DNA from: Erythrobacter sp. YJ-T3-07
GTDB taxonomy: Bacteria; Pseudomonadota; Alphaproteobacteria; Sphingomonadales; Sphingomonadaceae
Direction of reading: 5' to 3'
Length of the DNA stretch: 64,000 nucleotides
Assembly (NCBI RefSeq): GCF_015999305.1
Contig: NZ_JAEAGP010000001.1
Location: 1,302,001 to 1,366,000 of the forward strand
In this document: positions 1-64,000 of the stretch, piece after piece
Numbering within the stretch: the stretch's first letter is position 1
Layout: the number at the start of each line of letters is the position of its first letter
The notes under the pieces: generated by a model
What the model saw: the letters and a program-made list of their open reading frames with translations, nothing else
The model's database searches: none
What the model was told of the DNA's origin: nothing
Made by a program: the position numbers and the translations under genes

Positions 1-3000
1 ACGCAGGGGTTCATCATCCAGGGCGATGTGTTGAGAGACTGGGCCGGATTCTCTGTCTCCTCCGCGGGTGACATCAATGGCGACGGCCTCGACGATCTGA
101 TCGTCGGAGCCCCCTTGGGCAGCGATGGCGCTAGCTATGCCGGGGAAGCCTATGTCGTATTCGGTTCGGCCTCCGGGTTCGGAACCGAAATCGGCGATCG
201 TCAGGTGATCGACCTGACGACGCTGAGCGAAACGCAGGGCTTCATCATTCAGGGTGATGAGAGGTACGACCAGGCCGGCAGGGCGGTCTCCACGGCTGGC
301 GACATCAATGGTGACGGGTATGACGACCTGATCGTCGGTGCGCGGGTCGGCGACGACGGCGGCATCAATGCCGGCGAAGGCTACGTCATCTTCGGCGGCG
401 CGACCGGCACCGGGAGCACGACCGCAGTCACCCGCACCGGCAGCGCAGGCGCGGACAACCTGATCGGCAATGCAGGCGACGACACGCTTGTCGGCGGCGG
501 CGGCGCGGATGTGATCCGCGGCGGTGCGGGCAATGATACGATCTCGGTTGCGGACCTCACCTTCGCGGATATCCGCGGCGGTCATGGCAGCGATACGCTG
601 GCGCTGGCCGGATCGGGCCTCTCGCTCGACCTGACCGCCAACGCAACGCGCTCGCGGCTCGACTCGATCGAGGTGATCGACCTGACCGGCAGCGGCGATA
701 ACAGCCTGACGTTGAACCGGCTCGCGGTGTTCGGCCTGTCCGACAACACCAGCGGCGGGGTCACCACGCTGATTGTCACCGGCGATGCGGGCGATTCGGT
801 CACGCTCAATGAGCTCGGCTGGACGAGCGCGCCGGATCTGGTTCAGGGTGCAACCACCTATCAGGTGTTCACCAACGGGGCCGCGCGTCTGCTGGTAGAG
901 CAGGGCGTCAGTTTCTCGGGCAATTTCGCCGTCCCGGTCTTCACCTCCGGCGCGACCGCGAGCGTGGCGGAAAACCAGACCGCCGCCTATACCGCCGTTG
1001 CGACGGATGCCGACGGCACCGCGTTGACTTTTGCGATCAGCGGCACGGATGCAGCGCTGTTCACCATCAACGCCAGCACCGGCGTGGTGACCTTCCGCAA
1101 TGCGCCGGACTACGAGAACCCGGCGGATGCGGGTGGCGACAACGTCTACAACTTCACCGTCACCGCCAGCGACGGGACCAACACGACCGATCAGTCGGTG
1201 GCGGTCACCGTCAACGACGTTGTCGAACAGCGGATCATCGACCTGACCACGCTGACCGGCGCGCAAGGGTTCATAATTCAGGGTGACGTGGCTTCGGACG
1301 CTCTTGGCAGATCCGTTTCTTGGGCGGGCGACGTCAATGGTGATGGCCTCGCGGATGTGATTATTGGCGCCACGGGCGGCGACGATGGCGGCAGCTTTGC
1401 AGGCGAAGCCTATGTGGTGTTCGGCACGCAGAGCGGCTTCGGCAGCGATGTGGACGGCCGCCAGGTGATCGACCTGACCACGCTGACCGCTGCGCAGGGC
1501 TTTATCATCCAAGGCGATACGGGATATGACGTAACCGGCCGTTCGGTGTCTTCGGCGGGCGACGTTAATGGCGACGGATTCGACGACCTGATCGTCGGTG
1601 CTTATGGCGGCGACGACGGCGGTAGCGGTGCCGGCGAAGCCTATGTCGTATTCGGCTCGGCCAATGGTTTCGGCACAAATGTTGGCGGTCGGCAGGTCAT
1701 CGACCTGACCACGCTGACCGCTGCGCAGGGCTTCATCATCCAGGGCGATGTAGTAAGTGACCGGGCCGGGTACTCGGTTTCCTCCGCGGGCGATATCAAT
1801 GGTGACGGCTTCGACGACCTGATCGTCGGTGCTTATGGCGGCGACGACGGCGGCAGCTACGCAGGTGAGGCTTACGTCGTATTCGGCTCGGCCAGCGGGT
1901 TTGGAACCAATATTGGCGGCCGCCAAGTAATCGACCTTACGTCTCTCACCGCAGCACAAGGTTTCATCATCCAGGGCGATGATATCAGCGATCGGGCCGG
2001 GTACTCGGTTTCCTCGGCGGGCGACGTCAACGGCGATGGTTTCGACGATCTGATTATGGGCGCAATCGGCGGTGGCGACGGCGGAACTTATGCGGGCGAA
2101 GCCTACGTGGTGTTCGGCACGGCCAGCGGGTTCGGCACCGATGTCGGCGGACGGCAGGTGATCGACCTGACCACGCTGAGCGCAGCGCAAGGGTTCATCA
2201 TCCAGGGCGATGATCCGATAGACCAGGCCGGTTTCTCCGTATCCTCGGCGGGCGACGTCAATGGCGACGGGTATGATGATCTCATCGTCGGCGCGCCCTT
2301 CGGCGACGATGGCGGCGATCGCGCCGGCGAAGCGTATGTCGTGTTCGGCGCGGCAAGCGGTTTCGGGAGCGATATTAACGGCCGCCAGGTGATCGATCTG
2401 ACCACGCTCACCGCGGCGCAGGGCTTCGTCATCCAGGGCAATACTACCAACGACCGGACCGGTTATTCGGTATCTTCGGCGGGCGACGTCAACGGCGACG
2501 GTTTCGACGATCTGATCATTGCTGCGCGAACGGCCAGCGAGGGAGGGCCTAACGCAGGGCGGGCCTATGTCGTGCTCGGTACGGCAAACGGTTTCGGCAG
2601 CGATGTGAACGGTCGCCAGGTAATCGACCTGACCACACTGACTTCGACACAGGGGTTCATCATTGAGGGCGATCAGGCCTCCGATGAGGCGGGTAGCTCG
2701 GTATCGTCGGCGGGTGACGTCAACGGTGATGGTTACGACGATCTGATCGTCGGGGCGCGCAGCGGCGACGACGGCGGCATCAATGCCGGCGAAGGCTACG
2801 TCATCTTCGGGGGCGCGACCGGTACCGAGAGCACGACCGCAGTCACCCGCACCGGCACGGCAGGTGCGGACAACCTGATCGGCAATGCGGGCGATGATAC
2901 GCTGACCGGCGGCGGCGGCGCGGATGTGATCCGCGGCGGCGCGGGCAACGACACGATCAGCGTGGCCGACCTGAATTTCGCGGATATCCGCGGCGGTCAT

Positions 3001-5985
3001 GGCAGCGATACGCTGGCGCTGGCCGGATCGGGCCTCTCGCTCGATCTGACGACCAACGCCGTCCGTTCGCGGATCGACTCGATCGAGGTGATCGATCTGA
3101 CGGGCAGCGGCAATAACAGCCTCACGGTCGACGCGATGGCGATCCGCCGGATTACCGAGCAGCGATCGGGTGGCGAGGCGACGCTGATCGTCCGCGGCGA
3201 TGCGGGCGATGTAGTGAATGCCTACGGTTTCACCGCCAACGGCACGCAGGTGATCAATGCGGTCACCTACAACCTGTACGAGAACGGCAATACCAATCTG
3301 CTGATCCGGCAGGGCGTCACCGTGGCCACCAGCGATCCGAACGCCCCGGCAAACGTGATCGATCTGAGCACGCTCTCGGCAGCGCAGGGCTTCATCATCC
3401 AGGGCGACACCGCTCAGGACCAAACGGGTTATGCCGTGTCGATCGCGGGCGACCTCAACGGTGACGGCTTCGCCGATGTGATCGTCGGTGCGCGCTATGG
3501 CGACGATGGCGGTGACCGGGCGGGCGAAGCCTATGTCGTGTTCGGATCGGCTGGCGGCTTCGGCACCAATGTCGGCGGGCGGCAGGTGATCGACCTGACC
3601 AGCCTGACGAGCGCGCAGGGTTTCATCATCCAGGGCGATACCAACTACAATCTGGCGGGTTCGGCTGTCTCGAACGCGGGCGACATCAACGGAGATGGCT
3701 TCGACGACCTGATCGTCGGCGCGCCGCAGGGCAGCGACGGCGGCAGTTATGCCGGCGAGGCCTACGTGATCTTCGGCGGTGCGAGCGGTTTCGGGACCAG
3801 TGTCGGCGGGCGGCAGGTGATCGACCTGACCACGCTCACAAGTGCGCAGGGCTTCATCATCCAGGGCGACGCAGCGAGCGACGCCGCCGGGGTGTCGGTT
3901 TCGAGCGCAGGCGACATAAACGGCGATGGCTACGAAGATCTGATCGTCGGTGCCAAGGCCGGCGATGATGGCGGGAACTACGCGGGCGAAGCCTACGTGA
4001 TTTTCGGTAGCGCGAGCGGCTTCGGCACCGATGTCGGCGGGCGGCAGGTGATCGACCTGACCAGCCTTTCGAGCGCGCAGGGCTTCATCATCCAGGGGGA
4101 TGCCGCGGGTGACGCAGCCGGTTTCGCCGTCTCGAACCTCGGCGACGTGAACGGCGATGGCTACGACGACGTGGCCGTAGGCGCGCTGTTCGGCGATGAT
4201 GGCGGCAATGGCGCGGGTGAATCCTATGTCGTCTTCGGCAGCGCGAGCGGCTTCGGCACCGATGTGAACGGTCGCCAGGTGATCGACCTGACCAACCTGA
4301 CCGCAGCGCAGGGCTTCATCGTTCAGGGCGACGCGGCCGGCGACCGGAGCGGGATGGCCCTTTCCGGCGCGGGCGACATCAACGGCGACGGCTACGACGA
4401 TTTCATCGTGGGCACGCCGAGGGGCAATGATGGCGGAACCTATGCGGGCGAAGCCTATGTCATCTTCGGATCCGGAGACACCTTCGGCACGACGGTCGCA
4501 GGCCGTCAGGTGATCGACCTGACCACGCTCACCGCCGCTCAGGGTTTCATCATTCAGGGCGATGCCCAGCTTGATTTTGCCGCCCAGTCCGTCGCAAGCG
4601 CAGGCGACGTCAACGGCGACGGGCTCGACGATCTGATCATCAGCGCGGGCGGGGGCGACCTCGGCGGGAACAGTGCGGGCCAGGCGTATGTCATCTACGG
4701 CTCGACAGGGGGCTTCGGCACGGCGGTCAGCGGTCGTCAGGTGCTCGACCTGACCAACCTGACTGCGGGGCAGGGCTTCATCATCCAGGGTGACACAGCG
4801 GGCGACGCTGCGGGCCAGTCGGTTTCGGGCGGTGGCGATCTCAACGGCGATGGCTACGACGACCTGATCGTCGGCGCGACTGGCGGCGATGACGGGGGCG
4901 ATGCCGCGGGCGAGGCCTATATCGTCTTCGGCGGCGCGACCGGCACCGAGAGCACGACCTCGATCGTCCGCACCGGCACGGCAGGTGCGGACAACCTGAT
5001 CGGCAATGCGGGCAACGACTCGCTGATCGGCAATGGCGGCGCGGATGTGATGCGTGGCGGCGCGGGCGATGATTTCATCGCGGTTGCGGACCTGGCCTTC
5101 GCCGATATTCGCGGCGGTAATGGCTATGACACGCTGGGGCTGGGCGGATCGGGGCTGACCCTCGACCTGACGGGCAATGCCTTGCGGTCCCGGATCGACT
5201 CGATCGAGGCGATCAATCTCGGCAGTCTCGGCGATAATAGCCTGAGGGTGGACCGGTTGGCGGTGCTCGCGCTGTCCGACGATACCAGCGGCGGGCAAAC
5301 CACTCTGCGGGTCGGCGGCGATGCGGGCGATACGGTGTTCATCACCGAAAGCGGCTGGGTCGTGGCGGCGGACGTGATCGTCGGCAGCACCACCTACGCG
5401 ACCTATATCCGCGGCAATGCCCGGCTGCTGGTCCAGCAGGGGGTCACGGTCGAGAATGGGGTGGTCAATGCCGCGCCCGCCTCGGTCCTGTCGGAAGACA
5501 GCGGCACCGTTCAGCATTTCGCCTTCGACAGCGGATATGATCTCGTGCGCAATGGCGGGATGATCGACCTGTCTGGCCCGACGCGGTTCGGGGTCCACCA
5601 GCGCCTGGCCTTGCCGGGCACGCTTTACGGCGTGGGAGAGGATGCGGCACCGGGCCTCGACTGGCAGCCGTCGAGCGAACCCGTCGCCAGCGCCAGCGCC
5701 CTGATGCCGGGCGAAATGGTGTTCGATGATGCGCTGATGATGAACGTCCTCAACGCCTATTCCGGCATGTCTGGCGAAGCCGCTGGCCTGGGCGTGCACG
5801 TCGGTGACCTGCCGCTCTACGGCGATCTGTTTGCAACCGGTTCGGGCGATCTGGGGCAGGTGCATGGCGCGCCCGCTTTCGCGGCGGGAATGTTCGTGGA
5901 GCAGCCTCTCGATCAGGTCGGTGTGCAGCATGGGCCGGTCGCGCTCGGCTCGCCGGTCGACGAAATGCCCATGCATCTGCTGTAA
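1..5985 (+). CDS. Giant FG-GAP / RTX-repeat secreted adhesin (5' end outside window)
   Basis: The frame is open from base 1 and encodes at least 1994 residues, so the true start lies upstream. Sixteen FG-GAP units of about 74 residues are visible, each with a core like AGDxNGDGxDDLIVGA (calcium-binding DxNGDG loop), a YVVFG strand and a repeated linker close to QVIDLTTLTAAQGFIIQGD. Three modules interrupt them near bases 421-912, 2830-3330 and 4960-5460. Each module has an RTX-like block (GNAGDDTL, GGGGADVIRGGAGND) followed by a conserved DIRGGxGxDTL...DSIE segment. A cadherin-like domain lies near 940-1215. The last ~170 residues are unique and lack repeats. The protein is very probably secreted, calcium-stabilised and used for adhesion or biofilm, perhaps through a type I system, although no exporter lies in the window. 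Confidence 0.9.
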   Translation, partial: TQGFIIQGDVLRDWAGFSVSSAGDINGDGLDDLIVGAPLGSDGASYAGEAYVVFGSASGFGTEIGDRQVIDLTTLSETQGFIIQGDERYDQAGRAVSTAGDINGDGYDDLIVGARVGDDGGINAGEGYVIFGGATGTGSTTAVTRTGSAGADNLIGNAGDDTLVGGGGADVIRGGAGNDTISVADLTFADIRGGHGSDTLALAGSGLSLDLTANATRSRLDSIEVIDLTGSGDNSLTLNRLAVFGLSDNTSGGVTTLIVTGDAGDSVTLNELGWTSAPDLVQGATTYQVFTNGAARLLVEQGVSFSGNFAVPVFTSGATASVAENQTAAYTAVATDADGTALTFAISGTDAALFTINASTGVVTFRNAPDYENPADAGGDNVYNFTVTASDGTNTTDQSVAVTVNDVVEQRIIDLTTLTGAQGFIIQGDVASDALGRSVSWAGDVNGDGLADVIIGATGGDDGGSFAGEAYVVFGTQSGFGSDVDGRQVIDLTTLTAAQGFIIQGDTGYDVTGRSVSSAGDVNGDGFDDLIVGAYGGDDGGSGAGEAYVVFGSANGFGTNVGGRQVIDLTTLTAAQGFIIQGDVVSDRAGYSVSSAGDINGDGFDDLIVGAYGGDDGGSYAGEAYVVFGSASGFGTNIGGRQVIDLTSLTAAQGFIIQGDDISDRAGYSVSSAGDVNGDGFDDLIMGAIGGGDGGTYAGEAYVVFGTASGFGTDVGGRQVIDLTTLSAAQGFIIQGDDPIDQAGFSVSSAGDVNGDGYDDLIVGAPFGDDGGDRAGEAYVVFGAASGFGSDINGRQVIDLTTLTAAQGFVIQGNTTNDRTGYSVSSAGDVNGDGFDDLIIAARTASEGGPNAGRAYVVLGTANGFGSDVNGRQVIDLTTLTSTQGFIIEGDQASDEAGSSVSSAGDVNGDGYDDLIVGARSGDDGGINAGEGYVIFGGATGTESTTAVTRTGTAGADNLIGNAGDDTLTGGGGADVIRGGAGNDTISVADLNFADIRGGHGSDTLALAGSGLSLDLTTNAVRSRIDSIEVIDLTGSGNNSLTVDAMAIRRITEQRSGGEATLIVRGDAGDVVNAYGFTANGTQVINAVTYNLYENGNTNLLIRQGVTVATSDPNAPANVIDLSTLSAAQGFIIQGDTAQDQTGYAVSIAGDLNGDGFADVIVGARYGDDGGDRAGEAYVVFGSAGGFGTNVGGRQVIDLTSLTSAQGFIIQGDTNYNLAGSAVSNAGDINGDGFDDLIVGAPQGSDGGSYAGEAYVIFGGASGFGTSVGGRQVIDLTTLTSAQGFIIQGDAASDAAGVSVSSAGDINGDGYEDLIVGAKAGDDGGNYAGEAYVIFGSASGFGTDVGGRQVIDLTSLSSAQGFIIQGDAAGDAAGFAVSNLGDVNGDGYDDVAVGALFGDDGGNGAGESYVVFGSASGFGTDVNGRQVIDLTNLTAAQGFIVQGDAAGDRSGMALSGAGDINGDGYDDFIVGTPRGNDGGTYAGEAYVIFGSGDTFGTTVAGRQVIDLTTLTAAQGFIIQGDAQLDFAAQSVASAGDVNGDGLDDLIISAGGGDLGGNSAGQAYVIYGSTGGFGTAVSGRQVLDLTNLTAGQGFIIQGDTAGDAAGQSVSGGGDLNGDGYDDLIVGATGGDDGGDAAGEAYIVFGGATGTESTTSIVRTGTAGADNLIGNAGNDSLIGNGGADVMRGGAGDDFIAVADLAFADIRGGNGYDTLGLGGSGLTLDLTGNALRSRIDSIEAINLGSLGDNSLRVDRLAVLALSDDTSGGQTTLRVGGDAGDTVFITESGWVVAADVIVGSTTYATYIRGNARLLVQQGVTVENGVVNAAPASVLSEDSGTVQHFAFDSGYDLVRNGGMIDLSGPTRFGVHQRLALPGTLYGVGEDAAPGLDWQPSSEPVASASALMPGEMVFDDALMMNVLNAYSGMSGEAAGLGVHVGDLPLYGDLFATGSGDLGQVHGAPAFAAGMFVEQPLDQVGVQHGPVALGSPVDEMPMHLL
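1231..2820 (+). repeat. Block of exactly seven FG-GAP repeats (beta-propeller)
   Basis: Seven consecutive NGDG-containing units lie between the cadherin-like domain and the second RTX module. Seven is the blade number of integrin-type FG-GAP propellers, so the block probably folds as one complete propeller. The units are highly similar at DNA level, which suggests expansion by tandem duplication. Edges are approximate. Confidence 0.8.
3352..4938 (+). repeat. Second block of exactly seven FG-GAP repeats
   Basis: Another seven NGDG units lie between the second and third RTX modules, again matching one seven-bladed propeller. Only two units of the first block fall inside the window (about bases 28-420). 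Edges are approximate. Confidence 0.8.
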
Positions 5986-6065
5986 GGCGCACCGAACCGG
6001 CCTTGCCCTGTTGCCTCTCTCGGCTAGGGCAGTGCCGCCGGGCATCACGATTATCTGAAAGGCCA

Positions 6066-7154
6066 ATGATGACGCAGGGCGCACCTTCCCAGGAACCCAA
6101 GTTCGCGGTCGATCTGTCGCGCGGGTTTTCCGCCTGGCTGGCAACGCAGAAGGCGAGCATCGCGATCACCACCTACCAGGTGGGCAAGGTGATCTTCTTC
6201 GGCGTCGACAAGGATGGGCAGTTCTGGAGCTATAACCGCACCATCGGCCGGTGCCTGGGGATGGCCGTCGGGACCGACCGCGAAACCGGGCGCGCCAGCG
6301 AGATGTGGGTGTCGAGCGATGCGCAGCTCTATCGCTATGCCGACATCCTCGATGCGGGTCGCGAAGGGCCCAAGGGCGCGGATCTCTATCTTGCGCCGCG
6401 GATGAGTTACGTCACCGGCGATATCGACATGCACGATCTGGGGATCGACGCCGATGGCCGGCCGATCTTCGCCAACACTCTGTTCAACTGCCTTGCGCGG
6501 CCCGATCCGGATCACAGCTTCCAGCCGGTGTGGAAGCCCGACTTCATCAGCACGCTGCTGCCCGAGGATCGCTGCCACCTGAACGGGCTGGCGATGCGCG
6601 ACGGCAAGCCCGCCTTTGTGACCGCCGTCAGCCAGTCCGACACCTTCGACGGGTGGCGCGGCCATCGGCGCGACGGCGGCGTGGTGATTGAGATCGAGAG
6701 CGGCAAGGTGGTGTGCGAAGGCCTGTCCATGCCGCACTCTCCGCGCTGGCACGACGGGCGGCTGTGGCTGCACAATAGTGGCGAAGGGCAGTTCGGCTAT
6801 GTCGATATGGAAAAGGGCGCGTTCGTCCCGGTCGCTTTCTGCCCCGGCTATCTGCGCGGACTCGCCTTCATGGGCGATATCGCGGTGGTCGGCATGTCGC
6901 TGCCGCGCGACAACAAGACCTTCAGCGGGCTCAAGCTCGACGAGGAACTGGCCGAGCGCAAGATGAGCCCGCGCGCCGGGCTCTATTTCATCGACACCAC
7001 GAATGGCAGCATCGTCCACTCGATGAACTTCGAAGGCATCGTGACCGAGCTTTACGATGTGTGCGTGCTGCCCGGCATCCGCCAGCCCGCGGCGATCGGC
7101 CCCGCCTCGGAAGAGATCCGGCGGACCATCAAGGTCGCCGACTTCGAAGGCTAG
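6066..7154 (+). CDS. TIGR03032 family protein
   Basis: A 362-residue cytoplasmic-looking protein with no signal peptide. The sequence (FSAWLATQKASIAITTYQVG near the start, HLNGLAMRDGKPAFVT in the middle, SPRWHDGRLWLHNSGEG later) fits the uncharacterised TIGR03032 family, which looks like a beta-propeller. I chose the ATG at 6066, which follows a GAAAGG-like ribosome site; the open frame extends upstream to 6003, and the next codon (6069) is also ATG. It follows the giant FG-GAP/RTX adhesin by 80 bases on the same strand. My recollection that this family often accompanies large repeat proteins suggests a role in their export or display. That role is inference. Confidence 0.75.
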   Translation: MMTQGAPSQEPKFAVDLSRGFSAWLATQKASIAITTYQVGKVIFFGVDKDGQFWSYNRTIGRCLGMAVGTDRETGRASEMWVSSDAQLYRYADILDAGREGPKGADLYLAPRMSYVTGDIDMHDLGIDADGRPIFANTLFNCLARPDPDHSFQPVWKPDFISTLLPEDRCHLNGLAMRDGKPAFVTAVSQSDTFDGWRGHRRDGGVVIEIESGKVVCEGLSMPHSPRWHDGRLWLHNSGEGQFGYVDMEKGAFVPVAFCPGYLRGLAFMGDIAVVGMSLPRDNKTFSGLKLDEELAERKMSPRAGLYFIDTTNGSIVHSMNFEGIVTELYDVCVLPGIRQPAAIGPASEEIRRTIKVADFEG

Positions 7155-7175
7155 GGCCGAGGTGCGCGGGAGGTT

Positions 7176-8480
7176 CTACAGCCCGCGCGGGAGGTAGCCC
7201 GGCACCAGCGTGATCCCTTGGAAATACACAGGCTGGCTGGCGGTAGCTGCCGCCGTGTCGTGGTGCAGGCGCACGGTGATCTCGTAGCATTCTTCGGGCA
7301 CCATCAGCCCGCAGATCGCCCACGGCACCCAGGCATTGCCCTGATCCTGCGCAAGCGGCCGGGTGGTGCAGGCGGCCGATCCGCCCGCAGGGGCCAGCGC
7401 CTCCAGCGTGATCGCGCCCAGCGTGTGCGGCGCGCCCGTGGGTTTGTACACCCAGCCGAGCAGCGAGACCGGTTTGCCGCGCAGGAAGGCGTGGCCGTAA
7501 TTGGGCAGGGTATAGGATATGCGGTTGACGAACACCGTGCCGCCAGTGCTGGTGAGCTTGAGCGAATGGCCCAGAGCGCGGTCGCGCACGATCCCCGTCT
7601 CCCTGCTCGCTGTCACCCCCGACGCAGCCACCCAGCCATCGGGCACTGCGCCGTCGAACTGCGCGAAGTCGCCATTGGGGATCAGGTTGAGCGCCGGGTC
7701 GAGCCCGCAAAGGGTCGACGGCGGACCGAAGGCGGGGCGGGCGGGGGCTTTATCCCACAACTCACGGATCGCGGGCAGGCATGCCGCCTCGATCCCCGCG
7801 TCGCTCGGGTGCACCGGATCGCCATCGGCAAACCACGCGGACGGCTTGCCCGCTGCAAGATAGGGCGTGTGCGAGTCGATCAGCGCAATATCGCGCAGCC
7901 GCGCAACCCGCCGCCACGCATCGACCGCACGGTCCATCGCGGAGCCGTCCGCGCGCGGGTTCTGCAGCAGCGCGACGATCGGCACGCCCGGATGGGCGAG
8001 GCGATAGTATTCCAGGGCGGTGAGGACTTCGCCCAGCACCTGTTCGTCGGTGGCGCCGACCACATGATTGTGCCCGTGGCAGATGGTCAGCAGATCGGGC
8101 GTGTCGTCGGCGAGCCCGCTATAGCGCCACAGCGGGCCGAGACCATTGGCCAGCAAAGCGCCGGGCAGAGCAAAGTTGCGGATGCGCACGGTCGGCCCAC
8201 TCCCGACCGCATCGGTGGTTGCCGCGCCATAGCTGCCGTCGGCCCAGGTCTTGACCAGCACCGTGGGCTGGCTGGGGTGGGTGGCAATTACGTCGGCGAG
8301 GCGGAAGATGAACTCGCGCGGGTTCTCGCGCGAGTTGGACAGGCTGTCCGACCAGTTGATGATCGACACATCGCGCCCCTGGTCGAGCATGTGTTTGATG
8401 TGACCGAAACCGTTGGCGGCGGCGGTCGACGCAGCTTGCGCCGCATTGGCGGCGAGGCGGGGCTGGATCGTCTGGAGCAT
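7176..8480 (-). CDS. SGNH/GDSL-type hydrolase with C-terminal carbohydrate-binding-like domain
   Basis: 434 residues. The first ~235 look like an SGNH esterase: a WSDSLSN segment in the nucleophile position, an ICHGHNH segment where the GxND block is expected, and DPVHPSDAG supplying the Asp-x-x-His pair. From about residue 250 (NLIPNGDFAQFDGAVPDGW) a jelly-roll-like domain of the carbohydrate-binding type follows. The start at 8480 has a GGAGG site eight bases upstream; longer frames lack one. It is 14 bases downstream of the small gene 8495-8857 and probably co-transcribed with it. The GHNH variant leaves the exact reaction uncertain; deacetylation or deacylation of a surface glycan is a guess. 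Confidence 0.65.
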   Translation of the reverse strand: MLQTIQPRLAANAAQAASTAAANGFGHIKHMLDQGRDVSIINWSDSLSNSRENPREFIFRLADVIATHPSQPTVLVKTWADGSYGAATTDAVGSGPTVRIRNFALPGALLANGLGPLWRYSGLADDTPDLLTICHGHNHVVGATDEQVLGEVLTALEYYRLAHPGVPIVALLQNPRADGSAMDRAVDAWRRVARLRDIALIDSHTPYLAAGKPSAWFADGDPVHPSDAGIEAACLPAIRELWDKAPARPAFGPPSTLCGLDPALNLIPNGDFAQFDGAVPDGWVAASGVTASRETGIVRDRALGHSLKLTSTGGTVFVNRISYTLPNYGHAFLRGKPVSLLGWVYKPTGAPHTLGAITLEALAPAGGSAACTTRPLAQDQGNAWVPWAICGLMVPEECYEITVRLHHDTAAATASQPVYFQGITLVPGYLPRGL

Positions 8481-8494
8481 GGTGCGTGCCTCCG

Positions 8495-8857
8495 TCAGTC
8501 GAGCAGGGTGAGGGCGGGGGCGAAGTCCGGGGCACCGGCGCTGATCCCGGCCACCGCGAAGGGCAGCACGGTCAGGCCCGGTTCGACCGGCAGATCGATC
8601 GTGCCGCCCCCTTCCAGCGTGAGCGACAGCCGACCAGGCTGCTGCGCGACGATCGCCAGCGCGCGGCCGGGCTCCAGCACGCTGTCGAGCGCCGCAGGGC
8701 GCGCAGCACGGTAGCTGACCTCGCCGATCGGCAGAGGGCTGGCGGCGCTGGCGGTGATCGCCTCGCCCGCTCGCTCGAAAGCGACGGCGGAGGGGGTGAC
8801 GTAAGGCGCGGGGGTCTGGATCGGTTTGGGCGGGGACGGGGGAAGGGCTTGGGGCAT
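8495..8857 (-). CDS. Hypothetical protein, partner of the SGNH hydrolase
   Basis: About 120 residues: a Pro-rich start (MPQALPPSPPKPIQ) and then a predicted all-beta region rich in Ala, Gly and Leu. I do not recognise a family. The ATG at 8857 is preferred because GGAG lies six bases upstream; the ATG at 8863 overlaps that site. The gene ends 14 bases before the SGNH hydrolase start, so the two are very probably one transcript. The fold would suit a small beta-sandwich accessory or binding protein, but that is only a shape argument. Confidence 0.55.
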   Translation of the reverse strand: MPQALPPSPPKPIQTPAPYVTPSAVAFERAGEAITASAASPLPIGEVSYRAARPAALDSVLEPGRALAIVAQQPGRLSLTLEGGGTIDLPVEPGLTVLPFAVAGISAGAPDFAPALTLLD

Positions 8858-9010
8858 GGGCATCTCCGACAGGGAAATCGCGCACCCGCGCCCGCACCGC
8901 GGGGGCGATGCGACGGACGGCAAACGGGCAGCGACTCGCGTCGTCTACGCCCGCCAAACCCTTGTAGGACAGCGATAATGTGTAGGATTTGCGCGCCCGC
9001 AGCGGGCCGG

Positions 9011-10129
9011 TCAGCCGATCTTGCGATGATCCTCGCGATCGAGCGTGGCGAGCTTTTCCTCCCACGCCAGCGCATGGCGGATGATCGTTTCCAGCCGGTC
9101 GTAGCGCGGCTCCCACGGCACGGTCGCGCGCAGCCTGGAACTGTCCGCGATCAGCATCGCCGGGTCGCCCGCACGCCGCCCTTCGAACCGGCGCACGAGC
9201 TTTCCGCCGATGACCGCATCGACCGCGTCGAGCACTTCGAGAACCGAGAATCCGCGGCCATAGCCGCAGTTCATTGTCAGCGAGCGCTCTGGTTCGGCGA
9301 TCAGCGCGTCGAGCGCGAGCACGTGCGCCGCCGCCAGATCGCTGACGTGGATATAGTCGCGCACTCCGGTGCCGTCGGGCGTGTCGTAGTCGGTGCCGAA
9401 CACGCTCACCGCCTCGCGCCGCCCCAGCGCGGCTTCGAGCGCGACCTTGATCAGGTGGGTCGCGCCGGTGGTCGACTGGCCGGTGCGTGCCTTGGGATCG
9501 GCCCCCGCGACGTTGAAATAGCGCAGCGCGCAGTAATTGAGCGGACAGGCTGCGGCGGTGTCCGCCAGCATCTGTTCGGTCATCAGCTTGGACCAGCCGT
9601 AAGGGTTGATCGGCACCGTCGGCACTTGCTCGGTCACCGGGCTGACATCGGGCACGCCGTAGGTCGCCGCGGTCGAGCTGAACAGGATGTGGCGTACGCC
9701 CGCATTCGCCGCCGCTTCGATCAGCGTGCGGCTCTTGCCGGTGTTGTTGTCGTAATAGCGCAGCGGCTGCTCGACCGATTCCGGCACGATGATCGAACCT
9801 GCGAAATGCATGATCGCGGCGGTGCCCTGTTCGGCGAAGATCCGCTGGAGCAGCGCGGTATCGGCGACATCGCCTTCGTAGAACGGGACATCGGCGGGTA
9901 TTGCGAAGCGAAACCCGGTCGACAGGTTGTCGATCACCGCGACCGGACGACCGGCGTCGCGCAGCGCGTGGACCGCATGGCTGCCGATGTAGCCCGCGCC
10001 GCCGGTGACGAGGACGGGCGTCGACGCGCCGCCTTCGATGGCGGTGATCCTGACGCGCGCCGGCCCGATGCGCGCCGCACTGGTGTGACGCTCGGCCCGG
10101 GGGCTGGGGGCAGGGTGCTTGCCTGACAT
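9011..10129 (-). CDS. galE: UDP-glucose 4-epimerase
   Basis: An extended short-chain dehydrogenase of about 372 residues that interconverts UDP-glucose and UDP-galactose. It has the NAD-binding GGAGYIGSH loop, the catalytic SSTAATYG segment and the YGWSK segment (Tyr-x-x-x-Lys), then the family pattern NYCALRYFNVAGAD and GTGVRDYIHVSDLA. The first ~35 residues are an extra Pro/Arg-rich tail, so the real start may be later; a TTG at 10150 is also possible. It probably supplies UDP-galactose for surface polysaccharide, in keeping with the adhesin and hydrolase genes next to it. Its 3' end is about 150 bases upstream of the small gene at 8857. Confidence 0.92.
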   Translation of the reverse strand: MSGKHPAPSPRAERHTSAARIGPARVRITAIEGGASTPVLVTGGAGYIGSHAVHALRDAGRPVAVIDNLSTGFRFAIPADVPFYEGDVADTALLQRIFAEQGTAAIMHFAGSIIVPESVEQPLRYYDNNTGKSRTLIEAAANAGVRHILFSSTAATYGVPDVSPVTEQVPTVPINPYGWSKLMTEQMLADTAAACPLNYCALRYFNVAGADPKARTGQSTTGATHLIKVALEAALGRREAVSVFGTDYDTPDGTGVRDYIHVSDLAAAHVLALDALIAEPERSLTMNCGYGRGFSVLEVLDAVDAVIGGKLVRRFEGRRAGDPAMLIADSSRLRATVPWEPRYDRLETIIRHALAWEEKLATLDREDHRKIG

Positions 10130-10150
10130 GGTCGCGAGCCTACCCGGCAA

Positions 10151-10460
10151 CCTCTTTCCAAGTTTTTAAGGCAGGCGGGCGATTTGCGTGCCGTGCGCGA
10201 TGTTCACGCACCGATGTCCGAACTGCTCAAAAGCAGAGTCGATGCAGGGGGCAATTGCGCGCCGGGCAGAGCCGACGGGGCATTCATCTCCGAAATCGAG
10301 CATCTGTCCTACGCATGGATACCTAGGCCTTGGCTCTCCTGGACGGTGAGTAAGCCCCTCGAATAACTCCATATCCGCAACACCTAGTATTTCTGCGAAG
10401 CGGGAAAACGCGGATGACTGCGGTCGACGCTTAAGGGGTAACGCGCAGCAGGGGGTGCAA
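10151..10460. promoter_or_regulatory. Intergenic region between divergent galE and the LuxR-type gene
   Basis: About 310 bases with no convincing gene. It must hold the promoters of both divergent genes. A 60-codon open frame at 10184-10366 has no ribosome site and no recognisable product. The segment GGGGG five bases before the ATG at 10461 is the only clear translation signal. Confidence 0.5.
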
Positions 10461-11084
10461 ATGCGAGGGGCATTGGCGGTTATCGACGCGGACGAGCAAG
10501 TGCGCGATCGGGTTGCACGACAGGTGGAGACTGCGGGCGTCATCGCAGAGCCGTTCGACACGCTCGACCAGTTCGTGACGCGGCGCGTGGGCGACGAACT
10601 GGTGGTGCTGGTGGGCGACGACACGCCGATGGCGCTCGGCGTATGTGAACACTTGCGCTCGCAAGGATGCTGGCTGGCGGTGATCGCCTATGCCACCCGG
10701 CCCAGCCTGCGGCGGGTGGCGGCGGTGCTTCGCGGCGGGGGGTACGACTATTTCTCGCTCCCGCTCGACACCGCTGCATTGCTCCGCAGCATCGAGCAGC
10801 TGGGCGACGGGAATGGCCCCTATGCCGCCGCACGACAGCGTGCCGCTGAGGCCCGCACCCGGCTGGCCCACCTTTCCCGGCGCGAGCGCGAGGTGCTGTC
10901 GCGCATGGCGGGCGGCCATTCCAACAAGATGATCGGAATCGAACTGGGGATCAGCCCGCGCACGGTTGAAATCCACCGCGCGAACATGCTCTCCAAGCTG
11001 GGGGCCTGCTCCTCCACCGAAGCGCTGCGGATGTATTTCGAAGAGCACCTGCTCAACGGAGCGGCCGCGCGACCCGAGGGGTGA
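10461..11084 (+). CDS. LuxR/FixJ-type transcriptional regulator with degenerate receiver
   Basis: 207 residues. The C-terminal ~65 residues form a LuxR helix-turn-helix (LSRREREVLSRMAGGHSNK, then IGIELGISPRTVEIHRANM). The N-terminal ~120 residues resemble a FixJ receiver, but the phospho-acceptor segment reads LVGDDTPMA, where alignment with VTDLRMP puts Gly at the Asp position, and the conserved Lys-Pro pair is replaced by LPL. It is therefore probably not controlled by ordinary phosphorylation. It lies 110 bases upstream of two acyl-CoA dehydrogenase genes on the same strand and may regulate them. The ATG at 10461 was chosen over GTG 10455 because of the GGGGG site. Confidence 0.8.
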   Translation: MRGALAVIDADEQVRDRVARQVETAGVIAEPFDTLDQFVTRRVGDELVVLVGDDTPMALGVCEHLRSQGCWLAVIAYATRPSLRRVAAVLRGGGYDYFSLPLDTAALLRSIEQLGDGNGPYAAARQRAAEARTRLAHLSRREREVLSRMAGGHSNKMIGIELGISPRTVEIHRANMLSKLGACSSTEALRMYFEEHLLNGAAARPEG

Positions 11085-11132
11085 CGCGCACCGGAAGGAG
11101 CGCGCTCCTCCATCAGGCGACCGAGAAAGCAC

Positions 11133-11148
11133 TTTACGCGAGCGTAAA
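11133..11148. promoter_or_regulatory. Perfect 16-bp palindrome upstream of the acyl-CoA dehydrogenases
   Basis: The sequence is TTTACG-CGAG-CGTAAA, a perfect inverted repeat of six-base arms, 47 bases before the ATG at 11195. This is the layout of a dimeric regulator's operator. The arms resemble the site I recall for MerR-type LiuR regulators of branched-chain amino acid and acyl-CoA catabolism; that comparison is from memory. Confidence 0.6.
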
Positions 11149-11194
11149 CCTACGCCAGTGTCGCGCCCATAACAGCCGGTATGGGAGAGTGAAC

Positions 11195-12406
11195 ATGGCG
11201 AGCGTCGCCGAACCCGAAGCTAAAGCCGACCTGGACGCCTTCCGCGAGGAAGTACGCGCCTTTCTGGCAGAGAATTTTCCGCCCGAACTGCGCGGCAAGA
11301 ACAACCTCCTCAGCAGTGTCGAGGAAGCGGGCGAAGAAAGCCCCGCGGAAAAGGCATGGCGCGTCGCGATGGGCGAGAAGGGGTGGGGCACGCCCACCTG
11401 GCCGAAGGAATATGGCGGCGGCGGGCTGACCAAGAAGCAGGCTCGCGCGCTCGAAGAGGAAATGGCGAAGGTCGGGGCATGGAACCCGATCGGCGGGATG
11501 GGTGTGATGATGCTCGGCCCGACGCTGCTCGAATTCGCCAGCGAAGAACAGAAGCACGAGCATATCCCGCCGATCTGCAAGGGCGAGATCCGCTGGTGCC
11601 AGGGCTATTCCGAACCCAATGCCGGGTCAGACCTCGCCAACCTCCAGACCATGGCGGAGGACAAGGGCGACCACTACCTCGTCAATGGGCAGAAGACCTG
11701 GACCAGCGGCGGCCAGTGGGCGGACAAGTGCTTCTGCCTCGTGCGCACCAGCCGTGCGGACAAGCACAAGGGCATCTCGTTCCTGCTGATCGACATGCAC
11801 GCGCCCGGTGTCGAGGTGAAGCCGATCAAGATGATTTCGGGCATGAGCCCGTTTTGCGAAACCTTCTTCACCGATGTGCAGGTGCCCAAGGAAAGCCTCG
11901 TCGGCGAGGAAGGGCAGGGCTGGACGATTGGCAAGAAGCTGCTCCAGCACGAGCGGACCAATCTATCTGGCGGCGGCGCGCTCGCCGCGCTCAATTCGCA
12001 GCCGCTTGGCAAGGTGGCGGAACGCTACATCGGGCTGGATGAGAACGGCAAGCTGGCCGACGCCGAACTGCGCGTGAAGATCGCCGATTTCGAGATGCGC
12101 TGGAACGCCTTCCTGCTCACCGCGCGGCGCGCGATGGAGGAAAGCAAGGCGCAGGGCGGGGTGTCGGAGATCAGCTCGATCCTCAAGAAGGCGGGCACCA
12201 AGCTGGGCCAGGAACGCGCCGAGCTGATGATCGCGATCCAGGGCTATCGCGGGCTCGGCTGGGAAGGCGAGGGCTTCGAGCAGAAGGAACTCGACGGCAC
12301 GCGCGCCTGGCTCTTCGGCAAGGCGACGACGATCTACGGCGGGTCGACCGAAATCCAGAACAACATCATCGCCAAGCGCATCCTCGGGATGCTCGACCAC
12401 CAGTAA
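11195..12406 (+). CDS. Acyl-CoA dehydrogenase (first of a pair)
   Basis: 403 residues. It is an FAD-dependent enzyme that introduces the alpha-beta double bond into acyl-CoA. The family layout is complete: helical N-terminal domain, middle beta domain with CQGYSEPNAGSDLA and the WTSGGQWADKCF strand, and a C-terminal helical bundle ending IYGGSTEIQNNIIAKRILG. The start at 11195 has GGGAG about seven bases upstream; the open frame before it has no such site. The second dehydrogenase follows after 14 bases, so the two form an operon and may work as a heteromeric enzyme, as paired sphingomonad and actinobacterial enzymes often do. The perfect palindrome at 11133 is the likely control site. The chain or ring substrate is unknown. 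Confidence 0.92.
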   Translation: MASVAEPEAKADLDAFREEVRAFLAENFPPELRGKNNLLSSVEEAGEESPAEKAWRVAMGEKGWGTPTWPKEYGGGGLTKKQARALEEEMAKVGAWNPIGGMGVMMLGPTLLEFASEEQKHEHIPPICKGEIRWCQGYSEPNAGSDLANLQTMAEDKGDHYLVNGQKTWTSGGQWADKCFCLVRTSRADKHKGISFLLIDMHAPGVEVKPIKMISGMSPFCETFFTDVQVPKESLVGEEGQGWTIGKKLLQHERTNLSGGGALAALNSQPLGKVAERYIGLDENGKLADAELRVKIADFEMRWNAFLLTARRAMEESKAQGGVSEISSILKKAGTKLGQERAELMIAIQGYRGLGWEGEGFEQKELDGTRAWLFGKATTIYGGSTEIQNNIIAKRILGMLDHQ

Positions 12407-12420
12407 GGGGAGCGGGACTC

Positions 12421-13485
12421 ATGGCGGTTCTCAACGACGAACAGGAAATGCTGCGCGATATGGCGCGCGAGTGGACGAAGAACGAGCATCCGGTGGGTGC
12501 CTGGCGCAAGGTGCGCGACGCGGGCGAGCCGTTCGACGCGGATGCGTGGGGCGCGATGGCCGAGATGGGCTGGGCGGGGATCATCATCCCCGAAGAGCAC
12601 GGCGGCAGCGATTTCGGCTGGATGAGCCTTGGCCTGGTGGTCGAGGAACTGGGCAAGAGCCTCGCCGCGAGCCCGCTGATCGCCTCCGCACTTGCCGCAT
12701 CGGCGATCGTGCTGGGCGGCAGCGATGAACAGAAGGCGCAATATCTGCCTCGGCTCGCGAGCGGCGAACTGATCGGCACGCTCGCCTTCGATGAAGGACC
12801 GCGCCATGCCGGACTGAAGGCGAGCGCCAGCGTGCACGACGGGCGTCTGACCGGGACCAAGGCCTTTGTCCACGAGGCAAGCCGCGCCGGGCTGTTCGTC
12901 GTCCTGGCGAGCGATGGCGTCTATCTGGTCGAGCAGGGGCAGGGCGTCACGCTATCGAGCCGCGCGCTGGCCGACATGCGCGACCATGCGGAGGTCGATT
13001 TCAACAATGCGCCTGCGCAGAAACTGGCCGCTGGCGGGGATGCTCTGGCGCAGAAGATCCTCGACCGGGCGCGGGTGCTGACCGCCGCCGAAATGCTCGG
13101 CATGTGTCAGGCGGTGTTCGACACCACGCTCGACTACCTGAAGCAGCGCGTGCAGTTCAATCAGGTGCTCAGTTCCTTCCAGGCGCTGCAGCACCGGATG
13201 GCGGACCTTTACAGCGAACTGGAAATGACCCGCTCGGCAGTCGAAGGCGGGCTGCAGGCCCTCGACAGCGGGTTCGCGGTGACCGAGGCGGCGATGCTCG
13301 CCAAGGCGCGCGCGAACGATGCGCTGCACCTCATCAGCAAGGAGGGGGTCCAGCTGCACGGCGGAATCGGGATGACCGACGAATACGACGTGGGCTTCTA
13401 CCTCAAACGTGCGCGAGTGCTGGAGGCGGCATGGGGCGCGAGCAGCCATCTGCGCGACCTGTTTGCGACCGCCAAGGGCTACTGA
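12421..13485 (+). CDS. Acyl-CoA dehydrogenase (second of a pair)
   Basis: 354 residues and more divergent than its neighbour. It has the acyl-CoA dehydrogenase plan: N-terminal helices (MLRDMAREWTKNEHPVGAWR), a shortened middle domain lacking the usual SEPxAGSD segment (here FDEGPRHAGLKASAS), and a C-terminal bundle with LHGGIGMTDEYDVGFYLKR. The weak middle domain suggests it is the partner subunit of the upstream enzyme and may not be independently active. The ATG at 12421 has a GGGGAG site nine bases before it, overlapping the region after the upstream stop. Confidence 0.88.
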   Translation: MAVLNDEQEMLRDMAREWTKNEHPVGAWRKVRDAGEPFDADAWGAMAEMGWAGIIIPEEHGGSDFGWMSLGLVVEELGKSLAASPLIASALAASAIVLGGSDEQKAQYLPRLASGELIGTLAFDEGPRHAGLKASASVHDGRLTGTKAFVHEASRAGLFVVLASDGVYLVEQGQGVTLSSRALADMRDHAEVDFNNAPAQKLAAGGDALAQKILDRARVLTAAEMLGMCQAVFDTTLDYLKQRVQFNQVLSSFQALQHRMADLYSELEMTRSAVEGGLQALDSGFAVTEAAMLAKARANDALHLISKEGVQLHGGIGMTDEYDVGFYLKRARVLEAAWGASSHLRDLFATAKGY

Positions 13486-13668
13486 CGTTACGGAATGCAA
13501 GCGCGTGCCGCACAGTGTTACGCAACTGTCACACTGGCAGGGCGAACTCAGGTCGCGCTTGTAGTTTCGCGAGAACAGGCGCAAAATGCTTGAGCTTGGG
13601 AGAGAGCATGCATTGGTGGGCGCGACAGGCGAAAAAGCTGCGCGCCCCCCTTCATAACCGACTGCGTC

Positions 13669-13683
13669 ACCGCCTTTGGCGGT
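13669..13683 (+). promoter_or_regulatory. Small hairpin in the leader of the TonB receptor gene
   Basis: ACCGCC-TTT-GGCGGT is a perfect six-base stem with a three-base loop, 50 bases before the receptor start. There is no T run after it, so it is more likely a leader or stabilising structure than a terminator. Confidence 0.35.
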
Positions 13684-13733
13684 TGCGCTGAGGTGCTGTC
13701 TCCCGTCGCAAGGAAATTGGGATTGGGAGACCT

Positions 13734-16463
13734 ATGAAAGCCATTCTGACTCGCTCGATCGCGCTCGGTGCACTTGCCGGAGGCCTCGCCTTCCAGCCGG
13801 TGGCGGCGCTGGCCCAGACGACTGACGCACAAGATACCGAAGCCGAACTGCAGGACGAGCTCACTGACGGGACGACGATCGTTGTTACCGCGCAGGGCCG
13901 TACGCAGGAACTGACAGATGTGCCAGTCGCTGTGAACGTGGTCTCCGCGGAAGAGCTGCGCAATTCGGGCGCCAGCGACATTCGCGAACTCAACCAGGTT
14001 GCGCCGTCGCTGCTGGTCTCCTCCACCGGTAACGAAGCCAACGGCTCGGCCCGTATCCGCGGCATCGGCACGGTCGGCGACAACCCTGGCCTGGAAAGCT
14101 CGGTCGCGGTGTTTGTCGATGGCGTGTACCGCTCGCGCTCGGGCAACGCGCTCAGCGAGCTGGGCCCGATCGACCGGGTCGAAGTGCTGCGCGGCCCGCA
14201 GGGCACGCTCGGCGGGCGCAACAGCTCGGCCGGCCTGATCAACATCTATACCGCGCCGCCCGAGTTCGAATTCTCCGGCTATGGTGCCTTTACCTACGGC
14301 AATTACGACGCGATCAAGATCGAAGCCGGGATCAACGCACCGCTGGGCGATACGGTCGCCGCGCGCCTCGACGGCGTCTATTTCAAGCGTGACGGCTTCT
14401 ACAACGACGTCGTCAACGACACCGACGTGAACGATCGCGACCGTTACCTGGTGCGCGGCCAACTGCTGTTCGAGCCGACCGATACGCTCTCGATCCGGCT
14501 GACCGGCGACTATTCGAAGAAGGACGAGGCGTGCTGCGCCGCGACCTTCGTGCAGGCCGATTTCGCTCCGCTCGCGCGGGTCAGCCCGGGGCTCGATACC
14601 TTCACCCGTCCGAATGGCGGCCCGGCGCTGACGAGCACCCAGAACCCGATCGTCAACATCCTGCTCGGTCTGGGCCAGAACCCGAACGCGCTGACGCAGA
14701 GCACCTTCGACCGCGACATCTACGTGACCCCGGGCCGCAGCTATGCCGGCGAGACCGAGGATTATGGTGCCGCGCTGGAGCTGAACTGGGATTTCGGCGG
14801 CGCGCGCCTGACCTCGATCACCGGCTATCGCGATTATTCGAACACGCAGGGGTCGGACACCGACTACACCCAGGTCGACATTCTCTATCGTGCGCCTGGC
14901 CCCAACGCAGGTGCGCGTGAATTCCGCACCTTCAGCCAGGAACTGCGTCTGCAGGGTGAAGCCTTCGACGGTACGCTGGACTGGCTGGTCGGCGGATACT
15001 TCGCCAATGAGAAGCTGGAAACCCGCGACAACCTGCGTTTCGGGACGCAGTACGGCACCTTCGCCAACTGCCGGATCGCGCTGGCGATCAACCCGGCACT
15101 GGCCAATCCTTCGGCGGCCAACTGCTTCGGTGCCAATATTGGTGCGCTGACGGCGGCCAATGGCGGTGCCGGCGCGTTCGGGGCGGCCACGCCGCTGATT
15201 ATCGCGGGGATCAACAACCTCGCGACCGTCAGCGACCGGGGCAGCACGGGCGATCTGTATAATCAGGAAAGCACCAACTGGGCGCTGTTCACCCACAACA
15301 TCATCAACATTACCGACCGGCTCAACCTGACGCTCGGCCTGCGGTACACCAACGAGAACAAGGATTTCTCGGCCACCTTCGGCAACGACAACACGGCCTG
15401 CCCGGCCAACCGTGCGCTGCTCGGGTCTCTGCTCGGCGTTCCGGCGCTGGCGGGTCTCGCGGGCGGCCTCATCTCGCTCTCGTGCCAGGGCAACAGCACC
15501 AGCGAACTGGACGGGGTCTCGATCGCCGACAGCCGCGACGAGGACGAGTTCACCGGAACCGCGATCCTCTCGTTCAAGCCGACCGATCGCTTGCTGACCT
15601 ACGCCAGCTATTCGCGCGGCTACAAGGCGGGCGGGTTCAACCTCGACCGTTCGGCGCTGGCAAACCCGCTGGCGCTCAACGTGGCGGCGCTCAACACCGC
15701 CAACCTGCAGTTCGGGCAGGAAACGGTCGATGCGTTTGAACTGGGCGGCAAGTATGACGGCAGCAACTGGACGCTGACGGCGGCTGCCTTCTACCAGCGG
15801 TTCTCCAACTTCCAGCTCAACACGTTCAATGGCTCGGTCTTCCTGGTCCAGAACGTCAATTCCTGCGGCACGAGCCTGGGCGGGGGCGATCGCGATGCGA
15901 GCGCCACCACCGGTGCCTGTGCAGCCGACGATGTGCAGCCGGGCGTGATCGCCAAGGGTGTCGAGCTGGAGCTGAGCCTGCGGCCCGCGCGCTTCCTCAA
16001 TGCAACTCTCGGCATGACCTATGCCGATACGAGCTATGAGGATGATCTCATCGGCAACGACACCGGCGCTCCGCTGGACCCGGCGCTGCGGCTGCTGCCC
16101 GGCGACAACCTGTCGAACGCGCCGGAGATCACCACCACGGCATCGCTCAGCTACACGCCGCCGATCGGCAACAGCGGTCTGAGCGGTCTGTTCTACCTCA
16201 ACACCCGCATGACCAGCGACTACAACACCGGCTCCGACCTGTTGTATGGCAAGGAGCAGGATGGCTACATTCTCGTCAACGGCCGCATCGGTATCCGCGG
16301 CCCGGACGAGAAGTGGGCGATCGAGCTGTGGGCGCAGAACCTGTTCGATCAGGACTACACCCAGGTCGCCTTCAACACGCCGTTCGTGGCTCCGCAGCAG
16401 ACCTTCTCGGCCTACCTCGCCGAGCCGCGGACCTACGGCATCACGGTGCGCGCGGGCTTCTGA
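13734..16463 (+). CDS. TonB-dependent outer membrane receptor
   Basis: 909 residues. Residues 1-28 are a signal peptide (MKAILTRSIALGALAGGLAF, cleaved after a VAALAQ-like site). The TonB-box region reads GTTIVVTAQGRT. The plug domain follows (VPVAVNVVSAEELRNSGA, then VFVDGVYRSRSGNAL and RVEVLRGPQGTLGGRN). The rest is the 22-strand barrel, ending in the aromatic GITVRAGF that the outer-membrane assembly machinery recognises. The gene sits 248 bases after the acyl-CoA dehydrogenase pair on the same strand and may import their substrate. A GGGAGA site precedes the ATG. The ligand cannot be told; no iron-uptake genes are near. Confidence 0.93.
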   Translation: MKAILTRSIALGALAGGLAFQPVAALAQTTDAQDTEAELQDELTDGTTIVVTAQGRTQELTDVPVAVNVVSAEELRNSGASDIRELNQVAPSLLVSSTGNEANGSARIRGIGTVGDNPGLESSVAVFVDGVYRSRSGNALSELGPIDRVEVLRGPQGTLGGRNSSAGLINIYTAPPEFEFSGYGAFTYGNYDAIKIEAGINAPLGDTVAARLDGVYFKRDGFYNDVVNDTDVNDRDRYLVRGQLLFEPTDTLSIRLTGDYSKKDEACCAATFVQADFAPLARVSPGLDTFTRPNGGPALTSTQNPIVNILLGLGQNPNALTQSTFDRDIYVTPGRSYAGETEDYGAALELNWDFGGARLTSITGYRDYSNTQGSDTDYTQVDILYRAPGPNAGAREFRTFSQELRLQGEAFDGTLDWLVGGYFANEKLETRDNLRFGTQYGTFANCRIALAINPALANPSAANCFGANIGALTAANGGAGAFGAATPLIIAGINNLATVSDRGSTGDLYNQESTNWALFTHNIINITDRLNLTLGLRYTNENKDFSATFGNDNTACPANRALLGSLLGVPALAGLAGGLISLSCQGNSTSELDGVSIADSRDEDEFTGTAILSFKPTDRLLTYASYSRGYKAGGFNLDRSALANPLALNVAALNTANLQFGQETVDAFELGGKYDGSNWTLTAAAFYQRFSNFQLNTFNGSVFLVQNVNSCGTSLGGGDRDASATTGACAADDVQPGVIAKGVELELSLRPARFLNATLGMTYADTSYEDDLIGNDTGAPLDPALRLLPGDNLSNAPEITTTASLSYTPPIGNSGLSGLFYLNTRMTSDYNTGSDLLYGKEQDGYILVNGRIGIRGPDEKWAIELWAQNLFDQDYTQVAFNTPFVAPQQTFSAYLAEPRTYGITVRAGF

Positions 16464-16489
16464 CACGCTACGCCGTAAGGGCAAAGAAG

Positions 16490-16527
16490 AACGGCGCGGG
16501 GGGCAACCCTCGCGCCGTTTCTCTTTG
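16490..16527 (+). terminator. Rho-independent terminator after the TonB receptor
   Basis: Nine-base stem AACGGCGCG / CGCGCCGTT with a 12-base loop, followed by TTCTCTTT. It lies between convergent genes and may serve both. Confidence 0.75.
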
Positions 16528-16567
16528 TGCGGGTGAAGAGCCGGTCGGCCGAACCGTGCGCGAAGGA

Positions 16568-16861
16568 TTACTGGACGACGTCGGCCCAGTCGGGATGGCG
16601 CATAGCCTGCGCCTTGAAGAAGGGGCACAGCGGCACGATCCGGAAGCCTTCGGCGCGCGCGTCCGCCACCACCCGCTCCGCCAGTGCCGAGCCGACGCCC
16701 TTGCCGCGCAGGCTATCGGGCACACCGGTATGATCGACGATGACGAGGGTGGGGCTGGCGCGCGAGAAGGTGAGCTCGCCGACTTCGTCGAAACCCTCCA
16801 CCTGGGCCACGTAGAGCCCCTTGGTGTCGTTATCGACCCGCGTGATCGTGATGCTGCTCAT
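16568..16861 (-). CDS. Small GNAT-family N-acetyltransferase (YjdJ-type)
   Basis: 97 residues. It belongs to the short acetyltransferase group (Pfam Acetyltransf_CG): an N-terminal beta-hairpin (LYVAQVEGFDEVGELTFSR), the acetyl-CoA loop VPDSLRGKGVGSALAERVV (Arg/Gly-rich motif A) and a final VPLCPFFKAQAMRHPDWADV segment with the conserved Cys-Pro. The start at 16861 gives the usual length; the frame extends to 16990, but that part is unlike the family. The substrate is unknown. It stands alone between the receptor terminator and the tRNA-Pro region. Confidence 0.82.
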   Translation of the reverse strand: MSSITITRVDNDTKGLYVAQVEGFDEVGELTFSRASPTLVIVDHTGVPDSLRGKGVGSALAERVVADARAEGFRIVPLCPFFKAQAMRHPDWADVVQ

Positions 16862-16952
16862 GAAAACGCGGCTTACCGCAATGCGGGACGGGCGCAATAG
16901 GGCGCAGGAGGCCCGGCGCTGCAGGCGATGTGATGATGGAGCGCGATCCCAT

Positions 16953-17000
16953 CGGTCGGGAAGAAGCAGAACCAAACCTGCGACCCCCACACCCCCCGAG
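16953..17000 (-). pseudogene. Partial, decayed copy of tRNA-Pro 3' half
   Basis: Read on the plus strand, this stretch shares GGTCGGGAAGA and then ACCTGCGACCCCCACACCCC with the intact tRNA-Pro gene about 110 bases away. The T-loop (TTCGAAT) is destroyed and the 5' half of the tRNA is missing. It looks like a tRNA 3'-end fragment of the kind left by site-specific integration or local duplication. No integrase is near. Confidence 0.6.
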
Positions 17001-17066
17001 CAGGTTCGAAGGGGCGACCGGGCGCTAAGTCTCGCGACGACGGATTGTAAGGGTGGGTAATTCCAC

Positions 17067-17143
17067 TGGTCGGGAAGACAGGATTCGAACCTGCGACCCC
17101 CACACCCCCAGTGTGATGCGCTACCAGGCTGCGCTACTTCCCG
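17067..17143 (-). tRNA. tRNA-Pro (anticodon GGG)
   Basis: 77 bases including an encoded CCA. The acceptor stem CGGGAAG / CTTCCCG is perfect, the D arm contains AGCCTGGTA, the anticodon loop is CTGGGGG (GGG at the anticodon), and the T arm is GCAGGTTCGAATCCTGT. It reads proline codons CCC/CCU. Confidence 0.95.
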
Positions 17144-17158
17144 AGCAGTGGAAGGGGG

Positions 17159-17187
17159 CCTATAGGCGCGACATTCGCAGCTGGCAA
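17159..17187 (-). promoter_or_regulatory. Sigma-70-type promoter of tRNA-Pro
   Basis: On the minus strand TTGCCA is followed after exactly 17 bases by TATAGG, whose inner edge lies about 15 bases before the tRNA 5' end. Spacing and placement suit a housekeeping promoter. Confidence 0.55.
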
Positions 17188-17385
17188 TGCCCGTTTGCCA
17201 CTGTTTGCCAATCGCGTGCGAAAGGCGCTGTGCGCCGCCGATTGCTCTTGTCTGCCAAGGCTGCTAGGCGCGCGGGTCTGGAGTGGCGGTGACGCGGCAG
17301 GGGACGGATTCTTTCCGCCCGGCTTGCGGTCGCCGCATCGACGCTCCATTTCGACATCCGGATTTCAACAGGCACCCGTACCCTC

Positions 17386-17700
17386 ATGCTCGACCTTATG
17401 ACCGCCGCGGCCAGCGCATCAGCGCCCCCGGCCTGGATCCAGTTCCTGCCCTTCGTGGGCATGATCCTCATCTTCTGGTTCCTGATCATCCGCCCGCAGA
17501 TGAAGCGGCAGAAGGAACATCAGGAAAAGATCGGCGGCCTGAAGAAGGGCGACCGGGTTGTCACCGCAGGCGGACTGATCGGCAAGATCGTCGCCGTGCG
17601 TGACGACGAGGTCGAACTGGAACTGGCGCGCGATGTGCGGGTCAAGGCCGTGAAGAGCACGATCGGCGACGTGATCCTGCCCAAAGCCAGCAACGACTGA
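17386..17700 (+). CDS. yajC: Preprotein translocase subunit YajC
   Basis: 104 residues with one membrane span at about residues 19-37 (FLPFVGMILIFWFLIIRP) and the family pattern RPQMKRQKEHQEKI and LKKGDRVVTAGGLIGKIVAV. It joins SecDF at the SecYEG channel and supports protein export. secD follows after 20 bases and secF after that, the standard yajC-secD-secF operon. ATG 17386 is used; ATG 17398 is an alternative that loses only four residues. Confidence 0.96.
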   Translation: MLDLMTAAASASAPPAWIQFLPFVGMILIFWFLIIRPQMKRQKEHQEKIGGLKKGDRVVTAGGLIGKIVAVRDDEVELELARDVRVKAVKSTIGDVILPKASND

Positions 17701-17720
17701 GCGCGAAGAGGCTTCAACCA

Positions 17721-19319
17721 ATGCTCGAATTTCCGCGCTGGCGTAAGATCTGGCTGTGGGCGCTGACCCTGGCGGTGGCGGCATGCGCCATCCCCTCGTT
17801 CTTCGCCATCGCGAACATCCCTTTCCCCCGCAGCCTGCCCGATCCGACGGTCAATCTCGGGCTCGACCTTGCCGGCGGCAGCCACATCCTGCTCGAAGCG
17901 CAGCCCGCGCAGGTCGCGGCTCAGCGGCTCGAAAATCTCGAGGAATCGGTCCGCACCGCGATGCGCGATGCGAGCCCCGAGATCCGCATCGGCGATCTCT
18001 CGACCCGGGGCGGCCGCCTGTCCTTCATGCTCGACGATCCGAGCGAGATCGACCGGGCGCGTGAGGTCCTCACCCCGCTCATGAACGGCACCGGGCTGAC
18101 CCGCCAGTGGGAACTGAGCGTGGTCGACACCAGCCGGATCGTGCTCACCCCGACCGCACAGGGCCTCGACGAGGCGGTGACCCAGGCGATGGACAGCGCG
18201 ACCGACGTGGTCCGCCGCCGGATCGACGAACTGGGCACGCGCGAGCCGACCATCCTGCGCCAGGGCGACACCCGCATCGTGGTCCAGGTGCCCGGCCTGC
18301 AGGACCCCGAACAGCTCAAGGAACTGCTCGGCCAGACCGCGAAGCTCGAATTCAAGCTGGTCGATCAGGAAGCCTTGCCGAGTGACGTGGCGCAGGGAAT
18401 CGCGCCTCCGGGCAGCGAAATCTATCCCTACGCCCCCGGCACCGCCTTCGAAGGCAGCAGCATCGCGGTCCGCCGGCTGGGCGGCATTCAGGGCGACAGC
18501 CTGGTCAATGCGCAGGCCGGGGTCGACCCGCAGTCCAACGGCAATGTCGTCAACATCCAGTTCGATGCCCAGGGCGGGCAGCGCTTCGCCCAGCTGACGA
18601 CGCAGAACGTGGGCAAGCCTTTTGCCATCATCCTCGACGGCGAAGTGCTCTCCGCACCCAACATCAACGAGCCGATCCGTGGCGGCTCGGCGCAGATTTC
18701 CGGCGGGTTCACCGCCGACAGCGCCAACGCGCTGGCGATCAGCCTGCGCTCGGGTGCGCTGCCGGTCGATCTCTCGATCGTGGAAGAGCGCACCGTCGGG
18801 CCCGACCTTGGGGCCGACTCGATCCGCGCCGGCCTGCTCGCGATGGGCATCGGTTCGCTGCTGGTGGTCGCGCTGATGATCGTCACCTATGGCCGCTTCG
18901 GGGTCTATGCGACCTGCGCGCTGGTGATCAATGTGATCATGATCCTGGGCATCATGGCCGCGCTCAACACCACGCTGACGCTGCCCGGCATTGCCGGTTT
19001 CGTGCTGACGATCGGCGCGGCGGTGGACGCCAACGTGCTGATCAACGAACGCATCCGCGAAGAGCGAAAGCGCGGGCGGCGTGTCGTCACCGCGGTGGAG
19101 AACGGCTACCGCGAGGCAAGCCGCGCGATCTACGATGCGAACATCACCAACTTCATTGCCGGGGTGCTGCTGTTCCTGTTCGGCTCGGGTCCGATCCGCG
19201 GCTTCGCGGTGGTCCTGATCATCGGCCTGTTCACCAGCGTGTTCACCGGCGTGACCATGACCCGCATGTGGGTCGCGGGCTGGCTCAAGGCCAAGCGTCC
19301 GCGCGAAATCAACATCTGA
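17721..19319 (+). CDS. secD: Protein translocase subunit SecD
   Basis: 532 residues. SecD uses the proton gradient to pull exported proteins into the periplasm. An N-terminal span is followed by the D1 motif TVNLGLDLAGGSHILLE, a large periplasmic P1 domain, and the C-terminal RND-like membrane part with GADSIRAG and the conserved LTIGAAVDANVLINERIREE segment carrying the proton-pathway Asp. The gene is 20 bases after yajC and 19 before secF. Confidence 0.97.
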   Translation: MLEFPRWRKIWLWALTLAVAACAIPSFFAIANIPFPRSLPDPTVNLGLDLAGGSHILLEAQPAQVAAQRLENLEESVRTAMRDASPEIRIGDLSTRGGRLSFMLDDPSEIDRAREVLTPLMNGTGLTRQWELSVVDTSRIVLTPTAQGLDEAVTQAMDSATDVVRRRIDELGTREPTILRQGDTRIVVQVPGLQDPEQLKELLGQTAKLEFKLVDQEALPSDVAQGIAPPGSEIYPYAPGTAFEGSSIAVRRLGGIQGDSLVNAQAGVDPQSNGNVVNIQFDAQGGQRFAQLTTQNVGKPFAIILDGEVLSAPNINEPIRGGSAQISGGFTADSANALAISLRSGALPVDLSIVEERTVGPDLGADSIRAGLLAMGIGSLLVVALMIVTYGRFGVYATCALVINVIMILGIMAALNTTLTLPGIAGFVLTIGAAVDANVLINERIREERKRGRRVVTAVENGYREASRAIYDANITNFIAGVLLFLFGSGPIRGFAVVLIIGLFTSVFTGVTMTRMWVAGWLKAKRPREINI

Positions 19320-19338
19320 CGGGGCATCGAGTAACATC

Positions 19339-20316
19339 ATGAAACTTCTCAAGCTCGTTCCCGACGACACCAACATCCACTTCCTGCGCTGGCGGGTGCC
19401 GTTCTACATCGTCAGCGTGATCCTGATGATCCTGAGCTGGGTCGCGGTGTTCACCATGGGCCTCAACTACGGGGTCGACTTCGCCGGTGGTCAGGAAGTG
19501 CGCCTGACCTTCCAGCAGCAGAAGGAAGCCCCGATCCCGCAGCTGCGCGATCTGGTCGGCGATCTTGGCTATGGCGAGCCGGTGGTGCAGGAATTCGGCC
19601 AGCCCAACCAGGTCTCGATCCGCGTGCCGCTGCCCGAGGATGTCGAGAACACGCCCGGCGCGGCGACCGAGATCGGCAACAAGGTGATTGCCGCGATCGA
19701 CCAGCAATATCCCGACGCGCGGACCGACGGTAACGACACCGTTTCCGGCAAGGTCGCGGGCGAGTTCCGCGAACGCGCGCTGTGGGCACTGCTGGCCGCG
19801 ATGGCCGCGATCGCGATCTATATTTGGGTCCGCTTCGAATGGCAGTTCGGCGTCGGCGCGCTGTTCGCGCTGATTCACGACGTGTCGCTGACGATGGGCT
19901 TCTTCGCGATCACCCAGCTGGAATTCAGCCTGCAGATCATCGCCGCGATCCTCGCGATCATCGGCTACTCGCTGAACGATACCATCGTCGTGTACGACCG
20001 TATCCGCGAGAACCTGAAGAAGTTCCGCAAGATGCCCGTGCCCGAACTGCTCGACCTGTCGGTCAACGAGACGCTGGCACGTACCATCATGACTTCGCTG
20101 ACGCTGCTGGTCGCGCTGATCCCGCTGCTGCTGTTCGGCCCGGCCAGCCTGTTCGGCCTGGTCGCCGCGATCACGCTGGGGATCTTCATCGGGACCTACA
20201 GCTCGATCTACATGGCCGCGCCGATCCTGATCTGGATGGGGGTGACGGGCAGCAGCTTCGTGCCTCAGGAAAGCAAGGCAGAGCAGCAGGAAAAGGTCGC
20301 CCGCGGCGAAGCCTGA
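19339..20316 (+). CDS. secF: Protein translocase subunit SecF
   Basis: 325 residues, partner of SecD in the same complex. Visible motifs are GLNYGVDFAGGQEVRL near the N-terminus, KVAGEFRERALWALLAAMAA, and IIGYSLNDTIVVYDRIREN with the conserved Asp and Arg, followed by NETLARTIMTSLTLLVAL. Six membrane spans are expected. It is the last gene of the operon; a hairpin follows. Confidence 0.97.
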   Translation: MKLLKLVPDDTNIHFLRWRVPFYIVSVILMILSWVAVFTMGLNYGVDFAGGQEVRLTFQQQKEAPIPQLRDLVGDLGYGEPVVQEFGQPNQVSIRVPLPEDVENTPGAATEIGNKVIAAIDQQYPDARTDGNDTVSGKVAGEFRERALWALLAAMAAIAIYIWVRFEWQFGVGALFALIHDVSLTMGFFAITQLEFSLQIIAAILAIIGYSLNDTIVVYDRIRENLKKFRKMPVPELLDLSVNETLARTIMTSLTLLVALIPLLLFGPASLFGLVAAITLGIFIGTYSSIYMAAPILIWMGVTGSSFVPQESKAEQQEKVARGEA

Positions 20317-20346
20317 CGGCACGCCTGCATCCGATCACGCAGCTTG

Positions 20347-20378
20347 AGGCCGCTCGTCCCGATGGGGGCGGGCGGCCT
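20347..20378 (+). terminator. Hairpin after secF
   Basis: AGGCCGC / GCGGCCT outer stem with further pairing CGTCCC / GGGGCG inside, then TTGCTGTTTCT. The T run is interrupted. It stands between two convergent genes. Confidence 0.55.
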
Positions 20379-20386
20379 TGCTGTTT

Positions 20387-21568
20387 CTAGCGGCGGATGA
20401 TGTCCGAATAGATCGCGTCGAGCGCCTCTGCGTGCTCGGCCCAGCCGAACCGCTCGACCATCTGCGCCGTATCTCTCGGCGCGGGCGGATCGCGCAGGAT
20501 CATCCGCACACCCTCGGCCACCGCATCGCTGTTTAGCGCCACCAGTACCCCGGCGGCCGGGCCGCGCACCAGCTCGCGCGCGCCGCCGACATCGGCGATC
20601 ACCAGCGGGGTGCCGCAGGCCAGCGCCTCGACCCACGCATTGGCGAGCCCCTCGCTGGCCGACGGCAGCACCAGCGCATCGGCGGCGGAGAGCACCAGCG
20701 GCAGCAGATCGTGGTCCAGCAGGCCCAGGAAGTGGACCCGCTCGGTCACGCCCAGCTCGCCCGCCAGCGCGCGCAGCTGCGGCTCGTCAGGCCCCTTGCC
20801 GACCAGCAGCAGCTGCGTATCGGGCAGCTGCGCCAGTGCGCGCACGACCATCTTCTGGCCCTTGCGCTCGATCAGCGCGCCGACCGTCGCGATCAGCGGT
20901 CCTTTTTCGGGCAGCGCCACGCCGAGCCGCTCGCCCAGCATCCTGCGAAGCCCCGCGTTCTGCAGCGGACGGAACCGGTCGCGGTCGAGCCCGGTGTAGT
21001 GGATCGCGATCTTGCCCCGATCCATCCCCAGCGCGGCCATATCCTGCGCCAGCGCCTCACTCACCGCGAGTACCCGGTCCGCCTGCCGCGCCGCGTCGAG
21101 CATCTTCGCCCGACCGAAGCCGCGCGAGCCCCAGTAGTGAATGTCCGCTCCGCGTGCCTTGATCGCCAGCGGCAGGTCCAGCGCACGCGCAATCGTCGCG
21201 GCGGCCGGGCCGTCCGGGTAGAAGAATTGCGCATCCACCATGTCGAAGGGCTGCTTCACGTGCAACTCGCGCGCCAGCGGGAGGACGGCTTTCGCGATCA
21301 TCGCCGGGTTCAGCCGTCCGCCGACCTTGGGCAGCAGGGTGAAAATGGGGCGATACACGCTCAGCCCATTGCTGCGCCCGTCGACCGCCGCCTGCTCCAG
21401 CGCGCGATATTCGCCCATCCTGACCGGTGGCAGGCCGATCGGGTTGATCACCGTCACCTCCCAGTCGGACCGCGCGGCGAGCGCTTTCAGCGAACTGGCC
21501 ACAAAGGTGCCGAAGCGCGGGCGGGCCGCGTTGGGGTAGAGCGTCGCGAGCGAGAGGAGCCGTTTCAT
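20387..21568 (-). CDS. Glycosyltransferase, GT4 family
   Basis: 393 residues, GT-B fold. The N-terminal half binds the acceptor (MKRLLSLATLYPNAARPRFG and IKARGADIHYWG). The C-terminal half has the GT4 nucleotide-sugar segment VGALIERKGQ and the E-x7-E motif PSASEGLANAWVEALACG. It is a retaining transferase that probably acts on a lipid-linked or surface glycan. The start at 21568 begins the typical first strand; the frame upstream overlaps the XRE gene. It lies 11 bases downstream of that XRE regulator and is probably in its transcript. Confidence 0.88.
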   Translation of the reverse strand: MKRLLSLATLYPNAARPRFGTFVASSLKALAARSDWEVTVINPIGLPPVRMGEYRALEQAAVDGRSNGLSVYRPIFTLLPKVGGRLNPAMIAKAVLPLARELHVKQPFDMVDAQFFYPDGPAAATIARALDLPLAIKARGADIHYWGSRGFGRAKMLDAARQADRVLAVSEALAQDMAALGMDRGKIAIHYTGLDRDRFRPLQNAGLRRMLGERLGVALPEKGPLIATVGALIERKGQKMVVRALAQLPDTQLLLVGKGPDEPQLRALAGELGVTERVHFLGLLDHDLLPLVLSAADALVLPSASEGLANAWVEALACGTPLVIADVGGARELVRGPAAGVLVALNSDAVAEGVRMILRDPPAPRDTAQMVERFGWAEHAEALDAIYSDIIRR

Positions 21569-21579
21569 GTGCGTGCCCG

Positions 21580-22152
21580 TCACAATGGCCGGACCAGCGT
21601 TTCGGCGACCGCGATCCATGCCGGGTCTTCCACGATCACCTGCTTCTGTCCCGGTTCGGGGGGCAACAGCGCGATCCGGCGCGGTTCGCTGTCGACCAGC
21701 CGCCCGAAGGCGAAGCGGCCCGCACGGCGCGGCACCAGCACGTCGCGGTTGATTGCCTGGCCCGCCTTGGCCGGGTCGATCTGGCGCAGCCATAGCTGGT
21801 CGCCGGTGCGATAGGCCCCGGTGCTTGCGCTGACCTGCATGACCATTCGCGTGCCGGTCGCTCCCATCGCCTCTGGCAGGATCGCCTCGCGCGGGGTTTC
21901 CAGCGCCTGCGCGCCATTGTCGCCCAGCACGGCGACCACTGCCACCGGCTCGGCCTTGTCGGAGCGGACCAGCGTTTCGGGATCGACGCCCAGCGCGCTG
22001 CCGATCCGCTCCATCCATTTGAGCGAGAGGTTGCGGGTGCCCGTTTCCAGCCGGCCGATGGTCTGCGCGGTGGTGGGCGGAATGCAGGCCTCCGCCAGAT
22101 CGGCCAGGGTCCAGCCTTTCTGGCGGCGAATATCGCGGATCCGGTTTATCAT
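21580..22152 (-). CDS. XRE-family helix-turn-helix regulator
   Basis: 190 residues. Residues 1-60 are a Cro/CI-type DNA-binding domain (RIRDIRRQKGWTLADLAEAC, then QTIGRLETGTRNLSL). The rest is a beta-rich C-terminal domain (GTRMVMQVSASTGAYRTGD), possibly a ligand-binding or S24-like sensor, but no Ser/Lys protease dyad is evident. It is divergent from the DUF6456 gene across a 96-base gap and precedes the glycosyltransferase by 11 bases. It probably regulates that glycan gene and itself. Confidence 0.85.
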   Translation of the reverse strand: MINRIRDIRRQKGWTLADLAEACIPPTTAQTIGRLETGTRNLSLKWMERIGSALGVDPETLVRSDKAEPVAVVAVLGDNGAQALETPREAILPEAMGATGTRMVMQVSASTGAYRTGDQLWLRQIDPAKAGQAINRDVLVPRRAGRFAFGRLVDSEPRRIALLPPEPGQKQVIVEDPAWIAVAETLVRPL

Positions 22153-22248
22153 TAGGGTGCGTCTTTCACCAAATCGGTAAAAACCACTTTCCTACACCTG
22201 CCGCCGCTTGGCAAGCCGTCGCTCGATCAATCCGGGAGACTATCTGCC

Positions 22249-22722
22249 ATGCCGCGCGAACTTGCCGAACGCGAACTGACCAGCGAAGGACCGCGCCGCA
22301 GCGGCGGCCCCAGTGCGAGGCGCCGGTCTGTCACCGTCAATCTCGCCGAAAGTCCGCTTACCTGGCTGCACGCGCGCGGGCACCTGTCCGACCGTCTGTT
22401 TGACGCGGGGGAGCGTCTGCGTGCGGATTACGAGAAGGCGCAGCTGAGCCCCTCGGTCACGATGCGGTGGGACCCGGTGCGGATCAAGGGTGGGCCGGAT
22501 GCGGGGCTTTCCACTACGGAGCGGCAGCTTGCGGCGAAGGAGCGCTTCGATGGCGCGCTGACGGCGGCGGGCAGCGGCCTCTCGGACGTGCTGTGGCGCG
22601 TGGTCTGCGCGTGCGAGAGCCTGCCCGACGCGGAGCGCGCGCTGCACTGGCCCGCGCGTTCGGGCAAGCTGGTGCTCAGGCTGGCGCTGGAACGGGTGGC
22701 CGATTTCTACCGCATCGGGTGA
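22249..22722 (+). CDS. DUF6456 domain protein
   Basis: 157 residues. The central SPLTWLHARGHLSDRLFDAG, then GERLRADYEKAQL, is the mark of DUF6456, a family found mainly in alphaproteobacteria and often annotated as helix-turn-helix. The last ~90 residues are helical (LSDVLWRVVCACESLPDAER and LVLRLALERVADFYRIG), which suits DNA binding. Function is not established. It is divergent from the XRE gene. Confidence 0.75.
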   Translation: MPRELAERELTSEGPRRSGGPSARRRSVTVNLAESPLTWLHARGHLSDRLFDAGERLRADYEKAQLSPSVTMRWDPVRIKGGPDAGLSTTERQLAAKERFDGALTAAGSGLSDVLWRVVCACESLPDAERALHWPARSGKLVLRLALERVADFYRIG

Positions 22723-22760
22723 GGCGCGTTTTTTGGTCCCTGGACTGTGTGTCAGGTGTG

Positions 22761-23360
22761 TCAGGCGTGCCCGAGCCGACGGGCGATCCGCGCTCTCAGA
22801 CGCGGTAGCAGATCGGCTTCGAACCACGGGTGCTTGCGCATGAACAGGGTCGATCGCCAGGCGGGATGGGGCAGGGGAATCGCACCATCGAACGCGGCGC
22901 CGTCGGTTTCCAGCCAGTGCTCGACCCGCCGGGCCATGGTCCAGCCGCGCGTCTCGGGCAGGTTGGCCGCCTGTGCGTAGCTGCCGACCAGCAGTGTCAG
23001 CCGGTCGTCGGGCAGGGCGGCGAGCACGCGCTCGTGCCATAGCGGCGCGCATTCGGGGCGCGGCGGTCGATCGCCGCCACTCGCCTTGCCGGGGTAGCAG
23101 AAGCCCATCGGGACCAGCGCGACCTGCTGGGCGTCGTACATCTGGTCGCGGTTCAGGCCGGTCCATTCGCGCAGCCGGTCGCCGCTGGCATCGTCCCACG
23201 GAATGCCGCTCGCATGGACCTTGCTGCCCGGTGCCTGTCCGATGATGAGGATGCGCGAGTGTTCGGAGAACTGGACCACCGGCCGCGGTGCAAAGCCCAG
23301 CGCGATCTCGCACACCCGGCAGGCGGCGATATCCGCATGCAGCGTCTCTGTCGTGCTCAA
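22761..23360 (-). CDS. Uracil-DNA glycosylase family protein
   Basis: 199 residues. Family motifs are present: an N-terminal Cys pair (ACRVCE), ILIIGQAPGSKVHASG (motif 1 region), IPWDDASGDRLREW, FCYPGK, and the C-terminal active-site loop LPHPAWRS with the conserved His. Such proteins remove uracil from DNA or belong to the related, less defined branch (YqiG-like); the missing second Cys cluster suggests no full Fe-S site. It overlaps the last four bases of the ABC-F gene (ATGA), so the two are translationally coupled. Confidence 0.85.
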   Translation of the reverse strand: MSTTETLHADIAACRVCEIALGFAPRPVVQFSEHSRILIIGQAPGSKVHASGIPWDDASGDRLREWTGLNRDQMYDAQQVALVPMGFCYPGKASGGDRPPRPECAPLWHERVLAALPDDRLTLLVGSYAQAANLPETRGWTMARRVEHWLETDGAAFDGAIPLPHPAWRSTLFMRKHPWFEADLLPRLRARIARRLGHA

Positions 23361-25156
23361 CCCTCGACCCGCTCGGCCAGCATCAGCCAGCGTTCCTCGG
23401 CCTCGTCCTTCTCGCTGCGGGCATTCTCGATGCCCTTCATGATCGTGGCGAAGCGCTGCGGGTCCTTGGTGTACAGCTCCGGATCGGCGAGAATCTCCTC
23501 TCCCCGGGCGATGGCGAGCTCCAGCTCTTCGATCCGCGTCGGGAGCGTATCGTAATCGCGCTGGTCCTTGTAGGAGAGCTTGTCCGCCTTCGGCGGGGGA
23601 GGGGGCGTCGGCGGGCTCTGCTTGGCGGGTGCCTTGCTCTTGCCTGCCACGGGCTGGCGGCGCTTGGCCACCCAGTCCTCGTACCCGCCCGCGACGACAT
23701 CGACCTTGCCCGACCCGTCGAGGCCGAGCGTGACGGTGACCGTCCGGTCGAGGAAGTCGCGGTCGTGGCTGACGATCAGCACGGTGCCCTCGTAGTCCGC
23801 GATGACCTCCTGCAAGAGGTCGAGCGTCTCGAGGTCGAGATCGTTGGTCGGCTCGTCCAGCACCAGCAGATTGGACGCACGGGCGAACTCGCGCGCCAGA
23901 AGCAGGCGGGAGCGTTCGCCACCCGAGAGGATGTCGACCTTGGTATCAACGATGCCGGGATCGAACAGGAACTCCTTGAGGTAGCCCTGCACATGCTTGC
24001 GGTTGCCCCGCACATCGATCCAGTCGCCGCCCTCGGCCAGCACCTGCCGCACGGTTTGGCCTTCGCCCAGCAGGCTGCGCTGCTGGTCGATCATCACGCC
24101 GGTCAGCGTCTTGGCGATGTCGACGGTGCCGCTGTCGGGCTCGATCTCGCCGGTCAGCAGCTTGAGCAGAGTGGTCTTGCCCGCGCCATTGGCACCGACG
24201 ATGCCGATCCGGTCGCCGCGCTGGATGCGAAGCGAGAAGTCGCGGATAATCGTGCGGTCGCCATAGGTCTTGGAGACATGATCGGCGACGATCACCGACT
24301 TGCTCTTGAAGTCCTCCGCCGTCGCCAGCTTCAGCTTCGCCGTGCCGCTGGTGTCGATCATAGAGGCACGCTGGGCGCGCATCTGCCACAGCTTTTCCAG
24401 CCGGCCCTGGTTGCGCTTGCGCCGCGCGGTCACCCCGCGTTCGAGCCAGTGCGCTTCCAGCTTCAGCTTCGCGTCCAGCTTCTCCGCCGCGCGCGCTTCC
24501 TCGGCATAGACCTGCTCTTCCCACGCCTCGTACCCGCCGAAGCCGACTTCCTTCCGCCGCATCGTGCCCCGGTCGAGCCACAGCGTCGCCCGGGTCAGGC
24601 GCTTGAGGAAGGTCCGGTCGTGGCTGATGACCACGAAGGCGCCGGTATAGCGATCGAGCCAGCTCTCCAGCCAGTCGATCGCGGCGAGATCGAGGTGGTT
24701 GGTCGGCTCGTCCATCAGCAGCAGGTCGGGGTCCTGCGCGAGCGCGCGGGCAATCTGCGCGCGGCGCTTCTCGCCCCCGCTCGCACCCTTGCACTCGCGG
24801 CTCATGTCGATGCCGAGCTGGCCCGCAATCGCCTCGACCTCGTGTTCGGCAGGCGGGTTCTCGCCCCCCAGTGCGAAGTCCATGAGGGTTTTGTGAGCCG
24901 ATACGTCGGGATCCTGCTCCAGCACCACGATCCGCGTGCCGGGCTTCACCTTGCGCTGGCCCTGATCCGCGTCGAGCTTGTCGTCGATCAGCCGGAACAG
25001 CGTGGTCTTGCCCGCGCCATTACGCCCGATCAGCGCGAGCCGGTCGCGCGGGCCGATGTGCAGGTCGATATTATCCTGGTTCGGGCCGCCGAACAGCCAC
25101 CGGCCGCCTTGTTGGAGGCCGAGGTTTTCCCAGGAAAGAATTGGAGGCTGAGCCAT
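23357..25156 (-). CDS. ABC-F family ATPase (Uup/EttA-like)
   Basis: 599 residues with two fused nucleotide-binding domains: Walker A GRNGAGKTT and GANGAGKTT, signatures GASGGEKRR and LSGGERSRL, Walker B LLLMDEPTNHLD and LLVLDEPTNDLD. Between them lies the basic linker (ERGVTARRKRNQGRLEKLW) that contacts the ribosome or RNA, and the C-terminus is a charged coiled coil. There is no membrane domain. ABC-F proteins act on ribosomes or DNA; the Uup branch is the nearest match because of the C-terminal coiled coil. It shares a transcript with the downstream uracil-DNA glycosylase homologue. Confidence 0.92.
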   Translation of the reverse strand: MAQPPILSWENLGLQQGGRWLFGGPNQDNIDLHIGPRDRLALIGRNGAGKTTLFRLIDDKLDADQGQRKVKPGTRIVVLEQDPDVSAHKTLMDFALGGENPPAEHEVEAIAGQLGIDMSRECKGASGGEKRRAQIARALAQDPDLLLMDEPTNHLDLAAIDWLESWLDRYTGAFVVISHDRTFLKRLTRATLWLDRGTMRRKEVGFGGYEAWEEQVYAEEARAAEKLDAKLKLEAHWLERGVTARRKRNQGRLEKLWQMRAQRASMIDTSGTAKLKLATAEDFKSKSVIVADHVSKTYGDRTIIRDFSLRIQRGDRIGIVGANGAGKTTLLKLLTGEIEPDSGTVDIAKTLTGVMIDQQRSLLGEGQTVRQVLAEGGDWIDVRGNRKHVQGYLKEFLFDPGIVDTKVDILSGGERSRLLLAREFARASNLLVLDEPTNDLDLETLDLLQEVIADYEGTVLIVSHDRDFLDRTVTVTLGLDGSGKVDVVAGGYEDWVAKRRQPVAGKSKAPAKQSPPTPPPPPKADKLSYKDQRDYDTLPTRIEELELAIARGEEILADPELYTKDPQRFATIMKGIENARSEKDEAEERWLMLAERVEG

Positions 25157-25257
25157 TGTTGCGGCGAGTTAAGGCGCGAAGAGCTAACTCACAAGCCTTC
25201 CGCACGCCGATGCTTGCGGGTAACTGCTGGAAAACAGCAATCGTCTGGAGAATGCCG

Positions 25258-25983
25258 ATGATCCGCAACGCCATCGTACCCACCGTCCTTGCCGCCACCG
25301 CTCTGGCCGCAAGCCCCGCGATCGCCGCCGAAATTCAGGTTCAGGCCACCGGGCCGGTGATCGAACTGGTGGTCGACGAACAGGTCGAGGTCGAGCCTGA
25401 CACGGTGACCATCAGCGCAGGCGTGACCAACCAGGCGCAAACCGCGCAAGAGGCACTCTCGCAGAACTCCACGCAGATGCAGGGCGTGATCGACCGGCTG
25501 AAATCGCTCGGCATCCCCGAACGCGATATCCAGACCACCCGGATCAATCTGGGCGCACGGTTCGATTATGACCAGCAGACCCAGCAGCAGGTCTTTCGCG
25601 GCTATCAGGCATCCAATCAGGTCAGCGTGAAGCTGAGGGATACCGAAGAGGTCGGTGCGGTGCTCGATGCACTGGTGAAGGCGGGCGCGAACGATATCAA
25701 CGGCCCCAGCTTCTCGGTCTCGGACGATACCGGCCCCAAGGCCGAAGCCCGCAAGCGCGCGCTTGAGCGTGCGCGCAGCATGGCGCTGGATTACGCGCGG
25801 GTTGCCGGGTACTCCAACGTCCGGGTTCTGCAGATTTCCGAAAGCGTGCAGGGTTCTGCACGGGAGTATAGCGCCGACGCAATCCGCGTGACCGGATCGC
25901 GCATCGGCGGTGCGCCGCCGGTCCAGGCCGGGATGGTGGAGACCGGGGTAACGGTCAGCGTCACCTACGAGGCGGTCAATTAA
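25258..25983 (+). CDS. SIMPL (DUF541) domain periplasmic protein
   Basis: 241 residues. A signal peptide (MIRNAIVPTVLAATALAA, cleaved after AIAA) leads into a SIMPL domain: VEVEPDTVTISAGVTNQAQT, then QGVIDRLKSLGIPERDIQTT and YQASNQVSVKLRDTEEVG. Family members are secreted or periplasmic and poorly understood, with reports of roles in oxidative stress and signalling. The ATG at 25258 is chosen because GGAG lies seven bases upstream; ATG 25252 would be too close to it. It is divergent from the ABC-F gene. Confidence 0.9.
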   Translation: MIRNAIVPTVLAATALAASPAIAAEIQVQATGPVIELVVDEQVEVEPDTVTISAGVTNQAQTAQEALSQNSTQMQGVIDRLKSLGIPERDIQTTRINLGARFDYDQQTQQQVFRGYQASNQVSVKLRDTEEVGAVLDALVKAGANDINGPSFSVSDDTGPKAEARKRALERARSMALDYARVAGYSNVRVLQISESVQGSAREYSADAIRVTGSRIGGAPPVQAGMVETGVTVSVTYEAVN

Positions 25984-26034
25984 GGCGGGTGTTCACAAAT
26001 TGAGGCGGAAACCTGAACGGATGGTGGCGTGTCG

Positions 26035-26051
26035 TATTCACAGGCTATTCA
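26035..26051 (+). promoter_or_regulatory. Direct repeat TATTCA-N5-TATTCA before the PepSY/two-component operon
   Basis: Two identical TATTCA hexamers start 11 bases apart, the helical spacing used by OmpR/PhoB-family response regulators, 29 bases before the start of the small secreted protein gene. The response regulator encoded downstream is of that family, so this could be its own binding site. Confidence 0.5.
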
Positions 26052-26079
26052 ATGGTTTCCGCCTATCGCTGTGCGCATC

Positions 26080-26415
26080 ATGAAATCGCTCCTCGCCTCG
26101 CTCCTTCTCGGATGTGCGCTCGTCGCCGCACCTGCGCCCGCGTTTGCCCAGAGCAACCCGGCGCAGGAAGCGGCGCGGCGCGATACCCAGTCGGGCAGGG
26201 CGCTGCCGCTGCGCCAGATCGAGGCGATCGTGTTCCGCTCGCTCGATGCGCCGGTCTGTTCCAACAGCGGAAATGGGCGCGATTGCTACGAATATCTGGG
26301 CCCCGCGTACGATCCCGGCGCGATGGCCTATCGCCTCAAGTTCATGCGCAACAGCCGCGTGACCTTCGTCGATATCGACGCCCGCACGGGCCGCGTGCTG
26401 AGCCGCGCGCGCTAA
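26080..26415 (+). CDS. Small secreted PepSY-like protein
   Basis: 111 residues. The signal peptide is MKSLLASLLLGCALVAAPAP with cleavage near AFAQ. The mature part (LPLRQIEAIVFRS, then AYRLKFMRNSRVTFVDIDAR) has the shape of a PepSY domain, ending TGRVLSRAR. PepSY proteins commonly lie in front of OmpR-type two-component systems and may modulate the sensor in the periplasm. Two Cys residues (PVCSN and RDCYE) could form a disulfide. The response regulator starts 104 bases downstream. The start agrees with the signal peptide. Confidence 0.72.
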   Translation: MKSLLASLLLGCALVAAPAPAFAQSNPAQEAARRDTQSGRALPLRQIEAIVFRSLDAPVCSNSGNGRDCYEYLGPAYDPGAMAYRLKFMRNSRVTFVDIDARTGRVLSRAR

Positions 26416-26519
26416 GCGTCCGTCGGAAAAAGAGGGCCTGTTGTTGACGATCACGCGCCATTCGCTTCAAGGAGCGGCCTTGTTTAAGATACTTGCCAAG
26501 TGACAAGGACCACACGCCG

Positions 26520-27197
26520 ATGCGCATCCTGATCGTGGAAGACGAGCCGACGCTGGGCCAGCAGCTCAAGTCGACGCTGGAACAGAACGGCTATGCGGTC
26601 GACCTGTCGACCGATGGCGAAGACGGGCACTACCTGGGTTCGACCGAGGATTACGACGCCGTGATCCTCGACCTCGGCCTGCCGGAAATCGACGGCCTGA
26701 CCGTGCTCGGCATGTGGCGCAAGGAAGGCCGCAAATTCCCCGTGCTGGTCCTTACCGCGCGCGACAGCTGGTCCGACAAGGTCGCCGGGCTGGACGCTGG
26801 CGCGGACGATTATCTTGCCAAGCCGTTCCAGACCGAAGAACTGATCGCCCGCCTGCGGGCGCTGATCCGTCGTGCTTCGGGCAATACCAGCAGCGAACTG
26901 ACTGCCGGCGACGTCCGTCTCGACACCCGTTCGGGCCGCGTCACGCGCGGCGGCGACCCGGTCAAGCTGACCGCGCAGGAATACAAGCTGCTGAGCTACC
27001 TCATGCACCACAAGGGCAAGGTGGTCAGCCGCACCGAACTGATCGAGCATATCTACGATCAGGATTTCGACCGCGATTCGAACACGATCGAGGTCTTCGT
27101 CACCCGCATCCGCAAGAAACTGGGCGCGGAAGTTATCACAACGATCCGTGGCCTTGGCTACAGCCTCGACGACCCCGCCGACGCCCCCCGCGCGTAA
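26520..27197 (+). CDS. OmpR/PhoP-family response regulator
   Basis: 225 residues. The receiver domain has the acidic pair E7-D8, phospho-acceptor D51 (VILDLGLPEIDG) and K101 (YLAKPF). The winged-helix DNA-binding domain follows (LTAQEYKLLSYLMHHKGKVV and SNTIEVFVTRIRKKLGAEVI). It is closest in pattern to PhoP of PhoP/PhoQ. The histidine kinase gene overlaps its 3' end by up to 50 bases. The start at 26520 begins the first receiver strand and has AAGGA ten bases upstream. Confidence 0.93.
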   Translation: MRILIVEDEPTLGQQLKSTLEQNGYAVDLSTDGEDGHYLGSTEDYDAVILDLGLPEIDGLTVLGMWRKEGRKFPVLVLTARDSWSDKVAGLDAGADDYLAKPFQTEELIARLRALIRRASGNTSSELTAGDVRLDTRSGRVTRGGDPVKLTAQEYKLLSYLMHHKGKVVSRTELIEHIYDQDFDRDSNTIEVFVTRIRKKLGAEVITTIRGLGYSLDDPADAPRA

Positions 27198-28665
27198 CGG
27201 CACGCCGCCGGCTGGGTCGTTGACGCGGCCCTCCGGCAGGCGCGATCCGCGTGCGCCCGACCGGGTGGCGGGCGAGGCCTATCAGGAGCCGCCGCGCGAT
27301 TTCGTTGCCCCGCACACGGGCAGCCTGACGTGGCGCATGATCGCGATCTCCGCGATCTGGATCATCGTCCTGCTGCTGGGCGGAGGGCTGGCGCTGGATC
27401 GCACGCTGACAAATCTGGTCCAGAACAACTTCGACACCCAGCTCAACAACAACCTGACCGCGCTGATCGCCTCGGCGGAAATTCAGCCGGGCGGGGAGGT
27501 GTGGCTGACCCGCCCGATGGGTGACCAGCGCTTCATGGAGCCCAATTCGGGCCTCTATTACCAGATCAGCCCCTCGGGCGAGCCGGTCGATCTGAACAAT
27601 ATCGACGTGCTGCCTTCGCGCTCTCTGTGGGACGAGGCGCTGGAGCTGAGGACTTCGGCGAAGGACGAGCCGGTCTATTACGACAGTAGGCAGTTTCGCG
27701 GAGAGCCGCTGCGGATCGCCCAGCGCGATACGACGCTGCCCGGCAGAGACACGATGTGGACCTTCGCGGTCGCGCAGTCACGCGCCGAGATCGACGAACA
27801 GATCGACCGGATTCGGCGCATCCTGGTGCTCAGCTTCGTGATCCTGGGGCTGGGCCTGATGGTGCTGGTGCTGCTGCAATCCTATGTCGGACTGCGCCCG
27901 CTGCGCCGTATCCGCACCGCGATCCAGCATATCCGCACCAGCGGCAGCAACCGGGTGACCGACCCGCTGCCGCTGGAGGTCCAGCCGCTGGTGCAGGAGC
28001 TGAACATGCTGCTCGAACATTCGGAGAGGCAGGCGGAAGAGGCGCGCACGCATGCGGGCAATCTCGCCCATGCGCTCAAGACTCCGCTGACCGTGGTTAA
28101 CAACGCCGCGACCGCGCACGCGACCGACCTCGCCGATACGGTGATCCGCGAGGCGCGCACGATGCGCCGCCACGTCGACCACCATCTGGCCCGCGCCCGT
28201 GCGGTGGGCCGCCGCGCGGTGGGCCATGCGCAGACCTCGGTGCGCGACAGTGCGGAAGCGGTGCGCCGCGCGGTCGAGCGGCTCTATCCCGATGTGCGTT
28301 TCGACATCGACGGATCGCACGAAGCCAAGGTCGCGATCGAACGGCAGGATCTCGACGAGATCCTCGGCAACCTGATCGAGAATGCGGCGAAGTATGGCGG
28401 CGGCAGCGTGTTCGTGACGATCGATGCCGAGCCGGACGACCGCCGCTGCGTGATCTGGGTGGAGGATGACGGGATGGGCATCCCCGAGGAAAAGCGGGTC
28501 GAGATCTTCGATCGCGGTGCGCGGCTCGATACCGGCAAGCCGGGCACTGGCCTCGGCCTCGCCATCGTGCGCGATGTTGCGGAAATCTACGGCGGATCGG
28601 TCGACCTGGCGGAGAGCGAGGATCTGGGCGGGCTACTGGTAAGGCTGTCGCTTCCGCGCAGCTGA
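27148..28665 (+). CDS. Sensor histidine kinase, PhoQ-like
   Basis: Up to 505 residues. There is a Pro/Arg-rich cytoplasmic tail, a first membrane span (MIAISAIWIIVLLLGGGLAL), a periplasmic sensor region of about 130 residues, a second span (LVLSFVILGLGLMVLVLLQS), a HAMP-like linker, the H-box AHALKTPLT (His308 from the GTG start), the N-box LGNLIENAAKYG, and G-boxes EDDGMGIP and GTGLGLAIV. It phosphorylates the regulator encoded just upstream. The GTG at 27148 overlaps that gene by 50 bases; an internal TTG (27220) or GTG (27265) could be the real start. A clear terminator follows. Confidence 0.9.
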   Translation: MALATASTTPPTPPARNGTPPAGSLTRPSGRRDPRAPDRVAGEAYQEPPRDFVAPHTGSLTWRMIAISAIWIIVLLLGGGLALDRTLTNLVQNNFDTQLNNNLTALIASAEIQPGGEVWLTRPMGDQRFMEPNSGLYYQISPSGEPVDLNNIDVLPSRSLWDEALELRTSAKDEPVYYDSRQFRGEPLRIAQRDTTLPGRDTMWTFAVAQSRAEIDEQIDRIRRILVLSFVILGLGLMVLVLLQSYVGLRPLRRIRTAIQHIRTSGSNRVTDPLPLEVQPLVQELNMLLEHSERQAEEARTHAGNLAHALKTPLTVVNNAATAHATDLADTVIREARTMRRHVDHHLARARAVGRRAVGHAQTSVRDSAEAVRRAVERLYPDVRFDIDGSHEAKVAIERQDLDEILGNLIENAAKYGGGSVFVTIDAEPDDRRCVIWVEDDGMGIPEEKRVEIFDRGARLDTGKPGTGLGLAIVRDVAEIYGGSVDLAESEDLGGLLVRLSLPRS

Positions 28666-28695
28666 CCCGCTGCGGCAACCAGGGCTCCACACAAC

Positions 28696-28722
28696 AAAAA
28701 AGGGACGCCGAAGCGCCCCTTT
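28696..28722. terminator. Bidirectional rho-independent terminator
   Basis: AAAAGGG(A)CGC-CGAA-GCGCCCCTTTT: a GC-rich stem with an A run on one side and a T run on the other. It ends the histidine kinase transcript and the convergent small gene at 28749. Confidence 0.85.
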
Positions 28723-28748
28723 TCCGTATTCAATCCGTTGGCTTGAGC

Positions 28749-28976
28749 TTAGGCGCTCAGCGGCGGATCGTTGATGTCGCGGTCGCTGGAGGTGATCACG
28801 GCAGTCGCGATCAGACCAACCAGGGCCACACCGACGAGACCAGCAATGATGCCGCCGCCAGCGAGGCTGTCTTCGTTTTCGACCGGCGCTGCATCGCGGG
28901 TCTGCGCCTGCACGGCGAGGGGGGTGATGGCGAGCGTGGCACCGGCCAGCGCTGCGGTAAGCTTTCCGTACTTCAT
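28749..28976 (-). CDS. Tiny exported single-span protein, paralogue A
   Basis: 75 residues. An N-terminal signal peptide (MKYGKLTAALAGATLAITPL, cleaved near VQAQ) is followed by RDAAPVENEDSLAGGG, one strong membrane span (IIAGLVGVALVGLIATAVI) and a polar tail. The mature product would be about 50 residues. I do not recognise a named family. A second gene with the same plan (MK-aromatic-GK start, R-x-AAPV, acidic stretch, GGG, membrane span) lies 213 bases upstream on the same strand. Each gene has its own terminator, so expression may be separate and strong. Confidence 0.7.
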   Translation of the reverse strand: MKYGKLTAALAGATLAITPLAVQAQTRDAAPVENEDSLAGGGIIAGLVGVALVGLIATAVITSSDRDINDPPLSA

Positions 28977-29132
28977 GGGTAAAAATCCCCTTCAAAAGAA
29001 ACTCTATCGGCGAAAGGGCCAGCGACCGAATGGCCGCCAGCCCCGTAAACGATAAGGTGCCGCCAGCTAAGTGGTTCCCATCGCGAGCCTATTTTAGGAC
29101 GAATGGTGGCAATATCGCGTAGAGCCGATAAG

Positions 29133-29160
29133 AAAAGGGGCGCGAGTTGCCCCGCGCCCC
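29133..29160 (-). terminator. Terminator of the second tiny exported protein gene
   Basis: On the minus strand GGGGCGCG pairs with CGCGCCCC around a seven-base loop and is followed by TTTTC. It lies about 30 bases after the stop codon at 29190. Confidence 0.75.
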
Positions 29161-29189
29161 CAATGCCTGAAAAGGCAAAAATGTGTGGT

Positions 29190-29396
29190 TTAGTTGCTGA
29201 CGCTGTCGCTGCCGCCCGAAGCGGCGATACCGATGCCGAGGCCGACGATGGCGAGGATGATCAGCGGGGTGTAGCCGCCGCCCATTTCGCTTTCGTCCGA
29301 AACCGGCGCAGCGGTGCGCACGTCGGCCTGTGCCGCGATCGGCGCGACAGCGAGAGTTGCAGCAGCTGCGACAGCAAAGGTCTTGCCAAACTTCAT
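29190..29396 (-). CDS. Tiny exported single-span protein, paralogue B
   Basis: 68 residues. The signal peptide is MKFGKTFAVAAAATLAVAPI with cleavage near AAQA; then come RTAAPVSDESEMGGG, a membrane span (LIILAIVGLGIGIAASGG) and a short Ser/Asp tail. It shares its plan with the gene at 28749 but the membrane segments differ, so the two diverged some time ago. The start at 29396 fits the signal peptide; the longer frame to 29789 runs antisense through ispB and is not believed. The function is unknown. Confidence 0.7.
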   Translation of the reverse strand: MKFGKTFAVAAAATLAVAPIAAQADVRTAAPVSDESEMGGGYTPLIILAIVGLGIGIAASGGSDSVSN

Positions 29397-29607
29397 CGAT
29401 AAGTCTCCACGTTTTCCCTGAATACATGACGCTATGCGGTTTTTGTTCAGCCTGCAACCTTGTGGCGGTGATTGCGGGAATGGTGCGGGACGTGCGGCGA
29501 AAAGACCACACTGCTGCATCTCAGGTGCCGGCGTCCGGCAGTGCGGTGGGCACGCGATGCGCGATCGTGCTTGAAATGATCGCGGCGCTTGGCCATGGCC
29601 CGCTGTA

Positions 29608-30630
29608 ATGACCGCCGAGATCGTCCCACTCCGCAAAGCCTCTGGCGCGCCCGAAGCCTCGATTGATGCGATGCTCGGCCTGACCGCCTCCGGCCTCAAC
29701 GCGGTGAACGCCGTGATCCTCGACCGGATGCAGAGCGAAATTCCGCTGATCCCGAGCCTTGCCGGGCACCTGATTTCGGGCGGGGGCAAGCGCCTGCGCC
29801 CGATGCTGACGCTCGCCGGGGCGGAGCTGGTCGGTTACCAGGGCACGCGCCACTACAAGCTCGCCGCCGCGGTCGAGTTCATCCACACCGCCACCCTGCT
29901 GCACGACGATGTAGTCGACGGCAGCGAGATGCGCCGGGGCAAGGCGGCCGCGAACATCATCTTCGGCAATCCGGCGACCGTGCTGGTCGGCGATTTCCTG
30001 TTCAGCCGCGCGTTCGAGCTGATGACCGAGGATGGCAGCCTGAAGGTGCTGAAGATCCTAAGCTCCGCCAGCGCGATCATCGCGGAGGGCGAGGTCGCCC
30101 AGCTGACCTCGCAGCGCAAGATCACCACCAGCGAACAGCGCTATCTCGACATCATCGGTTCGAAGACCGCCGCGCTGTTCGCCGCCGCCAGCCGCATTGC
30201 GGCGGTGGTCGCCGAATGCAGCGACGCGGAGGAGCAGGCGCTCGACGATTACGGCCGCAACCTCGGCATCGCGTTCCAGCTGGTCGACGACGCGCTCGAC
30301 TATTCGTCCGACGCAGCCGAGATGGGCAAGGACCGCGGCGACGACTTCCGCGAAGGCAAGATGACCCTCCCGGTGATCCTCGCCTACGCCCGCGGCGACG
30401 CGGAGGAACGCAAGTTCTGGGAAGCGGCCATTCTGGGCCACCGCACCTCGGACGAAGACCTCGCCCACGCGGTATCGCTGGTCGAACGCCACGACTGCGT
30501 CACCGCCACCCGCGAACGCGCCCGGCACTTCGCGCAGCGCGCGGCGGATGCGCTGTCGATCTTCCCCGACGGCAAGGCGCGCGAGGCGATGGTGGAAGCC
30601 GCGCACTTCGCGGTGGCGCGGGGCTTTTAG
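29608..30630 (+). CDS. ispB: Polyprenyl (octaprenyl/decaprenyl) diphosphate synthase
   Basis: 340 residues. It is a trans-isoprenyl diphosphate synthase that builds the ubiquinone side chain from farnesyl diphosphate and isopentenyl diphosphate. The substrate-binding segment GGGKRLRPML, the first Asp-rich motif LLHDDVVDGSEMRRG and the second motif FQLVDDALDYSSD are all intact. Small residues before the first motif (VEFIHTATLLHDD) agree with a long-chain product. In sphingomonads the product is typically Q-10. The gene is divergent from the tiny exported protein gene. Confidence 0.93.
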   Translation: MTAEIVPLRKASGAPEASIDAMLGLTASGLNAVNAVILDRMQSEIPLIPSLAGHLISGGGKRLRPMLTLAGAELVGYQGTRHYKLAAAVEFIHTATLLHDDVVDGSEMRRGKAAANIIFGNPATVLVGDFLFSRAFELMTEDGSLKVLKILSSASAIIAEGEVAQLTSQRKITTSEQRYLDIIGSKTAALFAAASRIAAVVAECSDAEEQALDDYGRNLGIAFQLVDDALDYSSDAAEMGKDRGDDFREGKMTLPVILAYARGDAEERKFWEAAILGHRTSDEDLAHAVSLVERHDCVTATRERARHFAQRAADALSIFPDGKAREAMVEAAHFAVARGF

Positions 30631-30671
30631 GGCAATCCTAAAACACTGAGCGAGTCTGCGCGAGGCGTTTT

Positions 30672-31676
30672 TTAGGCCGCTCGGTCAGTGATCTCACGTA
30701 CGAAGTCAAGTATATGGATGCGAGATAGCTTGCCGTTCTTGTATCGCCGTCTGGCTAAGACTTCTATTCTAGCTCTTTTTTGTGCAGCGAGTGTGTACGC
30801 GTTGCCATCCTCTAGAAATACCGGATCTTTCACTTCGGCCATCAAAAAACCTTCGTCATCGGGGTTTTGAATGCTCAATTCGCTAGTGTGATATTTGAAG
30901 CCATCGGTCACAAAAACTTCTTGTTTTGGTGGCTGCCAATCTACTTTCTGTGAGTCTCGGATTGCTTCGGCATCAGCAAGTCTAATAATATTTGGTGGGG
31001 CTTTGCCGGCGTAGAAGGTCACGGTATCAACCGATTCCCCAACAGGAGCGACGTAGCCTGCTGCTGCCGGTCCGTTCGACGCAATGGACCTTCGCAGCAA
31101 GTCCTGCATGCCCATCGTCTCAGCATGGCGACGTTCATCCAGATCATTCAAAATAGACAGCGAGTCTTTATGCATTTTCGACATCGCCTTCAGGGCGACC
31201 TCGTGCATTTCGGCCATTTTGTTGATCGCCAGATCAACAGATTTCTCGTCGCCGCGAAAATGGTCTAAAACAGCATGGACATAATAACCGACTATGTCAG
31301 GGCCAATAGAGGTCAAAATTGGGACGCCTACGCCGAGCAACTGAGAGGCTTCTTGCAGCAATTGAGGCGCGCCATAAGAGCTCTGCACGCCTTCGCGTGC
31401 CTTCAAGAGTAGAGGTGCTCGTTCTCCTCTCCTGGGCAACCTCTGCAACGATAAGACAATTAGACAATCCGATATCATACGGTCCAACCCTTGTAGGGAC
31501 TGGCCGTAAAGTTTCGCGTCAATGGTATGCTTTATTGCATCGCCGCCATCATACTTCAGCAGAATTTCCGGTTCTAGCATCTGTATCTCCCCCACCTTCT
31601 GGGTTTCTAGCGCTAACCAACGATTTGGTTGAGTCAGAAATGTAGGCAAGGAGGCAATGTCGAAAATATTCGACAT
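30672..31676 (-). CDS. Orphan protein of unknown function, AT-richer than neighbours
   Basis: 334 residues and no family that I can name. Visible points: an N-terminal segment LLKYDGGDAIKHTIDAKLYG, a helical middle (VDLAINKMAEMHEVALKAMS), a glycine/proline linker (SNGPAAAGYVAPVGE) and a basic C-terminal region (AQKRARIEVLARRRYKNGKL). There are no signal peptide or membrane spans. The DNA is visibly richer in A and T than the genes on both sides, with codons such as TTA, AAA and TCA that the neighbours avoid. It sits between ispB and an XRE-controlled operon with no operon partner. These are the marks of an acquired gene, possibly phage-derived or defensive, but no function is supported. Confidence 0.7.
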   Translation of the reverse strand: MSNIFDIASLPTFLTQPNRWLALETQKVGEIQMLEPEILLKYDGGDAIKHTIDAKLYGQSLQGLDRMISDCLIVLSLQRLPRRGERAPLLLKAREGVQSSYGAPQLLQEASQLLGVGVPILTSIGPDIVGYYVHAVLDHFRGDEKSVDLAINKMAEMHEVALKAMSKMHKDSLSILNDLDERRHAETMGMQDLLRRSIASNGPAAAGYVAPVGESVDTVTFYAGKAPPNIIRLADAEAIRDSQKVDWQPPKQEVFVTDGFKYHTSELSIQNPDDEGFLMAEVKDPVFLEDGNAYTLAAQKRARIEVLARRRYKNGKLSRIHILDFVREITDRAA

Positions 31677-31692
31677 CCGCCTCGCGCTCTCC

Positions 31693-31714
31693 TATGTAGA
31701 AAATGTTCTACATA
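31693..31714. promoter_or_regulatory. 22-bp operator palindrome of the small XRE operon
   Basis: TATGTAGAA-AATG-TTCTACATA is a perfect inverted repeat of nine-base arms, 20 bases before the membrane-protein ATG. The small XRE repressor encoded second in the operon is the obvious candidate to bind it. The divergent orphan gene starts 17 bases away and may share the control. Confidence 0.75.
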
Positions 31715-31733
31715 ACGGAGGAGATTCGCGATC

Positions 31734-32138
31734 ATGTCGTTCAGGGAAAAATCCGCGTGGGTCATGGGGGCGATCATGCTCGCGACCGGAGTGTTCTACG
31801 CGCAGCTGGTCGCGGGGGCGCCGCAGGCTCCGGTGATCGGGCCGCTGATCCCCTACGTGCTCGCGGTGGTCGTGCTGTCGGTCGTCGCGCAGATCGGGCT
31901 CGCAATTGCCTCTCCCAGGGAAGCAAACGCCCCGGCGGACGAGCGGGAAAAGATCGTCATCGACCGGGCGGGGCACTGGTCGGGCATGGTGATGGGCGTG
32001 CTGGCGGTTGCCGCCTGCGCGACCTACGTTGCGCTGCCCAGTGGCGGGATGCTGTTCCACCACATCATCGGCGCGCTGATCGTCGCGCAGCTGGCGGAAT
32101 ATGTGTTCCAGATCGTCCTGTTCCGCAGGCCGATCTGA
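31734..32138 (+). CDS. Four-span membrane protein (DUF2178-like)
   Basis: 134 residues with four predicted membrane spans: MGAIMLATGVFYAQLVAG, IGPLIPYVLAVVVLSVVAQI, SGMVMGVLAVAACATYVAL and MLFHHIIGALIVAQLAEYVF. Between spans two and three is the cytoplasmic DEREKIVIDRAGHW segment typical of DUF2178-like proteins encoded with small XRE repressors. The function of such pairs is not settled; stress or membrane-state control has been proposed. A GGAGGAG site precedes the ATG. The XRE gene follows after 26 bases. Confidence 0.72.
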   Translation: MSFREKSAWVMGAIMLATGVFYAQLVAGAPQAPVIGPLIPYVLAVVVLSVVAQIGLAIASPREANAPADEREKIVIDRAGHWSGMVMGVLAVAACATYVALPSGGMLFHHIIGALIVAQLAEYVFQIVLFRRPI

Positions 32139-32164
32139 TGGGAGGCGTCTGATGGGCCGGTCCG

Positions 32165-32383
32165 ATGGGTAAGCGCCCGCCGATCACCAACCGCGTGCGC
32201 GAGCTGCGCGAGGAGCACGGGAAGATGAGCCAGGCCGCGCTGGGCGAGGCGGTGGGGGTGACGCGCCACACGATCATCGCGATCGAACAGGGGCGCTATT
32301 CCCCCAGCCTGGAGACCGCCTTCCGTATCGCGCGCCTGTTCGGCGTGGGGGTGGAGGACGTGTTCGGCTGGGAGGGGAAGTGA
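32165..32383 (+). CDS. Small XRE-type repressor
   Basis: 72 residues, essentially one helix-turn-helix domain: TNRVRELREEHGKMSQAAL, then GVTRHTIIAIEQGRYSPSL and AFRIARLFGVGVEDVF. This is the YgzD/YozG-like group of minimal repressors. It is in an operon with the DUF2178-like protein and probably binds the perfect palindrome at 31693. The start at 32165 is the only ATG giving the full domain. Confidence 0.9.
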   Translation: MGKRPPITNRVRELREEHGKMSQAALGEAVGVTRHTIIAIEQGRYSPSLETAFRIARLFGVGVEDVFGWEGK

Positions 32384-32434
32384 TCCACGAAGGACGCCTT
32401 CGCAGGGGTGACGGAGTGGGTTAGAGGCGGCGCA

Positions 32435-34945
32435 ATGCCCGACGATTCCAGCCTCCCCATCCACGCCGTATTGCCGCAGGTGAAGGCCGCGCTGGCGGGC
32501 GGGTCCAACGCGGTGCTGGTCGCGCCGCCGGGGGCGGGCAAGACCACCGCGGTCGCGCCCGCGCTGCTGGGCGAGGACTGGTGCAGCGGCGAAATCTTGC
32601 TGCTCTCGCCCCGCCGCGTCGCTGCGCGCGCCGCTGCCGAGCGGATGGCGGCGATGTTGGGGGAGAAGCCGGGCGAGACCATCGGCTACCTCACCCGGCT
32701 CGACTCGAAACGCTCTGCAAAGACGCGCGTAACCGTCTTGACCGAGGCGATTTTTCTCAACCGGATCGTCGCCGATCCCGAATTGCCGGGTGTCTCCGCC
32801 GTGCTGTTCGACGAGGCGCACGAGCGCCATCTCGACAGCGATTTCGGCCTCGCGCTGGCGCTGGAGACGCAAGGCGTGCTGCGCGAGGATCTGCGACTGC
32901 TGGTGATGTCCGCCACGCTCGACGGGGAGCGGTTTGCCGGGCTCATGAACGACTGCCCGGTGATCGAGAGCGAGGGGCGCAGCCATCCCCTGCGGATCGA
33001 GTGGCTGGGCGCGAGCGGCACGCAGCGGTTCGAGGATGCGATGGCCGATGCGGTGGCGCAGGCCTGGCGGGCGGAGGAAGGTGATATCCTCGCTTTCCTG
33101 CCCGGCGTGCGCGAGATCGAGTGGGTGCGCGAACGGCTGGAGGAGCGCTTGCGCGGCGCGGTGATCCTGCCGCTGCACGGGCAGGTCGATCCGGCAGGCC
33201 AGCGCGCCGCGATCCGCCGCGATGCCGATGGCCGCCGCCGGATCGTGCTGGCGACTGCGATTGCGGAAACCTCGCTGACATTGGATGGCGTGACCGTGGT
33301 GGTCGACGGCGGGCTCTCGCGGCGTGCGGAATATGATCGCGCGGCGGGCGGCAACCGGCTGGTGACGGTGCAGGCCTCGCAGGCCTCCGCCACGCAGCGG
33401 GCAGGGCGCGCGGCACGGCAGGCGCCGGGTGTGGCTTTTCGCCTGTGGGCCGACGCCGCGCATGCGGGTCGCCCCGCGTTCGAGCCGCCCGAGATCGCCA
33501 CCAGCGACCTCGCGCCGCTGGTGCTGACGCTGGCGAAGTGGGGCGAGAGCGAACCCGCCAATCTGCGCTGGCTCGATCCGCCACCCGCCGCCTCTCTGGC
33601 GACGGCGCGCGAAGAGTTGCGCGCACTCGGTGCGCTGGATGCGGAGGGGCGGATCACGCCGCAGGGCGAGGCGATGGCGCAACTGCCGCTCGACCCGGCG
33701 GGCGCGGCGATGGTGCTGTTCGGCGCGCGACATGGCTGTGCGGCGCGCGCGGCGCGCGCGGTGCTACTGTTGCAGGAGCGCGGGCTGGGCGGTCGCGGAG
33801 AGGACCTCGACGCGCGCCTCTCGCGCTGGAATGGCGAAAGGGGCGGGCGTGCGGACGCCAGCCGCAAGCTGGCCGGGCGGTGGGCTGCTGCTGCTCAAAA
33901 ACTGCTTGCTCCCCTCCCCACGGGGGAGGGGCCGGGGGTGGGGGGGGCGCCCTCTGCCGGACCGTCGAACGCCCCCACCCGACCTCCCCCTCAAGGGGGA
34001 GGAGGTTCCGTTCCACTCGCCATCATCCTCGCCGCCGGTCGGCCCGGATTCGTGGCCAAGCGCCGCGATGCTTCGGGCGAGGACTGGCTGGCGGCGAATG
34101 GGCGTGGATACCGGCTCGATCCGACATCTTCGGTCGCGCGAGCCGAGTATTGCGTGATCGGCGATGCGCAGGGCTCGGCGCAGGGCGCACGGATCACCGC
34201 TGCCGCCGCGCTGGAAGAAGCGGACCTGCGCCAGTGGTTGGGCGAGCGGATTGCGCTCCATCGGACGCTGCGCTGGACCGGCGAACGGGTCGAGGCGCGG
34301 CGCGAGGAGCGGCTGGGGGCGCTGGTCCTCTCGAAGGGTCAGGACCCGGAGCCCGACATGGAGGCCGTACAGGCGCTGCTTGTGGACAAGGCTCTGGACA
34401 AGCTGGGGGAACTGCTGCCCGCTGCGCTGCTTGCCCGCGCGCGTTTTGCGGGGATCGAGGGACTTTCGGCCGCGGCTCTGCGAGAAACTGCCGAACTATG
34501 GCTCGCGCCACTGCTCGCCGGCCGCCGCGATCTGGCGGTGAGCAAGAGCAAGCTGGTCGACGCGGTCCTGGCTCAGCTCGACTGGAACGAGCGGCAGCGG
34601 CTGGATGAGGCCGCCCCGCGCGAATTTACCTCGCCCGCGGGCACGCACCACGCGATCGATTACGAGGGACAGGATGCGCCCGCGATCGAGGTGCGCGTGC
34701 AGGCGCTTTACGGGCTCGATCGCCATCCGATGATCGGTCGCACACCGCTGCTGCTCAAGCTGACCAGCCCGGCAGGCCGCCCGGTGCAGGCGACCCGCGA
34801 CCTGCCCGCATTCTGGCGCGGCAGCTGGGCCGATGTGCGCAAGGACATGAAGGGCCGCTATCCCAAGCACCGCTGGCCTGACGAGCCGTGGACCGAGGTC
34901 GCCAGCCTCAAGACGAAGAATGCCTTTTCACGCGGGCAAGGCTGA
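32435..34945 (+). CDS. hrpB: ATP-dependent helicase HrpB
   Basis: 836 residues, a DEAH-box RNA helicase. Walker A is APPGAGKTT, motif II DEAHERH, motif III MSATLDG, then motif VI around QRAGRAARQAPGVAFRLW, and the HrpB-specific C-terminal domain (GTHHAIDYEGQDAPAIEVRV and LPAFWRGSWADVRKDMKGRY). The bacterial function is not well known. The start at 32435 begins the family N-terminus. Residues about 493-525 (LPTGEGPGVGGAPSAGPSN onwards) are a Gly/Pro-rich stretch encoded by a palindromic repeat inserted in frame. Confidence 0.93.
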   Translation: MPDDSSLPIHAVLPQVKAALAGGSNAVLVAPPGAGKTTAVAPALLGEDWCSGEILLLSPRRVAARAAAERMAAMLGEKPGETIGYLTRLDSKRSAKTRVTVLTEAIFLNRIVADPELPGVSAVLFDEAHERHLDSDFGLALALETQGVLREDLRLLVMSATLDGERFAGLMNDCPVIESEGRSHPLRIEWLGASGTQRFEDAMADAVAQAWRAEEGDILAFLPGVREIEWVRERLEERLRGAVILPLHGQVDPAGQRAAIRRDADGRRRIVLATAIAETSLTLDGVTVVVDGGLSRRAEYDRAAGGNRLVTVQASQASATQRAGRAARQAPGVAFRLWADAAHAGRPAFEPPEIATSDLAPLVLTLAKWGESEPANLRWLDPPPAASLATAREELRALGALDAEGRITPQGEAMAQLPLDPAGAAMVLFGARHGCAARAARAVLLLQERGLGGRGEDLDARLSRWNGERGGRADASRKLAGRWAAAAQKLLAPLPTGEGPGVGGAPSAGPSNAPTRPPPQGGGGSVPLAIILAAGRPGFVAKRRDASGEDWLAANGRGYRLDPTSSVARAEYCVIGDAQGSAQGARITAAAALEEADLRQWLGERIALHRTLRWTGERVEARREERLGALVLSKGQDPEPDMEAVQALLVDKALDKLGELLPAALLARARFAGIEGLSAAALRETAELWLAPLLAGRRDLAVSKSKLVDAVLAQLDWNERQRLDEAAPREFTSPAGTHHAIDYEGQDAPAIEVRVQALYGLDRHPMIGRTPLLLKLTSPAGRPVQATRDLPAFWRGSWADVRKDMKGRYPKHRWPDEPWTEVASLKTKNAFSRGQG
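33911..34009. repeat. Palindromic GC-rich repeat inserted in frame within hrpB
   Basis: About 99 bases. The left hairpin is CCCCTCCCC-A-CGGGGGAGGGG, the right hairpin CCTCCCCCT-CA-AGGGGGAGG, and the middle arms (GGGGGTGGGGG against CCCCCACCC) can pair with each other. This is the look of short interspersed palindromic repeats of alphaproteobacteria, usually intergenic. Here it is translated, adds about 33 residues and keeps the frame. Confidence 0.7.
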
Positions 34946-34960
34946 ATTAGGGAGATCGCC

Positions 34961-35239
34961 ATGGCAGCCAGAATCTACCAGCGACCCAAGAACGCGATGC
35001 AGTCCGGCAAGGCGCGGACCGACGAGTGGGTTCTCGAATTCGAGCAATCCGAAGCGCGGCGGCCCGATCCGCTGATGGGCTGGACCGGCAGCGGCGACAC
35101 GCAGGCGCAGGTCATCCTGACCTTCCCGAGCAAGGACGAGGCGAAGGCCTATGCCGAGAAATACGGCATTGCCGCGCGCGTCCATGCGACCCCGCCCAAG
35201 ACACTCAAGCTGCAGTCCTACGCCGACAATTTCCGCTGA
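34961..35239 (+). CDS. NADH dehydrogenase accessory subunit, NDUFS4-like
   Basis: 92 residues of the ETC complex I subunit family (Pfam ETC_C1_NDUFA4), an accessory subunit of alphaproteobacterial and mitochondrial complex I. Motifs: ARIYQRPKNAMQSGKARTDE, WVLEFEQSEARRPDPLMGW (the PLMGW core) and FPSKDEAKAYAEKYG. It stabilises the peripheral arm. It is encoded away from the nuo operon, as is usual in this class. It lies just downstream of hrpB and 4 bases before the beta-lactamase. Confidence 0.93.
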   Translation: MAARIYQRPKNAMQSGKARTDEWVLEFEQSEARRPDPLMGWTGSGDTQAQVILTFPSKDEAKAYAEKYGIAARVHATPPKTLKLQSYADNFR

Positions 35240-35243
35240 GCGG

Positions 35244-36134
35244 ATGATGAAAGCCTTCCTCGGGGCGATTGCGCTGGCGACGGCCGGCTGCGCGGCGCAT
35301 TCGACGCCGTCACAGCCTACCGAGGTTTCGACCGAGCAGCTCGCCGCGCAGATCGACGGACTGGAGGCGGCTTCCGGTGGGCGGCTGGGTCTTGCCCTGT
35401 TCTCGCAGGATGAAGGCCTCGTTTTCGCGCATCGCGGGGCGGAGCGCTTTGCCATGTGCTCCACATTCAAGCTCGCGCTTGCGGTGATGACGCTGGAAAC
35501 GCCGGGTGTGCGTGAGGAACGGCTGGATTTCGGGGCGGACGATATTCTCTCCTACGCGCCCTATGCGAAAGAACGCGCGCAGATCGGCTGGATGTCCGGT
35601 TTGGAGGCAGCGCACCACGCGGTGACGCTGAGCGACAATACGGCGGCCAATCTACTGCTCGCCCGACTCGGTGGGCCGGAGGCCTTCACCGCATGGCTGC
35701 GCAATGCTGGCGATCGAGTGACGCGGCTCGATCGCAACGAGCCCACCTTGAACGAGAATGCACCGGGCGATCCGCGCGATACGACCACGCCCGGGGCGAA
35801 GGCCGAACTGGTCGGGAATCTGCTGTGGGGCGACCGGCTCTCCGCAATCGACCGCGGCATCCTTCACGGCTGGCTGGTGGAGACATCCACAGGCATGGCG
35901 CGTCTGCGGGGCGGATTGCCGGAGGGTTGGAATGCTGGCGACAAGACCGGAACCTGCGGCGGGGAAGGGCATCCCGAGTTCAACGACATCGCGGTGTTCG
36001 AAACGCCAGCCCGCTCACACTACGTGCTGACGGCATTTCTCGACCGTCCGACAGGCACCAGCGCCGAGGCGGATGCCGTGCTCGCCGATGCAGCGCGCGC
36101 GGTTGTCGAATGGATTCGCAAAAGCGGCGCTTGA
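35244..36134 (+). CDS. Class A beta-lactamase with carbapenemase-like Cys69/Cys238 pair
   Basis: 296 residues, a periplasmic serine beta-lactamase. Active-site elements: S73-T-F-K76 (SxxK), S130-D-N132, R164 and E166 in RNEPTLN170, and K234-T-G-T237. Cys72 (standard position 69) precedes the nucleophile and Cys238 follows TGT237; Arg220 is also present. This combination is characteristic of KPC/SME/GES-type enzymes. The N-terminus (ALATAGCAAHS) is a signal sequence, possibly a weak lipobox at Cys16. No ampR-type regulator or mobile element is adjacent, and it follows the NDUFS4-like gene by four bases, so it looks chromosomal and intrinsic. Spectrum cannot be known from sequence. Confidence 0.93.
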   Translation: MMKAFLGAIALATAGCAAHSTPSQPTEVSTEQLAAQIDGLEAASGGRLGLALFSQDEGLVFAHRGAERFAMCSTFKLALAVMTLETPGVREERLDFGADDILSYAPYAKERAQIGWMSGLEAAHHAVTLSDNTAANLLLARLGGPEAFTAWLRNAGDRVTRLDRNEPTLNENAPGDPRDTTTPGAKAELVGNLLWGDRLSAIDRGILHGWLVETSTGMARLRGGLPEGWNAGDKTGTCGGEGHPEFNDIAVFETPARSHYVLTAFLDRPTGTSAEADAVLADAARAVVEWIRKSGA

Positions 36135-36140
36135 AATCCT

Positions 36141-36251
36141 GAGCCAAGTTCGCCATGTGGCGATCGGGAGTCGGGTGGACGTTTGCGTTCGCTCACCGGG
36201 TCAGGTCCGGAAGGAAGCAGCCCAGGTGAATTGCGGCGGGTCGCTCGGCTC
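36141..36251 (+). ncRNA. ffs: Signal recognition particle RNA (small bacterial 4.5S type)
   Basis: The conserved Ffh-binding hairpin is present (GGTCAGGTCCGGAAGGAAGC at 36199-36218, then AGCCC), flanked by complementary arms (CTCACC / GGTGAA). The ends GAGCC (36141) and GGCTC (36247-36251) pair, and CCTTTT follows as a terminator. The RNA guides ribosomes making membrane proteins. The exact ends are approximate. Confidence 0.92.
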
Positions 36252-36257
36252 CTTTTC

Positions 36258-36740
36258 CTATTCTGCCGATGTCTTCATGCGCGAGCGTGCCTCGTTGCGC
36301 GATCCCGTGGCGTCGGTGATCCCTGACACCTTACCGAGGCCCCACGCGGGCATGTTGGCGTAGATCGTTTCGTGACGACCTGCGTCGACCGCATAGGTCT
36401 CGTGGAAAATACCCACTGTCCCGTCGCCGCCCACCGCCTTGTTGAACGCAACCCAGGCCGGCCAGTGCTGCCTGTCGCGCGAACGCGCATAGGCTTCGAG
36501 ACTGTCGAAATCGCGCCAGTATTGCAGCAGGCAGACCTGTCGCGGCCCGGCAAGCATGTTTTGGGAGCCGAGAAATCCGCTGTCCGGGTCTTTCGTCAGT
36601 TCTTCCAGCATTGGAGGCATGGCTCTGAGCACAGGCAGCCACTTGCCGACCTTGTGGAAGTGGTTGATCCGCATCCCGATGACGAAAACCACCAGCGGAC
36701 CACTGAATTGGGCAGTCTTGCGCCCTGCGATGATGCTCAT
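36258..36740 (-). CDS. DUF4188 family protein
   Basis: 160 residues. The pattern VVFVIGMRINHFHKVGKWLP, then DSGFLGSQNMLAGPRQVCLL and QYWRDFDSLEAYARSRDRQH, is that of DUF4188, a ferredoxin-like (dimeric alpha-beta barrel) family with a putative haem or monooxygenase role. IFHETYAV matches the family end. Its stop lies only a few bases from the SRP RNA terminator on the opposite strand. The gene has an inverted repeat in its promoter. Confidence 0.85.
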   Translation of the reverse strand: MSIIAGRKTAQFSGPLVVFVIGMRINHFHKVGKWLPVLRAMPPMLEELTKDPDSGFLGSQNMLAGPRQVCLLQYWRDFDSLEAYARSRDRQHWPAWVAFNKAVGGDGTVGIFHETYAVDAGRHETIYANMPAWGLGKVSGITDATGSRNEARSRMKTSAE

Positions 36741-36763
36741 GTGCCGTTCTCCCCGATGCGGAC

Positions 36764-36784
36764 TAGGTTGCGTTTTAAAACCTA
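36764..36784. promoter_or_regulatory. Inverted repeat TAGGTT-N9-AACCTA upstream of the DUF4188 gene
   Basis: Six-base arms 24 bases before the DUF4188 start and 49 bases before dnaX on the other strand. The AT-rich centre (GTTTTAAAA) could also be a -10-like element. It is a plausible operator, for example for a MarR- or HxlR-type regulator, but none is encoded nearby. Confidence 0.4.
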
Positions 36785-36832
36785 AAAGTCAAGCTTCGAC
36801 AAAGCCGCTCGGCGTGCCTAGATTGGGCCATC

Positions 36833-38650
36833 ATGCCTGATACCGATCTGCCCGATAGCGAAGCCGAAGCACCGACCGCCGCCGAACTGGAGGCTGCGGG
36901 CCAGAGTGCGATGTTCGGAGGCGAGCCAGCCAAGCCCGAATCCGGCGCGTGGGAGGCCGCCGAAGCTGCGCCTGCGCCCGCATCTCCTGCCGTCGCCGAC
37001 CCGGCGCAGCCCTACCGCGTGCTCGCGCGCAAATATCGCCCGCAGACCTTCAGCCAGCTGATTGGCCAGGAGCCGATGGTCCAGACGCTGGCCAACGCCA
37101 TCAGGCGCGACCGGCTGGCGCACGCCTTCCTGATGACCGGGGTTCGCGGTGTGGGGAAGACCTCTACCGCGCGCCTGATCGCCAAGGCATTGAACTGCAT
37201 CGGCCCGGACGGGCAGGGCGGGCCGACCATCGATCCCTGCAGCGTGTGCGAACCATGCCAGGCGATCGCGGAAGGTCGTCATATCGACGTGATCGAGATG
37301 GACGCCGCCAGCCATACCGGTGTCGACGACGTGCGCGAAATTATCGAGGCGGTCCGTTATGCGGCGGTCAGCGCGCGCTATAAGATATACATCATCGACG
37401 AAGTCCACATGCTGTCTCGCAATGCTTTCAATGCCTTGCTCAAGACACTTGAGGAACCGCCCGCCCACGTGAAGTTCCTCTTCGCGACAACCGAGGTCGA
37501 CAAGCTGCCGGTCACCGTGCTCAGCCGAACACAGCGTTTCGACCTGCGGCGCATCCCGACCGACAGGCTGGGCGAGCATTTCGCGTGGGTCTGCACCGAA
37601 GAAGGCGTCGAGGCCGAGCCGGAAGCGCTGCAGCTGGTTGCCGCAGCGGCGGAAGGGTCGGTCCGCGATGGTCTCTCGATCCTCGACCAGGCGATCGCCC
37701 ATGCCGACCTGGACAGCGACGCGAAGGTCACCGCAGCGCGGGTGCGCGACATGCTCGGCCTGGCCGATGCAGGCGCACAGCGTCGGCTGCTCGGCGCGAT
37801 CCTTGAGGGTGAACCCAAGACCATGCTGGATGCGGTGGCAGACCAGTACGCGCTCGGCGTGGAGCCGCTCGCGCTTATGCGATCGCTCATGGAGATCGTT
37901 CACCGGATCACCGTGATGCAGATCGGTGGCGCGATGCCCGATCTGGCGGGCGAGGAAGAGCGCGAGCAATTGTCGCAATGGGCCGCGCGGCTCACCCCCG
38001 GCCAGCTTCATCGCCTGTGGCAGATGCTGCTGAAGGGGTACGACGAGGTAAAGACCGCGCCCGACCCGCTGGTATCGGCGCAGATGGCGCTGTTGCGCTT
38101 GATCCACGCTGCCAACGCGCCCGACCCGGGCTCGCTGGTCAAGCGGATGGAGGAGCTTGCCAGGGCCATCCCCGCAGCATCCGCCGATTCGGCTCCGCCC
38201 GCCTCCGGCTCCGGCGACAGCCCCGAAGCCCGCACTCGGCCAGCCTCACTCGCACGCCCCGATTTCGCCAGCCTTGTGGCAAAGGTGGAAGATGCGGGCG
38301 AATATATCGCGGCGAGTATCATGCGGCTTCAGCTGCGGGTTGTCTCGCTGGAAGACGGCGCGCTGACTTTCGCCCGCGCGCCGGAGTTCAGGGACAGGAT
38401 CGAAACCGAACTGCGCGGCGCTCTTGCCAAGGCGACGGGGCGTTCGTGGGTGCTGACCGAGGTCGAGGACCCTGCTGCCCCGCCGAGCATGGCCGAAGCC
38501 GCGCAGGCAGAGGCGGCCGCGCTGCGCGACGCGATGGAAGCCCACCCCCTTATGCAGGCGGCGCGCGCCGCCTTCCCCCAGGCGGAACTGCTCGACGAGA
38601 AAGAGCAGGCCGCCGCCAACAACGCCCGCCAATGGAGCAAGCAAGCATGA
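36833..38650 (+). CDS. dnaX: DNA polymerase III subunit gamma/tau
   Basis: 605 residues. The clamp-loader ATPase has Walker A GVRGVGKTSTARLIA, the zinc-binding Cys cluster PCSVCEPCQAI, Walker B DEVHMLSRNAFNALLKTLEE and the SRTQRFDLRRI sensor. Domain III follows at about residues 260-400, and the tau-like C-terminal part contacts the polymerase. A ~60-residue acidic Ala/Pro-rich N-terminal extension precedes the core (YRVLARKYRPQTF). The stop overlaps the start of ybaB (ATGA), the conserved dnaX-ybaB pair; recR, which usually follows, is not here. Confidence 0.96.
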   Translation: MPDTDLPDSEAEAPTAAELEAAGQSAMFGGEPAKPESGAWEAAEAAPAPASPAVADPAQPYRVLARKYRPQTFSQLIGQEPMVQTLANAIRRDRLAHAFLMTGVRGVGKTSTARLIAKALNCIGPDGQGGPTIDPCSVCEPCQAIAEGRHIDVIEMDAASHTGVDDVREIIEAVRYAAVSARYKIYIIDEVHMLSRNAFNALLKTLEEPPAHVKFLFATTEVDKLPVTVLSRTQRFDLRRIPTDRLGEHFAWVCTEEGVEAEPEALQLVAAAAEGSVRDGLSILDQAIAHADLDSDAKVTAARVRDMLGLADAGAQRRLLGAILEGEPKTMLDAVADQYALGVEPLALMRSLMEIVHRITVMQIGGAMPDLAGEEEREQLSQWAARLTPGQLHRLWQMLLKGYDEVKTAPDPLVSAQMALLRLIHAANAPDPGSLVKRMEELARAIPAASADSAPPASGSGDSPEARTRPASLARPDFASLVAKVEDAGEYIAASIMRLQLRVVSLEDGALTFARAPEFRDRIETELRGALAKATGRSWVLTEVEDPAAPPSMAEAAQAEAAALRDAMEAHPLMQAARAAFPQAELLDEKEQAAANNARQWSKQA

Positions 38651-38988
38651 AGTCGATGGAAGAAATGATGGCCGCCGCGCAGAAGGCTGCCGAGACGATC
38701 CAGAGCCAGATGGGCGATGCGCAGGCCAAGCTCGATTCGATCGAGGTCGAAGGCACCGCCGGGGGCGGGCTGGTGACAGTGAAGTGCACCGCACGCGGGC
38801 GGATTCTGGGCGTGTCGATCGACGAAAGCCTGATGAAGCCGGAAGAAAAGCAGATGGTCGAGGATCTGGTCGCCGCCGCGTTCAACGATGCGCGCGGCAA
38901 GGCGGATCGTGTTTCGTCCGAGGAAATGCAGCGCATCCAGTCGGGCATGGGCCTGCCGCCGGGCTTCAACCTGCCCGGCATGGGATAG
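38647..38988 (+). CDS. YbaB/EbfC nucleoid-associated protein
   Basis: 113 residues. A small dimeric DNA-binding protein with the family plan: helix (MEEMMAAAQKAAETIQSQM), then VEGTAGGGLVTVKCTARGRI and MVEDLVAAAFNDARGKADRV, with a Gly/Pro tail ending LPPGFNLPGMG. Its start overlaps the dnaX stop, so translation is coupled. Confidence 0.95.
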   Translation: MKSMEEMMAAAQKAAETIQSQMGDAQAKLDSIEVEGTAGGGLVTVKCTARGRILGVSIDESLMKPEEKQMVEDLVAAAFNDARGKADRVSSEEMQRIQSGMGLPPGFNLPGMG

Positions 38989-38997
38989 TGCTTTTCT

Positions 38998-39022
38998 GGC
39001 GGCCGTAGGGAGCGCGGCCGCC
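38998..39022 (+). terminator. Strong hairpin after ybaB
   Basis: GGCGGCCG / CGGCCGCC, an eight-base stem around a nine-base loop, ten bases after the ybaB stop. No T run follows, so termination would need Rho or it may only stabilise the mRNA. Confidence 0.5.
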
Positions 39023-39135
39023 GATTGCGTCGTATCCATACACCTCGGACCAGCGGCATTGCAGCCCTGCGGGGTCCGACCCATATTGACTGACAAGGAC
39101 GGGTGCGCGCCCAATCCGCGCGCCAAAGAACATCT

Positions 39136-41532
39136 ATGACTCAGCGCTTTCCCCTGCTTCCCCTTCGCGACATCGTCGTCTTTCCCGGCATGGTGGTGCC
39201 GATCTTCGTGGGCCGCGACCGCTCGGTCGCCGCGCTCGAAGCCGCGATGGAGGGTGACAAGGACATCTTCCTGCTCGCCCAGATCGACCCCTCTTGCGAA
39301 GACCCCGACGGGTCCGACCTGTACGACATCGGCGTGGTCGCGCAGGTGCTGCAGATGCTCAAGATGCCCGACGGCACGGTGCGCGTGCTGGTCGAAGGGC
39401 GCGAGCGTGCGCATCTGAGCGAGCTGCACGATCAGGGCGAACTGACCATCGCCGAAGTTCGCCCGATCCCGCCGACGACTGTGTCGGGCAGCGAAGTGAC
39501 GGCGCTGATGCGTTCGGTGGTCGAGCAGTTTGCCGAGTACACCAAGCTGTCCAAGAAGAACGAAGGCGCGGCGGACGAGCTGGGCGATGTCGACGACGCC
39601 GGCGCGCTGGCCGATGCGGTCGCGGCGGCGCTGTCGATCAAGGTGGCCGACAAGCAGGCTCTGCTGACCGAACCCGATCCCCGCAAACGGCTGGAAATGC
39701 TGCTCTCCTTTATGGAAGGTGAGCTGTCCGTCCTGCAGGTCGAACGGCGCATCCGGGGCCGCGTGAAGCGGCAGATGGAGAAGACCCAGCGCGAATATTA
39801 CCTCAACGAACAGCTGAAGGCGATCCAGAACGAGCTGGGCGGTTCGGGCGAGGGTGGTGAAGGCGACGAGGTCGCCGAACTGCAGGAAAAGATCGAGAAG
39901 CTCGACATGTCGGACGAGGCGCGCGCCAAGGCCGAGAGCGAGCTGAAAAAGCTCAAGGCGATGCAGCCGATGAGCGCCGAAGCCACCGTGATCCGCAATT
40001 ATCTCGATGTGCTGCTCGACCTGCCGTGGGGCGAGAAGAGCGAGCTCAACCGCGACATCGAGGATGCGGAGAAGGTGCTCGACGATGACCACTATGCGCT
40101 TGAGAAGGTCAAGGAACGGATCATCGAATATCTCGCCGTTCAGGCGCGGACCAACAAACTGAAAGGCCCGATCCTGTGCCTCGTCGGCCCTCCGGGCGTC
40201 GGCAAGACCAGCCTCGGCAAATCGATCGCCCGCGCCACGGGCCGCGAGTTCGTGCGCCAGTCGCTGGGCGGGGTGCGTGACGAATCGGAGATTCGCGGCC
40301 ACCGGCGGACCTATATCGGCTCGATGCCGGGCAAGATCGTCAAGAACCTGACCAAGGCAGGCAGCAGCAATCCGCTGTTCCTGCTCGACGAGATCGACAA
40401 GCTGGGCCAGGATTTCCGCGGCGATCCGGCCTCGGCGCTGCTCGAAGTACTCGACCCGGAGCAGAACGCGCGCTTCCAGGATCACTATCTGGAGGTCGAC
40501 TACGACCTGTCCGACGTGATGTTCGTGTGCACGGCCAACACGCTCGACCTGCCGCAGCCGCTGCTCGACCGGATGGAGATCATCCGGCTGGAGGGCTACA
40601 CCGAGGACGAGAAGGTCGAGATCGCCCAGCGCCATCTGCTGCCCAAGCAGATCGCCGACCACGGGCTGGAGGAGGGCGAATTCTCGCTCACCGAAGACGC
40701 CCTGCGCGACCTGATCCGCTATTACACCCGCGAGGCCGGGGTGCGGACGCTGGAGCGCGAGATTGCGCGGCTGGCCCGCAAGAGCTTGCGCAAGATCCTC
40801 GAAAAGAAGGCCGAGACGGTCGCGATCACGCCGGATAACCTCGGCGAGTTCGCAGGCGTGCGCAAATACAAGCACGGGCTGGGCGAGGAAGAGGCGCAGA
40901 TCGGCGCGGTCACCGGCCTCGCGTGGACCGAGGTGGGCGGCGAACTGCTGACCATCGAAAGCGTCACCACGCCGGGCAAGGGCGAGATCAAGACCACCGG
41001 CAAGCTGGGCGAGGTGATGAACGAGAGCGTCGCCGCGGCGTTCAGCTTCGTGAAGGCGCGCTCGCCCGCCTATGGCATCAAGCCGTCGATCTTCCGCCGC
41101 AAGAACATCCACATCCACCTGCCCGAAGGCGCGGTGCCCAAGGACGGGCCGAGCGCGGGCGTCGGCATGGTCACCTCGATCGTTTCAACGCTTGCCGGGA
41201 TTCCGGTGCGCCCGGATATCGCGATGACCGGCGAGGTTACTTTGCGGGGGCGCGTGCTGGCGATCGGTGGGCTGAAGGAAAAGCTGCTCGCCGCGCGGCG
41301 TGGCGGTATCCCCAAGGTGCTCATCCCCCAAGAGAACGTGAAGGACCTGGCGGAAATTCCCGATCGCATCACCGACGGTGTCGAGATCATCCCTGTGGCC
41401 CATGTCGACGAGGTTCTGGCGCATGCGCTGGTGCGCAAGCCGGAAGCGATCGAGTGGACCGAGGCGGACGACCTTGCGAGCCAGCCGGTGAGCGAACCGC
41501 CCTTCGCGGAAAGCGGGCAAACTACGCATTAA
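39136..41532 (+). CDS. lon: ATP-dependent protease Lon
   Basis: 798 residues. The N-terminal substrate domain begins [19 protein letters not shown]. The AAA+ module has Walker [16 protein letters not shown] and Walker [11 protein letters not shown]. The C-terminal serine protease domain has the dyad Ser673 ([11 protein letters not shown]) and Lys716 ([12 protein letters not shown]), 43 residues apart as in E. coli. It degrades damaged and regulatory proteins in the cytoplasm. The start at 39136 begins the family N-terminus; no clear ribosome site precedes it. hup follows 201 bases downstream, a usual pairing. Confidence 0.97.
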
Positions 41533-41642
41533 TCCGAGGGGGAGAACGCCGTCTGCGCCTCGCCGGGACGGAGTTTTTCCCCAAGGTTAACGTATGTGAA
41601 CCAAGAAATCGCACGAAACGGCGCTTTTCTGGCAATTTGCCT

Positions 41643-41669
41643 TTGACAGACTCGTGACGAAGGTATCAG
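41643..41669 (+). promoter_or_regulatory. Candidate promoter of hup
   Basis: TTGACA is followed after 15 bases by TATCAG, about 65 bases before the HU start. The -35 match is perfect; the spacing is two bases short of ideal, so the -10 assignment is uncertain. Confidence 0.4.
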
Positions 41670-41733
41670 GTGGGGGCATTCGCACTATCGCGGATCACCA
41701 CTTTGAATGTCTGGGACTGAGGGGTTTTTCCGA

Positions 41734-42006
41734 ATGAACAAGAATGAACTGATCGGCACCGTCGCCGAATCCTGCGGCCTTTCCAAGAGCGATGCCTCGA
41801 ACGCTGTCGAAGGCGTTTTCGACGCGATCCAGAAGGCCCTCGCCAATGGCGATGAGGTTCGGCTTGTCGGGTTTGGTACGTTTTCGGTCGCCAAGCGGAA
41901 GGCCTCGACCGGCCGCAACCCGCGCACCGGCGAACCGATGGAAATCAAGGCGTCCAACCAGCCGAAGTTCAAGGCCGGCAAGGGCCTCAAGGACGCGGTG
42001 AACTAA
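41734..42006 (+). CDS. hup: HU family DNA-binding protein
   Basis: 90 residues, the standard length. MNKNELIGTVAESCGLSKSD, the dimer-forming middle with DEVRLVGFGTFSVAKRKAS, and the beta-arm GRNPRTGEPMEIKASNQPKF are typical. HU bends DNA and shapes the nucleoid. The ATG at 41734 has GAGGGG nine bases upstream. A strong terminator follows. Confidence 0.97.
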   Translation: MNKNELIGTVAESCGLSKSDASNAVEGVFDAIQKALANGDEVRLVGFGTFSVAKRKASTGRNPRTGEPMEIKASNQPKFKAGKGLKDAVN

Positions 42007-42051
42007 GCCTCTTACGGCTTGGCGTGCCGACCGATCGGCACACGACATAAG

Positions 42052-42087
42052 AAAAACCCCGCCGGGTGGTGGACCGGCGGGGTTTTT
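42052..42087. terminator. Bidirectional terminator between hup and rlmB
   Basis: AAAAACCCCGCCGG and CCGGCGGGGTTTTTT form a 13-base or longer stem around a short loop, with A and T runs on either side. It serves both convergent genes. Confidence 0.93.
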
Positions 42088-42109
42088 TATTATCTTTTTT
42101 CCGCAGAAG

Positions 42110-42907
42110 TCAGTCGCCGCTGGTGGCCAGAGCGTAGAGCGCGATCGCCGCTGCGTTCGACACGTTCAGGCTCTCAATCGCGTCCGAGATGGGCAGCTTT
42201 GCCAGTGCATCGCAGTGGCCCGCGATATTGTGACGCAGCCCAGCGCCTTCGGCACCCAGCACCAGTGCAACCGGCCCGGTCGGAATCGCCTCTGCCAACG
42301 TCATCTCCGCCTCACCCGCCAGGCCGATGCGCCAGAAGCCGCGTTCGGCCAGATCGTCGAGCGCGCGTGCCAGATTGACCACACGCACCCACGGCACGGT
42401 TTCCAGCGCGCCTGAGGCGGACTTGGCGACCACGCCGCTTTCCGGCGGAGCGTGCCGGTCCTGCGTCACGATCGCCGCTGCATCGAAAGCAGCGGCAGAG
42501 CGCAGGATTGCCCCGACATTATGTGGATCGGTGACCTGGTCCAGCAGCACGATGGGGCGGCCCGGCTCCCCGCTCTGAATGACTTCGGCCAGATCGCGCT
42601 CTTCCAGCGGTGCGCATTCGAGCACCAGCCCCTGGTGCGGCGCATCGCGTGCGACCAGCCGGTCGAGATCGGGGGTATCGGCATATTCGATTGGAAAATT
42701 GGGTGGCAGCTCGCCGTCGAGCGATTCGATTCCCTCGCGCGTTGCCCACAGCTTACGGTGGTTGCGTTCGGGGTTGAGCAGCGCCGCCTCGACCGCGTGG
42801 CGGCCCCACAGGCGCACCTGCCCCGTGCTCGCGCGTCCGCTTCCGCGGCCACCCTTCATTCTTCCTGCGCGTCCGCGCAGCGCTCTTTTGCGTTCCGGTT
42901 TTGCCAT
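42110..42907 (-). CDS. rlmB: 23S rRNA (guanosine-2'-O)-methyltransferase RlmB-like
   Basis: About 265 residues, SPOUT superfamily (TrmH/RlmB). The basic N-terminal tail (RKRALRGRAGRMKGGRGSGR) is followed by the substrate-binding domain (LWGRHAVEAALLNPERNHRK) and the knotted methyltransferase domain with LLDQVTDPHNVGAILRSAAA, GPVALVLGAEGAGLR and ESLNVSNAAAIALYA. It methylates the ribose of a guanosine in 23S rRNA. The start at 42907 is preferred; the frame is open to 42934. Confidence 0.9.
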   Translation of the reverse strand: MAKPERKRALRGRAGRMKGGRGSGRASTGQVRLWGRHAVEAALLNPERNHRKLWATREGIESLDGELPPNFPIEYADTPDLDRLVARDAPHQGLVLECAPLEERDLAEVIQSGEPGRPIVLLDQVTDPHNVGAILRSAAAFDAAAIVTQDRHAPPESGVVAKSASGALETVPWVRVVNLARALDDLAERGFWRIGLAGEAEMTLAEAIPTGPVALVLGAEGAGLRHNIAGHCDALAKLPISDAIESLNVSNAAAIALYALATSGD

Positions 42908-43034
42908 TGCCGCACGCCCTGCCACCGCGGCCATTGACAGGCAAGCGCGGCTTCTTCAAAGGGGCGCTCCTCGGCAGACGATGGCCGCCTCCGGTACATC
43001 GTTTCTTGCATTGCCTCACGCATACCAGCCCTGT

Positions 43035-43120
43035 GGACAGGTGGCCGAGTGGTTAAAGGCAGCAGACTGTAAATCTGCCCGCGCAAGCGTACGCTGGTTC
43101 GAATCCAGCCCTGTCCACCA
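43035..43120 (+). tRNA. tRNA-Tyr (anticodon GTA)
   Basis: 86 bases with encoded CCA. The acceptor stem GGACAGG / CCTGTCC is perfect, the anticodon loop is CTGTAAA, a long variable arm (CCGCGCAAGCGTACGC) marks a type II tRNA, and the T arm is TGGTTCGAATCCA. No repeat of its 3' end is seen nearby. Confidence 0.95.
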
Positions 43121-43169
43121 TTTCCTTCCACCTTTCCGGGGCGAGCGTCGAAACGGCTCGCCCGGGCGG

Positions 43170-44318
43170 TCAGACCGCTCCGGACGCGCCCCACCGTTCG
43201 AGCGCTTCGTGCAGGCTTTCCTGCCCGACCCTGTCGGCAGGCTGGCGCGTGTGCGACCGGCCGAATCGCGGGGCAGGGAGAGGCTGGAAGGACGTTTCGG
43301 TCGAATGGAACGAGGTGCGGCCACCCGTGGCCTTCGCTGCGGCGGCCTCTTCGAGCGAGAGGACAGGCGTCACGCAGGCATCCCTTTTCGAGAACTCGGC
43401 ATCCCATTCCTGCAGACTGCGCGTCGCCACGATGGGCGCGATCGCCTCTGCGCGGGCGTCCCAGTGGCGCGGATTGAGGTGATCGGCGTAATCGCCCGGC
43501 TCGAGGCCCAGGCCGGCGATGAAGGCATCGTGAAACGGCTTTTCCAGCGCGCCGACCGCGATGTGGCGGCGGTCAGCGGTTTCGTAGCAGCGATAGAAAT
43601 AGGCGCTCCCGTCGAGCAGGTTGCCACCGCGGCCCCGGGTCCAGCGATCCATCTGCATCCAGCCCGCCAGCTGCGTCATCAGCACGCTGATCCCGTCGAC
43701 CATCGCGACATCGATCACCTGGCCCTTGCCCGACCGATTGCGCTCCTGCAGCGCTGAGAGCACGCCCATGGCCAGAAACGTGCCGCCCCCGCCGAAATTA
43801 CCGACGAAGTTCAGCGGCGGCACAGGCGGCCCGTCGAAAGGCCCGATCGGGTAGAGCCCGCCGCTCATCGCGAGATAGTTGATGTCGTGTCCGGCCCGGT
43901 TGGCGAGGGGGCCTTCCTGGCCCCAGCCGCTCATCCGTGCGTAGATCAGCCGCTCGTTGCGGGGGCAGATATCCTCAGGACCTATGCCCAGCCGTTCCAT
44001 CGTGCCGGGGCGAAAGCCCTCGATCAGCACGTCGGCCTTGTCCGCCAGTTCAATGATACGCTGCTTCCCGTCGGGCGATTTCAGATCGATCGGGAGGACA
44101 GGACGCCCGCGATAGATGAAGTCGAACTCCGGCGATCCGCCCAGGGGGCTGGCTGCATCCTCCCGATCGATCCGAATCAGGTCCGCGCCCAGGTCGGCAA
44201 GCAGCATCGCACCGAACGGGGTCGGGCCCAGACCGGAGATTTCGAGTATCCTCATTCCGGCCAGCGGCATGTCCCGCTCGTGCCCGGTCGCCTCGGTATT
44301 CCCCTGATCGTCTCCCAT
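43170..44318 (-). CDS. CaiB/BaiF family CoA-transferase or racemase
   Basis: 382 residues, type III CoA-transferase superfamily (CaiB, alpha-methylacyl-CoA racemase). Motifs: GMRILEISGLGPTPFGAMLL, ADLGADLIRIDR, the RGRPVLPIDLKSPDGK segment, and Asp145 in RAGHDINYLAMSG (the catalytic Asp position). The racemase-like length suggests an alpha-methylacyl-CoA racemase or a CoA carrier. AGGAGAGG lies before the ATG. It is divergent from the Fe-ADH-family gene, with a TACTAGCCAGTA site between them, which places it in the TetR-controlled block. It could move CoA onto the pathway acid or epimerise an alpha-methyl group. Confidence 0.88.
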   Translation of the reverse strand: MGDDQGNTEATGHERDMPLAGMRILEISGLGPTPFGAMLLADLGADLIRIDREDAASPLGGSPEFDFIYRGRPVLPIDLKSPDGKQRIIELADKADVLIEGFRPGTMERLGIGPEDICPRNERLIYARMSGWGQEGPLANRAGHDINYLAMSGGLYPIGPFDGPPVPPLNFVGNFGGGGTFLAMGVLSALQERNRSGKGQVIDVAMVDGISVLMTQLAGWMQMDRWTRGRGGNLLDGSAYFYRCYETADRRHIAVGALEKPFHDAFIAGLGLEPGDYADHLNPRHWDARAEAIAPIVATRSLQEWDAEFSKRDACVTPVLSLEEAAAAKATGGRTSFHSTETSFQPLPAPRFGRSHTRQPADRVGQESLHEALERWGASGAV

Positions 44319-44355
44319 GGCGCCTCTCCTTTATATTCCCGTGAGTTGAAAAATC

Positions 44356-44367
44356 TACTAGCCAGTA
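44356..44367. promoter_or_regulatory. TetR-type operator site 1 (TACTAGCCAGTA)
   Basis: One base from the perfect palindrome TACTGGCCAGTA found beside the tetR gene. It lies 38-49 bases before the CoA-transferase start and 73-84 bases before the reductase start, in the divergent promoter region. Confidence 0.65.
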
Positions 44368-44439
44368 AGGCGATTGCCTGTCACTATCCAACAGCACGAT
44401 CCGCAAGAAATGCGGACGCCATGGGAAAGAGGAACTGAG

Positions 44440-45618
44440 ATGGCACACGTAACCCCGAGCGAGCTGCGCTTTACCCGGACCGAAAGGGTCACGATGGGCA
44501 TGCCTGCGGCCGATGCGCTGGTCGATCAGGCGCAGGCGATGGACTGCAAGAAGGTCTTCCTCATCGCGTCGACCACCTTGCGCGAGGATACGGACGAGAT
44601 TGCGAAGATCGAGCTGGCTCTGGGTTCGCGCCACGGCGGGACTTTCAGCGGTATCGCGCCTCACGCGCCCCGCGCCGATGTGCTGGCGGCGACCAATGCG
44701 GCGCGCGATGCAGGTGCCGACCTGATCGTCTCGATCGGCGGCGGTTCTGCCACCGATGCTGCAAAGATCGTCAGCCTGATGATCAAGCACGACGTGCGGA
44801 CCGTCGAGGATTTCGAGCCGCTGCGCACCTACGTCACCGATGACGGGCAGGTCATCAATCCGATCACCGTCGGACCCGACATTCCCGTCATCTGCGTGCC
44901 GACCACGCTTTCAGGTGGCGAGTTCAACGCGCTGTCCGGATCGACCGACGAGGTGACCCAGCACAAGCAGGGTTACGAGCATCGCAACATGGCCCCGGTG
45001 ATGGTGGTGCTCGATCCCGCGATCACCGTCCACACGCCCGCATGGCTGTGGCTTTCGACCGGCGTGCGCTCGGTCGACCATGCGATCGAAACCCTCTCTT
45101 CCGATAAGTCGAACGATTTTGCCGATGGGCTTGCCGAAAGCGCGCTCAAGCTGCTGGTCGAGGGTCTGCCCCGTGTGAAGGCCGACCCGAACGATCTCGA
45201 AGGCCGGCTCAAGTGCCAGATCGGCGCGTGGCAATCGATGATCAGCATCATCGGCGGCGTGCCCATGGGGGCGAGCCATGCGATCGGCCATATCCTGGGC
45301 GGCACCTGCGACGTTCCCCACGGGCACTGTTCGTGCGTCATGGCGCCCTACGTGCTTCAGTGGAACGCCGAGTACGACGACAGCCGCCAGCAGCGCACCC
45401 TCGCGGTGCTCGGCAACACGCATCCCACTGCGGCGGAAGCGCTCGACGCGTTCATCCGCAACCTCGGCATGCCGCGAACGCTCGGCGAGGTCGGCGTGGA
45501 CGAATCGCGCTTCCAGCAGGTCGCCGAATACACGCTGCTCGATATCTGGGGGCGGACCAACCCGCGTCCGGTGAAGAGCGCCGACGACATCATGCAGATT
45601 CTCCGTCTGGCAGCCTGA
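44440..45618 (+). CDS. Iron-containing alcohol dehydrogenase family reductase, Asp ligand replaced
   Basis: 392 residues. It has the NAD(P)-binding SIGGGSATDAAKIVSLMIK and the C-terminal helical metal domain. Compared with FucO (Asp196, His200, His263, His277), the three His are present with identical spacing (His214, His280, His294), but the Asp position is Arg210 (GVRSVDHAIE). Maleylacetate reductases, in the same superfamily, also lack this Asp, and HILGGTCDVPHGHCSCV resembles them. It may therefore act without iron. The GAGGAA site supports ATG 44440. It starts the plus-strand operon with the ligase and the monooxygenase. Confidence 0.87.
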   Translation: MAHVTPSELRFTRTERVTMGMPAADALVDQAQAMDCKKVFLIASTTLREDTDEIAKIELALGSRHGGTFSGIAPHAPRADVLAATNAARDAGADLIVSIGGGSATDAAKIVSLMIKHDVRTVEDFEPLRTYVTDDGQVINPITVGPDIPVICVPTTLSGGEFNALSGSTDEVTQHKQGYEHRNMAPVMVVLDPAITVHTPAWLWLSTGVRSVDHAIETLSSDKSNDFADGLAESALKLLVEGLPRVKADPNDLEGRLKCQIGAWQSMISIIGGVPMGASHAIGHILGGTCDVPHGHCSCVMAPYVLQWNAEYDDSRQQRTLAVLGNTHPTAAEALDAFIRNLGMPRTLGEVGVDESRFQQVAEYTLLDIWGRTNPRPVKSADDIMQILRLAA

Positions 45619-45628
45619 GGGGCGAGCA

Positions 45629-47254
45629 ATGTCACGAGAACGCGATTTCGCGGACCCGCGCATTCCCAATCGTGACGAGTGCGTCCTTCGCTACCTGCTC
45701 GATCGATGGGCGGTCGAGCGGACCGACAAGGCGCACATCGTCTTCGCCGATGGTGAGGAATGGACCTTCGGAGAGCTTCAAAGGAAGGTTCGCGCCAAGG
45801 CAGCAGGCTTTCGCGAACTGGGCGTGCAGCAGGGCGAGCATGTCGCCGTGTGGCTCCCCAACGGGCGCGATGCAATCGTCACCTTCTATGCCCTGAACTA
45901 CCTCGGCGCGGTCTTCGTGCCCTTCAACACGGCCTATCGCGGGCAGTTGCTGGAGCATGTCGTCGCCAATTCCGGCGCGCGCTTCATGGTGGTGCATCCC
46001 GATCTCCTCCCGCGCCTGGCGGGCATGGGTCTGGCGCAGCTGGAACGGCTGGTGGTGACGACCGATCGCAGCGTGGACGGCGCGCCGCTGCCGGTCACGG
46101 CGTATGACGACCTGCTCGGCGATCCGGCGGACGAACTGCCGCTCGAACGCCCGATCCAGCCGTGGGATATCCAGTCGATCATCTACACCTCGGGCACCAC
46201 GGGCCCGTCCAAGGGTGTGCTCTCCTCCTACCTGCACATGTTTTCCAACGCGGGGCCCGAATCTTGGCCCATGGTGGGCGAGGATGATCGCTATCTGTGC
46301 GTCGCGCCGATCTTCCACATCGGCGGCATGGGCCCGCCCTTCGTGATGCTGGCGCGTGGCGCGTCGGTCGCGATGATCGACAATTTCTCGACCGACGAGT
46401 TCTGGTCGATCGCGAAGGCGACCAAGTCGACCATGGTCTTCCTGCTCGGTGTCATGGCGACCTTCCTGCTGAAGGCGGACCCTCGGCCGGGCGACAAGGA
46501 CCACACGGTCAAGAAGGCCTTCATGGTGCCGCTGACCGGCGACGCCGCCGCCTTTACCGAGCGGTTCGGCGTGGACATCTACACGATCTTCAACATGACC
46601 GAGGTATCCTCGCCGATCGTGTCCGAGGCCAACCCGGACAAGATCGGTACCTGCGGCAAGGTCCGCGACGGGGTCGAGGTCCGGCTGGTCGATGCCAATG
46701 ACTGCGAGGTCGCGGTCGGCGAGATCGGTGAAATGCTGGTCCGCACCGATCGCCCCTGGGCGATGAACAGCGGCTACAACGCCAATCCCGAAGCGACTGC
46801 CGAGGCGTGGCGCAACGGCTGGTTCCATACCGGCGACGCCTTCCGTCAGGACGAGGATGGCTATTTCTACTTCGTCGACCGGGTGAAGGATGCGATCCGG
46901 CGACGGGGCGAGAATATCTCGTCCTTCGAAGTCGAAGCCGACGTCTGCCGCCACCCTTGCGTGCGCGAGGCCGCCGCGATCGCCGTGCCGAGCGAATATT
47001 CCGAAGACGAGGTCATGGTGATCGTCGCCCCGGTTCCCGGACGCGAGATCGACCCGCGCGAGCTGGCCGAGTTCCTGATCGACGCGATGCCCTACTTCAT
47101 GGTGCCGCGATATATCCGCCTGCTCGACGAACTGCCCAAGACCCCCTCTGCCAAGGTGATGAAGGCCGAACTGAGGGCCGAAGGCGTCACCCATGACACC
47201 TGGGACCGCGAAGCGGCGGGCATGCGGGTTCGGCGCGAGAGCTTCAGCGCGTGA
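45629..47254 (+). CDS. Acyl-CoA synthetase, AMP-forming (CaiC/FadD-like)
   Basis: 541 residues. It activates a carboxylic acid with ATP and CoA. The P-loop is IIYTSGTTGPSKGV (from residue 184), then FNMTEVSSPI, the hinge region YFVDRVKDAIRRRGENISSF, and the catalytic-Lys region KTPSAKVMKAELR near the C-terminus. It starts ten bases after the reductase stop and is followed by the Baeyer-Villiger enzyme. In this setting it would activate the acid released by ester or lactone cleavage. The chain or ring preference is unknown. Confidence 0.92.
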   Translation: MSRERDFADPRIPNRDECVLRYLLDRWAVERTDKAHIVFADGEEWTFGELQRKVRAKAAGFRELGVQQGEHVAVWLPNGRDAIVTFYALNYLGAVFVPFNTAYRGQLLEHVVANSGARFMVVHPDLLPRLAGMGLAQLERLVVTTDRSVDGAPLPVTAYDDLLGDPADELPLERPIQPWDIQSIIYTSGTTGPSKGVLSSYLHMFSNAGPESWPMVGEDDRYLCVAPIFHIGGMGPPFVMLARGASVAMIDNFSTDEFWSIAKATKSTMVFLLGVMATFLLKADPRPGDKDHTVKKAFMVPLTGDAAAFTERFGVDIYTIFNMTEVSSPIVSEANPDKIGTCGKVRDGVEVRLVDANDCEVAVGEIGEMLVRTDRPWAMNSGYNANPEATAEAWRNGWFHTGDAFRQDEDGYFYFVDRVKDAIRRRGENISSFEVEADVCRHPCVREAAAIAVPSEYSEDEVMVIVAPVPGREIDPRELAEFLIDAMPYFMVPRYIRLLDELPKTPSAKVMKAELRAEGVTHDTWDREAAGMRVRRESFSA

Positions 47255-47309
47255 CCTTTTCCGACCTTTTCCTTGCGGCAGGCCCGGCCTGCCCGAACGC
47301 TGCAGGACA

Positions 47310-49274
47310 ATGCATTCGATGAGCAATCCCTTCGCAACCCCTCCGATCCCTGCCGACGAGGTCGATCGCGATCTGCTGGATGATGGCATCGCGCGGGGCA
47401 ACATCCCGGCCCTGCTGATGGTGCTGTACCAGATGACCGGCGATGATCGCTGGCTGGCGGACCCTTACGCGCCGGGGCGGTCTCCCGGGCTTGACGACAA
47501 TGACAGCGGGCAGCTGCCCGTCGCCCGCCAGAACGAGATCCGCGAGGCGGCTCGCGATGCGATCACCGCGTGGCTCGACGGTCGGCCACTCGCGGTTCCC
47601 CGGCCCAGCAACGCGCGTCTTGCCGAGATGCTGACGGTCGCGATGACCGAACATGTGCCGCAGGAATATGGCGATATCATCGCGTCGGGCATGGATTACG
47701 GCGCTGAAGAACCTGCCCAAGGTATCCTACCCGAGGGCAAGAGCGCGATCGTGATCGGCGGCGGCGTCTCGGGAATCTGCGCCGGGATCGAGCTTGGCAG
47801 GCTTGGCATTCCCTACACCCTGTTCGAAAAGAACGAGGATTTCGGCGGCACCTGGTTCGAGAACCGCTATCCCGGATGCGGCGTCGACACGCCCTCGCTC
47901 ACCTACACCTTTTCGTGCCGGCCCAACGACTGGTCGATGTACTTCCCGCTGCGCGACGAGATCGAGGGGTACCTGCTCGATACGGCCAAGCACTTCGAGC
48001 TCTACAAGAACGCGCGGTTCAACACCTATGTCGAGGAAGCGCGCTGGAACGAGGGCACCGGCAAGTGGGATGTCACCATCACCACCGCCGATGGCAAGCG
48101 CGAGACGCACAGCGCGGATTATCTGTTCAGCGCGGTGGGGATTCTCAACATCCCCAAATACCCGAACATTCCCGGGCTCGAAGAGTTCGCGGGCGATGTC
48201 TACCACACCAGCCGCTGGCCCGATGATGCACAGGTCGCGGGCAAGCGGGTCGCGGTGGTCGGTAATGGCGCGTCAGGCATGCAGGTCGCTCCAGCGATCG
48301 CCGACCAGGTGCAAAGCCTGACGATCTTCGCCCGGTCCAAGCAATGGGCCGCGCCGTTCCCGCAGTTCCGCAAGACCATCCCGGCAGGCGTGCGCTATCT
48401 GATGCAGGTCGTGCCACTCTATCGCGCATGGCTGGAACAGCGCTTGTCCTGGACCTTCAACGATCGGGTTCACGGCACGCTGTTCCGCGATCCCGACTTC
48501 GAGCACCCGGAACGGGCGGTCAACGAGGTCAACGACGGCCATCGCCGCGCCTTCACCCGTTATGTGAAGGAACAGCTGGAGGACCGGCCCGAACTGATCG
48601 AGCACGTCCTGCCAGACTATCCACCTTTCGCGAAGCGCATGCTGCTGGACAATGGCTGGTACCGCACGATCAAGCGCGACAACGTGACCCTGATCCCCGA
48701 ACATCTCGCGAAGGTGGAAGGGCACACGCTGCACTCCTCGTCCGGCAAGACGGTAGAGGCGGATGTCATCATCCTCGCGACCGGCTTCCAGACGACCAAT
48801 GTGCTCGGCTCCTATGGCATCTATGGCCGGGACGGGGAAAACCTGCACGACAAGTGGGGCGAGGACGATGCGGCCGCCTATCTCGGCACGCTGGTGCCGG
48901 GATTCCCCAATTTCTTCATCCTGCTGGGCCCCAATGTCGGCTCGGGCCATGGCGGCAGCATGATCCGCAATATCGAGAACCAGATGCACTTCGCAGGCGA
49001 GGTCGTCCTCTCGGCGAACAAGCACGGCGCGCGAACGGTCGAGGTGCGCGACAAGGTCTACGAAGACTACCTGCGCCGGATCGACGAAGCGCATGAAAAG
49101 CTGGTCTGGACCCATCCGGGAACGGAGAACTGGTATCGCAATTCCAAGGGCCGGGTTATCGCCATCACCCCATGGCGCAACGACGCCTTCTGGCGGATGA
49201 CCCGCTCACCGGACGAGAGCGACCTCGCCTTCGACGGCGCGGCGCAGACGTCGCCACGCTCCGCCACCGGCTGA
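47310..49274 (+). CDS. Type I Baeyer-Villiger monooxygenase (HAPMO-like)
   Basis: About 654 residues, an FAD- and NADPH-dependent enzyme that inserts oxygen next to a ketone to give an ester or lactone. The FAD-binding Rossmann motif is IGGGVSGICAGIELG, the type I fingerprint F-x-G-x-x-x-H-x-x-x-W-P is present as FAGDVYHTSRWP (near residue 293), and the NADPH-binding motif is VVGNGASGMQVAP. A ~140-residue N-terminal extension resembles the 4-hydroxyacetophenone monooxygenase group. The two start candidates (ATG 47310, 47319) both have only a weak AGGA site. Its frame overlaps the ligase end and the gene is in the same operon. It is the key enzyme of the cluster. Confidence 0.9.
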   Translation: MHSMSNPFATPPIPADEVDRDLLDDGIARGNIPALLMVLYQMTGDDRWLADPYAPGRSPGLDDNDSGQLPVARQNEIREAARDAITAWLDGRPLAVPRPSNARLAEMLTVAMTEHVPQEYGDIIASGMDYGAEEPAQGILPEGKSAIVIGGGVSGICAGIELGRLGIPYTLFEKNEDFGGTWFENRYPGCGVDTPSLTYTFSCRPNDWSMYFPLRDEIEGYLLDTAKHFELYKNARFNTYVEEARWNEGTGKWDVTITTADGKRETHSADYLFSAVGILNIPKYPNIPGLEEFAGDVYHTSRWPDDAQVAGKRVAVVGNGASGMQVAPAIADQVQSLTIFARSKQWAAPFPQFRKTIPAGVRYLMQVVPLYRAWLEQRLSWTFNDRVHGTLFRDPDFEHPERAVNEVNDGHRRAFTRYVKEQLEDRPELIEHVLPDYPPFAKRMLLDNGWYRTIKRDNVTLIPEHLAKVEGHTLHSSSGKTVEADVIILATGFQTTNVLGSYGIYGRDGENLHDKWGEDDAAAYLGTLVPGFPNFFILLGPNVGSGHGGSMIRNIENQMHFAGEVVLSANKHGARTVEVRDKVYEDYLRRIDEAHEKLVWTHPGTENWYRNSKGRVIAITPWRNDAFWRMTRSPDESDLAFDGAAQTSPRSATG

Positions 49275-49428
49275 ATAGCGGTGGCGGTCTAGCGGGGGAG
49301 GGTGGCCGGCGAATCTGCGCCCGCTGCCCCGGGCGGTCGCGCGTGGCGGGCTGCTGCCCCGGAAGTCCGCAGGGAAAAGATCAAGCGCATCGTTTTCGCG
49401 CCTCGCGGCAAACGCGCTCGCGTGGGAA

Positions 49429-50313
49429 TCAGCGGTAGATGGGCCTGAACCCATCACCATCGCGTTCCACGAAGACCGAGTGAGGCGCGCCGAAATGCGC
49501 AGGCACAATGCGGGCATGCTGGTCCGCGGCCTGCTCCAGCACCTTGCGTCTGGTGGCGGCTGCCGTGGCGCGGTCTTCACAATAGACGCTGTTCCAGTCG
49601 GGCCGGAGGATCTGCATCGGGTGGTGGAGAATATCTCCGGTGAACAGCGCCACATCCCCGTCCGCTTCTACCTGCAGGACCATGTGGCCAGGCGTATGGC
49701 CGGGCGAATCGAACGCGGTCATCCCCTCTGCAATCGAGTGACCGCTCTCGATGAGCCGGGCCTGTCCGCTTGCGATGACGGGTGCCACGCTGTCTTCGAA
49801 GACGTTGGCGTTGACCGCCGCTCCGCCGAGCGATGGGTAGATCTCCTTGTCCGGATTCCACGCCTGCTCGTCGAGGTTCGGGAAGAAATAGAGCGCGTCG
49901 GGGAAGGTCGGCTTCCATTCACCGTCGACCCGCTGCGTATTCCAGCCCACGTGATCGATATGGAGATGCGTGCAGAAGACCTTGTCGATGTCTTCCGGCG
50001 CAAATCCCGCCTCGCCCAGACGCGTCAGAAAGTCGCTTTCCAGGTTGCCGAAGATGGGAATACCGGGGCGGGACTTGCCGTTGCCCGCCCCGGTATCGAC
50101 CAGCACCGTCTCTTCGCCGGTGTCGATCAGCCAGCTCTGGAGATAGCCGTAGATCAGGCCGTCGCGCAGAAAGTCTGGCTCGAACTCGCTCGCATGGCCG
50201 CCGAAGGCCGAGGCTTCGTATTCGGCGAAGAGGGCTTCGGGAGGGGCGAACCCGCCCTGCCATTCCTCGATCCGATGGACCTTGTGCGATCCGATACGAA
50301 ATTCCCCGGCCAT
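49429..50313 (-). CDS. Metallo-beta-lactamase-fold hydrolase
   Basis: 294 residues. The metal site THLHIDHVGW (His116, His118, Asp120, His121) and DSPGHTPGHMVLQVE, FTGDILHHP and ARIVPAHFG complete a two-zinc centre, as in lactonases of the AHL-lactonase group and related esterases. It starts 16 bases after the TonB receptor stop on the minus strand and is in its operon. In a Baeyer-Villiger pathway it is the natural candidate to open the lactone or ester formed by the monooxygenase; that is inference. No signal peptide is evident, so it should act in the cytoplasm. The start at 50313 fits the family. Confidence 0.88.
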   Translation of the reverse strand: MAGEFRIGSHKVHRIEEWQGGFAPPEALFAEYEASAFGGHASEFEPDFLRDGLIYGYLQSWLIDTGEETVLVDTGAGNGKSRPGIPIFGNLESDFLTRLGEAGFAPEDIDKVFCTHLHIDHVGWNTQRVDGEWKPTFPDALYFFPNLDEQAWNPDKEIYPSLGGAAVNANVFEDSVAPVIASGQARLIESGHSIAEGMTAFDSPGHTPGHMVLQVEADGDVALFTGDILHHPMQILRPDWNSVYCEDRATAAATRRKVLEQAADQHARIVPAHFGAPHSVFVERDGDGFRPIYR

Positions 50314-50329
50314 GGCGTGCACCCCAACT

Positions 50330-52627
50330 CTATAAGTCGTAGCCGAGCGTGATCCCGTAGGTCCGCGGAGGACGCAGCGAGCCGACCGACACGTAGCTGT
50401 AGAGGGGCGAGGCGATGATGGTGTTGGCCAGCACCTCCTCGTCGAACAGGTTCTTCCCCCAGACCGAGGCGGACCACCGGTTGCCCGAGGCGCGGTAGGT
50501 GATGCTGGCATTCGCGATCGCGAAGGCTTCCTGCCGGGCATCCTGGTTGTTGAACTCGGTGAAGAAGACCTCGTCCTGGAAGTTCACGTCCGCCGAGAGA
50601 TCGATCGTTGCGCCATTGCCCAGCTCGATCGTGTGATCGGCAAAGGCGGCAACGGTGATCGCCGGCGCATTGGCCAGCTTGTTGCCCGAAAGGTCGGACA
50701 GGGCCGGATCGGTCGGGCAGGTGGGAAACTGTCGGCGTGCCGGATCGCCCGCTGCGTAGTAACCGTTGCAGAAGTCGGTGTACTTGGCATTCAGATAGGT
50801 GCCGAAGATACGGAATGTGGTGTTGGGCCCGGGCCGCAGGGTCGTCTCGATCTCGATCCCGTAGTTGCGGGCCGAAGCTGCGTTGATCGTTTCAACAATG
50901 CTGTTGGCGTTGACGAAGCCGACCTGCAGGTTGGAATAATCGTAGTAGAAGCCCGCCACGCTGTAGCCGAAGGTGCGATCGATGGTTTCGCCCCGCACCC
51001 CGATTTCGTAGCTCCACACATCCTCCGGATCGATCACGGAATTGACCGATCCGATGTTCACCACACCCGATTTGAAGCCCTTGGTGACCTTGCCGTAGAG
51101 CAGGGTGCCGCCCGGCGTTTCGTATTCGAGCACGAACTTGGGCGTGATCGCATCCCAGTCGCCGGTCTTGTCCGTCGGGATGTCGATACCCTGCGCATCG
51201 AAGGTGAAGCGACCGACGCCCGAGCGTTCTTCCCAGTTATAGCGCGCGCCTGCGGTGAAGGTGAGGCTGGGCGTGATCTCCAGCGACCCTTCGAGATAGG
51301 CGCCCACCGCAGTGGTATCCACGGTTCCGCGCTGGAGGTAGTTGCCGTTGTCGAAGGCGTCGGCAGGCAGGTTGGTGCCCAGCGCAATGTTGAAATACTG
51401 CGCGAGGTTGACCGTCGGCACGCGGACTTCGCCGAACAGCGTTTCTTCGAAATACATCGCACCGCCGAGCAGCGAGAGGCTGCCCAGGTCGGCGGTGAAG
51501 GTCAGCTCCTGACTGAAGGATTCGCTGTCTTCTGTGTAGTTGTTCTGGCCGAAAGCGTTGACATCGCTCACGTCCAGGTCGTCGCGATTGAAACGCTCGA
51601 ACTTGCGGTAGGCGGTGGTGGAGGTGAGGGTGAAGTCGCCCTTGTCGAGGGTGACGATGCCCTGCACGCTGGTGCCCTTGCGATCATTGATCGCGTCCTC
51701 GTCCGAATAGATGTTGCGGACATCGGTCGGCTCGCCGCGCGCGGCATAATAGTCGTTGATCGTCTGCCCGCCGAGCAGCGACGAGGCGATCTGGTCTTCC
51801 GGCACCACGGTGGGGCCGAAATAATGGAAGGCGTAGTTGAAGTCGTCTTCCCGGAAATGGTCCGCCACGATGAGCACTTCGAGATCGGGGCTCAGGTTGG
51901 CGAGCAGCGATCCACGGATGGAGTAGGCGTCGCGGTTGTCGACCGGATTGCCGGTGAACAGGTTGACGCCGTAGCCGTCGCGGTTCTCGTACTTGCCTGC
52001 GACCCGGAAGGCCAGCGTGTCGCCGACGATCGGCCCGCCGACCGCGCCTTCCAGAGTGATCGCATCGTAGTTGCCGTAGGTTGCGCGCGCGTAGCCTTCG
52101 AAAGTTGAGGTCGGCCTGGCAGTGACCAGGTTGATGACCCCGCCGGTCGCACCGCGCCCGTAGGTGGTGCCCTGCGGGCCACGCAGAACTTCGATCTGTT
52201 CGAGGTCGTAGAATCCGCTCAACTGTGCGGCGGGACGGCTGATGAGGGCTCCGTTCTGGAGGAAAGCGACCGCGCCATCGGCACCCAGATCGATACTGGT
52301 CAGGCCGATCCCGCGGATGAAGGTGCGGTTGACCCCGAACTGGTCGCCGACCGACAGGTTGGGGACGGCGATGGACAGGTCGCTCGCATTCTCGATCCCG
52401 CCCGCGCCGATATCCTCGGCGCTCACGACCGAAATGGCGGCCGCCGTATCTTCAAGCGACTGGCCCGACTTGGTGGCTGTCACCACGATGGTCGCTGAAT
52501 CCTCGACTTCGCGCTTCGTCTCGCTGTCTTCCGGCGCACCGGCGGTCTGCGCCGAGGCTTGGGTGGCGCCCGCGATTGCGGCCACCGCAGCAGCCGACAT
52601 GAGCGCGCATTTGATGCTCTTTTTCAT
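50330..52627 (-). CDS. TonB-dependent receptor of the catabolic cluster
   Basis: 765 residues. A signal peptide (MKKSIKCALMSAAAVAAIAG, cleaved after ASA) is followed by the TonB-box-like SATIVVTATKSGQ, the plug (AAAISVVSAEDIGAGGIENA, then IEVLRGPQGTTYGRGATGG) and the barrel, ending TYGITLGYDL. It probably brings a bulky hydrophobic substrate through the outer membrane. The ATG at 52627 has GGGAG eight bases upstream and is preferred over GTG 52642. A TetR-type operator lies 37-48 bases before it, and the hydrolase gene follows in the same operon. Confidence 0.92.
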   Translation of the reverse strand: MKKSIKCALMSAAAVAAIAGATQASAQTAGAPEDSETKREVEDSATIVVTATKSGQSLEDTAAAISVVSAEDIGAGGIENASDLSIAVPNLSVGDQFGVNRTFIRGIGLTSIDLGADGAVAFLQNGALISRPAAQLSGFYDLEQIEVLRGPQGTTYGRGATGGVINLVTARPTSTFEGYARATYGNYDAITLEGAVGGPIVGDTLAFRVAGKYENRDGYGVNLFTGNPVDNRDAYSIRGSLLANLSPDLEVLIVADHFREDDFNYAFHYFGPTVVPEDQIASSLLGGQTINDYYAARGEPTDVRNIYSDEDAINDRKGTSVQGIVTLDKGDFTLTSTTAYRKFERFNRDDLDVSDVNAFGQNNYTEDSESFSQELTFTADLGSLSLLGGAMYFEETLFGEVRVPTVNLAQYFNIALGTNLPADAFDNGNYLQRGTVDTTAVGAYLEGSLEITPSLTFTAGARYNWEERSGVGRFTFDAQGIDIPTDKTGDWDAITPKFVLEYETPGGTLLYGKVTKGFKSGVVNIGSVNSVIDPEDVWSYEIGVRGETIDRTFGYSVAGFYYDYSNLQVGFVNANSIVETINAASARNYGIEIETTLRPGPNTTFRIFGTYLNAKYTDFCNGYYAAGDPARRQFPTCPTDPALSDLSGNKLANAPAITVAAFADHTIELGNGATIDLSADVNFQDEVFFTEFNNQDARQEAFAIANASITYRASGNRWSASVWGKNLFDEEVLANTIIASPLYSYVSVGSLRPPRTYGITLGYDL

Positions 52628-52663
52628 CGCTTTCTCTCCCACTCTACCAGCCCTATAATTTTC

Positions 52664-52675
52664 TACTGGCTGGTA
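52664..52675. promoter_or_regulatory. TetR-type operator site 2 (TACTGGCTGGTA)
   Basis: The left half-site is perfect and the right half differs by two bases. It lies in the TonB receptor promoter. It also ends a longer inverted repeat with arms TACCAGCC (52645-52652) and GGCTGGTA (52668-52675). Confidence 0.6.
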
Positions 52676-52725
52676 TTTTCAGTTAAAACTCAACGGATGC
52701 GTGTCCGCTTTTTCCCGTCATCGGA

Positions 52726-53367
52726 TTACTCGGCGCCCGCCAGCCGAAGGGCCGCCGTCACCAGTTGATCGATTACTTCTTCGGAGGACCGCTGGCCGCC
52801 CGGCGAATACCAGGTTGGAATCCAGCTGATCAGACCGCCGATCCAGACCGCGACGAAGGAATCGGTGTCTTCCCTGAATTCGCCCGCTTCCACGCCTTCG
52901 CGGATCAGTTCGGCGATCTGATGGTCGAAAGACGCCCTCATCCGCAGGATCCGGTTGTGATCGGTGGCACTGAGGTGCTTCATTTCGCGCTGGTAGACGA
53001 CGACATATTCCTGTCGCTCGATCACGATCCGGCCAACCTGCCGCACGACTTCGGTCAGCAGGGCGCGATGGGTCTTGTGCTCGTCTGCCAGCGTGGCTTC
53101 CAGCACGGCCAGCGACTCGCTGATGCCCACCTCGCAGATCGCGGCGAGGATCGCTTCCTTGTTCTTGAAGTAGGAATACAGGAACGGCTTGGTGACGCCC
53201 AGATTGTCCGCGACAAGGTCGAGCGTGCAGCTGCTGTAGCCGCGCTGGTAGAACAGGTTGCTGGCGACTTCGATGATGCGATTGGTCTTGAAGGCGACGA
53301 ATTCGCTTTTCAGCGAGTCGTTCGCCCCGGCAGACGCGTCGCGAGCGTTTGTGGCTATCGATGACAT
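52726..53367 (-). CDS. TetR/AcrR-family regulator of the catabolic cluster
   Basis: 213 residues. The N-terminal HTH is at about residues 27-70 (RIIEVASNLFYQRGYSS, CTLDLVADNLGVTKPFLYSY, FKNKEAILAAICE). The C-terminal ligand domain is all helical (QEYVVVYQREMKHLSATDHN and FVAVWIGGLISWIPTWYSPG). It is divergent from the alpha-hydroxyacid oxidase, and a perfect TACTGGCCAGTA palindrome lies between them, with variants in the promoters of the other genes. It is therefore very likely the repressor of the whole block, relieved by a pathway CoA ester or acid. Confidence 0.92.
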   Translation of the reverse strand: MSSIATNARDASAGANDSLKSEFVAFKTNRIIEVASNLFYQRGYSSCTLDLVADNLGVTKPFLYSYFKNKEAILAAICEVGISESLAVLEATLADEHKTHRALLTEVVRQVGRIVIERQEYVVVYQREMKHLSATDHNRILRMRASFDHQIAELIREGVEAGEFREDTDSFVAVWIGGLISWIPTWYSPGGQRSSEEVIDQLVTAALRLAGAE

Positions 53368-53464
53368 AGCCGCTCCATCGCCGATCCAGGGCGTTCAGGC
53401 AATTCGGTCTCTCCGTTGGTGGATGTATCTCCACCTTGGAGCACGTGATGCCAAATAACCGTCG

Positions 53465-53476
53465 TACTGGCCAGTA
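53465..53476. promoter_or_regulatory. TetR-type operator site 3, perfect palindrome TACTGGCCAGTA
   Basis: A perfect 12-base palindrome in the divergent tetR/oxidase region, about 98 bases from the tetR start and 91 bases from the oxidase start. A T run follows it. It is the best copy of the three and probably the autoregulatory site. Confidence 0.72.
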
Positions 53477-53566
53477 GTTTTTTCTGACTCTTGGTAACAG
53501 GGTGCTGCTGCTCTAGGCTGCGCGGAGGCAAAAGACCTTAAAAACATGCGGAGCGGAGAACCTGGA

Positions 53567-54745
53567 ATGCCCCACTACGGAGATATGCAGAACGCGATCT
53601 ACAATGCAGGGCTGAGCGGGATTCAGCCAGACTATCCGGTCGATTTCGCCACTCTGGAAGCGCGTGCGGAGAAGGCCCTGTCGCCGTCCATGCGCAATTA
53701 TATCCAGGGCGGGTGCGGGGACGAGCACACGCAGGATCGCAATGCGGATGCATTCCACAATTGGGGGATGGTGCCGCGCATGCTGGTGGACTGCACGCAG
53801 CGCGATCTGTCGATCGATCTGTTCGGGATGCGTCTTCCCTCGCCGGTGTTCATGGCGCCGATCGGCGTCAACGGAGAGGCGACGCAGGATCGCAAGGGCG
53901 ATCTGGCGGCGGCGCGCGCTTCGGCTGAAACGGGCGTTCCTTTCTGCGCCTCCACGCTTTCCAACACGCCGCTCGAAGAGGTGGCGCGCGCAGCGGGGGA
54001 TACGCCGGGCTTGTTCCAGCTTTACACGCCCAAGAACGAGGATCTGACCCAGAGCCTGATATCCCGGGCGCAGAAGGCGGGCTATCGTGCGCTGGTCGTC
54101 ACGCTGGACACCTGGGTGACCGGGTGGCGCCCGCGCGATCTCAACACCGCCAATTTCCCTCAATTGCGCGGCAAGGTGCTGGAAAACTACTTCAGCGACC
54201 CGGTGTTCAGGGGTCTGCTGGAGCGGCCGCCGGAAGAGGATCTGCCCGCCGCCGTGGCCAAGTGGGCTGCGACGTTCGGCAAGGTGCTGACGTGGGACGA
54301 TATCGCCCGCTTCAGGGAAATGACCGACATGCCGATCGTCCTCAAGGGCATCTGCCACGGCGAGGATGCACGCAAGGCGGCGGATCACGGGGTCGATGCG
54401 ATCTACTGCTCCAACCATGGCGGCAGGCAGGCCAATGGCGGGATTGCCGCGATCGACATGCTTCCCGCAGTGGTAGAGGGGGCGGGGAAGACGCCTGTGC
54501 TGTTCGACAGCGGCATCCGCTCCGGCAGCGATGTGATCAAGGCGATCGCGCTGGGCGCGACGGCGGTCGGGATTGGGCGCCCTTATACCTATGGGCTGGC
54601 GATCGGCGGCACGGCTGGCGCGGCGCACGTGCTGCGCTCGATTTTGGCGGAGGCCGATCTCCTGATGGCGGTGAACGGTTATCCCGATCTGGACGCGGTG
54701 CGGGAGGCGGGCGCCTACCGCATGCCGCCGCTCACGCTTCCCTGA
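53567..54745 (+). CDS. FMN-dependent alpha-hydroxyacid oxidase or dehydrogenase
   Basis: 392 residues, (beta-alpha)8-barrel of the lactate/glycolate oxidase family. The signature YCSNHGGRQANGG carries the catalytic His284, with FMN-binding FMAPIGVNGEATQDRKGDL, VVTLDTWVTGWRPRDLN and FDSGIRSGSDVIKAIALGA. It oxidises an L-2-hydroxyacid to a 2-ketoacid with FMN. The start at 53567 has GGAG about eight bases upstream; ATG 53546 has none. The first gene of a plus-strand pair with the KAS III-like gene, 114 bases before it. It may handle a hydroxyacid released from the ester. Confidence 0.9.
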   Translation: MPHYGDMQNAIYNAGLSGIQPDYPVDFATLEARAEKALSPSMRNYIQGGCGDEHTQDRNADAFHNWGMVPRMLVDCTQRDLSIDLFGMRLPSPVFMAPIGVNGEATQDRKGDLAAARASAETGVPFCASTLSNTPLEEVARAAGDTPGLFQLYTPKNEDLTQSLISRAQKAGYRALVVTLDTWVTGWRPRDLNTANFPQLRGKVLENYFSDPVFRGLLERPPEEDLPAAVAKWAATFGKVLTWDDIARFREMTDMPIVLKGICHGEDARKAADHGVDAIYCSNHGGRQANGGIAAIDMLPAVVEGAGKTPVLFDSGIRSGSDVIKAIALGATAVGIGRPYTYGLAIGGTAGAAHVLRSILAEADLLMAVNGYPDLDAVREAGAYRMPPLTLP

Positions 54746-54859
54746 GAGGCGGGGAATGGGGCGCCTGCCGGAAGCAGAGCTGCAAACGCCCCGGATATCC
54801 ATCGTCACGGTGGATGCGGCTTGCCGCATTTCGCCCACGTCGCTACTCCTCGGCACCCA

Positions 54860-56005
54860 ATGAACGCGCATAACAATACCGGGGCCGCACGGCCGGTCAT
54901 CTCCGCCACCGGGCTCTTCACGCCCGAGGACAGCATCAGCAACGCCGAACTGGTCGAGAGCTTCAATGCCTTCGTCGACCGGCACAATGCCGCACATGCG
55001 GACGCCATCGCGGCGGGTGAGGTGGAGCCGCTGGTCCACAGTTCGGTCGAATTCATCGAGAAGGCGAGCGGGATCAAGGCTCGCCACGTCATCAACAAGG
55101 CGCCGCTGATCGATCCCGACATCATGGAGCCGCGCCACGAGCCGCGCGGCAATGACGATATGTCGATGATGGCCGAAATCGGCGTTGCCGCCGCGCGCGA
55201 TGCGCTGGCGCGGGCAGGGCGCGATGCCGCCGACGTCGACGCGGTGCTGTGCGCCGCGTCCAACATGCAGCGGCCCTATCCCGCGATGGCGATCGAGATC
55301 CAGCAGGCGCTGGGGATCGACGGCTTTGCATTCGACATGAACGTCGCGTGCTCGTCCGCCACTTTCGGCATCCAGACCGCAGCCGATTATATCCGCGCGG
55401 GCAATGCGAAGAGCGTGCTGGTGGTCAGCCCCGAAATCACCAGCGGGCACCTCAACTGGCGCGACCGTGACAGCCACTTCATCTTCGGCGATGTCGCCAC
55501 TGCCGTGCTGGTGGAAGACGCTTCCATCGCGCCGGTGGAACACTGGGACATTCTGGGGACGCGGCTGAAGACCGTGTTCTCCAACAACATCCGCAACAAT
55601 TTCGGTTTCCTCAACCGCGCGGAGCCGGAGACGATCGGCACGCCGGACAAACTGTTCGTTCAGGAAGGGCGCAAGGTCTTCAAGGAAGTGGTGCCGATGG
55701 TCGCGCAGATGATCGTCGACGAGGCCGATCGGCTGTCGCTCGATCCCGCTGCGCTGCGTCGCCTGTGGCTGCACCAGGCCAATGCCGGCATGAACCGGCT
55801 GATCGCGCAGCGCGTGCTGGGCCACGAGGCGAGCGAGGACGAGAGCCCGACCGTGCTCGACACATACGGCAATACCTCCAGCGCAGGCTCGATCATCGCG
55901 TTCCACCTCAACAATTCCGATCTGGTGGCAGGCGACACGGGGCTGATCTGCAGCTTTGGGGCGGGATATTCGGCGGGCACGGTGTTCGTGCGCAAGGTGG
56001 CGTGA
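54860..56005 (+). CDS. KAS III-like condensing enzyme
   Basis: 381 residues of the thiolase fold, most like 3-oxoacyl-ACP synthase III. The catalytic residues are visible: Cys164 (NVACSSATFG), His305 (LHQANAGMN) and Asn338 (TYGNTSSAGS). It is longer than the 320-residue FabH, with an extra N-terminal segment (TGLFTPEDSISNAELVESFN). This longer form is used for nonstandard condensations or for acyl-CoA chemistry in catabolic clusters. Here it could condense or thiolyse pathway acyl-CoA. Its role is uncertain. It ends the block; psd follows on the same strand after 42 bases. Confidence 0.85.
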   Translation: MNAHNNTGAARPVISATGLFTPEDSISNAELVESFNAFVDRHNAAHADAIAAGEVEPLVHSSVEFIEKASGIKARHVINKAPLIDPDIMEPRHEPRGNDDMSMMAEIGVAAARDALARAGRDAADVDAVLCAASNMQRPYPAMAIEIQQALGIDGFAFDMNVACSSATFGIQTAADYIRAGNAKSVLVVSPEITSGHLNWRDRDSHFIFGDVATAVLVEDASIAPVEHWDILGTRLKTVFSNNIRNNFGFLNRAEPETIGTPDKLFVQEGRKVFKEVVPMVAQMIVDEADRLSLDPAALRRLWLHQANAGMNRLIAQRVLGHEASEDESPTVLDTYGNTSSAGSIIAFHLNNSDLVAGDTGLICSFGAGYSAGTVFVRKVA

Positions 56006-56047
56006 TGATCCTGCAAGCGTCTGTAGCAGAAGCGGGGGCGAGACGCC

Positions 56048-56785
56048 TTGGCTGGTGAGATCATGGACAATCGCGGTCGCGGCGAAGCGCGCGGCGGCCT
56101 GCCGTCGGTCCACCCGGAGGGGCGCAAGTATGCACTGATCTGTGCGGGGCTATCGCTGATCGCGGCCTTGCTCGCGTGGGAGACGATCGCCTGGCCGCTG
56201 GCTTTCCTGTGCCTTTGCATCCTCGCATTTTTCCGAGATCCGGAACGCGTGGTTCCGCGCGGCGATGATCTGCTGGTGTCGCCGGCGGACGGGATCGTGA
56301 CCCAGATCACGCAGGTCGAACCGCCGCTTGAAATGCGCGGTGATGACGGCGGACTTGGCAATGCGCCGCTAACCCGGATCTCGATCTATCTCAGCGTCTT
56401 CGACGTGCACATCAACCGCAGCCCGTGTGCCGGTACGATCGGGCGGATGAGCTATATTCCCGGCAAGTTCGTCAATGCCGAGCTCGACAAGGCGAGCGAG
56501 GAGAACGAACGTCAGCACCTGGTCGTGATGCGCAGCGATGGAGTGGCAATCGGGATGACGCAGATCGCCGGGCTGGTCGCGCGGCGGATCGTTCCCTTCG
56601 TCAAGCCGGGCGATATCGTCGCCGCGGGGCAGAGGCTCGGCCTGATTCGTTTCGGTAGCAGGGTCGATCTCTACCTTCCGGCAGGAACCTCTCCCCAGGT
56701 GCTCATGGGCCAGCGGGTGACCGCTGGCGAAACCGTGCTGGGGCGGCTGGGCGTTTCCGCCGAGCTTGAAGGCCTCCAGCAGTAA
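56048..56785 (+). CDS. psd: Phosphatidylserine decarboxylase proenzyme
   Basis: 245 residues, the short (type A) form. A membrane span ([20 protein letters not shown]) is followed by [38 protein letters not shown] and the self-cleavage site in [12 protein letters not shown], where the Ser becomes the pyruvoyl group. It makes phosphatidylethanolamine in the inner membrane. The usual next gene pssA is absent; a small opposite-strand gene follows. Confidence 0.95.
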
Positions 56786-56797
56786 GTCGGCAGCAGA

Positions 56798-57055
56798 TCA
56801 GGCGGCGGCGCGCAGCCCTGCGGGTGCGGCGCGGTGCGGCCCATTCTTTCGACGGGTACGAAGCGAAGGGGCAGGGCGGTTGCCGCCCGTGATCGTTGCA
56901 GCCCCACTCGCCTGGCCGTTATCCGCCCGCAGCGTCCGCAATTGCGCTGCGAGCGCACGATAATGGCGTGCGCCGCGCAGCAGGCTGTCGGTCGCCGACA
57001 GCAGCGCGACAATGATAGTGGCGACAAGCAGACAGGTAATGGCGAACGCAATCAT
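56798..57055 (-). CDS. Small membrane protein, unknown
   Basis: 85 residues. One membrane span near the N-terminus (IAFAITCLLVATIIVALLSA), then a helical basic segment (SLLRGARHYRALAAQLRTLR) and an Arg/Pro-rich tail. The ATG at 57055 has GGAG eight bases upstream; ATG 57076 sits directly on a GGAGG and is less likely. I recognise no family. It is convergent with psd and divergent from rpsB. Confidence 0.55.
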   Translation of the reverse strand: MIAFAITCLLVATIIVALLSATDSLLRGARHYRALAAQLRTLRADNGQASGAATITGGNRPAPSLRTRRKNGPHRAAPAGLRAAA

Positions 57056-57393
57056 GGTTTGTACTCCGACCTTCATCCTCCAGAGAGCCGGTGCAAAAGA
57101 GCTGGACCGGCTGTGGAAAACGTGGTGATAATCCATCAGCGACTCACGATGTTCCGCTGATGAACGTCAATGTTCTTCATTTGTTCTCGCCTGTCAAGGC
57201 AAATCGGGTCGATCGCCACCACAGGTGCGCCGAATTGAGGCTGGATTTTCCATCCGGGGGTCGCTAAGTGCGCGCCTTCCGCGGAAGGATTCGCGGGAAA
57301 ATCCACATGGAAGGCATCATGAACCGGTGCTCAAGGCGGGCTCTCCGCCGCGGGTTACCGCCTTCCAGAGGTCCAACCGGAAAGGAAATACCT
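57056..57393 (+). promoter_or_regulatory. rpsB promoter and leader region
   Basis: 338 bases without a gene. It holds the promoters of the divergent small gene and rpsB. In the rpsB leader there are two strong structures: CCTTCCGCGGAAGG, a perfect 14-base palindrome at 57275-57288, and a longer hairpin with arms AAGGCGG and CCGCCTT spanning 57333-57364 with an inner GGCGG/CCGCC alternative. These could be an S2-binding autoregulatory leader, as in other bacteria. Confidence 0.5.
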
Positions 57394-58137
57394 ATGGCGG
57401 CTCCTACCGTCACGATGCAGCAACTGATCGAGGCCGGCGCACACTTCGGCCACCAGACCCACCGCTGGAACCCGCGCATGAAGCCGTACATCTTCGGCGC
57501 GCGCAACGGTGTCCACATCATCGACCTGTCGCAGACCGTGCCCCTGATGGCGCGTGCGCTCGACTTCGTCGCCTCCACCGCGCAGGCGAACGGCAAGGTC
57601 CTGTTCGTCGGCACCAAGCGTCAGGCGCAGGAGCCCGTGGCCGAAGCGGCCCGCATGAGCGGCCAGCACTTCGTCAACCACCGCTGGCTGGGCGGCATGC
57701 TGACCAACTGGAAGACCATTTCCGGTTCGATCAAGCGCCTCAAGACGCTGGAAGAACAGCTTTCGGGCGACACCAGCGGCCTGACCAAGAAGGAAGTGCT
57801 CAACCTCACCCGCGAACGTGACAAGCTGGAGCTTTCGCTCGGCGGCATCCGCGACATGGGCGGCATTCCCGACGTGATGATCGTGATCGACGCCAACAAG
57901 GAAGACCTCGCGATCAAGGAAGCCAATGTGCTTGGCATTCCCGTGGTCGCGGTGCTCGATTCGAACACCGACCCGACCGGCATCGCCTTCCCCGTTCCGG
58001 GCAACGACGATGCGGCGCGGGCCGTGCGCCTGTACTGCGACGCCTTCGGCGAAGCGGCGCGCAAGGATGGATCGAACGATCCGGGCGTTGGCGAGATGGA
58101 AAATCCGCCTGCCGAGGCAGCCGAAGCAACCGCGTAA
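57394..58137 (+). CDS. rpsB: 30S ribosomal protein S2
   Basis: 247 residues. Motifs: [60 protein letters not shown] and [14 protein letters not shown]. The start at 57394 gives the usual N-terminus and has AAAGGAAA upstream. tsf follows after 89 bases, the standard pair. Confidence 0.97.
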
Positions 58138-58226
58138 TCGCGGCTTCACAATCGCTGACTAGCGACCCGGAGCGGATCGACCCGTTCCGGGGACGCTGAC
58201 CACATTCAAATTCAAGGATACGATCG

Positions 58227-59153
58227 ATGGGCGCTTTTACCGCCGCTGACGTAAAGAAACTCCGCGAGAAGACCGGCGCGGGCATGATGGACGCCAAGAA
58301 GGCTCTCGAAGCCGCCGATGGCGACGTCGAAGCCGCGGTCGACGCACTGCGCGCCAAGGGCCTCGCCACTGCACAGAAGAAGTCCAGCCGCACCGCAGCC
58401 GAAGGCCTGGTCGGCGTGGCCGTCGACGGCACCAAGGGTGTCGCGGTCGAGGTGAACTCGGAAACCGACTTCGTCGCCAAGAACGACCAGTTCCAGGATT
58501 TCGTGCGCAAGACCACGCAGGTCGCGCTGGGCGCGAACAGCGACGACGTCGAAGCGCTCAAGGGCATGGATCACCCCGATGGCGGCACGATCGGCGACAA
58601 GCTGACCAACAATGTCGCGACCATCGGCGAGAACCAGCAGGTCCGCCGGATGAAGTCCGTCTCGGTCGCGCAGGGCCTCGTCGTGCCTTACGTTCACAAC
58701 GCGGTTTCGCCGAACCTCGGCAAGATCGGCGTGCTCGTCGCGCTTGAGAGCGAGGCGGATGCCGCGACGCTCGAAACGCTCGGCACCAAGCTTGCCCAGC
58801 ACATCGCGGCCGCGTTCCCGCAGGCGCTCAACGCCGAAGGTCTCGACGCCGAACTGATCGAACGTGAGCGTGCGATCGCCAAGGAAAAGGCAGCCGAGAG
58901 CGGCAAGCCCGAGAACGTGCAGGAAAAGATGGTCGAAGGCGCGGTGGCGAAGTTCGCCAAGGAAAACGCGCTGCTGAGCCAGATTCTGGTCCACGACAAC
59001 AAGACCCCGATCGAACAGGTCGTCGCGCAGGCGGGCAAGGAAGCCGGCAAGCCGATCGTCCTGAAGGACTACGTCCGCTTCCAGCTGGGCGAAGGCATCG
59101 AGAAGGAAGAAAGCGACTTCGCAGCCGAAGTCGCCGCGGCGGTGAAGGGCTAA
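58227..59153 (+). CDS. tsf: Translation elongation factor Ts
   Basis: 308 residues. It exchanges GDP for GTP on EF-Tu. The N-terminal signature is [20 protein letters not shown], followed by [19 protein letters not shown] (the conserved TDFV) and the C-terminal KKENALL-type dimer region. It follows rpsB in the usual order. Confidence 0.98.
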
Positions 59154-59174
59154 CGCCCCTTCGTCATCGACGCT

Positions 59175-60068
59175 TTATTTCGCGGCCGTCGGGTTTCTGC
59201 CCGGCGGCCGCATTTTTATGAGCCATATTTCGGGCCCTGTGCCGAAGCGGATCGGCAGGAGGCTGGTGCCGAGCCCCGCGCCGACGATCGCGGTCCCGGC
59301 GGGATCGTCGGTCCTGCCGCAGGCAAAGCGGTCGCCGTAGCGTGACTGGGTCGCGATCGCGCCGACCAGCGGCAGCCTGATCTGGCCGCAATGTGTATGG
59401 CCCGCGAGGATGACCGAGCCTTTTGGGAGGTCCGGCAGCGGATCGGGACTGTGGCTGAGGATGATGCGGCCACCCTTCAGCCGGTCCATCGCGGCCAGCG
59501 TTTTCGGTATATTGTCACGGCCCGTGTAATCGTCGTCGAGCCCGCCGATCAGCAGCGGCCCGGCCTGCGCCGCTTCATTCTCCAGTACGGTGATCGGCGT
59601 TTTGGCCAGCTCCCGCTTGAGCGCGGGCCACCCGAACCAGTGATCGTGATTGCCGGGTACGAGGAAGACACCCAGCGGCGCCTTCAGTCCGGCCAGCGGC
59701 GCGATGATCTGGTCCGGGCGATAGACATGCGATGTGCCGCGCTTCTCGCTCACCAGATCGCCCGCGATCAGCACCGCATCCGGCCGCCGCGCGTTGATCT
59801 GCGCGACGATCCGCTCCACCCGTTCCGGCGGCATGTCGGGCCCGGCGACGTGGATGTCGGAGATCAGCGCGACGGTTACCGGCGTGCTGTCTGCGGGCAT
59901 GTCGGGCAGGGTCACCGTGGTCGCGCGCACGACCGGATCGCCGAGCGTGTTCTGCCATGTCTTGATGCTCGTGATCGCTGCGAGCACGGCCAGCGGCAGT
60001 AGCAGCCAGCGCAGACGCGGGAGGCGTGGGCGAGAGATCGGCTCGGAAGGCTCGGGTGAAGCAGGCAT
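59175..60068 (-). CDS. Metallophosphoesterase
   Basis: 297 residues, calcineurin-like. An N-terminal membrane span (LRWLLLPLAVLAAITSIKTW) leads to the phosphoesterase: LISDIHVAGPD, IAGDLVSEK, VPGNHDHWFGWPALK, ILSHSPDP and GHTHCGQIRLPLVG. This YaeI/YkuE-like group is membrane-anchored and may hydrolyse lipid-linked phosphate; the UDP-2,3-diacylglucosamine branch is another possibility. It is inserted on the opposite strand between tsf and pyrH, and its last ~10 codons overlie the tsf terminator. The start at 60068 fits the span. Confidence 0.88.
   Translation of the reverse strand: MPASPEPSEPISRPRLPRLRWLLLPLAVLAAITSIKTWQNTLGDPVVRATTVTLPDMPADSTPVTVALISDIHVAGPDMPPERVERIVAQINARRPDAVLIAGDLVSEKRGTSHVYRPDQIIAPLAGLKAPLGVFLVPGNHDHWFGWPALKRELAKTPITVLENEAAQAGPLLIGGLDDDYTGRDNIPKTLAAMDRLKGGRIILSHSPDPLPDLPKGSVILAGHTHCGQIRLPLVGAIATQSRYGDRFACGRTDDPAGTAIVGAGLGTSLLPIRFGTGPEIWLIKMRPPGRNPTAAK
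59179..59217 (+). terminator. tsf terminator, overlapping the phosphoesterase 3' end
   Basis: GCGGCCG(T)CGGG and CCCG(G)CGGCCGC form a long stem with a TTTCTG loop, followed by ATTTTTAT. On the other strand the same bases encode the final residues PGRNPTAA of the metallophosphoesterase. Confidence 0.9.
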
Positions 60069-60204
60069 CGGTCCGATCTGTCCGAAAGCTGGCCGGGCGA
60101 CAAGCCGATGCCCGCGCGATGAAAACCGCGTGCGCCGCCGTTGCCACCCGCCTGCTTGCGGGTTAGGGGCAAACGCCTGCCTGTAAAGTCGAGAACCTAT
60201 CCCC

Positions 60205-60924
60205 ATGCCGATCAAGAACGCCAAGCGCATCCTCCTGAAACTCTCGGGCGAAGTGCTGATGGGCGAGCAGGAATTCGGCATCGACCCGGCCTTCGTCCTC
60301 GAGCTGGCGCAGGAAGTGAAGCAGGCGAAGGACGAAGGGTGGGAAATCTGCCTCGTCATCGGCGGTGGGAACATCTTCCGCGGCATGGCCGGCGCTGCGC
60401 AGGGAATGGACCGCGCGCAGGCCGATTACATGGGCATGCTGGCCACGGTGATGAATGCGCTGGCGATGCAGAGCGCGCTCGAACAGCTGGGCGTGCCCAC
60501 ACGCGTGCAGAGCGCCGTGCAGATGGATCAGGTGTGCGAGCCGGTGATCCGTCGCCGGGCGGAGCGGCATCTGGAGAAGGGCCGCATCGTGATCTTCGCA
60601 GCAGGCGTCGGCGCGCCCTATTTCACCACCGATAGCGGCGCCGCCCTGCGTGCAGCCGAAATGCGCTGCGACGCGCTGTTCAAGGGCACCAGCGTGGACG
60701 GGGTCTATGATTCCGATCCCAAGAAGAACCCGCAGGCAAAGCGTTACGACAGCGTCACCTACGACAAGGTGCTGGCAGACAATCTGAGGGTGATGGACGC
60801 GAGCGCCGTGGCGCTGTGCCGCGACAACAGCATCCCGATCGTCGTCTTCTCGATCCGCGAAAAGGGTAATCTTGCCCGTGTTCTCGCAGGCGAAGGCGTG
60901 CAAACGATCGTTCAGGAAGACTAG
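60205..60924 (+). CDS. pyrH: Uridylate kinase
   Basis: 239 residues, amino-acid-kinase fold, making UDP from UMP. Motifs: [58 protein letters not shown] and [18 protein letters not shown]. frr follows after 29 bases. Confidence 0.97.
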
Positions 60925-60953
60925 AGTTCACAAGGGTACGAGGAAGGCCGATC

Positions 60954-61511
60954 ATGGCGAAATACGACAAGAGCGATATCGAGCGCCGGATGCAGGGCGC
61001 GGTGGAAAGCCTCAAGGGCGATCTCGGTGGTCTGCGCACGGGCCGTGCGAATACCAGCCTGCTCGATCCCGTGGTGGTCGAGGTCTACGGATCGATGATG
61101 CCTCTCAACCAGGTGGCGACAGTCTCGGCTCCCGAGCCGCGCATGCTCAGCGTGCAGGTGTGGGACAAGGCCAATGTCAGCGCGGTTGAGAAGGGCATCG
61201 CGCACGCAAACCTGGGCCTCAACCCGATGCAGGACGGCCAGACGCTGCGCATCCCGATGCCAGACCTGACCGAAGAGCGCCGCAAGGATCTTGCCAAGGT
61301 CGCCGACAAATATGGCGAGAGCGCGAAGATCGCGATCCGCAATGTGCGCCGCGACGGGATGGAAGCGCTTAAGGAAGACGAGAAGAAGAAGGACATTTCC
61401 GAGGACGATCGCAAGCGGTCGGAGGACGAAGTCCAGAAGCTGACCGACAAGTATGTCGCCGACACGGATGCGGCCGTCGAGCACAAGAAAAAGGAAATCC
61501 TGTCGCAGTGA
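60954..61511 (+). CDS. frr: Ribosome recycling factor
   Basis: 185 residues, the standard length. The long helical domain begins [20 protein letters not shown] and ends with a charged helix, and the central [21 protein letters not shown] segment ([17 protein letters not shown] here) and [20 protein letters not shown] are typical. With EF-G it splits ribosomes after termination. It is downstream of pyrH. Confidence 0.97.
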
Positions 61512-61632
61512 TGGGCTGCCCAGCCACCGGTCGAGCCGAGCTGGTGGCGCTGTGCGCCGTCCGCGACTGCAAGGGGCTAGCGCGCGCTCGCCCCTTGCAC
61601 TTCGACCGGTTGATCGAGGGCAGGCTCTGACG

Positions 61633-62313
61633 ATGCCGGAAGAAAACCAGGCCAGACATGTCGCCATCATCATGGATGGCAATGGACGCTGGGCGAAGCG
61701 CCGCGGCCTGCCGCGCGCGATGGGCCACAAGCGCGGGGTGGAGGCGGTCCGCAAGCTGGTCCGCAGTCTGGAGGGCACCGGGATCGAGTGTCTGACGCTC
61801 TACGCCTTCAGCTCCGAGAACTGGAAGCGCCCGGAGGAAGAGGTGTCCGACCTCATGAACCTCATGCGCAGCTTCATCCGCTCCGACCTTGAAGAATTCG
61901 TGGCCAACGGCGTGCGGCTCAAGATCGTCGGCGACTGGCGCGCGCTCGATCCCGATATCGTCGCGATGCTGGAGGATGCGCTGGAGCGTACCGCTGGTGG
62001 CACGCACACCGTGGCGGTCGCGCTCAATTACGGCTCGCAGCAGGAGATCGCAGGCGCGGCCCGCGCGGCGGCGGAGGAGGGTGAGATCACCCCCGAGGCG
62101 ATCGAGCGGCACCTGTTTACCGCCGACCTGCCGCCGGTCGACCTGCTGATCCGCACCAGCGGCGAGGTGCGCCTGTCGAATTTTCTGCTATGGCAAATGG
62201 CTTATGCGGAAATGATTTTCGTCGATACGCTGTGGCCGGATTTTGGTCCTGAAGATTTGCGCAAGGCGCTCGACGTCTTTGCGAAGAGGGAGAGGCGCTA
62301 TGGAGGCCGCTGA
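61633..62313 (+). CDS. uppS: Isoprenyl (undecaprenyl) diphosphate synthase
   Basis: 226 residues, cis-prenyltransferase. The P-loop-like IIMDGNGRWAKRRGLPRAMG, TLYAFSSENWKRPEEEV and the C-terminal DLLIRTSGEVRLSNFLLW (with RTSGE) mark it. It makes the lipid carrier for cell wall synthesis. cdsA overlaps its 3' end by 14 bases. No good ribosome site is seen before ATG 61633. Confidence 0.96.
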   Translation: MPEENQARHVAIIMDGNGRWAKRRGLPRAMGHKRGVEAVRKLVRSLEGTGIECLTLYAFSSENWKRPEEEVSDLMNLMRSFIRSDLEEFVANGVRLKIVGDWRALDPDIVAMLEDALERTAGGTHTVAVALNYGSQQEIAGAARAAAEEGEITPEAIERHLFTADLPPVDLLIRTSGEVRLSNFLLWQMAYAEMIFVDTLWPDFGPEDLRKALDVFAKRERRYGGR

Positions 62314-63022
62314 GAGCGAAGGCGCAGAAAAGCCGACGCTGGAAGAGGTGCGCGAGCATTCGCGGCGCAAGACGCTGGGCATCAGGGCCGCCTCTGCGGC
62401 GGTGATGCTCGCGATTGCGGTTGCGGTGTACTGGGCGCTGGGCCCCCGGGGGCTGGACATCATCGTGGCAGTGGTCGCCGCGCTGTGTTTCTTCGAACTG
62501 CTGTTCCTGATCGTGAAGGCGACCGACAACGTCGCATTCCGTCTGGCGGGGATCCTGGCAGGCGCGGTATATATCGGGCTTGCGGCGCTGATCCTGATCG
62601 ATTTCGACGTGCAGTATTTCTACATGGCGATCGCGGTCGTCGTGTTCGCCGATACCTTCGCCTATATCTTCGGGACGCTGATCGGTGGCCCGCGCATCAT
62701 GCCCAAGGTCAGCCCGAACAAGACTTGGGCGGGGCTGATCGGCGGAATGTTCGGCGGCTTCCTCGCGCTGACCCCGCTGATCTATCTTTCTTCGAGGATC
62801 ATGGGTGTGCTGGACATGCAGGCCCTGACCGTCGCCGCCGTCGCTGGGCCTGTCCTGGCGGTGATCGCGCTGGCCGGCGACCTGTTCGAAAGCTGGTTGA
62901 AGCGTAAGGCGGGGGTCAAGGATTCCAGCCGCCTGATCCCGGGCCATGGCGGCTTCTTCGACCGGTTCGACGGCGTCATCCCGGTCGCGATCGTGATCGG
63001 CGTGATCGTGTCCCTGGCGTGA
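62300..63022 (+). CDS. cdsA: Phosphatidate cytidylyltransferase
   Basis: 240 residues and about seven membrane spans. It makes CDP-diacylglycerol for phospholipid synthesis. The CdsA signature is complete: SWLKRKAGVKDSSRLIPGHG followed by GFFDRFDGVIPVA. It overlaps uppS by 14 bases, with AGAGGGAGAGG upstream, so translation is coupled. dxr starts 7 bases after its stop. Confidence 0.96.
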   Translation: MEAAESEGAEKPTLEEVREHSRRKTLGIRAASAAVMLAIAVAVYWALGPRGLDIIVAVVAALCFFELLFLIVKATDNVAFRLAGILAGAVYIGLAALILIDFDVQYFYMAIAVVVFADTFAYIFGTLIGGPRIMPKVSPNKTWAGLIGGMFGGFLALTPLIYLSSRIMGVLDMQALTVAAVAGPVLAVIALAGDLFESWLKRKAGVKDSSRLIPGHGGFFDRFDGVIPVAIVIGVIVSLA

Positions 63023-63029
63023 TCGGCTG

Positions 63030-64000
63030 ATGCGTTCGATCTCTATCCTCGGCAGCACCGGATCGGTCGGCGATTCGACGCTCAAGCTGCTGCGTCAGCA
63101 CCGCAGCGAGTGGCGGGTCGAGGCGCTGACCGCGCATTGCAGCGCCACCAAGCTGGCCGAACTGGCCCGCGAATTCGATGCGAAGATCGCCGTGGTCAGC
63201 GACGAGGCATGCCTGCCCGAACTGCGCGAGGCGCTCAGCGGGAGCGGGATCGAGGCCGCGGGCGGCCGCGCTGCGCTGATCGAGGCGGCAAGGCGCCCGG
63301 TCGACATCACCATGGCCGCGATCGTCGGCTGTGCCGGCCTCGCTCCGGTAATGGCCGCGATCGAGCAGGGCGGCACGATCGCGCTGGCCAACAAGGAAGC
63401 GCTGGTTTCCGCAGGCCCGGTGATGACCGAAGCGGTCGCCAGGCACGGCGCGACGCTGCTGCCCGTCGATTCGGAGCACAACGCGATCTTCCAGTGCCTG
63501 GCGGGCAATCGCCTGTCAGAGGTGCGGATGATCACGCTGACCGCCAGCGGCGGCCCGCTGCGGCTGCTCAGCGCCGAGGAATTGCACCGGGTCACCCCGG
63601 ATCAGGCGGTCGCGCACCCCAATTGGGACATGGGCGCGAAGATCAGCGTCGATTCGGCAACGATGATGAACAAGGGCCTCGAACTGATCGAGGCGCATCA
63701 TCTGTTCCCCGTCGGGCTCGATAAGATCCGTATCATCGTTCACCCGCAAAGCGTGATCCACTCGATGGTCGAATATCGCGACCACTCGACGCTCGCCCAG
63801 CTCGGCCCGTCGGACATGATGGTGCCGATCGCCTCGTGTCTCGCCTGGCCCGAGCGGATGGACAGCCCATGCGAGCCGCTCGACCTGGCCAAGATCGGCG
63901 AGCTGAGCTTCTTTGCGCCGGATGAAACGCGCTTTCCGGCAACGCGCCTTGCACGCGCGGCGTGCGAGGAGGGCGGGGCGGCCCCGGCGGTTCTCAATGC
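63030..64000 (+). CDS. dxr: 1-deoxy-D-xylulose 5-phosphate reductoisomerase (3' end outside window)
   Basis: The first ~323 residues of the NADPH-dependent enzyme of the MEP isoprenoid pathway. MRSISILGSTGSVGDSTL holds the NADPH loop; ANKEALVSAG, LPVDSEHNAIFQCL, ITLTASGGPLR, HPNWDMGAKISVDSATMMNK (the mobile loop and metal-binding region) and QSVIHSMVEY follow. The frame is open to the last base, so the C-terminal part is beyond the window. It forms the end of the uppS-cdsA-dxr run. Confidence 0.96.
   Translation, partial: MRSISILGSTGSVGDSTLKLLRQHRSEWRVEALTAHCSATKLAELAREFDAKIAVVSDEACLPELREALSGSGIEAAGGRAALIEAARRPVDITMAAIVGCAGLAPVMAAIEQGGTIALANKEALVSAGPVMTEAVARHGATLLPVDSEHNAIFQCLAGNRLSEVRMITLTASGGPLRLLSAEELHRVTPDQAVAHPNWDMGAKISVDSATMMNKGLELIEAHHLFPVGLDKIRIIVHPQSVIHSMVEYRDHSTLAQLGPSDMMVPIASCLAWPERMDSPCEPLDLAKIGELSFFAPDETRFPATRLARAACEEGGAAPAVLN

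Follow-up and report, generated by a model that had tools for sequence, protein, structure and literature searches.

A set of eight genes in Erythrobacter sp. YJ-T3-07 probably forms a mobile regulon for breaking down a hydrophobic ketone, or a compound from which oxidation first yields a ketone. The set lies in a window of 64,000 nt (the whole stretch of DNA analysed: GCF_015999305.1, contig NZ_JAEAGP010000001.1, positions 1,302,001–1,366,000, forward strand). It comprises genes for a racemase-like protein, an Fe-ADH superfamily reductase, an acyl-CoA ligase, a Baeyer-Villiger monooxygenase (BVMO), a metallo-beta-lactamase-fold (MBL) hydrolase, a TonB-dependent receptor, a TetR-family regulator and an FMN-dependent enzyme. 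A first-pass annotation had named nine genes here, and all nine were found in the window. Its picture of a gene set built around the BVMO and equipped with a TetR, an importer, a hydrolase and a CoA-activating enzyme was supported, but the KAS III gene and the label ‘CoA-transferase’ were not.

Read from strand and spacing, the eight genes are predicted to form five units. The racemase-like protein, which has a CoA-transferase III fold, is encoded alone on the minus strand (43170..44318). The genes for the Fe-ADH (44440..45618), the AMP-forming ligase (45629..47254) and the BVMO (47310..49274) follow as one plus-strand unit. The TonB receptor (50330..52642) and the MBL hydrolase (49429..50313) share a minus-strand unit, and the 213-residue TetR (52726..53367, minus) and the FMN-dependent 2-hydroxy-acid enzyme (53546..54745, plus) stand alone. 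The MBL start had been placed at 50541 and is corrected to 50313, and the BVMO probably starts at 47310, inside an ORF that opens at 47193. For the Fe-ADH, an ATG at 44440 is a more likely start than the TTG at 44374 where its ORF begins, because a GAGGAAC stretch precedes the ATG; alignments with relatives mostly cover 0.93–0.96 of the ORF, with some covering all of it. The TetR ORF matches TetR_N; a longer overlapping ORF (52718–53434) matches no family.

The set was found again elsewhere, at 20 loci in all and in several gene orders, so these genes are not neighbours by chance. The first-pass annotation had named scattering of the genes in relatives as a refutation, and a check for this did not refute it. 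Among 296 Sphingomonadales genomes sampled, 11 carry the BVMO with at least 50% identity, and in 11/11 the Fe-ADH, ligase, racemase-like, TonB receptor and TetR genes adjoin it. The sequence distances of six genes track those of the BVMO (r 0.73–0.91; 0/2000 permutations for each). The 20-locus counts leave out one 3.9 kb contig (L034) with the BVMO and MBL genes only. Other members are optional. The FMN enzyme is present at 11 of the 20 loci and a P450 at 13 (and in 7 of the 11 genomes above), and therefore the pathway is not uniform; two loci lack the MBL gene where BVMO, ligase and Fe-ADH remain. A zinc-dehydrogenase/quinone-oxidoreductase-like gene occurs at 12 of the 20, not counting a 41% match some 3 kb outside the cluster of L035. 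Both this gene and the P450 are absent from the window. The genome of YJ-T3-07 has three P450 genes elsewhere, none of which looks like an ortholog of the relatives’ P450: two match it at 29–30%, and the third gave no match above the filter.

At ten loci with a BVMO of at most 45% (L052–L061), the Fe-ADH, racemase-like, TetR and MBL genes are missing, and the full set was not seen with the BVMOs of Tistrella, Cupriavidus, Rhodococcus and Rhizobium plasmids. As a separate observation, Fe-ADH relatives at 40–47% in another alphaproteobacterial genus are paired with an FMN enzyme or an MBL gene, and in one other genome (L133) a relative is paired with a racemase-like gene; within the fetched stretches, no BVMO match lies near the 40–47% relatives. 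Such pairings are suggestive.

The cluster is inserted at a tRNA-Tyr gene (GTA; 43035..43120, plus strand) and starts just past its 3' end. Identity to a cluster-free congener (L122) stops 3 bases after the tRNA, and 2 of 10 congeners carry the cluster. One relative has an integrase gene close by; in another the cluster is plasmid-borne, and on one plasmid it adjoins a catechol ortho-cleavage operon. A second copy of the tRNA-Tyr 3' end was sought on the opposite flank of the cluster, and none was found. Altogether, the eight-gene set is apparently mobile in sphingomonads. The comparison also removes the KAS III gene (54821/54866–56005), which had been counted as a member: in cluster-free relatives it directly follows the tRNA, and it belongs to the neighbouring rlmB / tRNA-Tyr / KAS III / psd locus.

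All three promoter regions of the cluster contain a palindrome of the type TACTGGCCAGTA (3 found against 0.39 expected). The putative operators lie between the racemase-like and Fe-ADH genes (TACTAGCCAGTA, 44356..44367), 5' of the TonB receptor gene (TACTGGCTGGTA, 52664..52675) and between the TetR and FMN enzyme genes (TACTGGCCAGTA, 53465..53476). Over the window and 12 relatives, the palindrome occurs with at most two mismatches in 29 of the 39 matching promoter regions and at 1 of 268,142 other positions, and the best of 179 permuted palindromes reaches 3 of the 39; the motif was first found in the window, and the relatives are not independent of one another. Genome-wide, one mismatch gives 3 places, the same as the control (3). 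One of the three, a perfect match (contig 1, 2998576), was rejected as a promoter site, as it sits between the 3' ends of convergent DUF4136 and dUTPase genes. The motif is weak at six loci whose TetRs are more distant (9 intergenic and 6 in-gene matches). The shared palindrome supports the first-pass term ‘regulon’: the three promoter regions share one putative operator and relatives keep it, as would be expected under a single repressor. Mce3R, KstR2 and a fatty-acid regulator, which respond to acyl-CoA-type ligands, are among the named relatives of the TetR in the PDB.

By sequence criteria, the central enzyme is a type I BVMO. The fingerprint FxGxxxHxxxW(P/D) appears in the window as FAGDVYHTSRWP and is present in 13/13 cluster members (16/19 of all aligned). 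A second fingerprint, (A/G)GxWxxxx(F/Y)P(G/M)xxxD, reads GGTWFENRYPGCGVD and is found in 12/13 members (L051 lacks it) and 18/19 aligned sequences; GxGxxG motifs lie at 150 and 318. Its N terminus is extended by about 140 residues; no solved structure among the best 60 of 64 matches listed matched this extension, and the structure model of the enzyme (mean pLDDT 59) is too poor for use. 4-Hydroxyacetophenone monooxygenase (HAPMO), also a type I BVMO, is likewise described with an N-terminal extension; type II FMOs are described with extensions too (PMC10028610).

The MBL hydrolase matches PF00753 and carries the metal motif HxHxDH as HLHIDH, with H116, H118, D120 and H121 invariant in 12 rows. 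It falls near an ancestral lactonase/dihydrocoumarin hydrolase and methyl parathion hydrolases, and its structure model (mean pLDDT 68.5) narrows this no further than the lactonases and methyl parathion hydrolases. Of the FMN hydroxy-acid enzymes, lactate 2-monooxygenase is the one that the FMN enzyme most resembles (E 3e-139; next group, 2e-94), and its motifs retain Tyr, Arg, Lys, His and Arg, which we take to be the active-site residues of lactate 2-monooxygenase-type enzymes.

Two other enzymes have altered active sites. The first gene had been called a CoA-transferase, a default we dropped because PDB alpha-methylacyl-CoA racemases match it far better (E 4e-101) than the best chain called CoA-transferase (6e-33); no NCBIfam model matched at its cut-off. 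In MCR, the catalytic pair is His126 and Asp156. The His is kept in 18/18 racemase-like rows, but the Asp position is Asn in 15/18, the window included (Asp in L048, L050 and L051). Racemisation is therefore doubtful, and we do not assign the protein as a true alpha-methylacyl-CoA racemase. Metal-dependent Fe-ADHs have a metal-binding Asp before the His ligand. Here this residue is Arg in 19/19 rows, so the protein does not fit a metal-dependent Fe-ADH; the same Arg occurs in MAR1 (9ph0), with Asn in 3jzd and 3w5s and Asp in 8zrl. MAR1 is also the nearest PDB chain (E 3e-41), followed by maleylacetate reductases and ADHs (4e-39 to 1e-32). Since both residues define activity in the nearest characterised families, the reactions of the two proteins are guesses.

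From these families, residues and sites, all computed, we infer how the regulon might work, that is, its repressor, inducer, substrate, reactions and their order. Without substrate, TetR would sit on the three operators and keep all units down, its own included. Induction would come from the substrate itself or, more probably, from a CoA thioester derived from it. The induced cells would take up the compound through the TonB receptor in the outer membrane. With NADPH and O2, the BVMO would then place an oxygen atom next to the ketone carbon, yielding an ester or lactone, which the MBL hydrolase would split into an acid and an alcohol, or open to a hydroxy acid. An oxo, alcohol or enone intermediate may be the substrate of the Fe-ADH-like reductase; the ligase would form the acyl-CoA, and a branched acyl-CoA (2-methyl type) may be what the racemase-like protein works on. 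The FMN enzyme could oxidise a 2-hydroxy-acid fragment and perhaps decarboxylate it, as lactate 2-monooxygenases do in place of releasing a keto acid and peroxide, and the opened pieces would enter central metabolism. In most relatives, a P450 probably hydroxylates the substrate as the first step; lacking an ortholog, the host of the window probably begins with a compound that is already more oxidised.

The nature of the ketone can be argued in two ways, and the earlier case from a missing ring-cleaving dioxygenase carries little weight, because ring cleavage may be encoded elsewhere, and on one plasmid the cluster adjoins the catechol operon. A methyl-branched isoprenoid or terpenoid ketone is possible but on balance unlikely. 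A P450 and a dehydrogenase would form the ketone, which the BVMO would turn into a lactone or ester for the MBL hydrolase to open; the ligase and racemase-like protein would then supply beta-oxidation with a branched acyl-CoA. The 2-methylacyl-CoA family of the racemase-like protein and the frequent P450 fit this substrate, and the P450–BVMO–ligase logic is that of camphor degradation; against it stand the Asn at the Asp156 position and the lack of any terpenoid-specific gene in the cluster. Geosmin, which Sphingopyxis strains are described as degrading (PMC10353388), was considered as the substrate and set aside, as no genetic link to the cluster was found. An aryl ketone is rather unlikely. 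It would pass through a HAPMO-like BVMO to an aryl ester. The MBL hydrolase would then be a dihydrocoumarin-type lactonase or an arylesterase, and a ring-cleavage branch encoded elsewhere would employ the maleylacetate-reductase-like enzyme. This would suit the BVMO extension, the MBL and Fe-ADH neighbours and the plasmid-borne catechol operon. However, the cluster holds no ring-cleavage gene that we could find, N-terminal extensions are seen in type II FMOs as well, and the Fe-ADH is distant from true maleylacetate reductases (PDB E 3e-41 to 3e-30).

Two further readings dispense with a ketone pathway. Co-travelling genes that make up no single pathway, as a detoxification or loose metabolic island, would explain an accessory, mobile cluster with varying members. 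This is improbable given a core that stays together at 20 loci in several orders with correlated distances, one putative operator for all units, and an importer alongside a CoA ligase. Less probable still is that a lactone is the real substrate, in a qsd-like quorum-quenching or lactone-use system with the BVMO on a side branch. The MBL hydrolase is kin to AHL lactonases, and qsd likewise combines TetR, lactonase and ligase, but its QsdA is described as a phosphotriesterase-like lactonase (PMC6262395). Moreover, the AidB-type AHL lactonase model NF047979 gives 82.6 bits, far under its cut-off of 360, the two loci without MBL keep BVMO, ligase and Fe-ADH, and the BVMO and TonB receptor go unexplained. 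We thus prefer the ketone regulon. Its most novel form is tentative and on balance unlikely: an undescribed mobile pathway for a branched ketone. Here the MBL hydrolase would open an ester or lactone made by the BVMO, a racemase-fold protein whose catalytic Asp has become Asn would process the acyl-CoA in some way other than racemisation, and the lactate-2-monooxygenase-like enzyme would remove a 2-hydroxy-acid fragment; tRNA-targeted islands and plasmids would spread the set among sphingomonads, with one TetR in control.

The natural substrates of BVMOs are described as mostly unknown (PMC4498894). A BVMO tied to an importer, a hydrolase, CoA activation, a repressor and a putative operator makes its substrate searchable with a reporter rather than by guesswork. 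The set also draws attention to an altered active site in a racemase-fold protein, and to catabolic genes that move via a tRNA-Tyr site and a plasmid.

The set had been called undescribed. Among the open-licence papers listed, none showed this set by title or abstract. Known BVMO pathways, those for progesterone, bisphenol F and camphor, are nevertheless similar to it. Camphor and cyclohexanone pathways hydroxylate, form a ketone and then a lactone, open it and activate the product with CoA. They share with the cluster the BVMO, the ligase and, in most relatives, the P450; as described, they are set apart by the MBL, racemase-like, maleylacetate-reductase-like, lactate-2-monooxygenase-like, TonB and TetR genes as one set. 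The pdc cluster of Caenibius tardaugens, also a sphingomonad, likewise has a type I BVMO that turns a ketone into an ester, with a TetR gene adjoining. It is described as four genes (BVMO, luciferase-like monooxygenase, TetR and LuxR) and, as described, lacks the ligase, MBL, TonB receptor, Fe-ADH, racemase-like and FMN genes (PMC12239570); no luciferase-like or LuxR gene of this type is among the window’s cluster genes. The qsd operon of Rhodococcus erythropolis shares the TetR repressor, lactonase and acyl-CoA ligase, but is described without a BVMO, without a TonB receptor (the host is Gram-positive) and with a lactonase of another fold (PMC6262395). With its MBL fold and extra genes, the window cluster is not a qsd-type operon. 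Finally, bpf of Sphingobium yanoikuyae DN12 likewise proceeds by ketone formation, Baeyer-Villiger insertion and ester hydrolysis. No p-cresol-methylhydroxylase-like pair or alpha/beta hydrolase of its type is among the cluster genes of the window; bpf is described as starting with such a pair and using an alpha/beta-fold hydrolase where the window has an MBL enzyme, and as yielding an aromatic acid and hydroquinone (PMC12724174).

The eight genes considered here encode a racemase-like protein, an Fe-ADH superfamily reductase, an acyl-CoA ligase, a type I Baeyer-Villiger monooxygenase (BVMO), a metallo-beta-lactamase-fold (MBL) hydrolase, a TonB receptor, a TetR regulator and an FMN enzyme. 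They form a set that is real, conserved and mobile. In an order survey of 296 genomes drawn evenly from the Sphingomonadales, a BVMO-family match at E <= 1e-60 was found in 60 genomes and reached at least 50% identity in 11. The loci of the latter (the window and the fetched loci L037, L038 and L044-L051) were picked by their BVMO, so only the counts of other genes are informative. The Fe-ADH, ligase, TetR, TonB receptor and racemase-like genes are each found at all 11, the MBL gene at 10 (missing from L051), a P450 at seven and the FMN enzyme at six. Adding L033, L035, L036, L039-L043 and the Novosphingobium plasmid locus L115, and leaving out L034 (a 3.9 kb contig), gives 20 loci. The ligase, Fe-ADH, TetR and TonB genes are each present in all 20, the racemase-like gene in 19, MBL in 18, P450 in 13, a zinc-dehydrogenase/quinone-oxidoreductase-like gene in 12 and the FMN enzyme in 11; absences are not proven, since the stretches span about 20-26 kb and several clusters touch an edge. 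At ten loci with a BVMO of 45% identity or less (L052-L061), there was no match to the Fe-ADH, racemase-like, TetR or MBL genes.

Pairwise distances of six genes track those of the BVMO (r 0.73-0.91; 17-19 loci; 0 of 2000 permutations in each case). The rearranged locus L042 has a BVMO of 77% identity and a TetR of only 44%, and therefore parts of the cluster reshuffle too. In wider surveys, an Fe-ADH match at E <= 1e-80 occurs in 12 of 398 genomes of the phylum, exceeding 50% in only two (the window's and that of L038), and a BVMO match at E <= 1e-60 in 166 of 72,556 plasmid records, exceeding 60% in one.

The cluster is one gene smaller than first proposed. The first-pass annotation had counted a KAS III gene as a ninth member, a placement we abandon. 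Among the 11 loci KAS III is found only in the window, and among the 20 only there and in the near twin L033 (Alteriqipengyuania abyssalis; Erythrobacteraceae, Sphingomonadales), whose copy of the locus encodes proteins 96-99% identical to the window's. Within the window's genus, the BVMO occurs in two of ten genomes (these same two) and KAS III in all ten. Six of the eight BVMO-free congeners carry rlmB, tRNA-Tyr, KAS III and psd in order with no cluster gene between; the other two have no tRNA within the fetched stretch. In other genera, tRNA-Tyr adjoins KAS III in 6 of 24 loci (inverted in L085), and the 1.5 kb flanks of the 24 KAS III genes hold no cluster genes save TonB-type matches of 26-32%.

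At the insertion itself, identity between the window and the cluster-free congener L122 stops three bases past the tRNA; no repeat of the tRNA-Tyr end was found elsewhere in the window. Erythrobacter sp. AP23 (L036) likewise has its cluster near tRNA-Tyr, in the opposite orientation, with a tyrosine-recombinase (phage integrase) gene (L036:19807-21312) between the two; the same tRNA site therefore bears the cluster in reverse. Novosphingobium sp. EMRT-2 carries the full set on plasmid pABRDHK22 (L115; NZ_CP039697.1 319832-345754), with a P450 and a quinone-oxidoreductase-like gene, directly adjoining a catechol ortho-cleavage operon. Patchiness in the genus, cluster-free tRNA-Tyr loci, the reversed copy with its recombinase gene and the plasmid copy together indicate an accessory cluster that has moved; in some lineages this probably happened through integration targeted to a tRNA.

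Several neighbourhoods deserve mention in their own right. In L115, and likewise in L047, genes for a Rieske-type oxygenase, a member of the aspartate/glutamate racemase family and an AraC protein come next. On Tistrella mobilis plasmid pTM2 (L116), a BVMO (57%) and ligase (61%) are adjacent to each other and to a serine-hydrolase gene, with no other cluster genes. A Rhodococcus opacus DSM 44186 plasmid (L120) has four genes in a row, for an adenylate-forming enzyme, a BVMO with 47-48% identity to that of the window, an SDR and a CaiB/BaiF protein that is 45% identical to the racemase-like protein and has the Asp form; this is possibly a Gram-positive cousin of the pathway. In two alphaproteobacterial loci (L130, L131), relatives of the Fe-ADH (42-43%) are found close to relatives of the FMN enzyme (62-65%) and to genes for alpha/beta hydrolases, with no BVMO match in the fetched stretches; in L130, ketopantoate-reductase-like and periplasmic binding-protein genes follow. 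Elsewhere in the window, 30001-32000 has a G+C content of 57.8% (61.7-71.6% in other 2 kb steps) and is possibly an acquired stretch, and a bacterial small SRP RNA (Rfam RF00169, 52.2 bits) lies at 36164-36258.

Protein identities were taken from Pfam, NCBIfam and sequence comparison with the PDB, which identified the acyl-CoA ligase, TonB receptor and TetR. The genes first annotated are real, and some of their enzymes are assigned differently here: the supposed CoA-transferase is, by PDB comparison, a racemase-like protein of the CoA-transferase III fold. The Fe-ADH is nearest to MAR1 and maleylacetate reductases, the MBL hydrolase falls near lactonases and methyl parathion hydrolases, and the FMN enzyme is closest to lactate 2-monooxygenase (E 3e-139; L-lactate oxidase follows at 2e-94). 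The BVMO is extended at its N-terminus by about 140 residues; among the PDB matches listed (60 of 64), the best-matching stretch begins at residue 179 or beyond in the 693-residue ORF. Two active sites are altered, one at the position of Asp156 of alpha-methylacyl-CoA racemase (MCR), which forms a catalytic pair with His126, and the other at the metal-binding Asp of Fe-ADHs. The Asp156 position holds Asn in 15 of 18 aligned rows (Asp in L048, L050 and L051), hence 'racemase-like' rather than racemase, and His126 is retained in all 18. At the metal Asp position all 19 rows carry Arg, a residue that MAR1 has there too.

Reading of the intergenic sequence revealed one motif common to three regions, the putative operator palindrome TACTGGCCAGTA, at window positions 44356, 52664 and 53465 with at most two mismatches. 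Three such occurrences in 64 kb compare with 0.39 expected, and no shuffle out of 100 gave three. We compared 39 regions from 13 loci with a close TetR (the window, L033, L035-L041 and L043-L046); for a locus that showed no FMN gene, the 250 bases upstream of TetR stood in for the TetR/FMN region. The palindrome occurs between the racemase-like and Fe-ADH genes in 13 of 13 loci (at most one mismatch), and in the TonB/TetR and TetR/FMN regions in eight of 13 each (at most two); in the remaining ten regions the best match has three. The resulting 29 of 39, from relatives that are not independent samples and with a palindrome first found in the window, compares with 3 of 39 for the best of 179 other palindromes with the same half-site letters, and outside the three regions these loci hold one match in 268,142 positions. 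Loci with distant TetRs (44-55%) have nine intergenic matches, in five of six loci (not L047), and are weak operator evidence because six more fall inside genes. Across the window's 3.3 Mb genome, three places match with at most one mismatch (two in the cluster, one between convergent genes), the same number as for a reversed control pattern. The operator case stands on position and conservation, not genomic rarity, and the term 'regulon' is better supported than at first reading.

TetR would repress all five cluster units. Its named PDB relatives include Mce3R, KstR2 and a fatty-acid regulator, and their ligands are the reason for proposing that the inducer would be an acyl-CoA. Step order, individual reactions and substrate are likewise putative. 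The window's genome has no counterpart of the relatives' P450, so this host may import an already oxidized compound.

The cluster first described thus stands as a real, conserved and mobile gene set and a probable regulon, smaller by one gene and with some enzymes identified differently. Camphor-type pathways are known comparison systems. Among the papers listed in our literature search, which covered those outside subscription, none described this gene set. The qsd operon shares a repressor, a lactonase and a ligase with it, in the accessible part of that source (PMC6262395). Sphingomonad BVMO systems are known for progesterone (pdc; PMC12239570) and bisphenol F (bpf; PMC12724174); as far as the accessible parts of these two papers describe them, both share with the cluster the logic of ketone to ester to hydrolysis. 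It is in its gene set that the cluster differs from both pdc and bpf.
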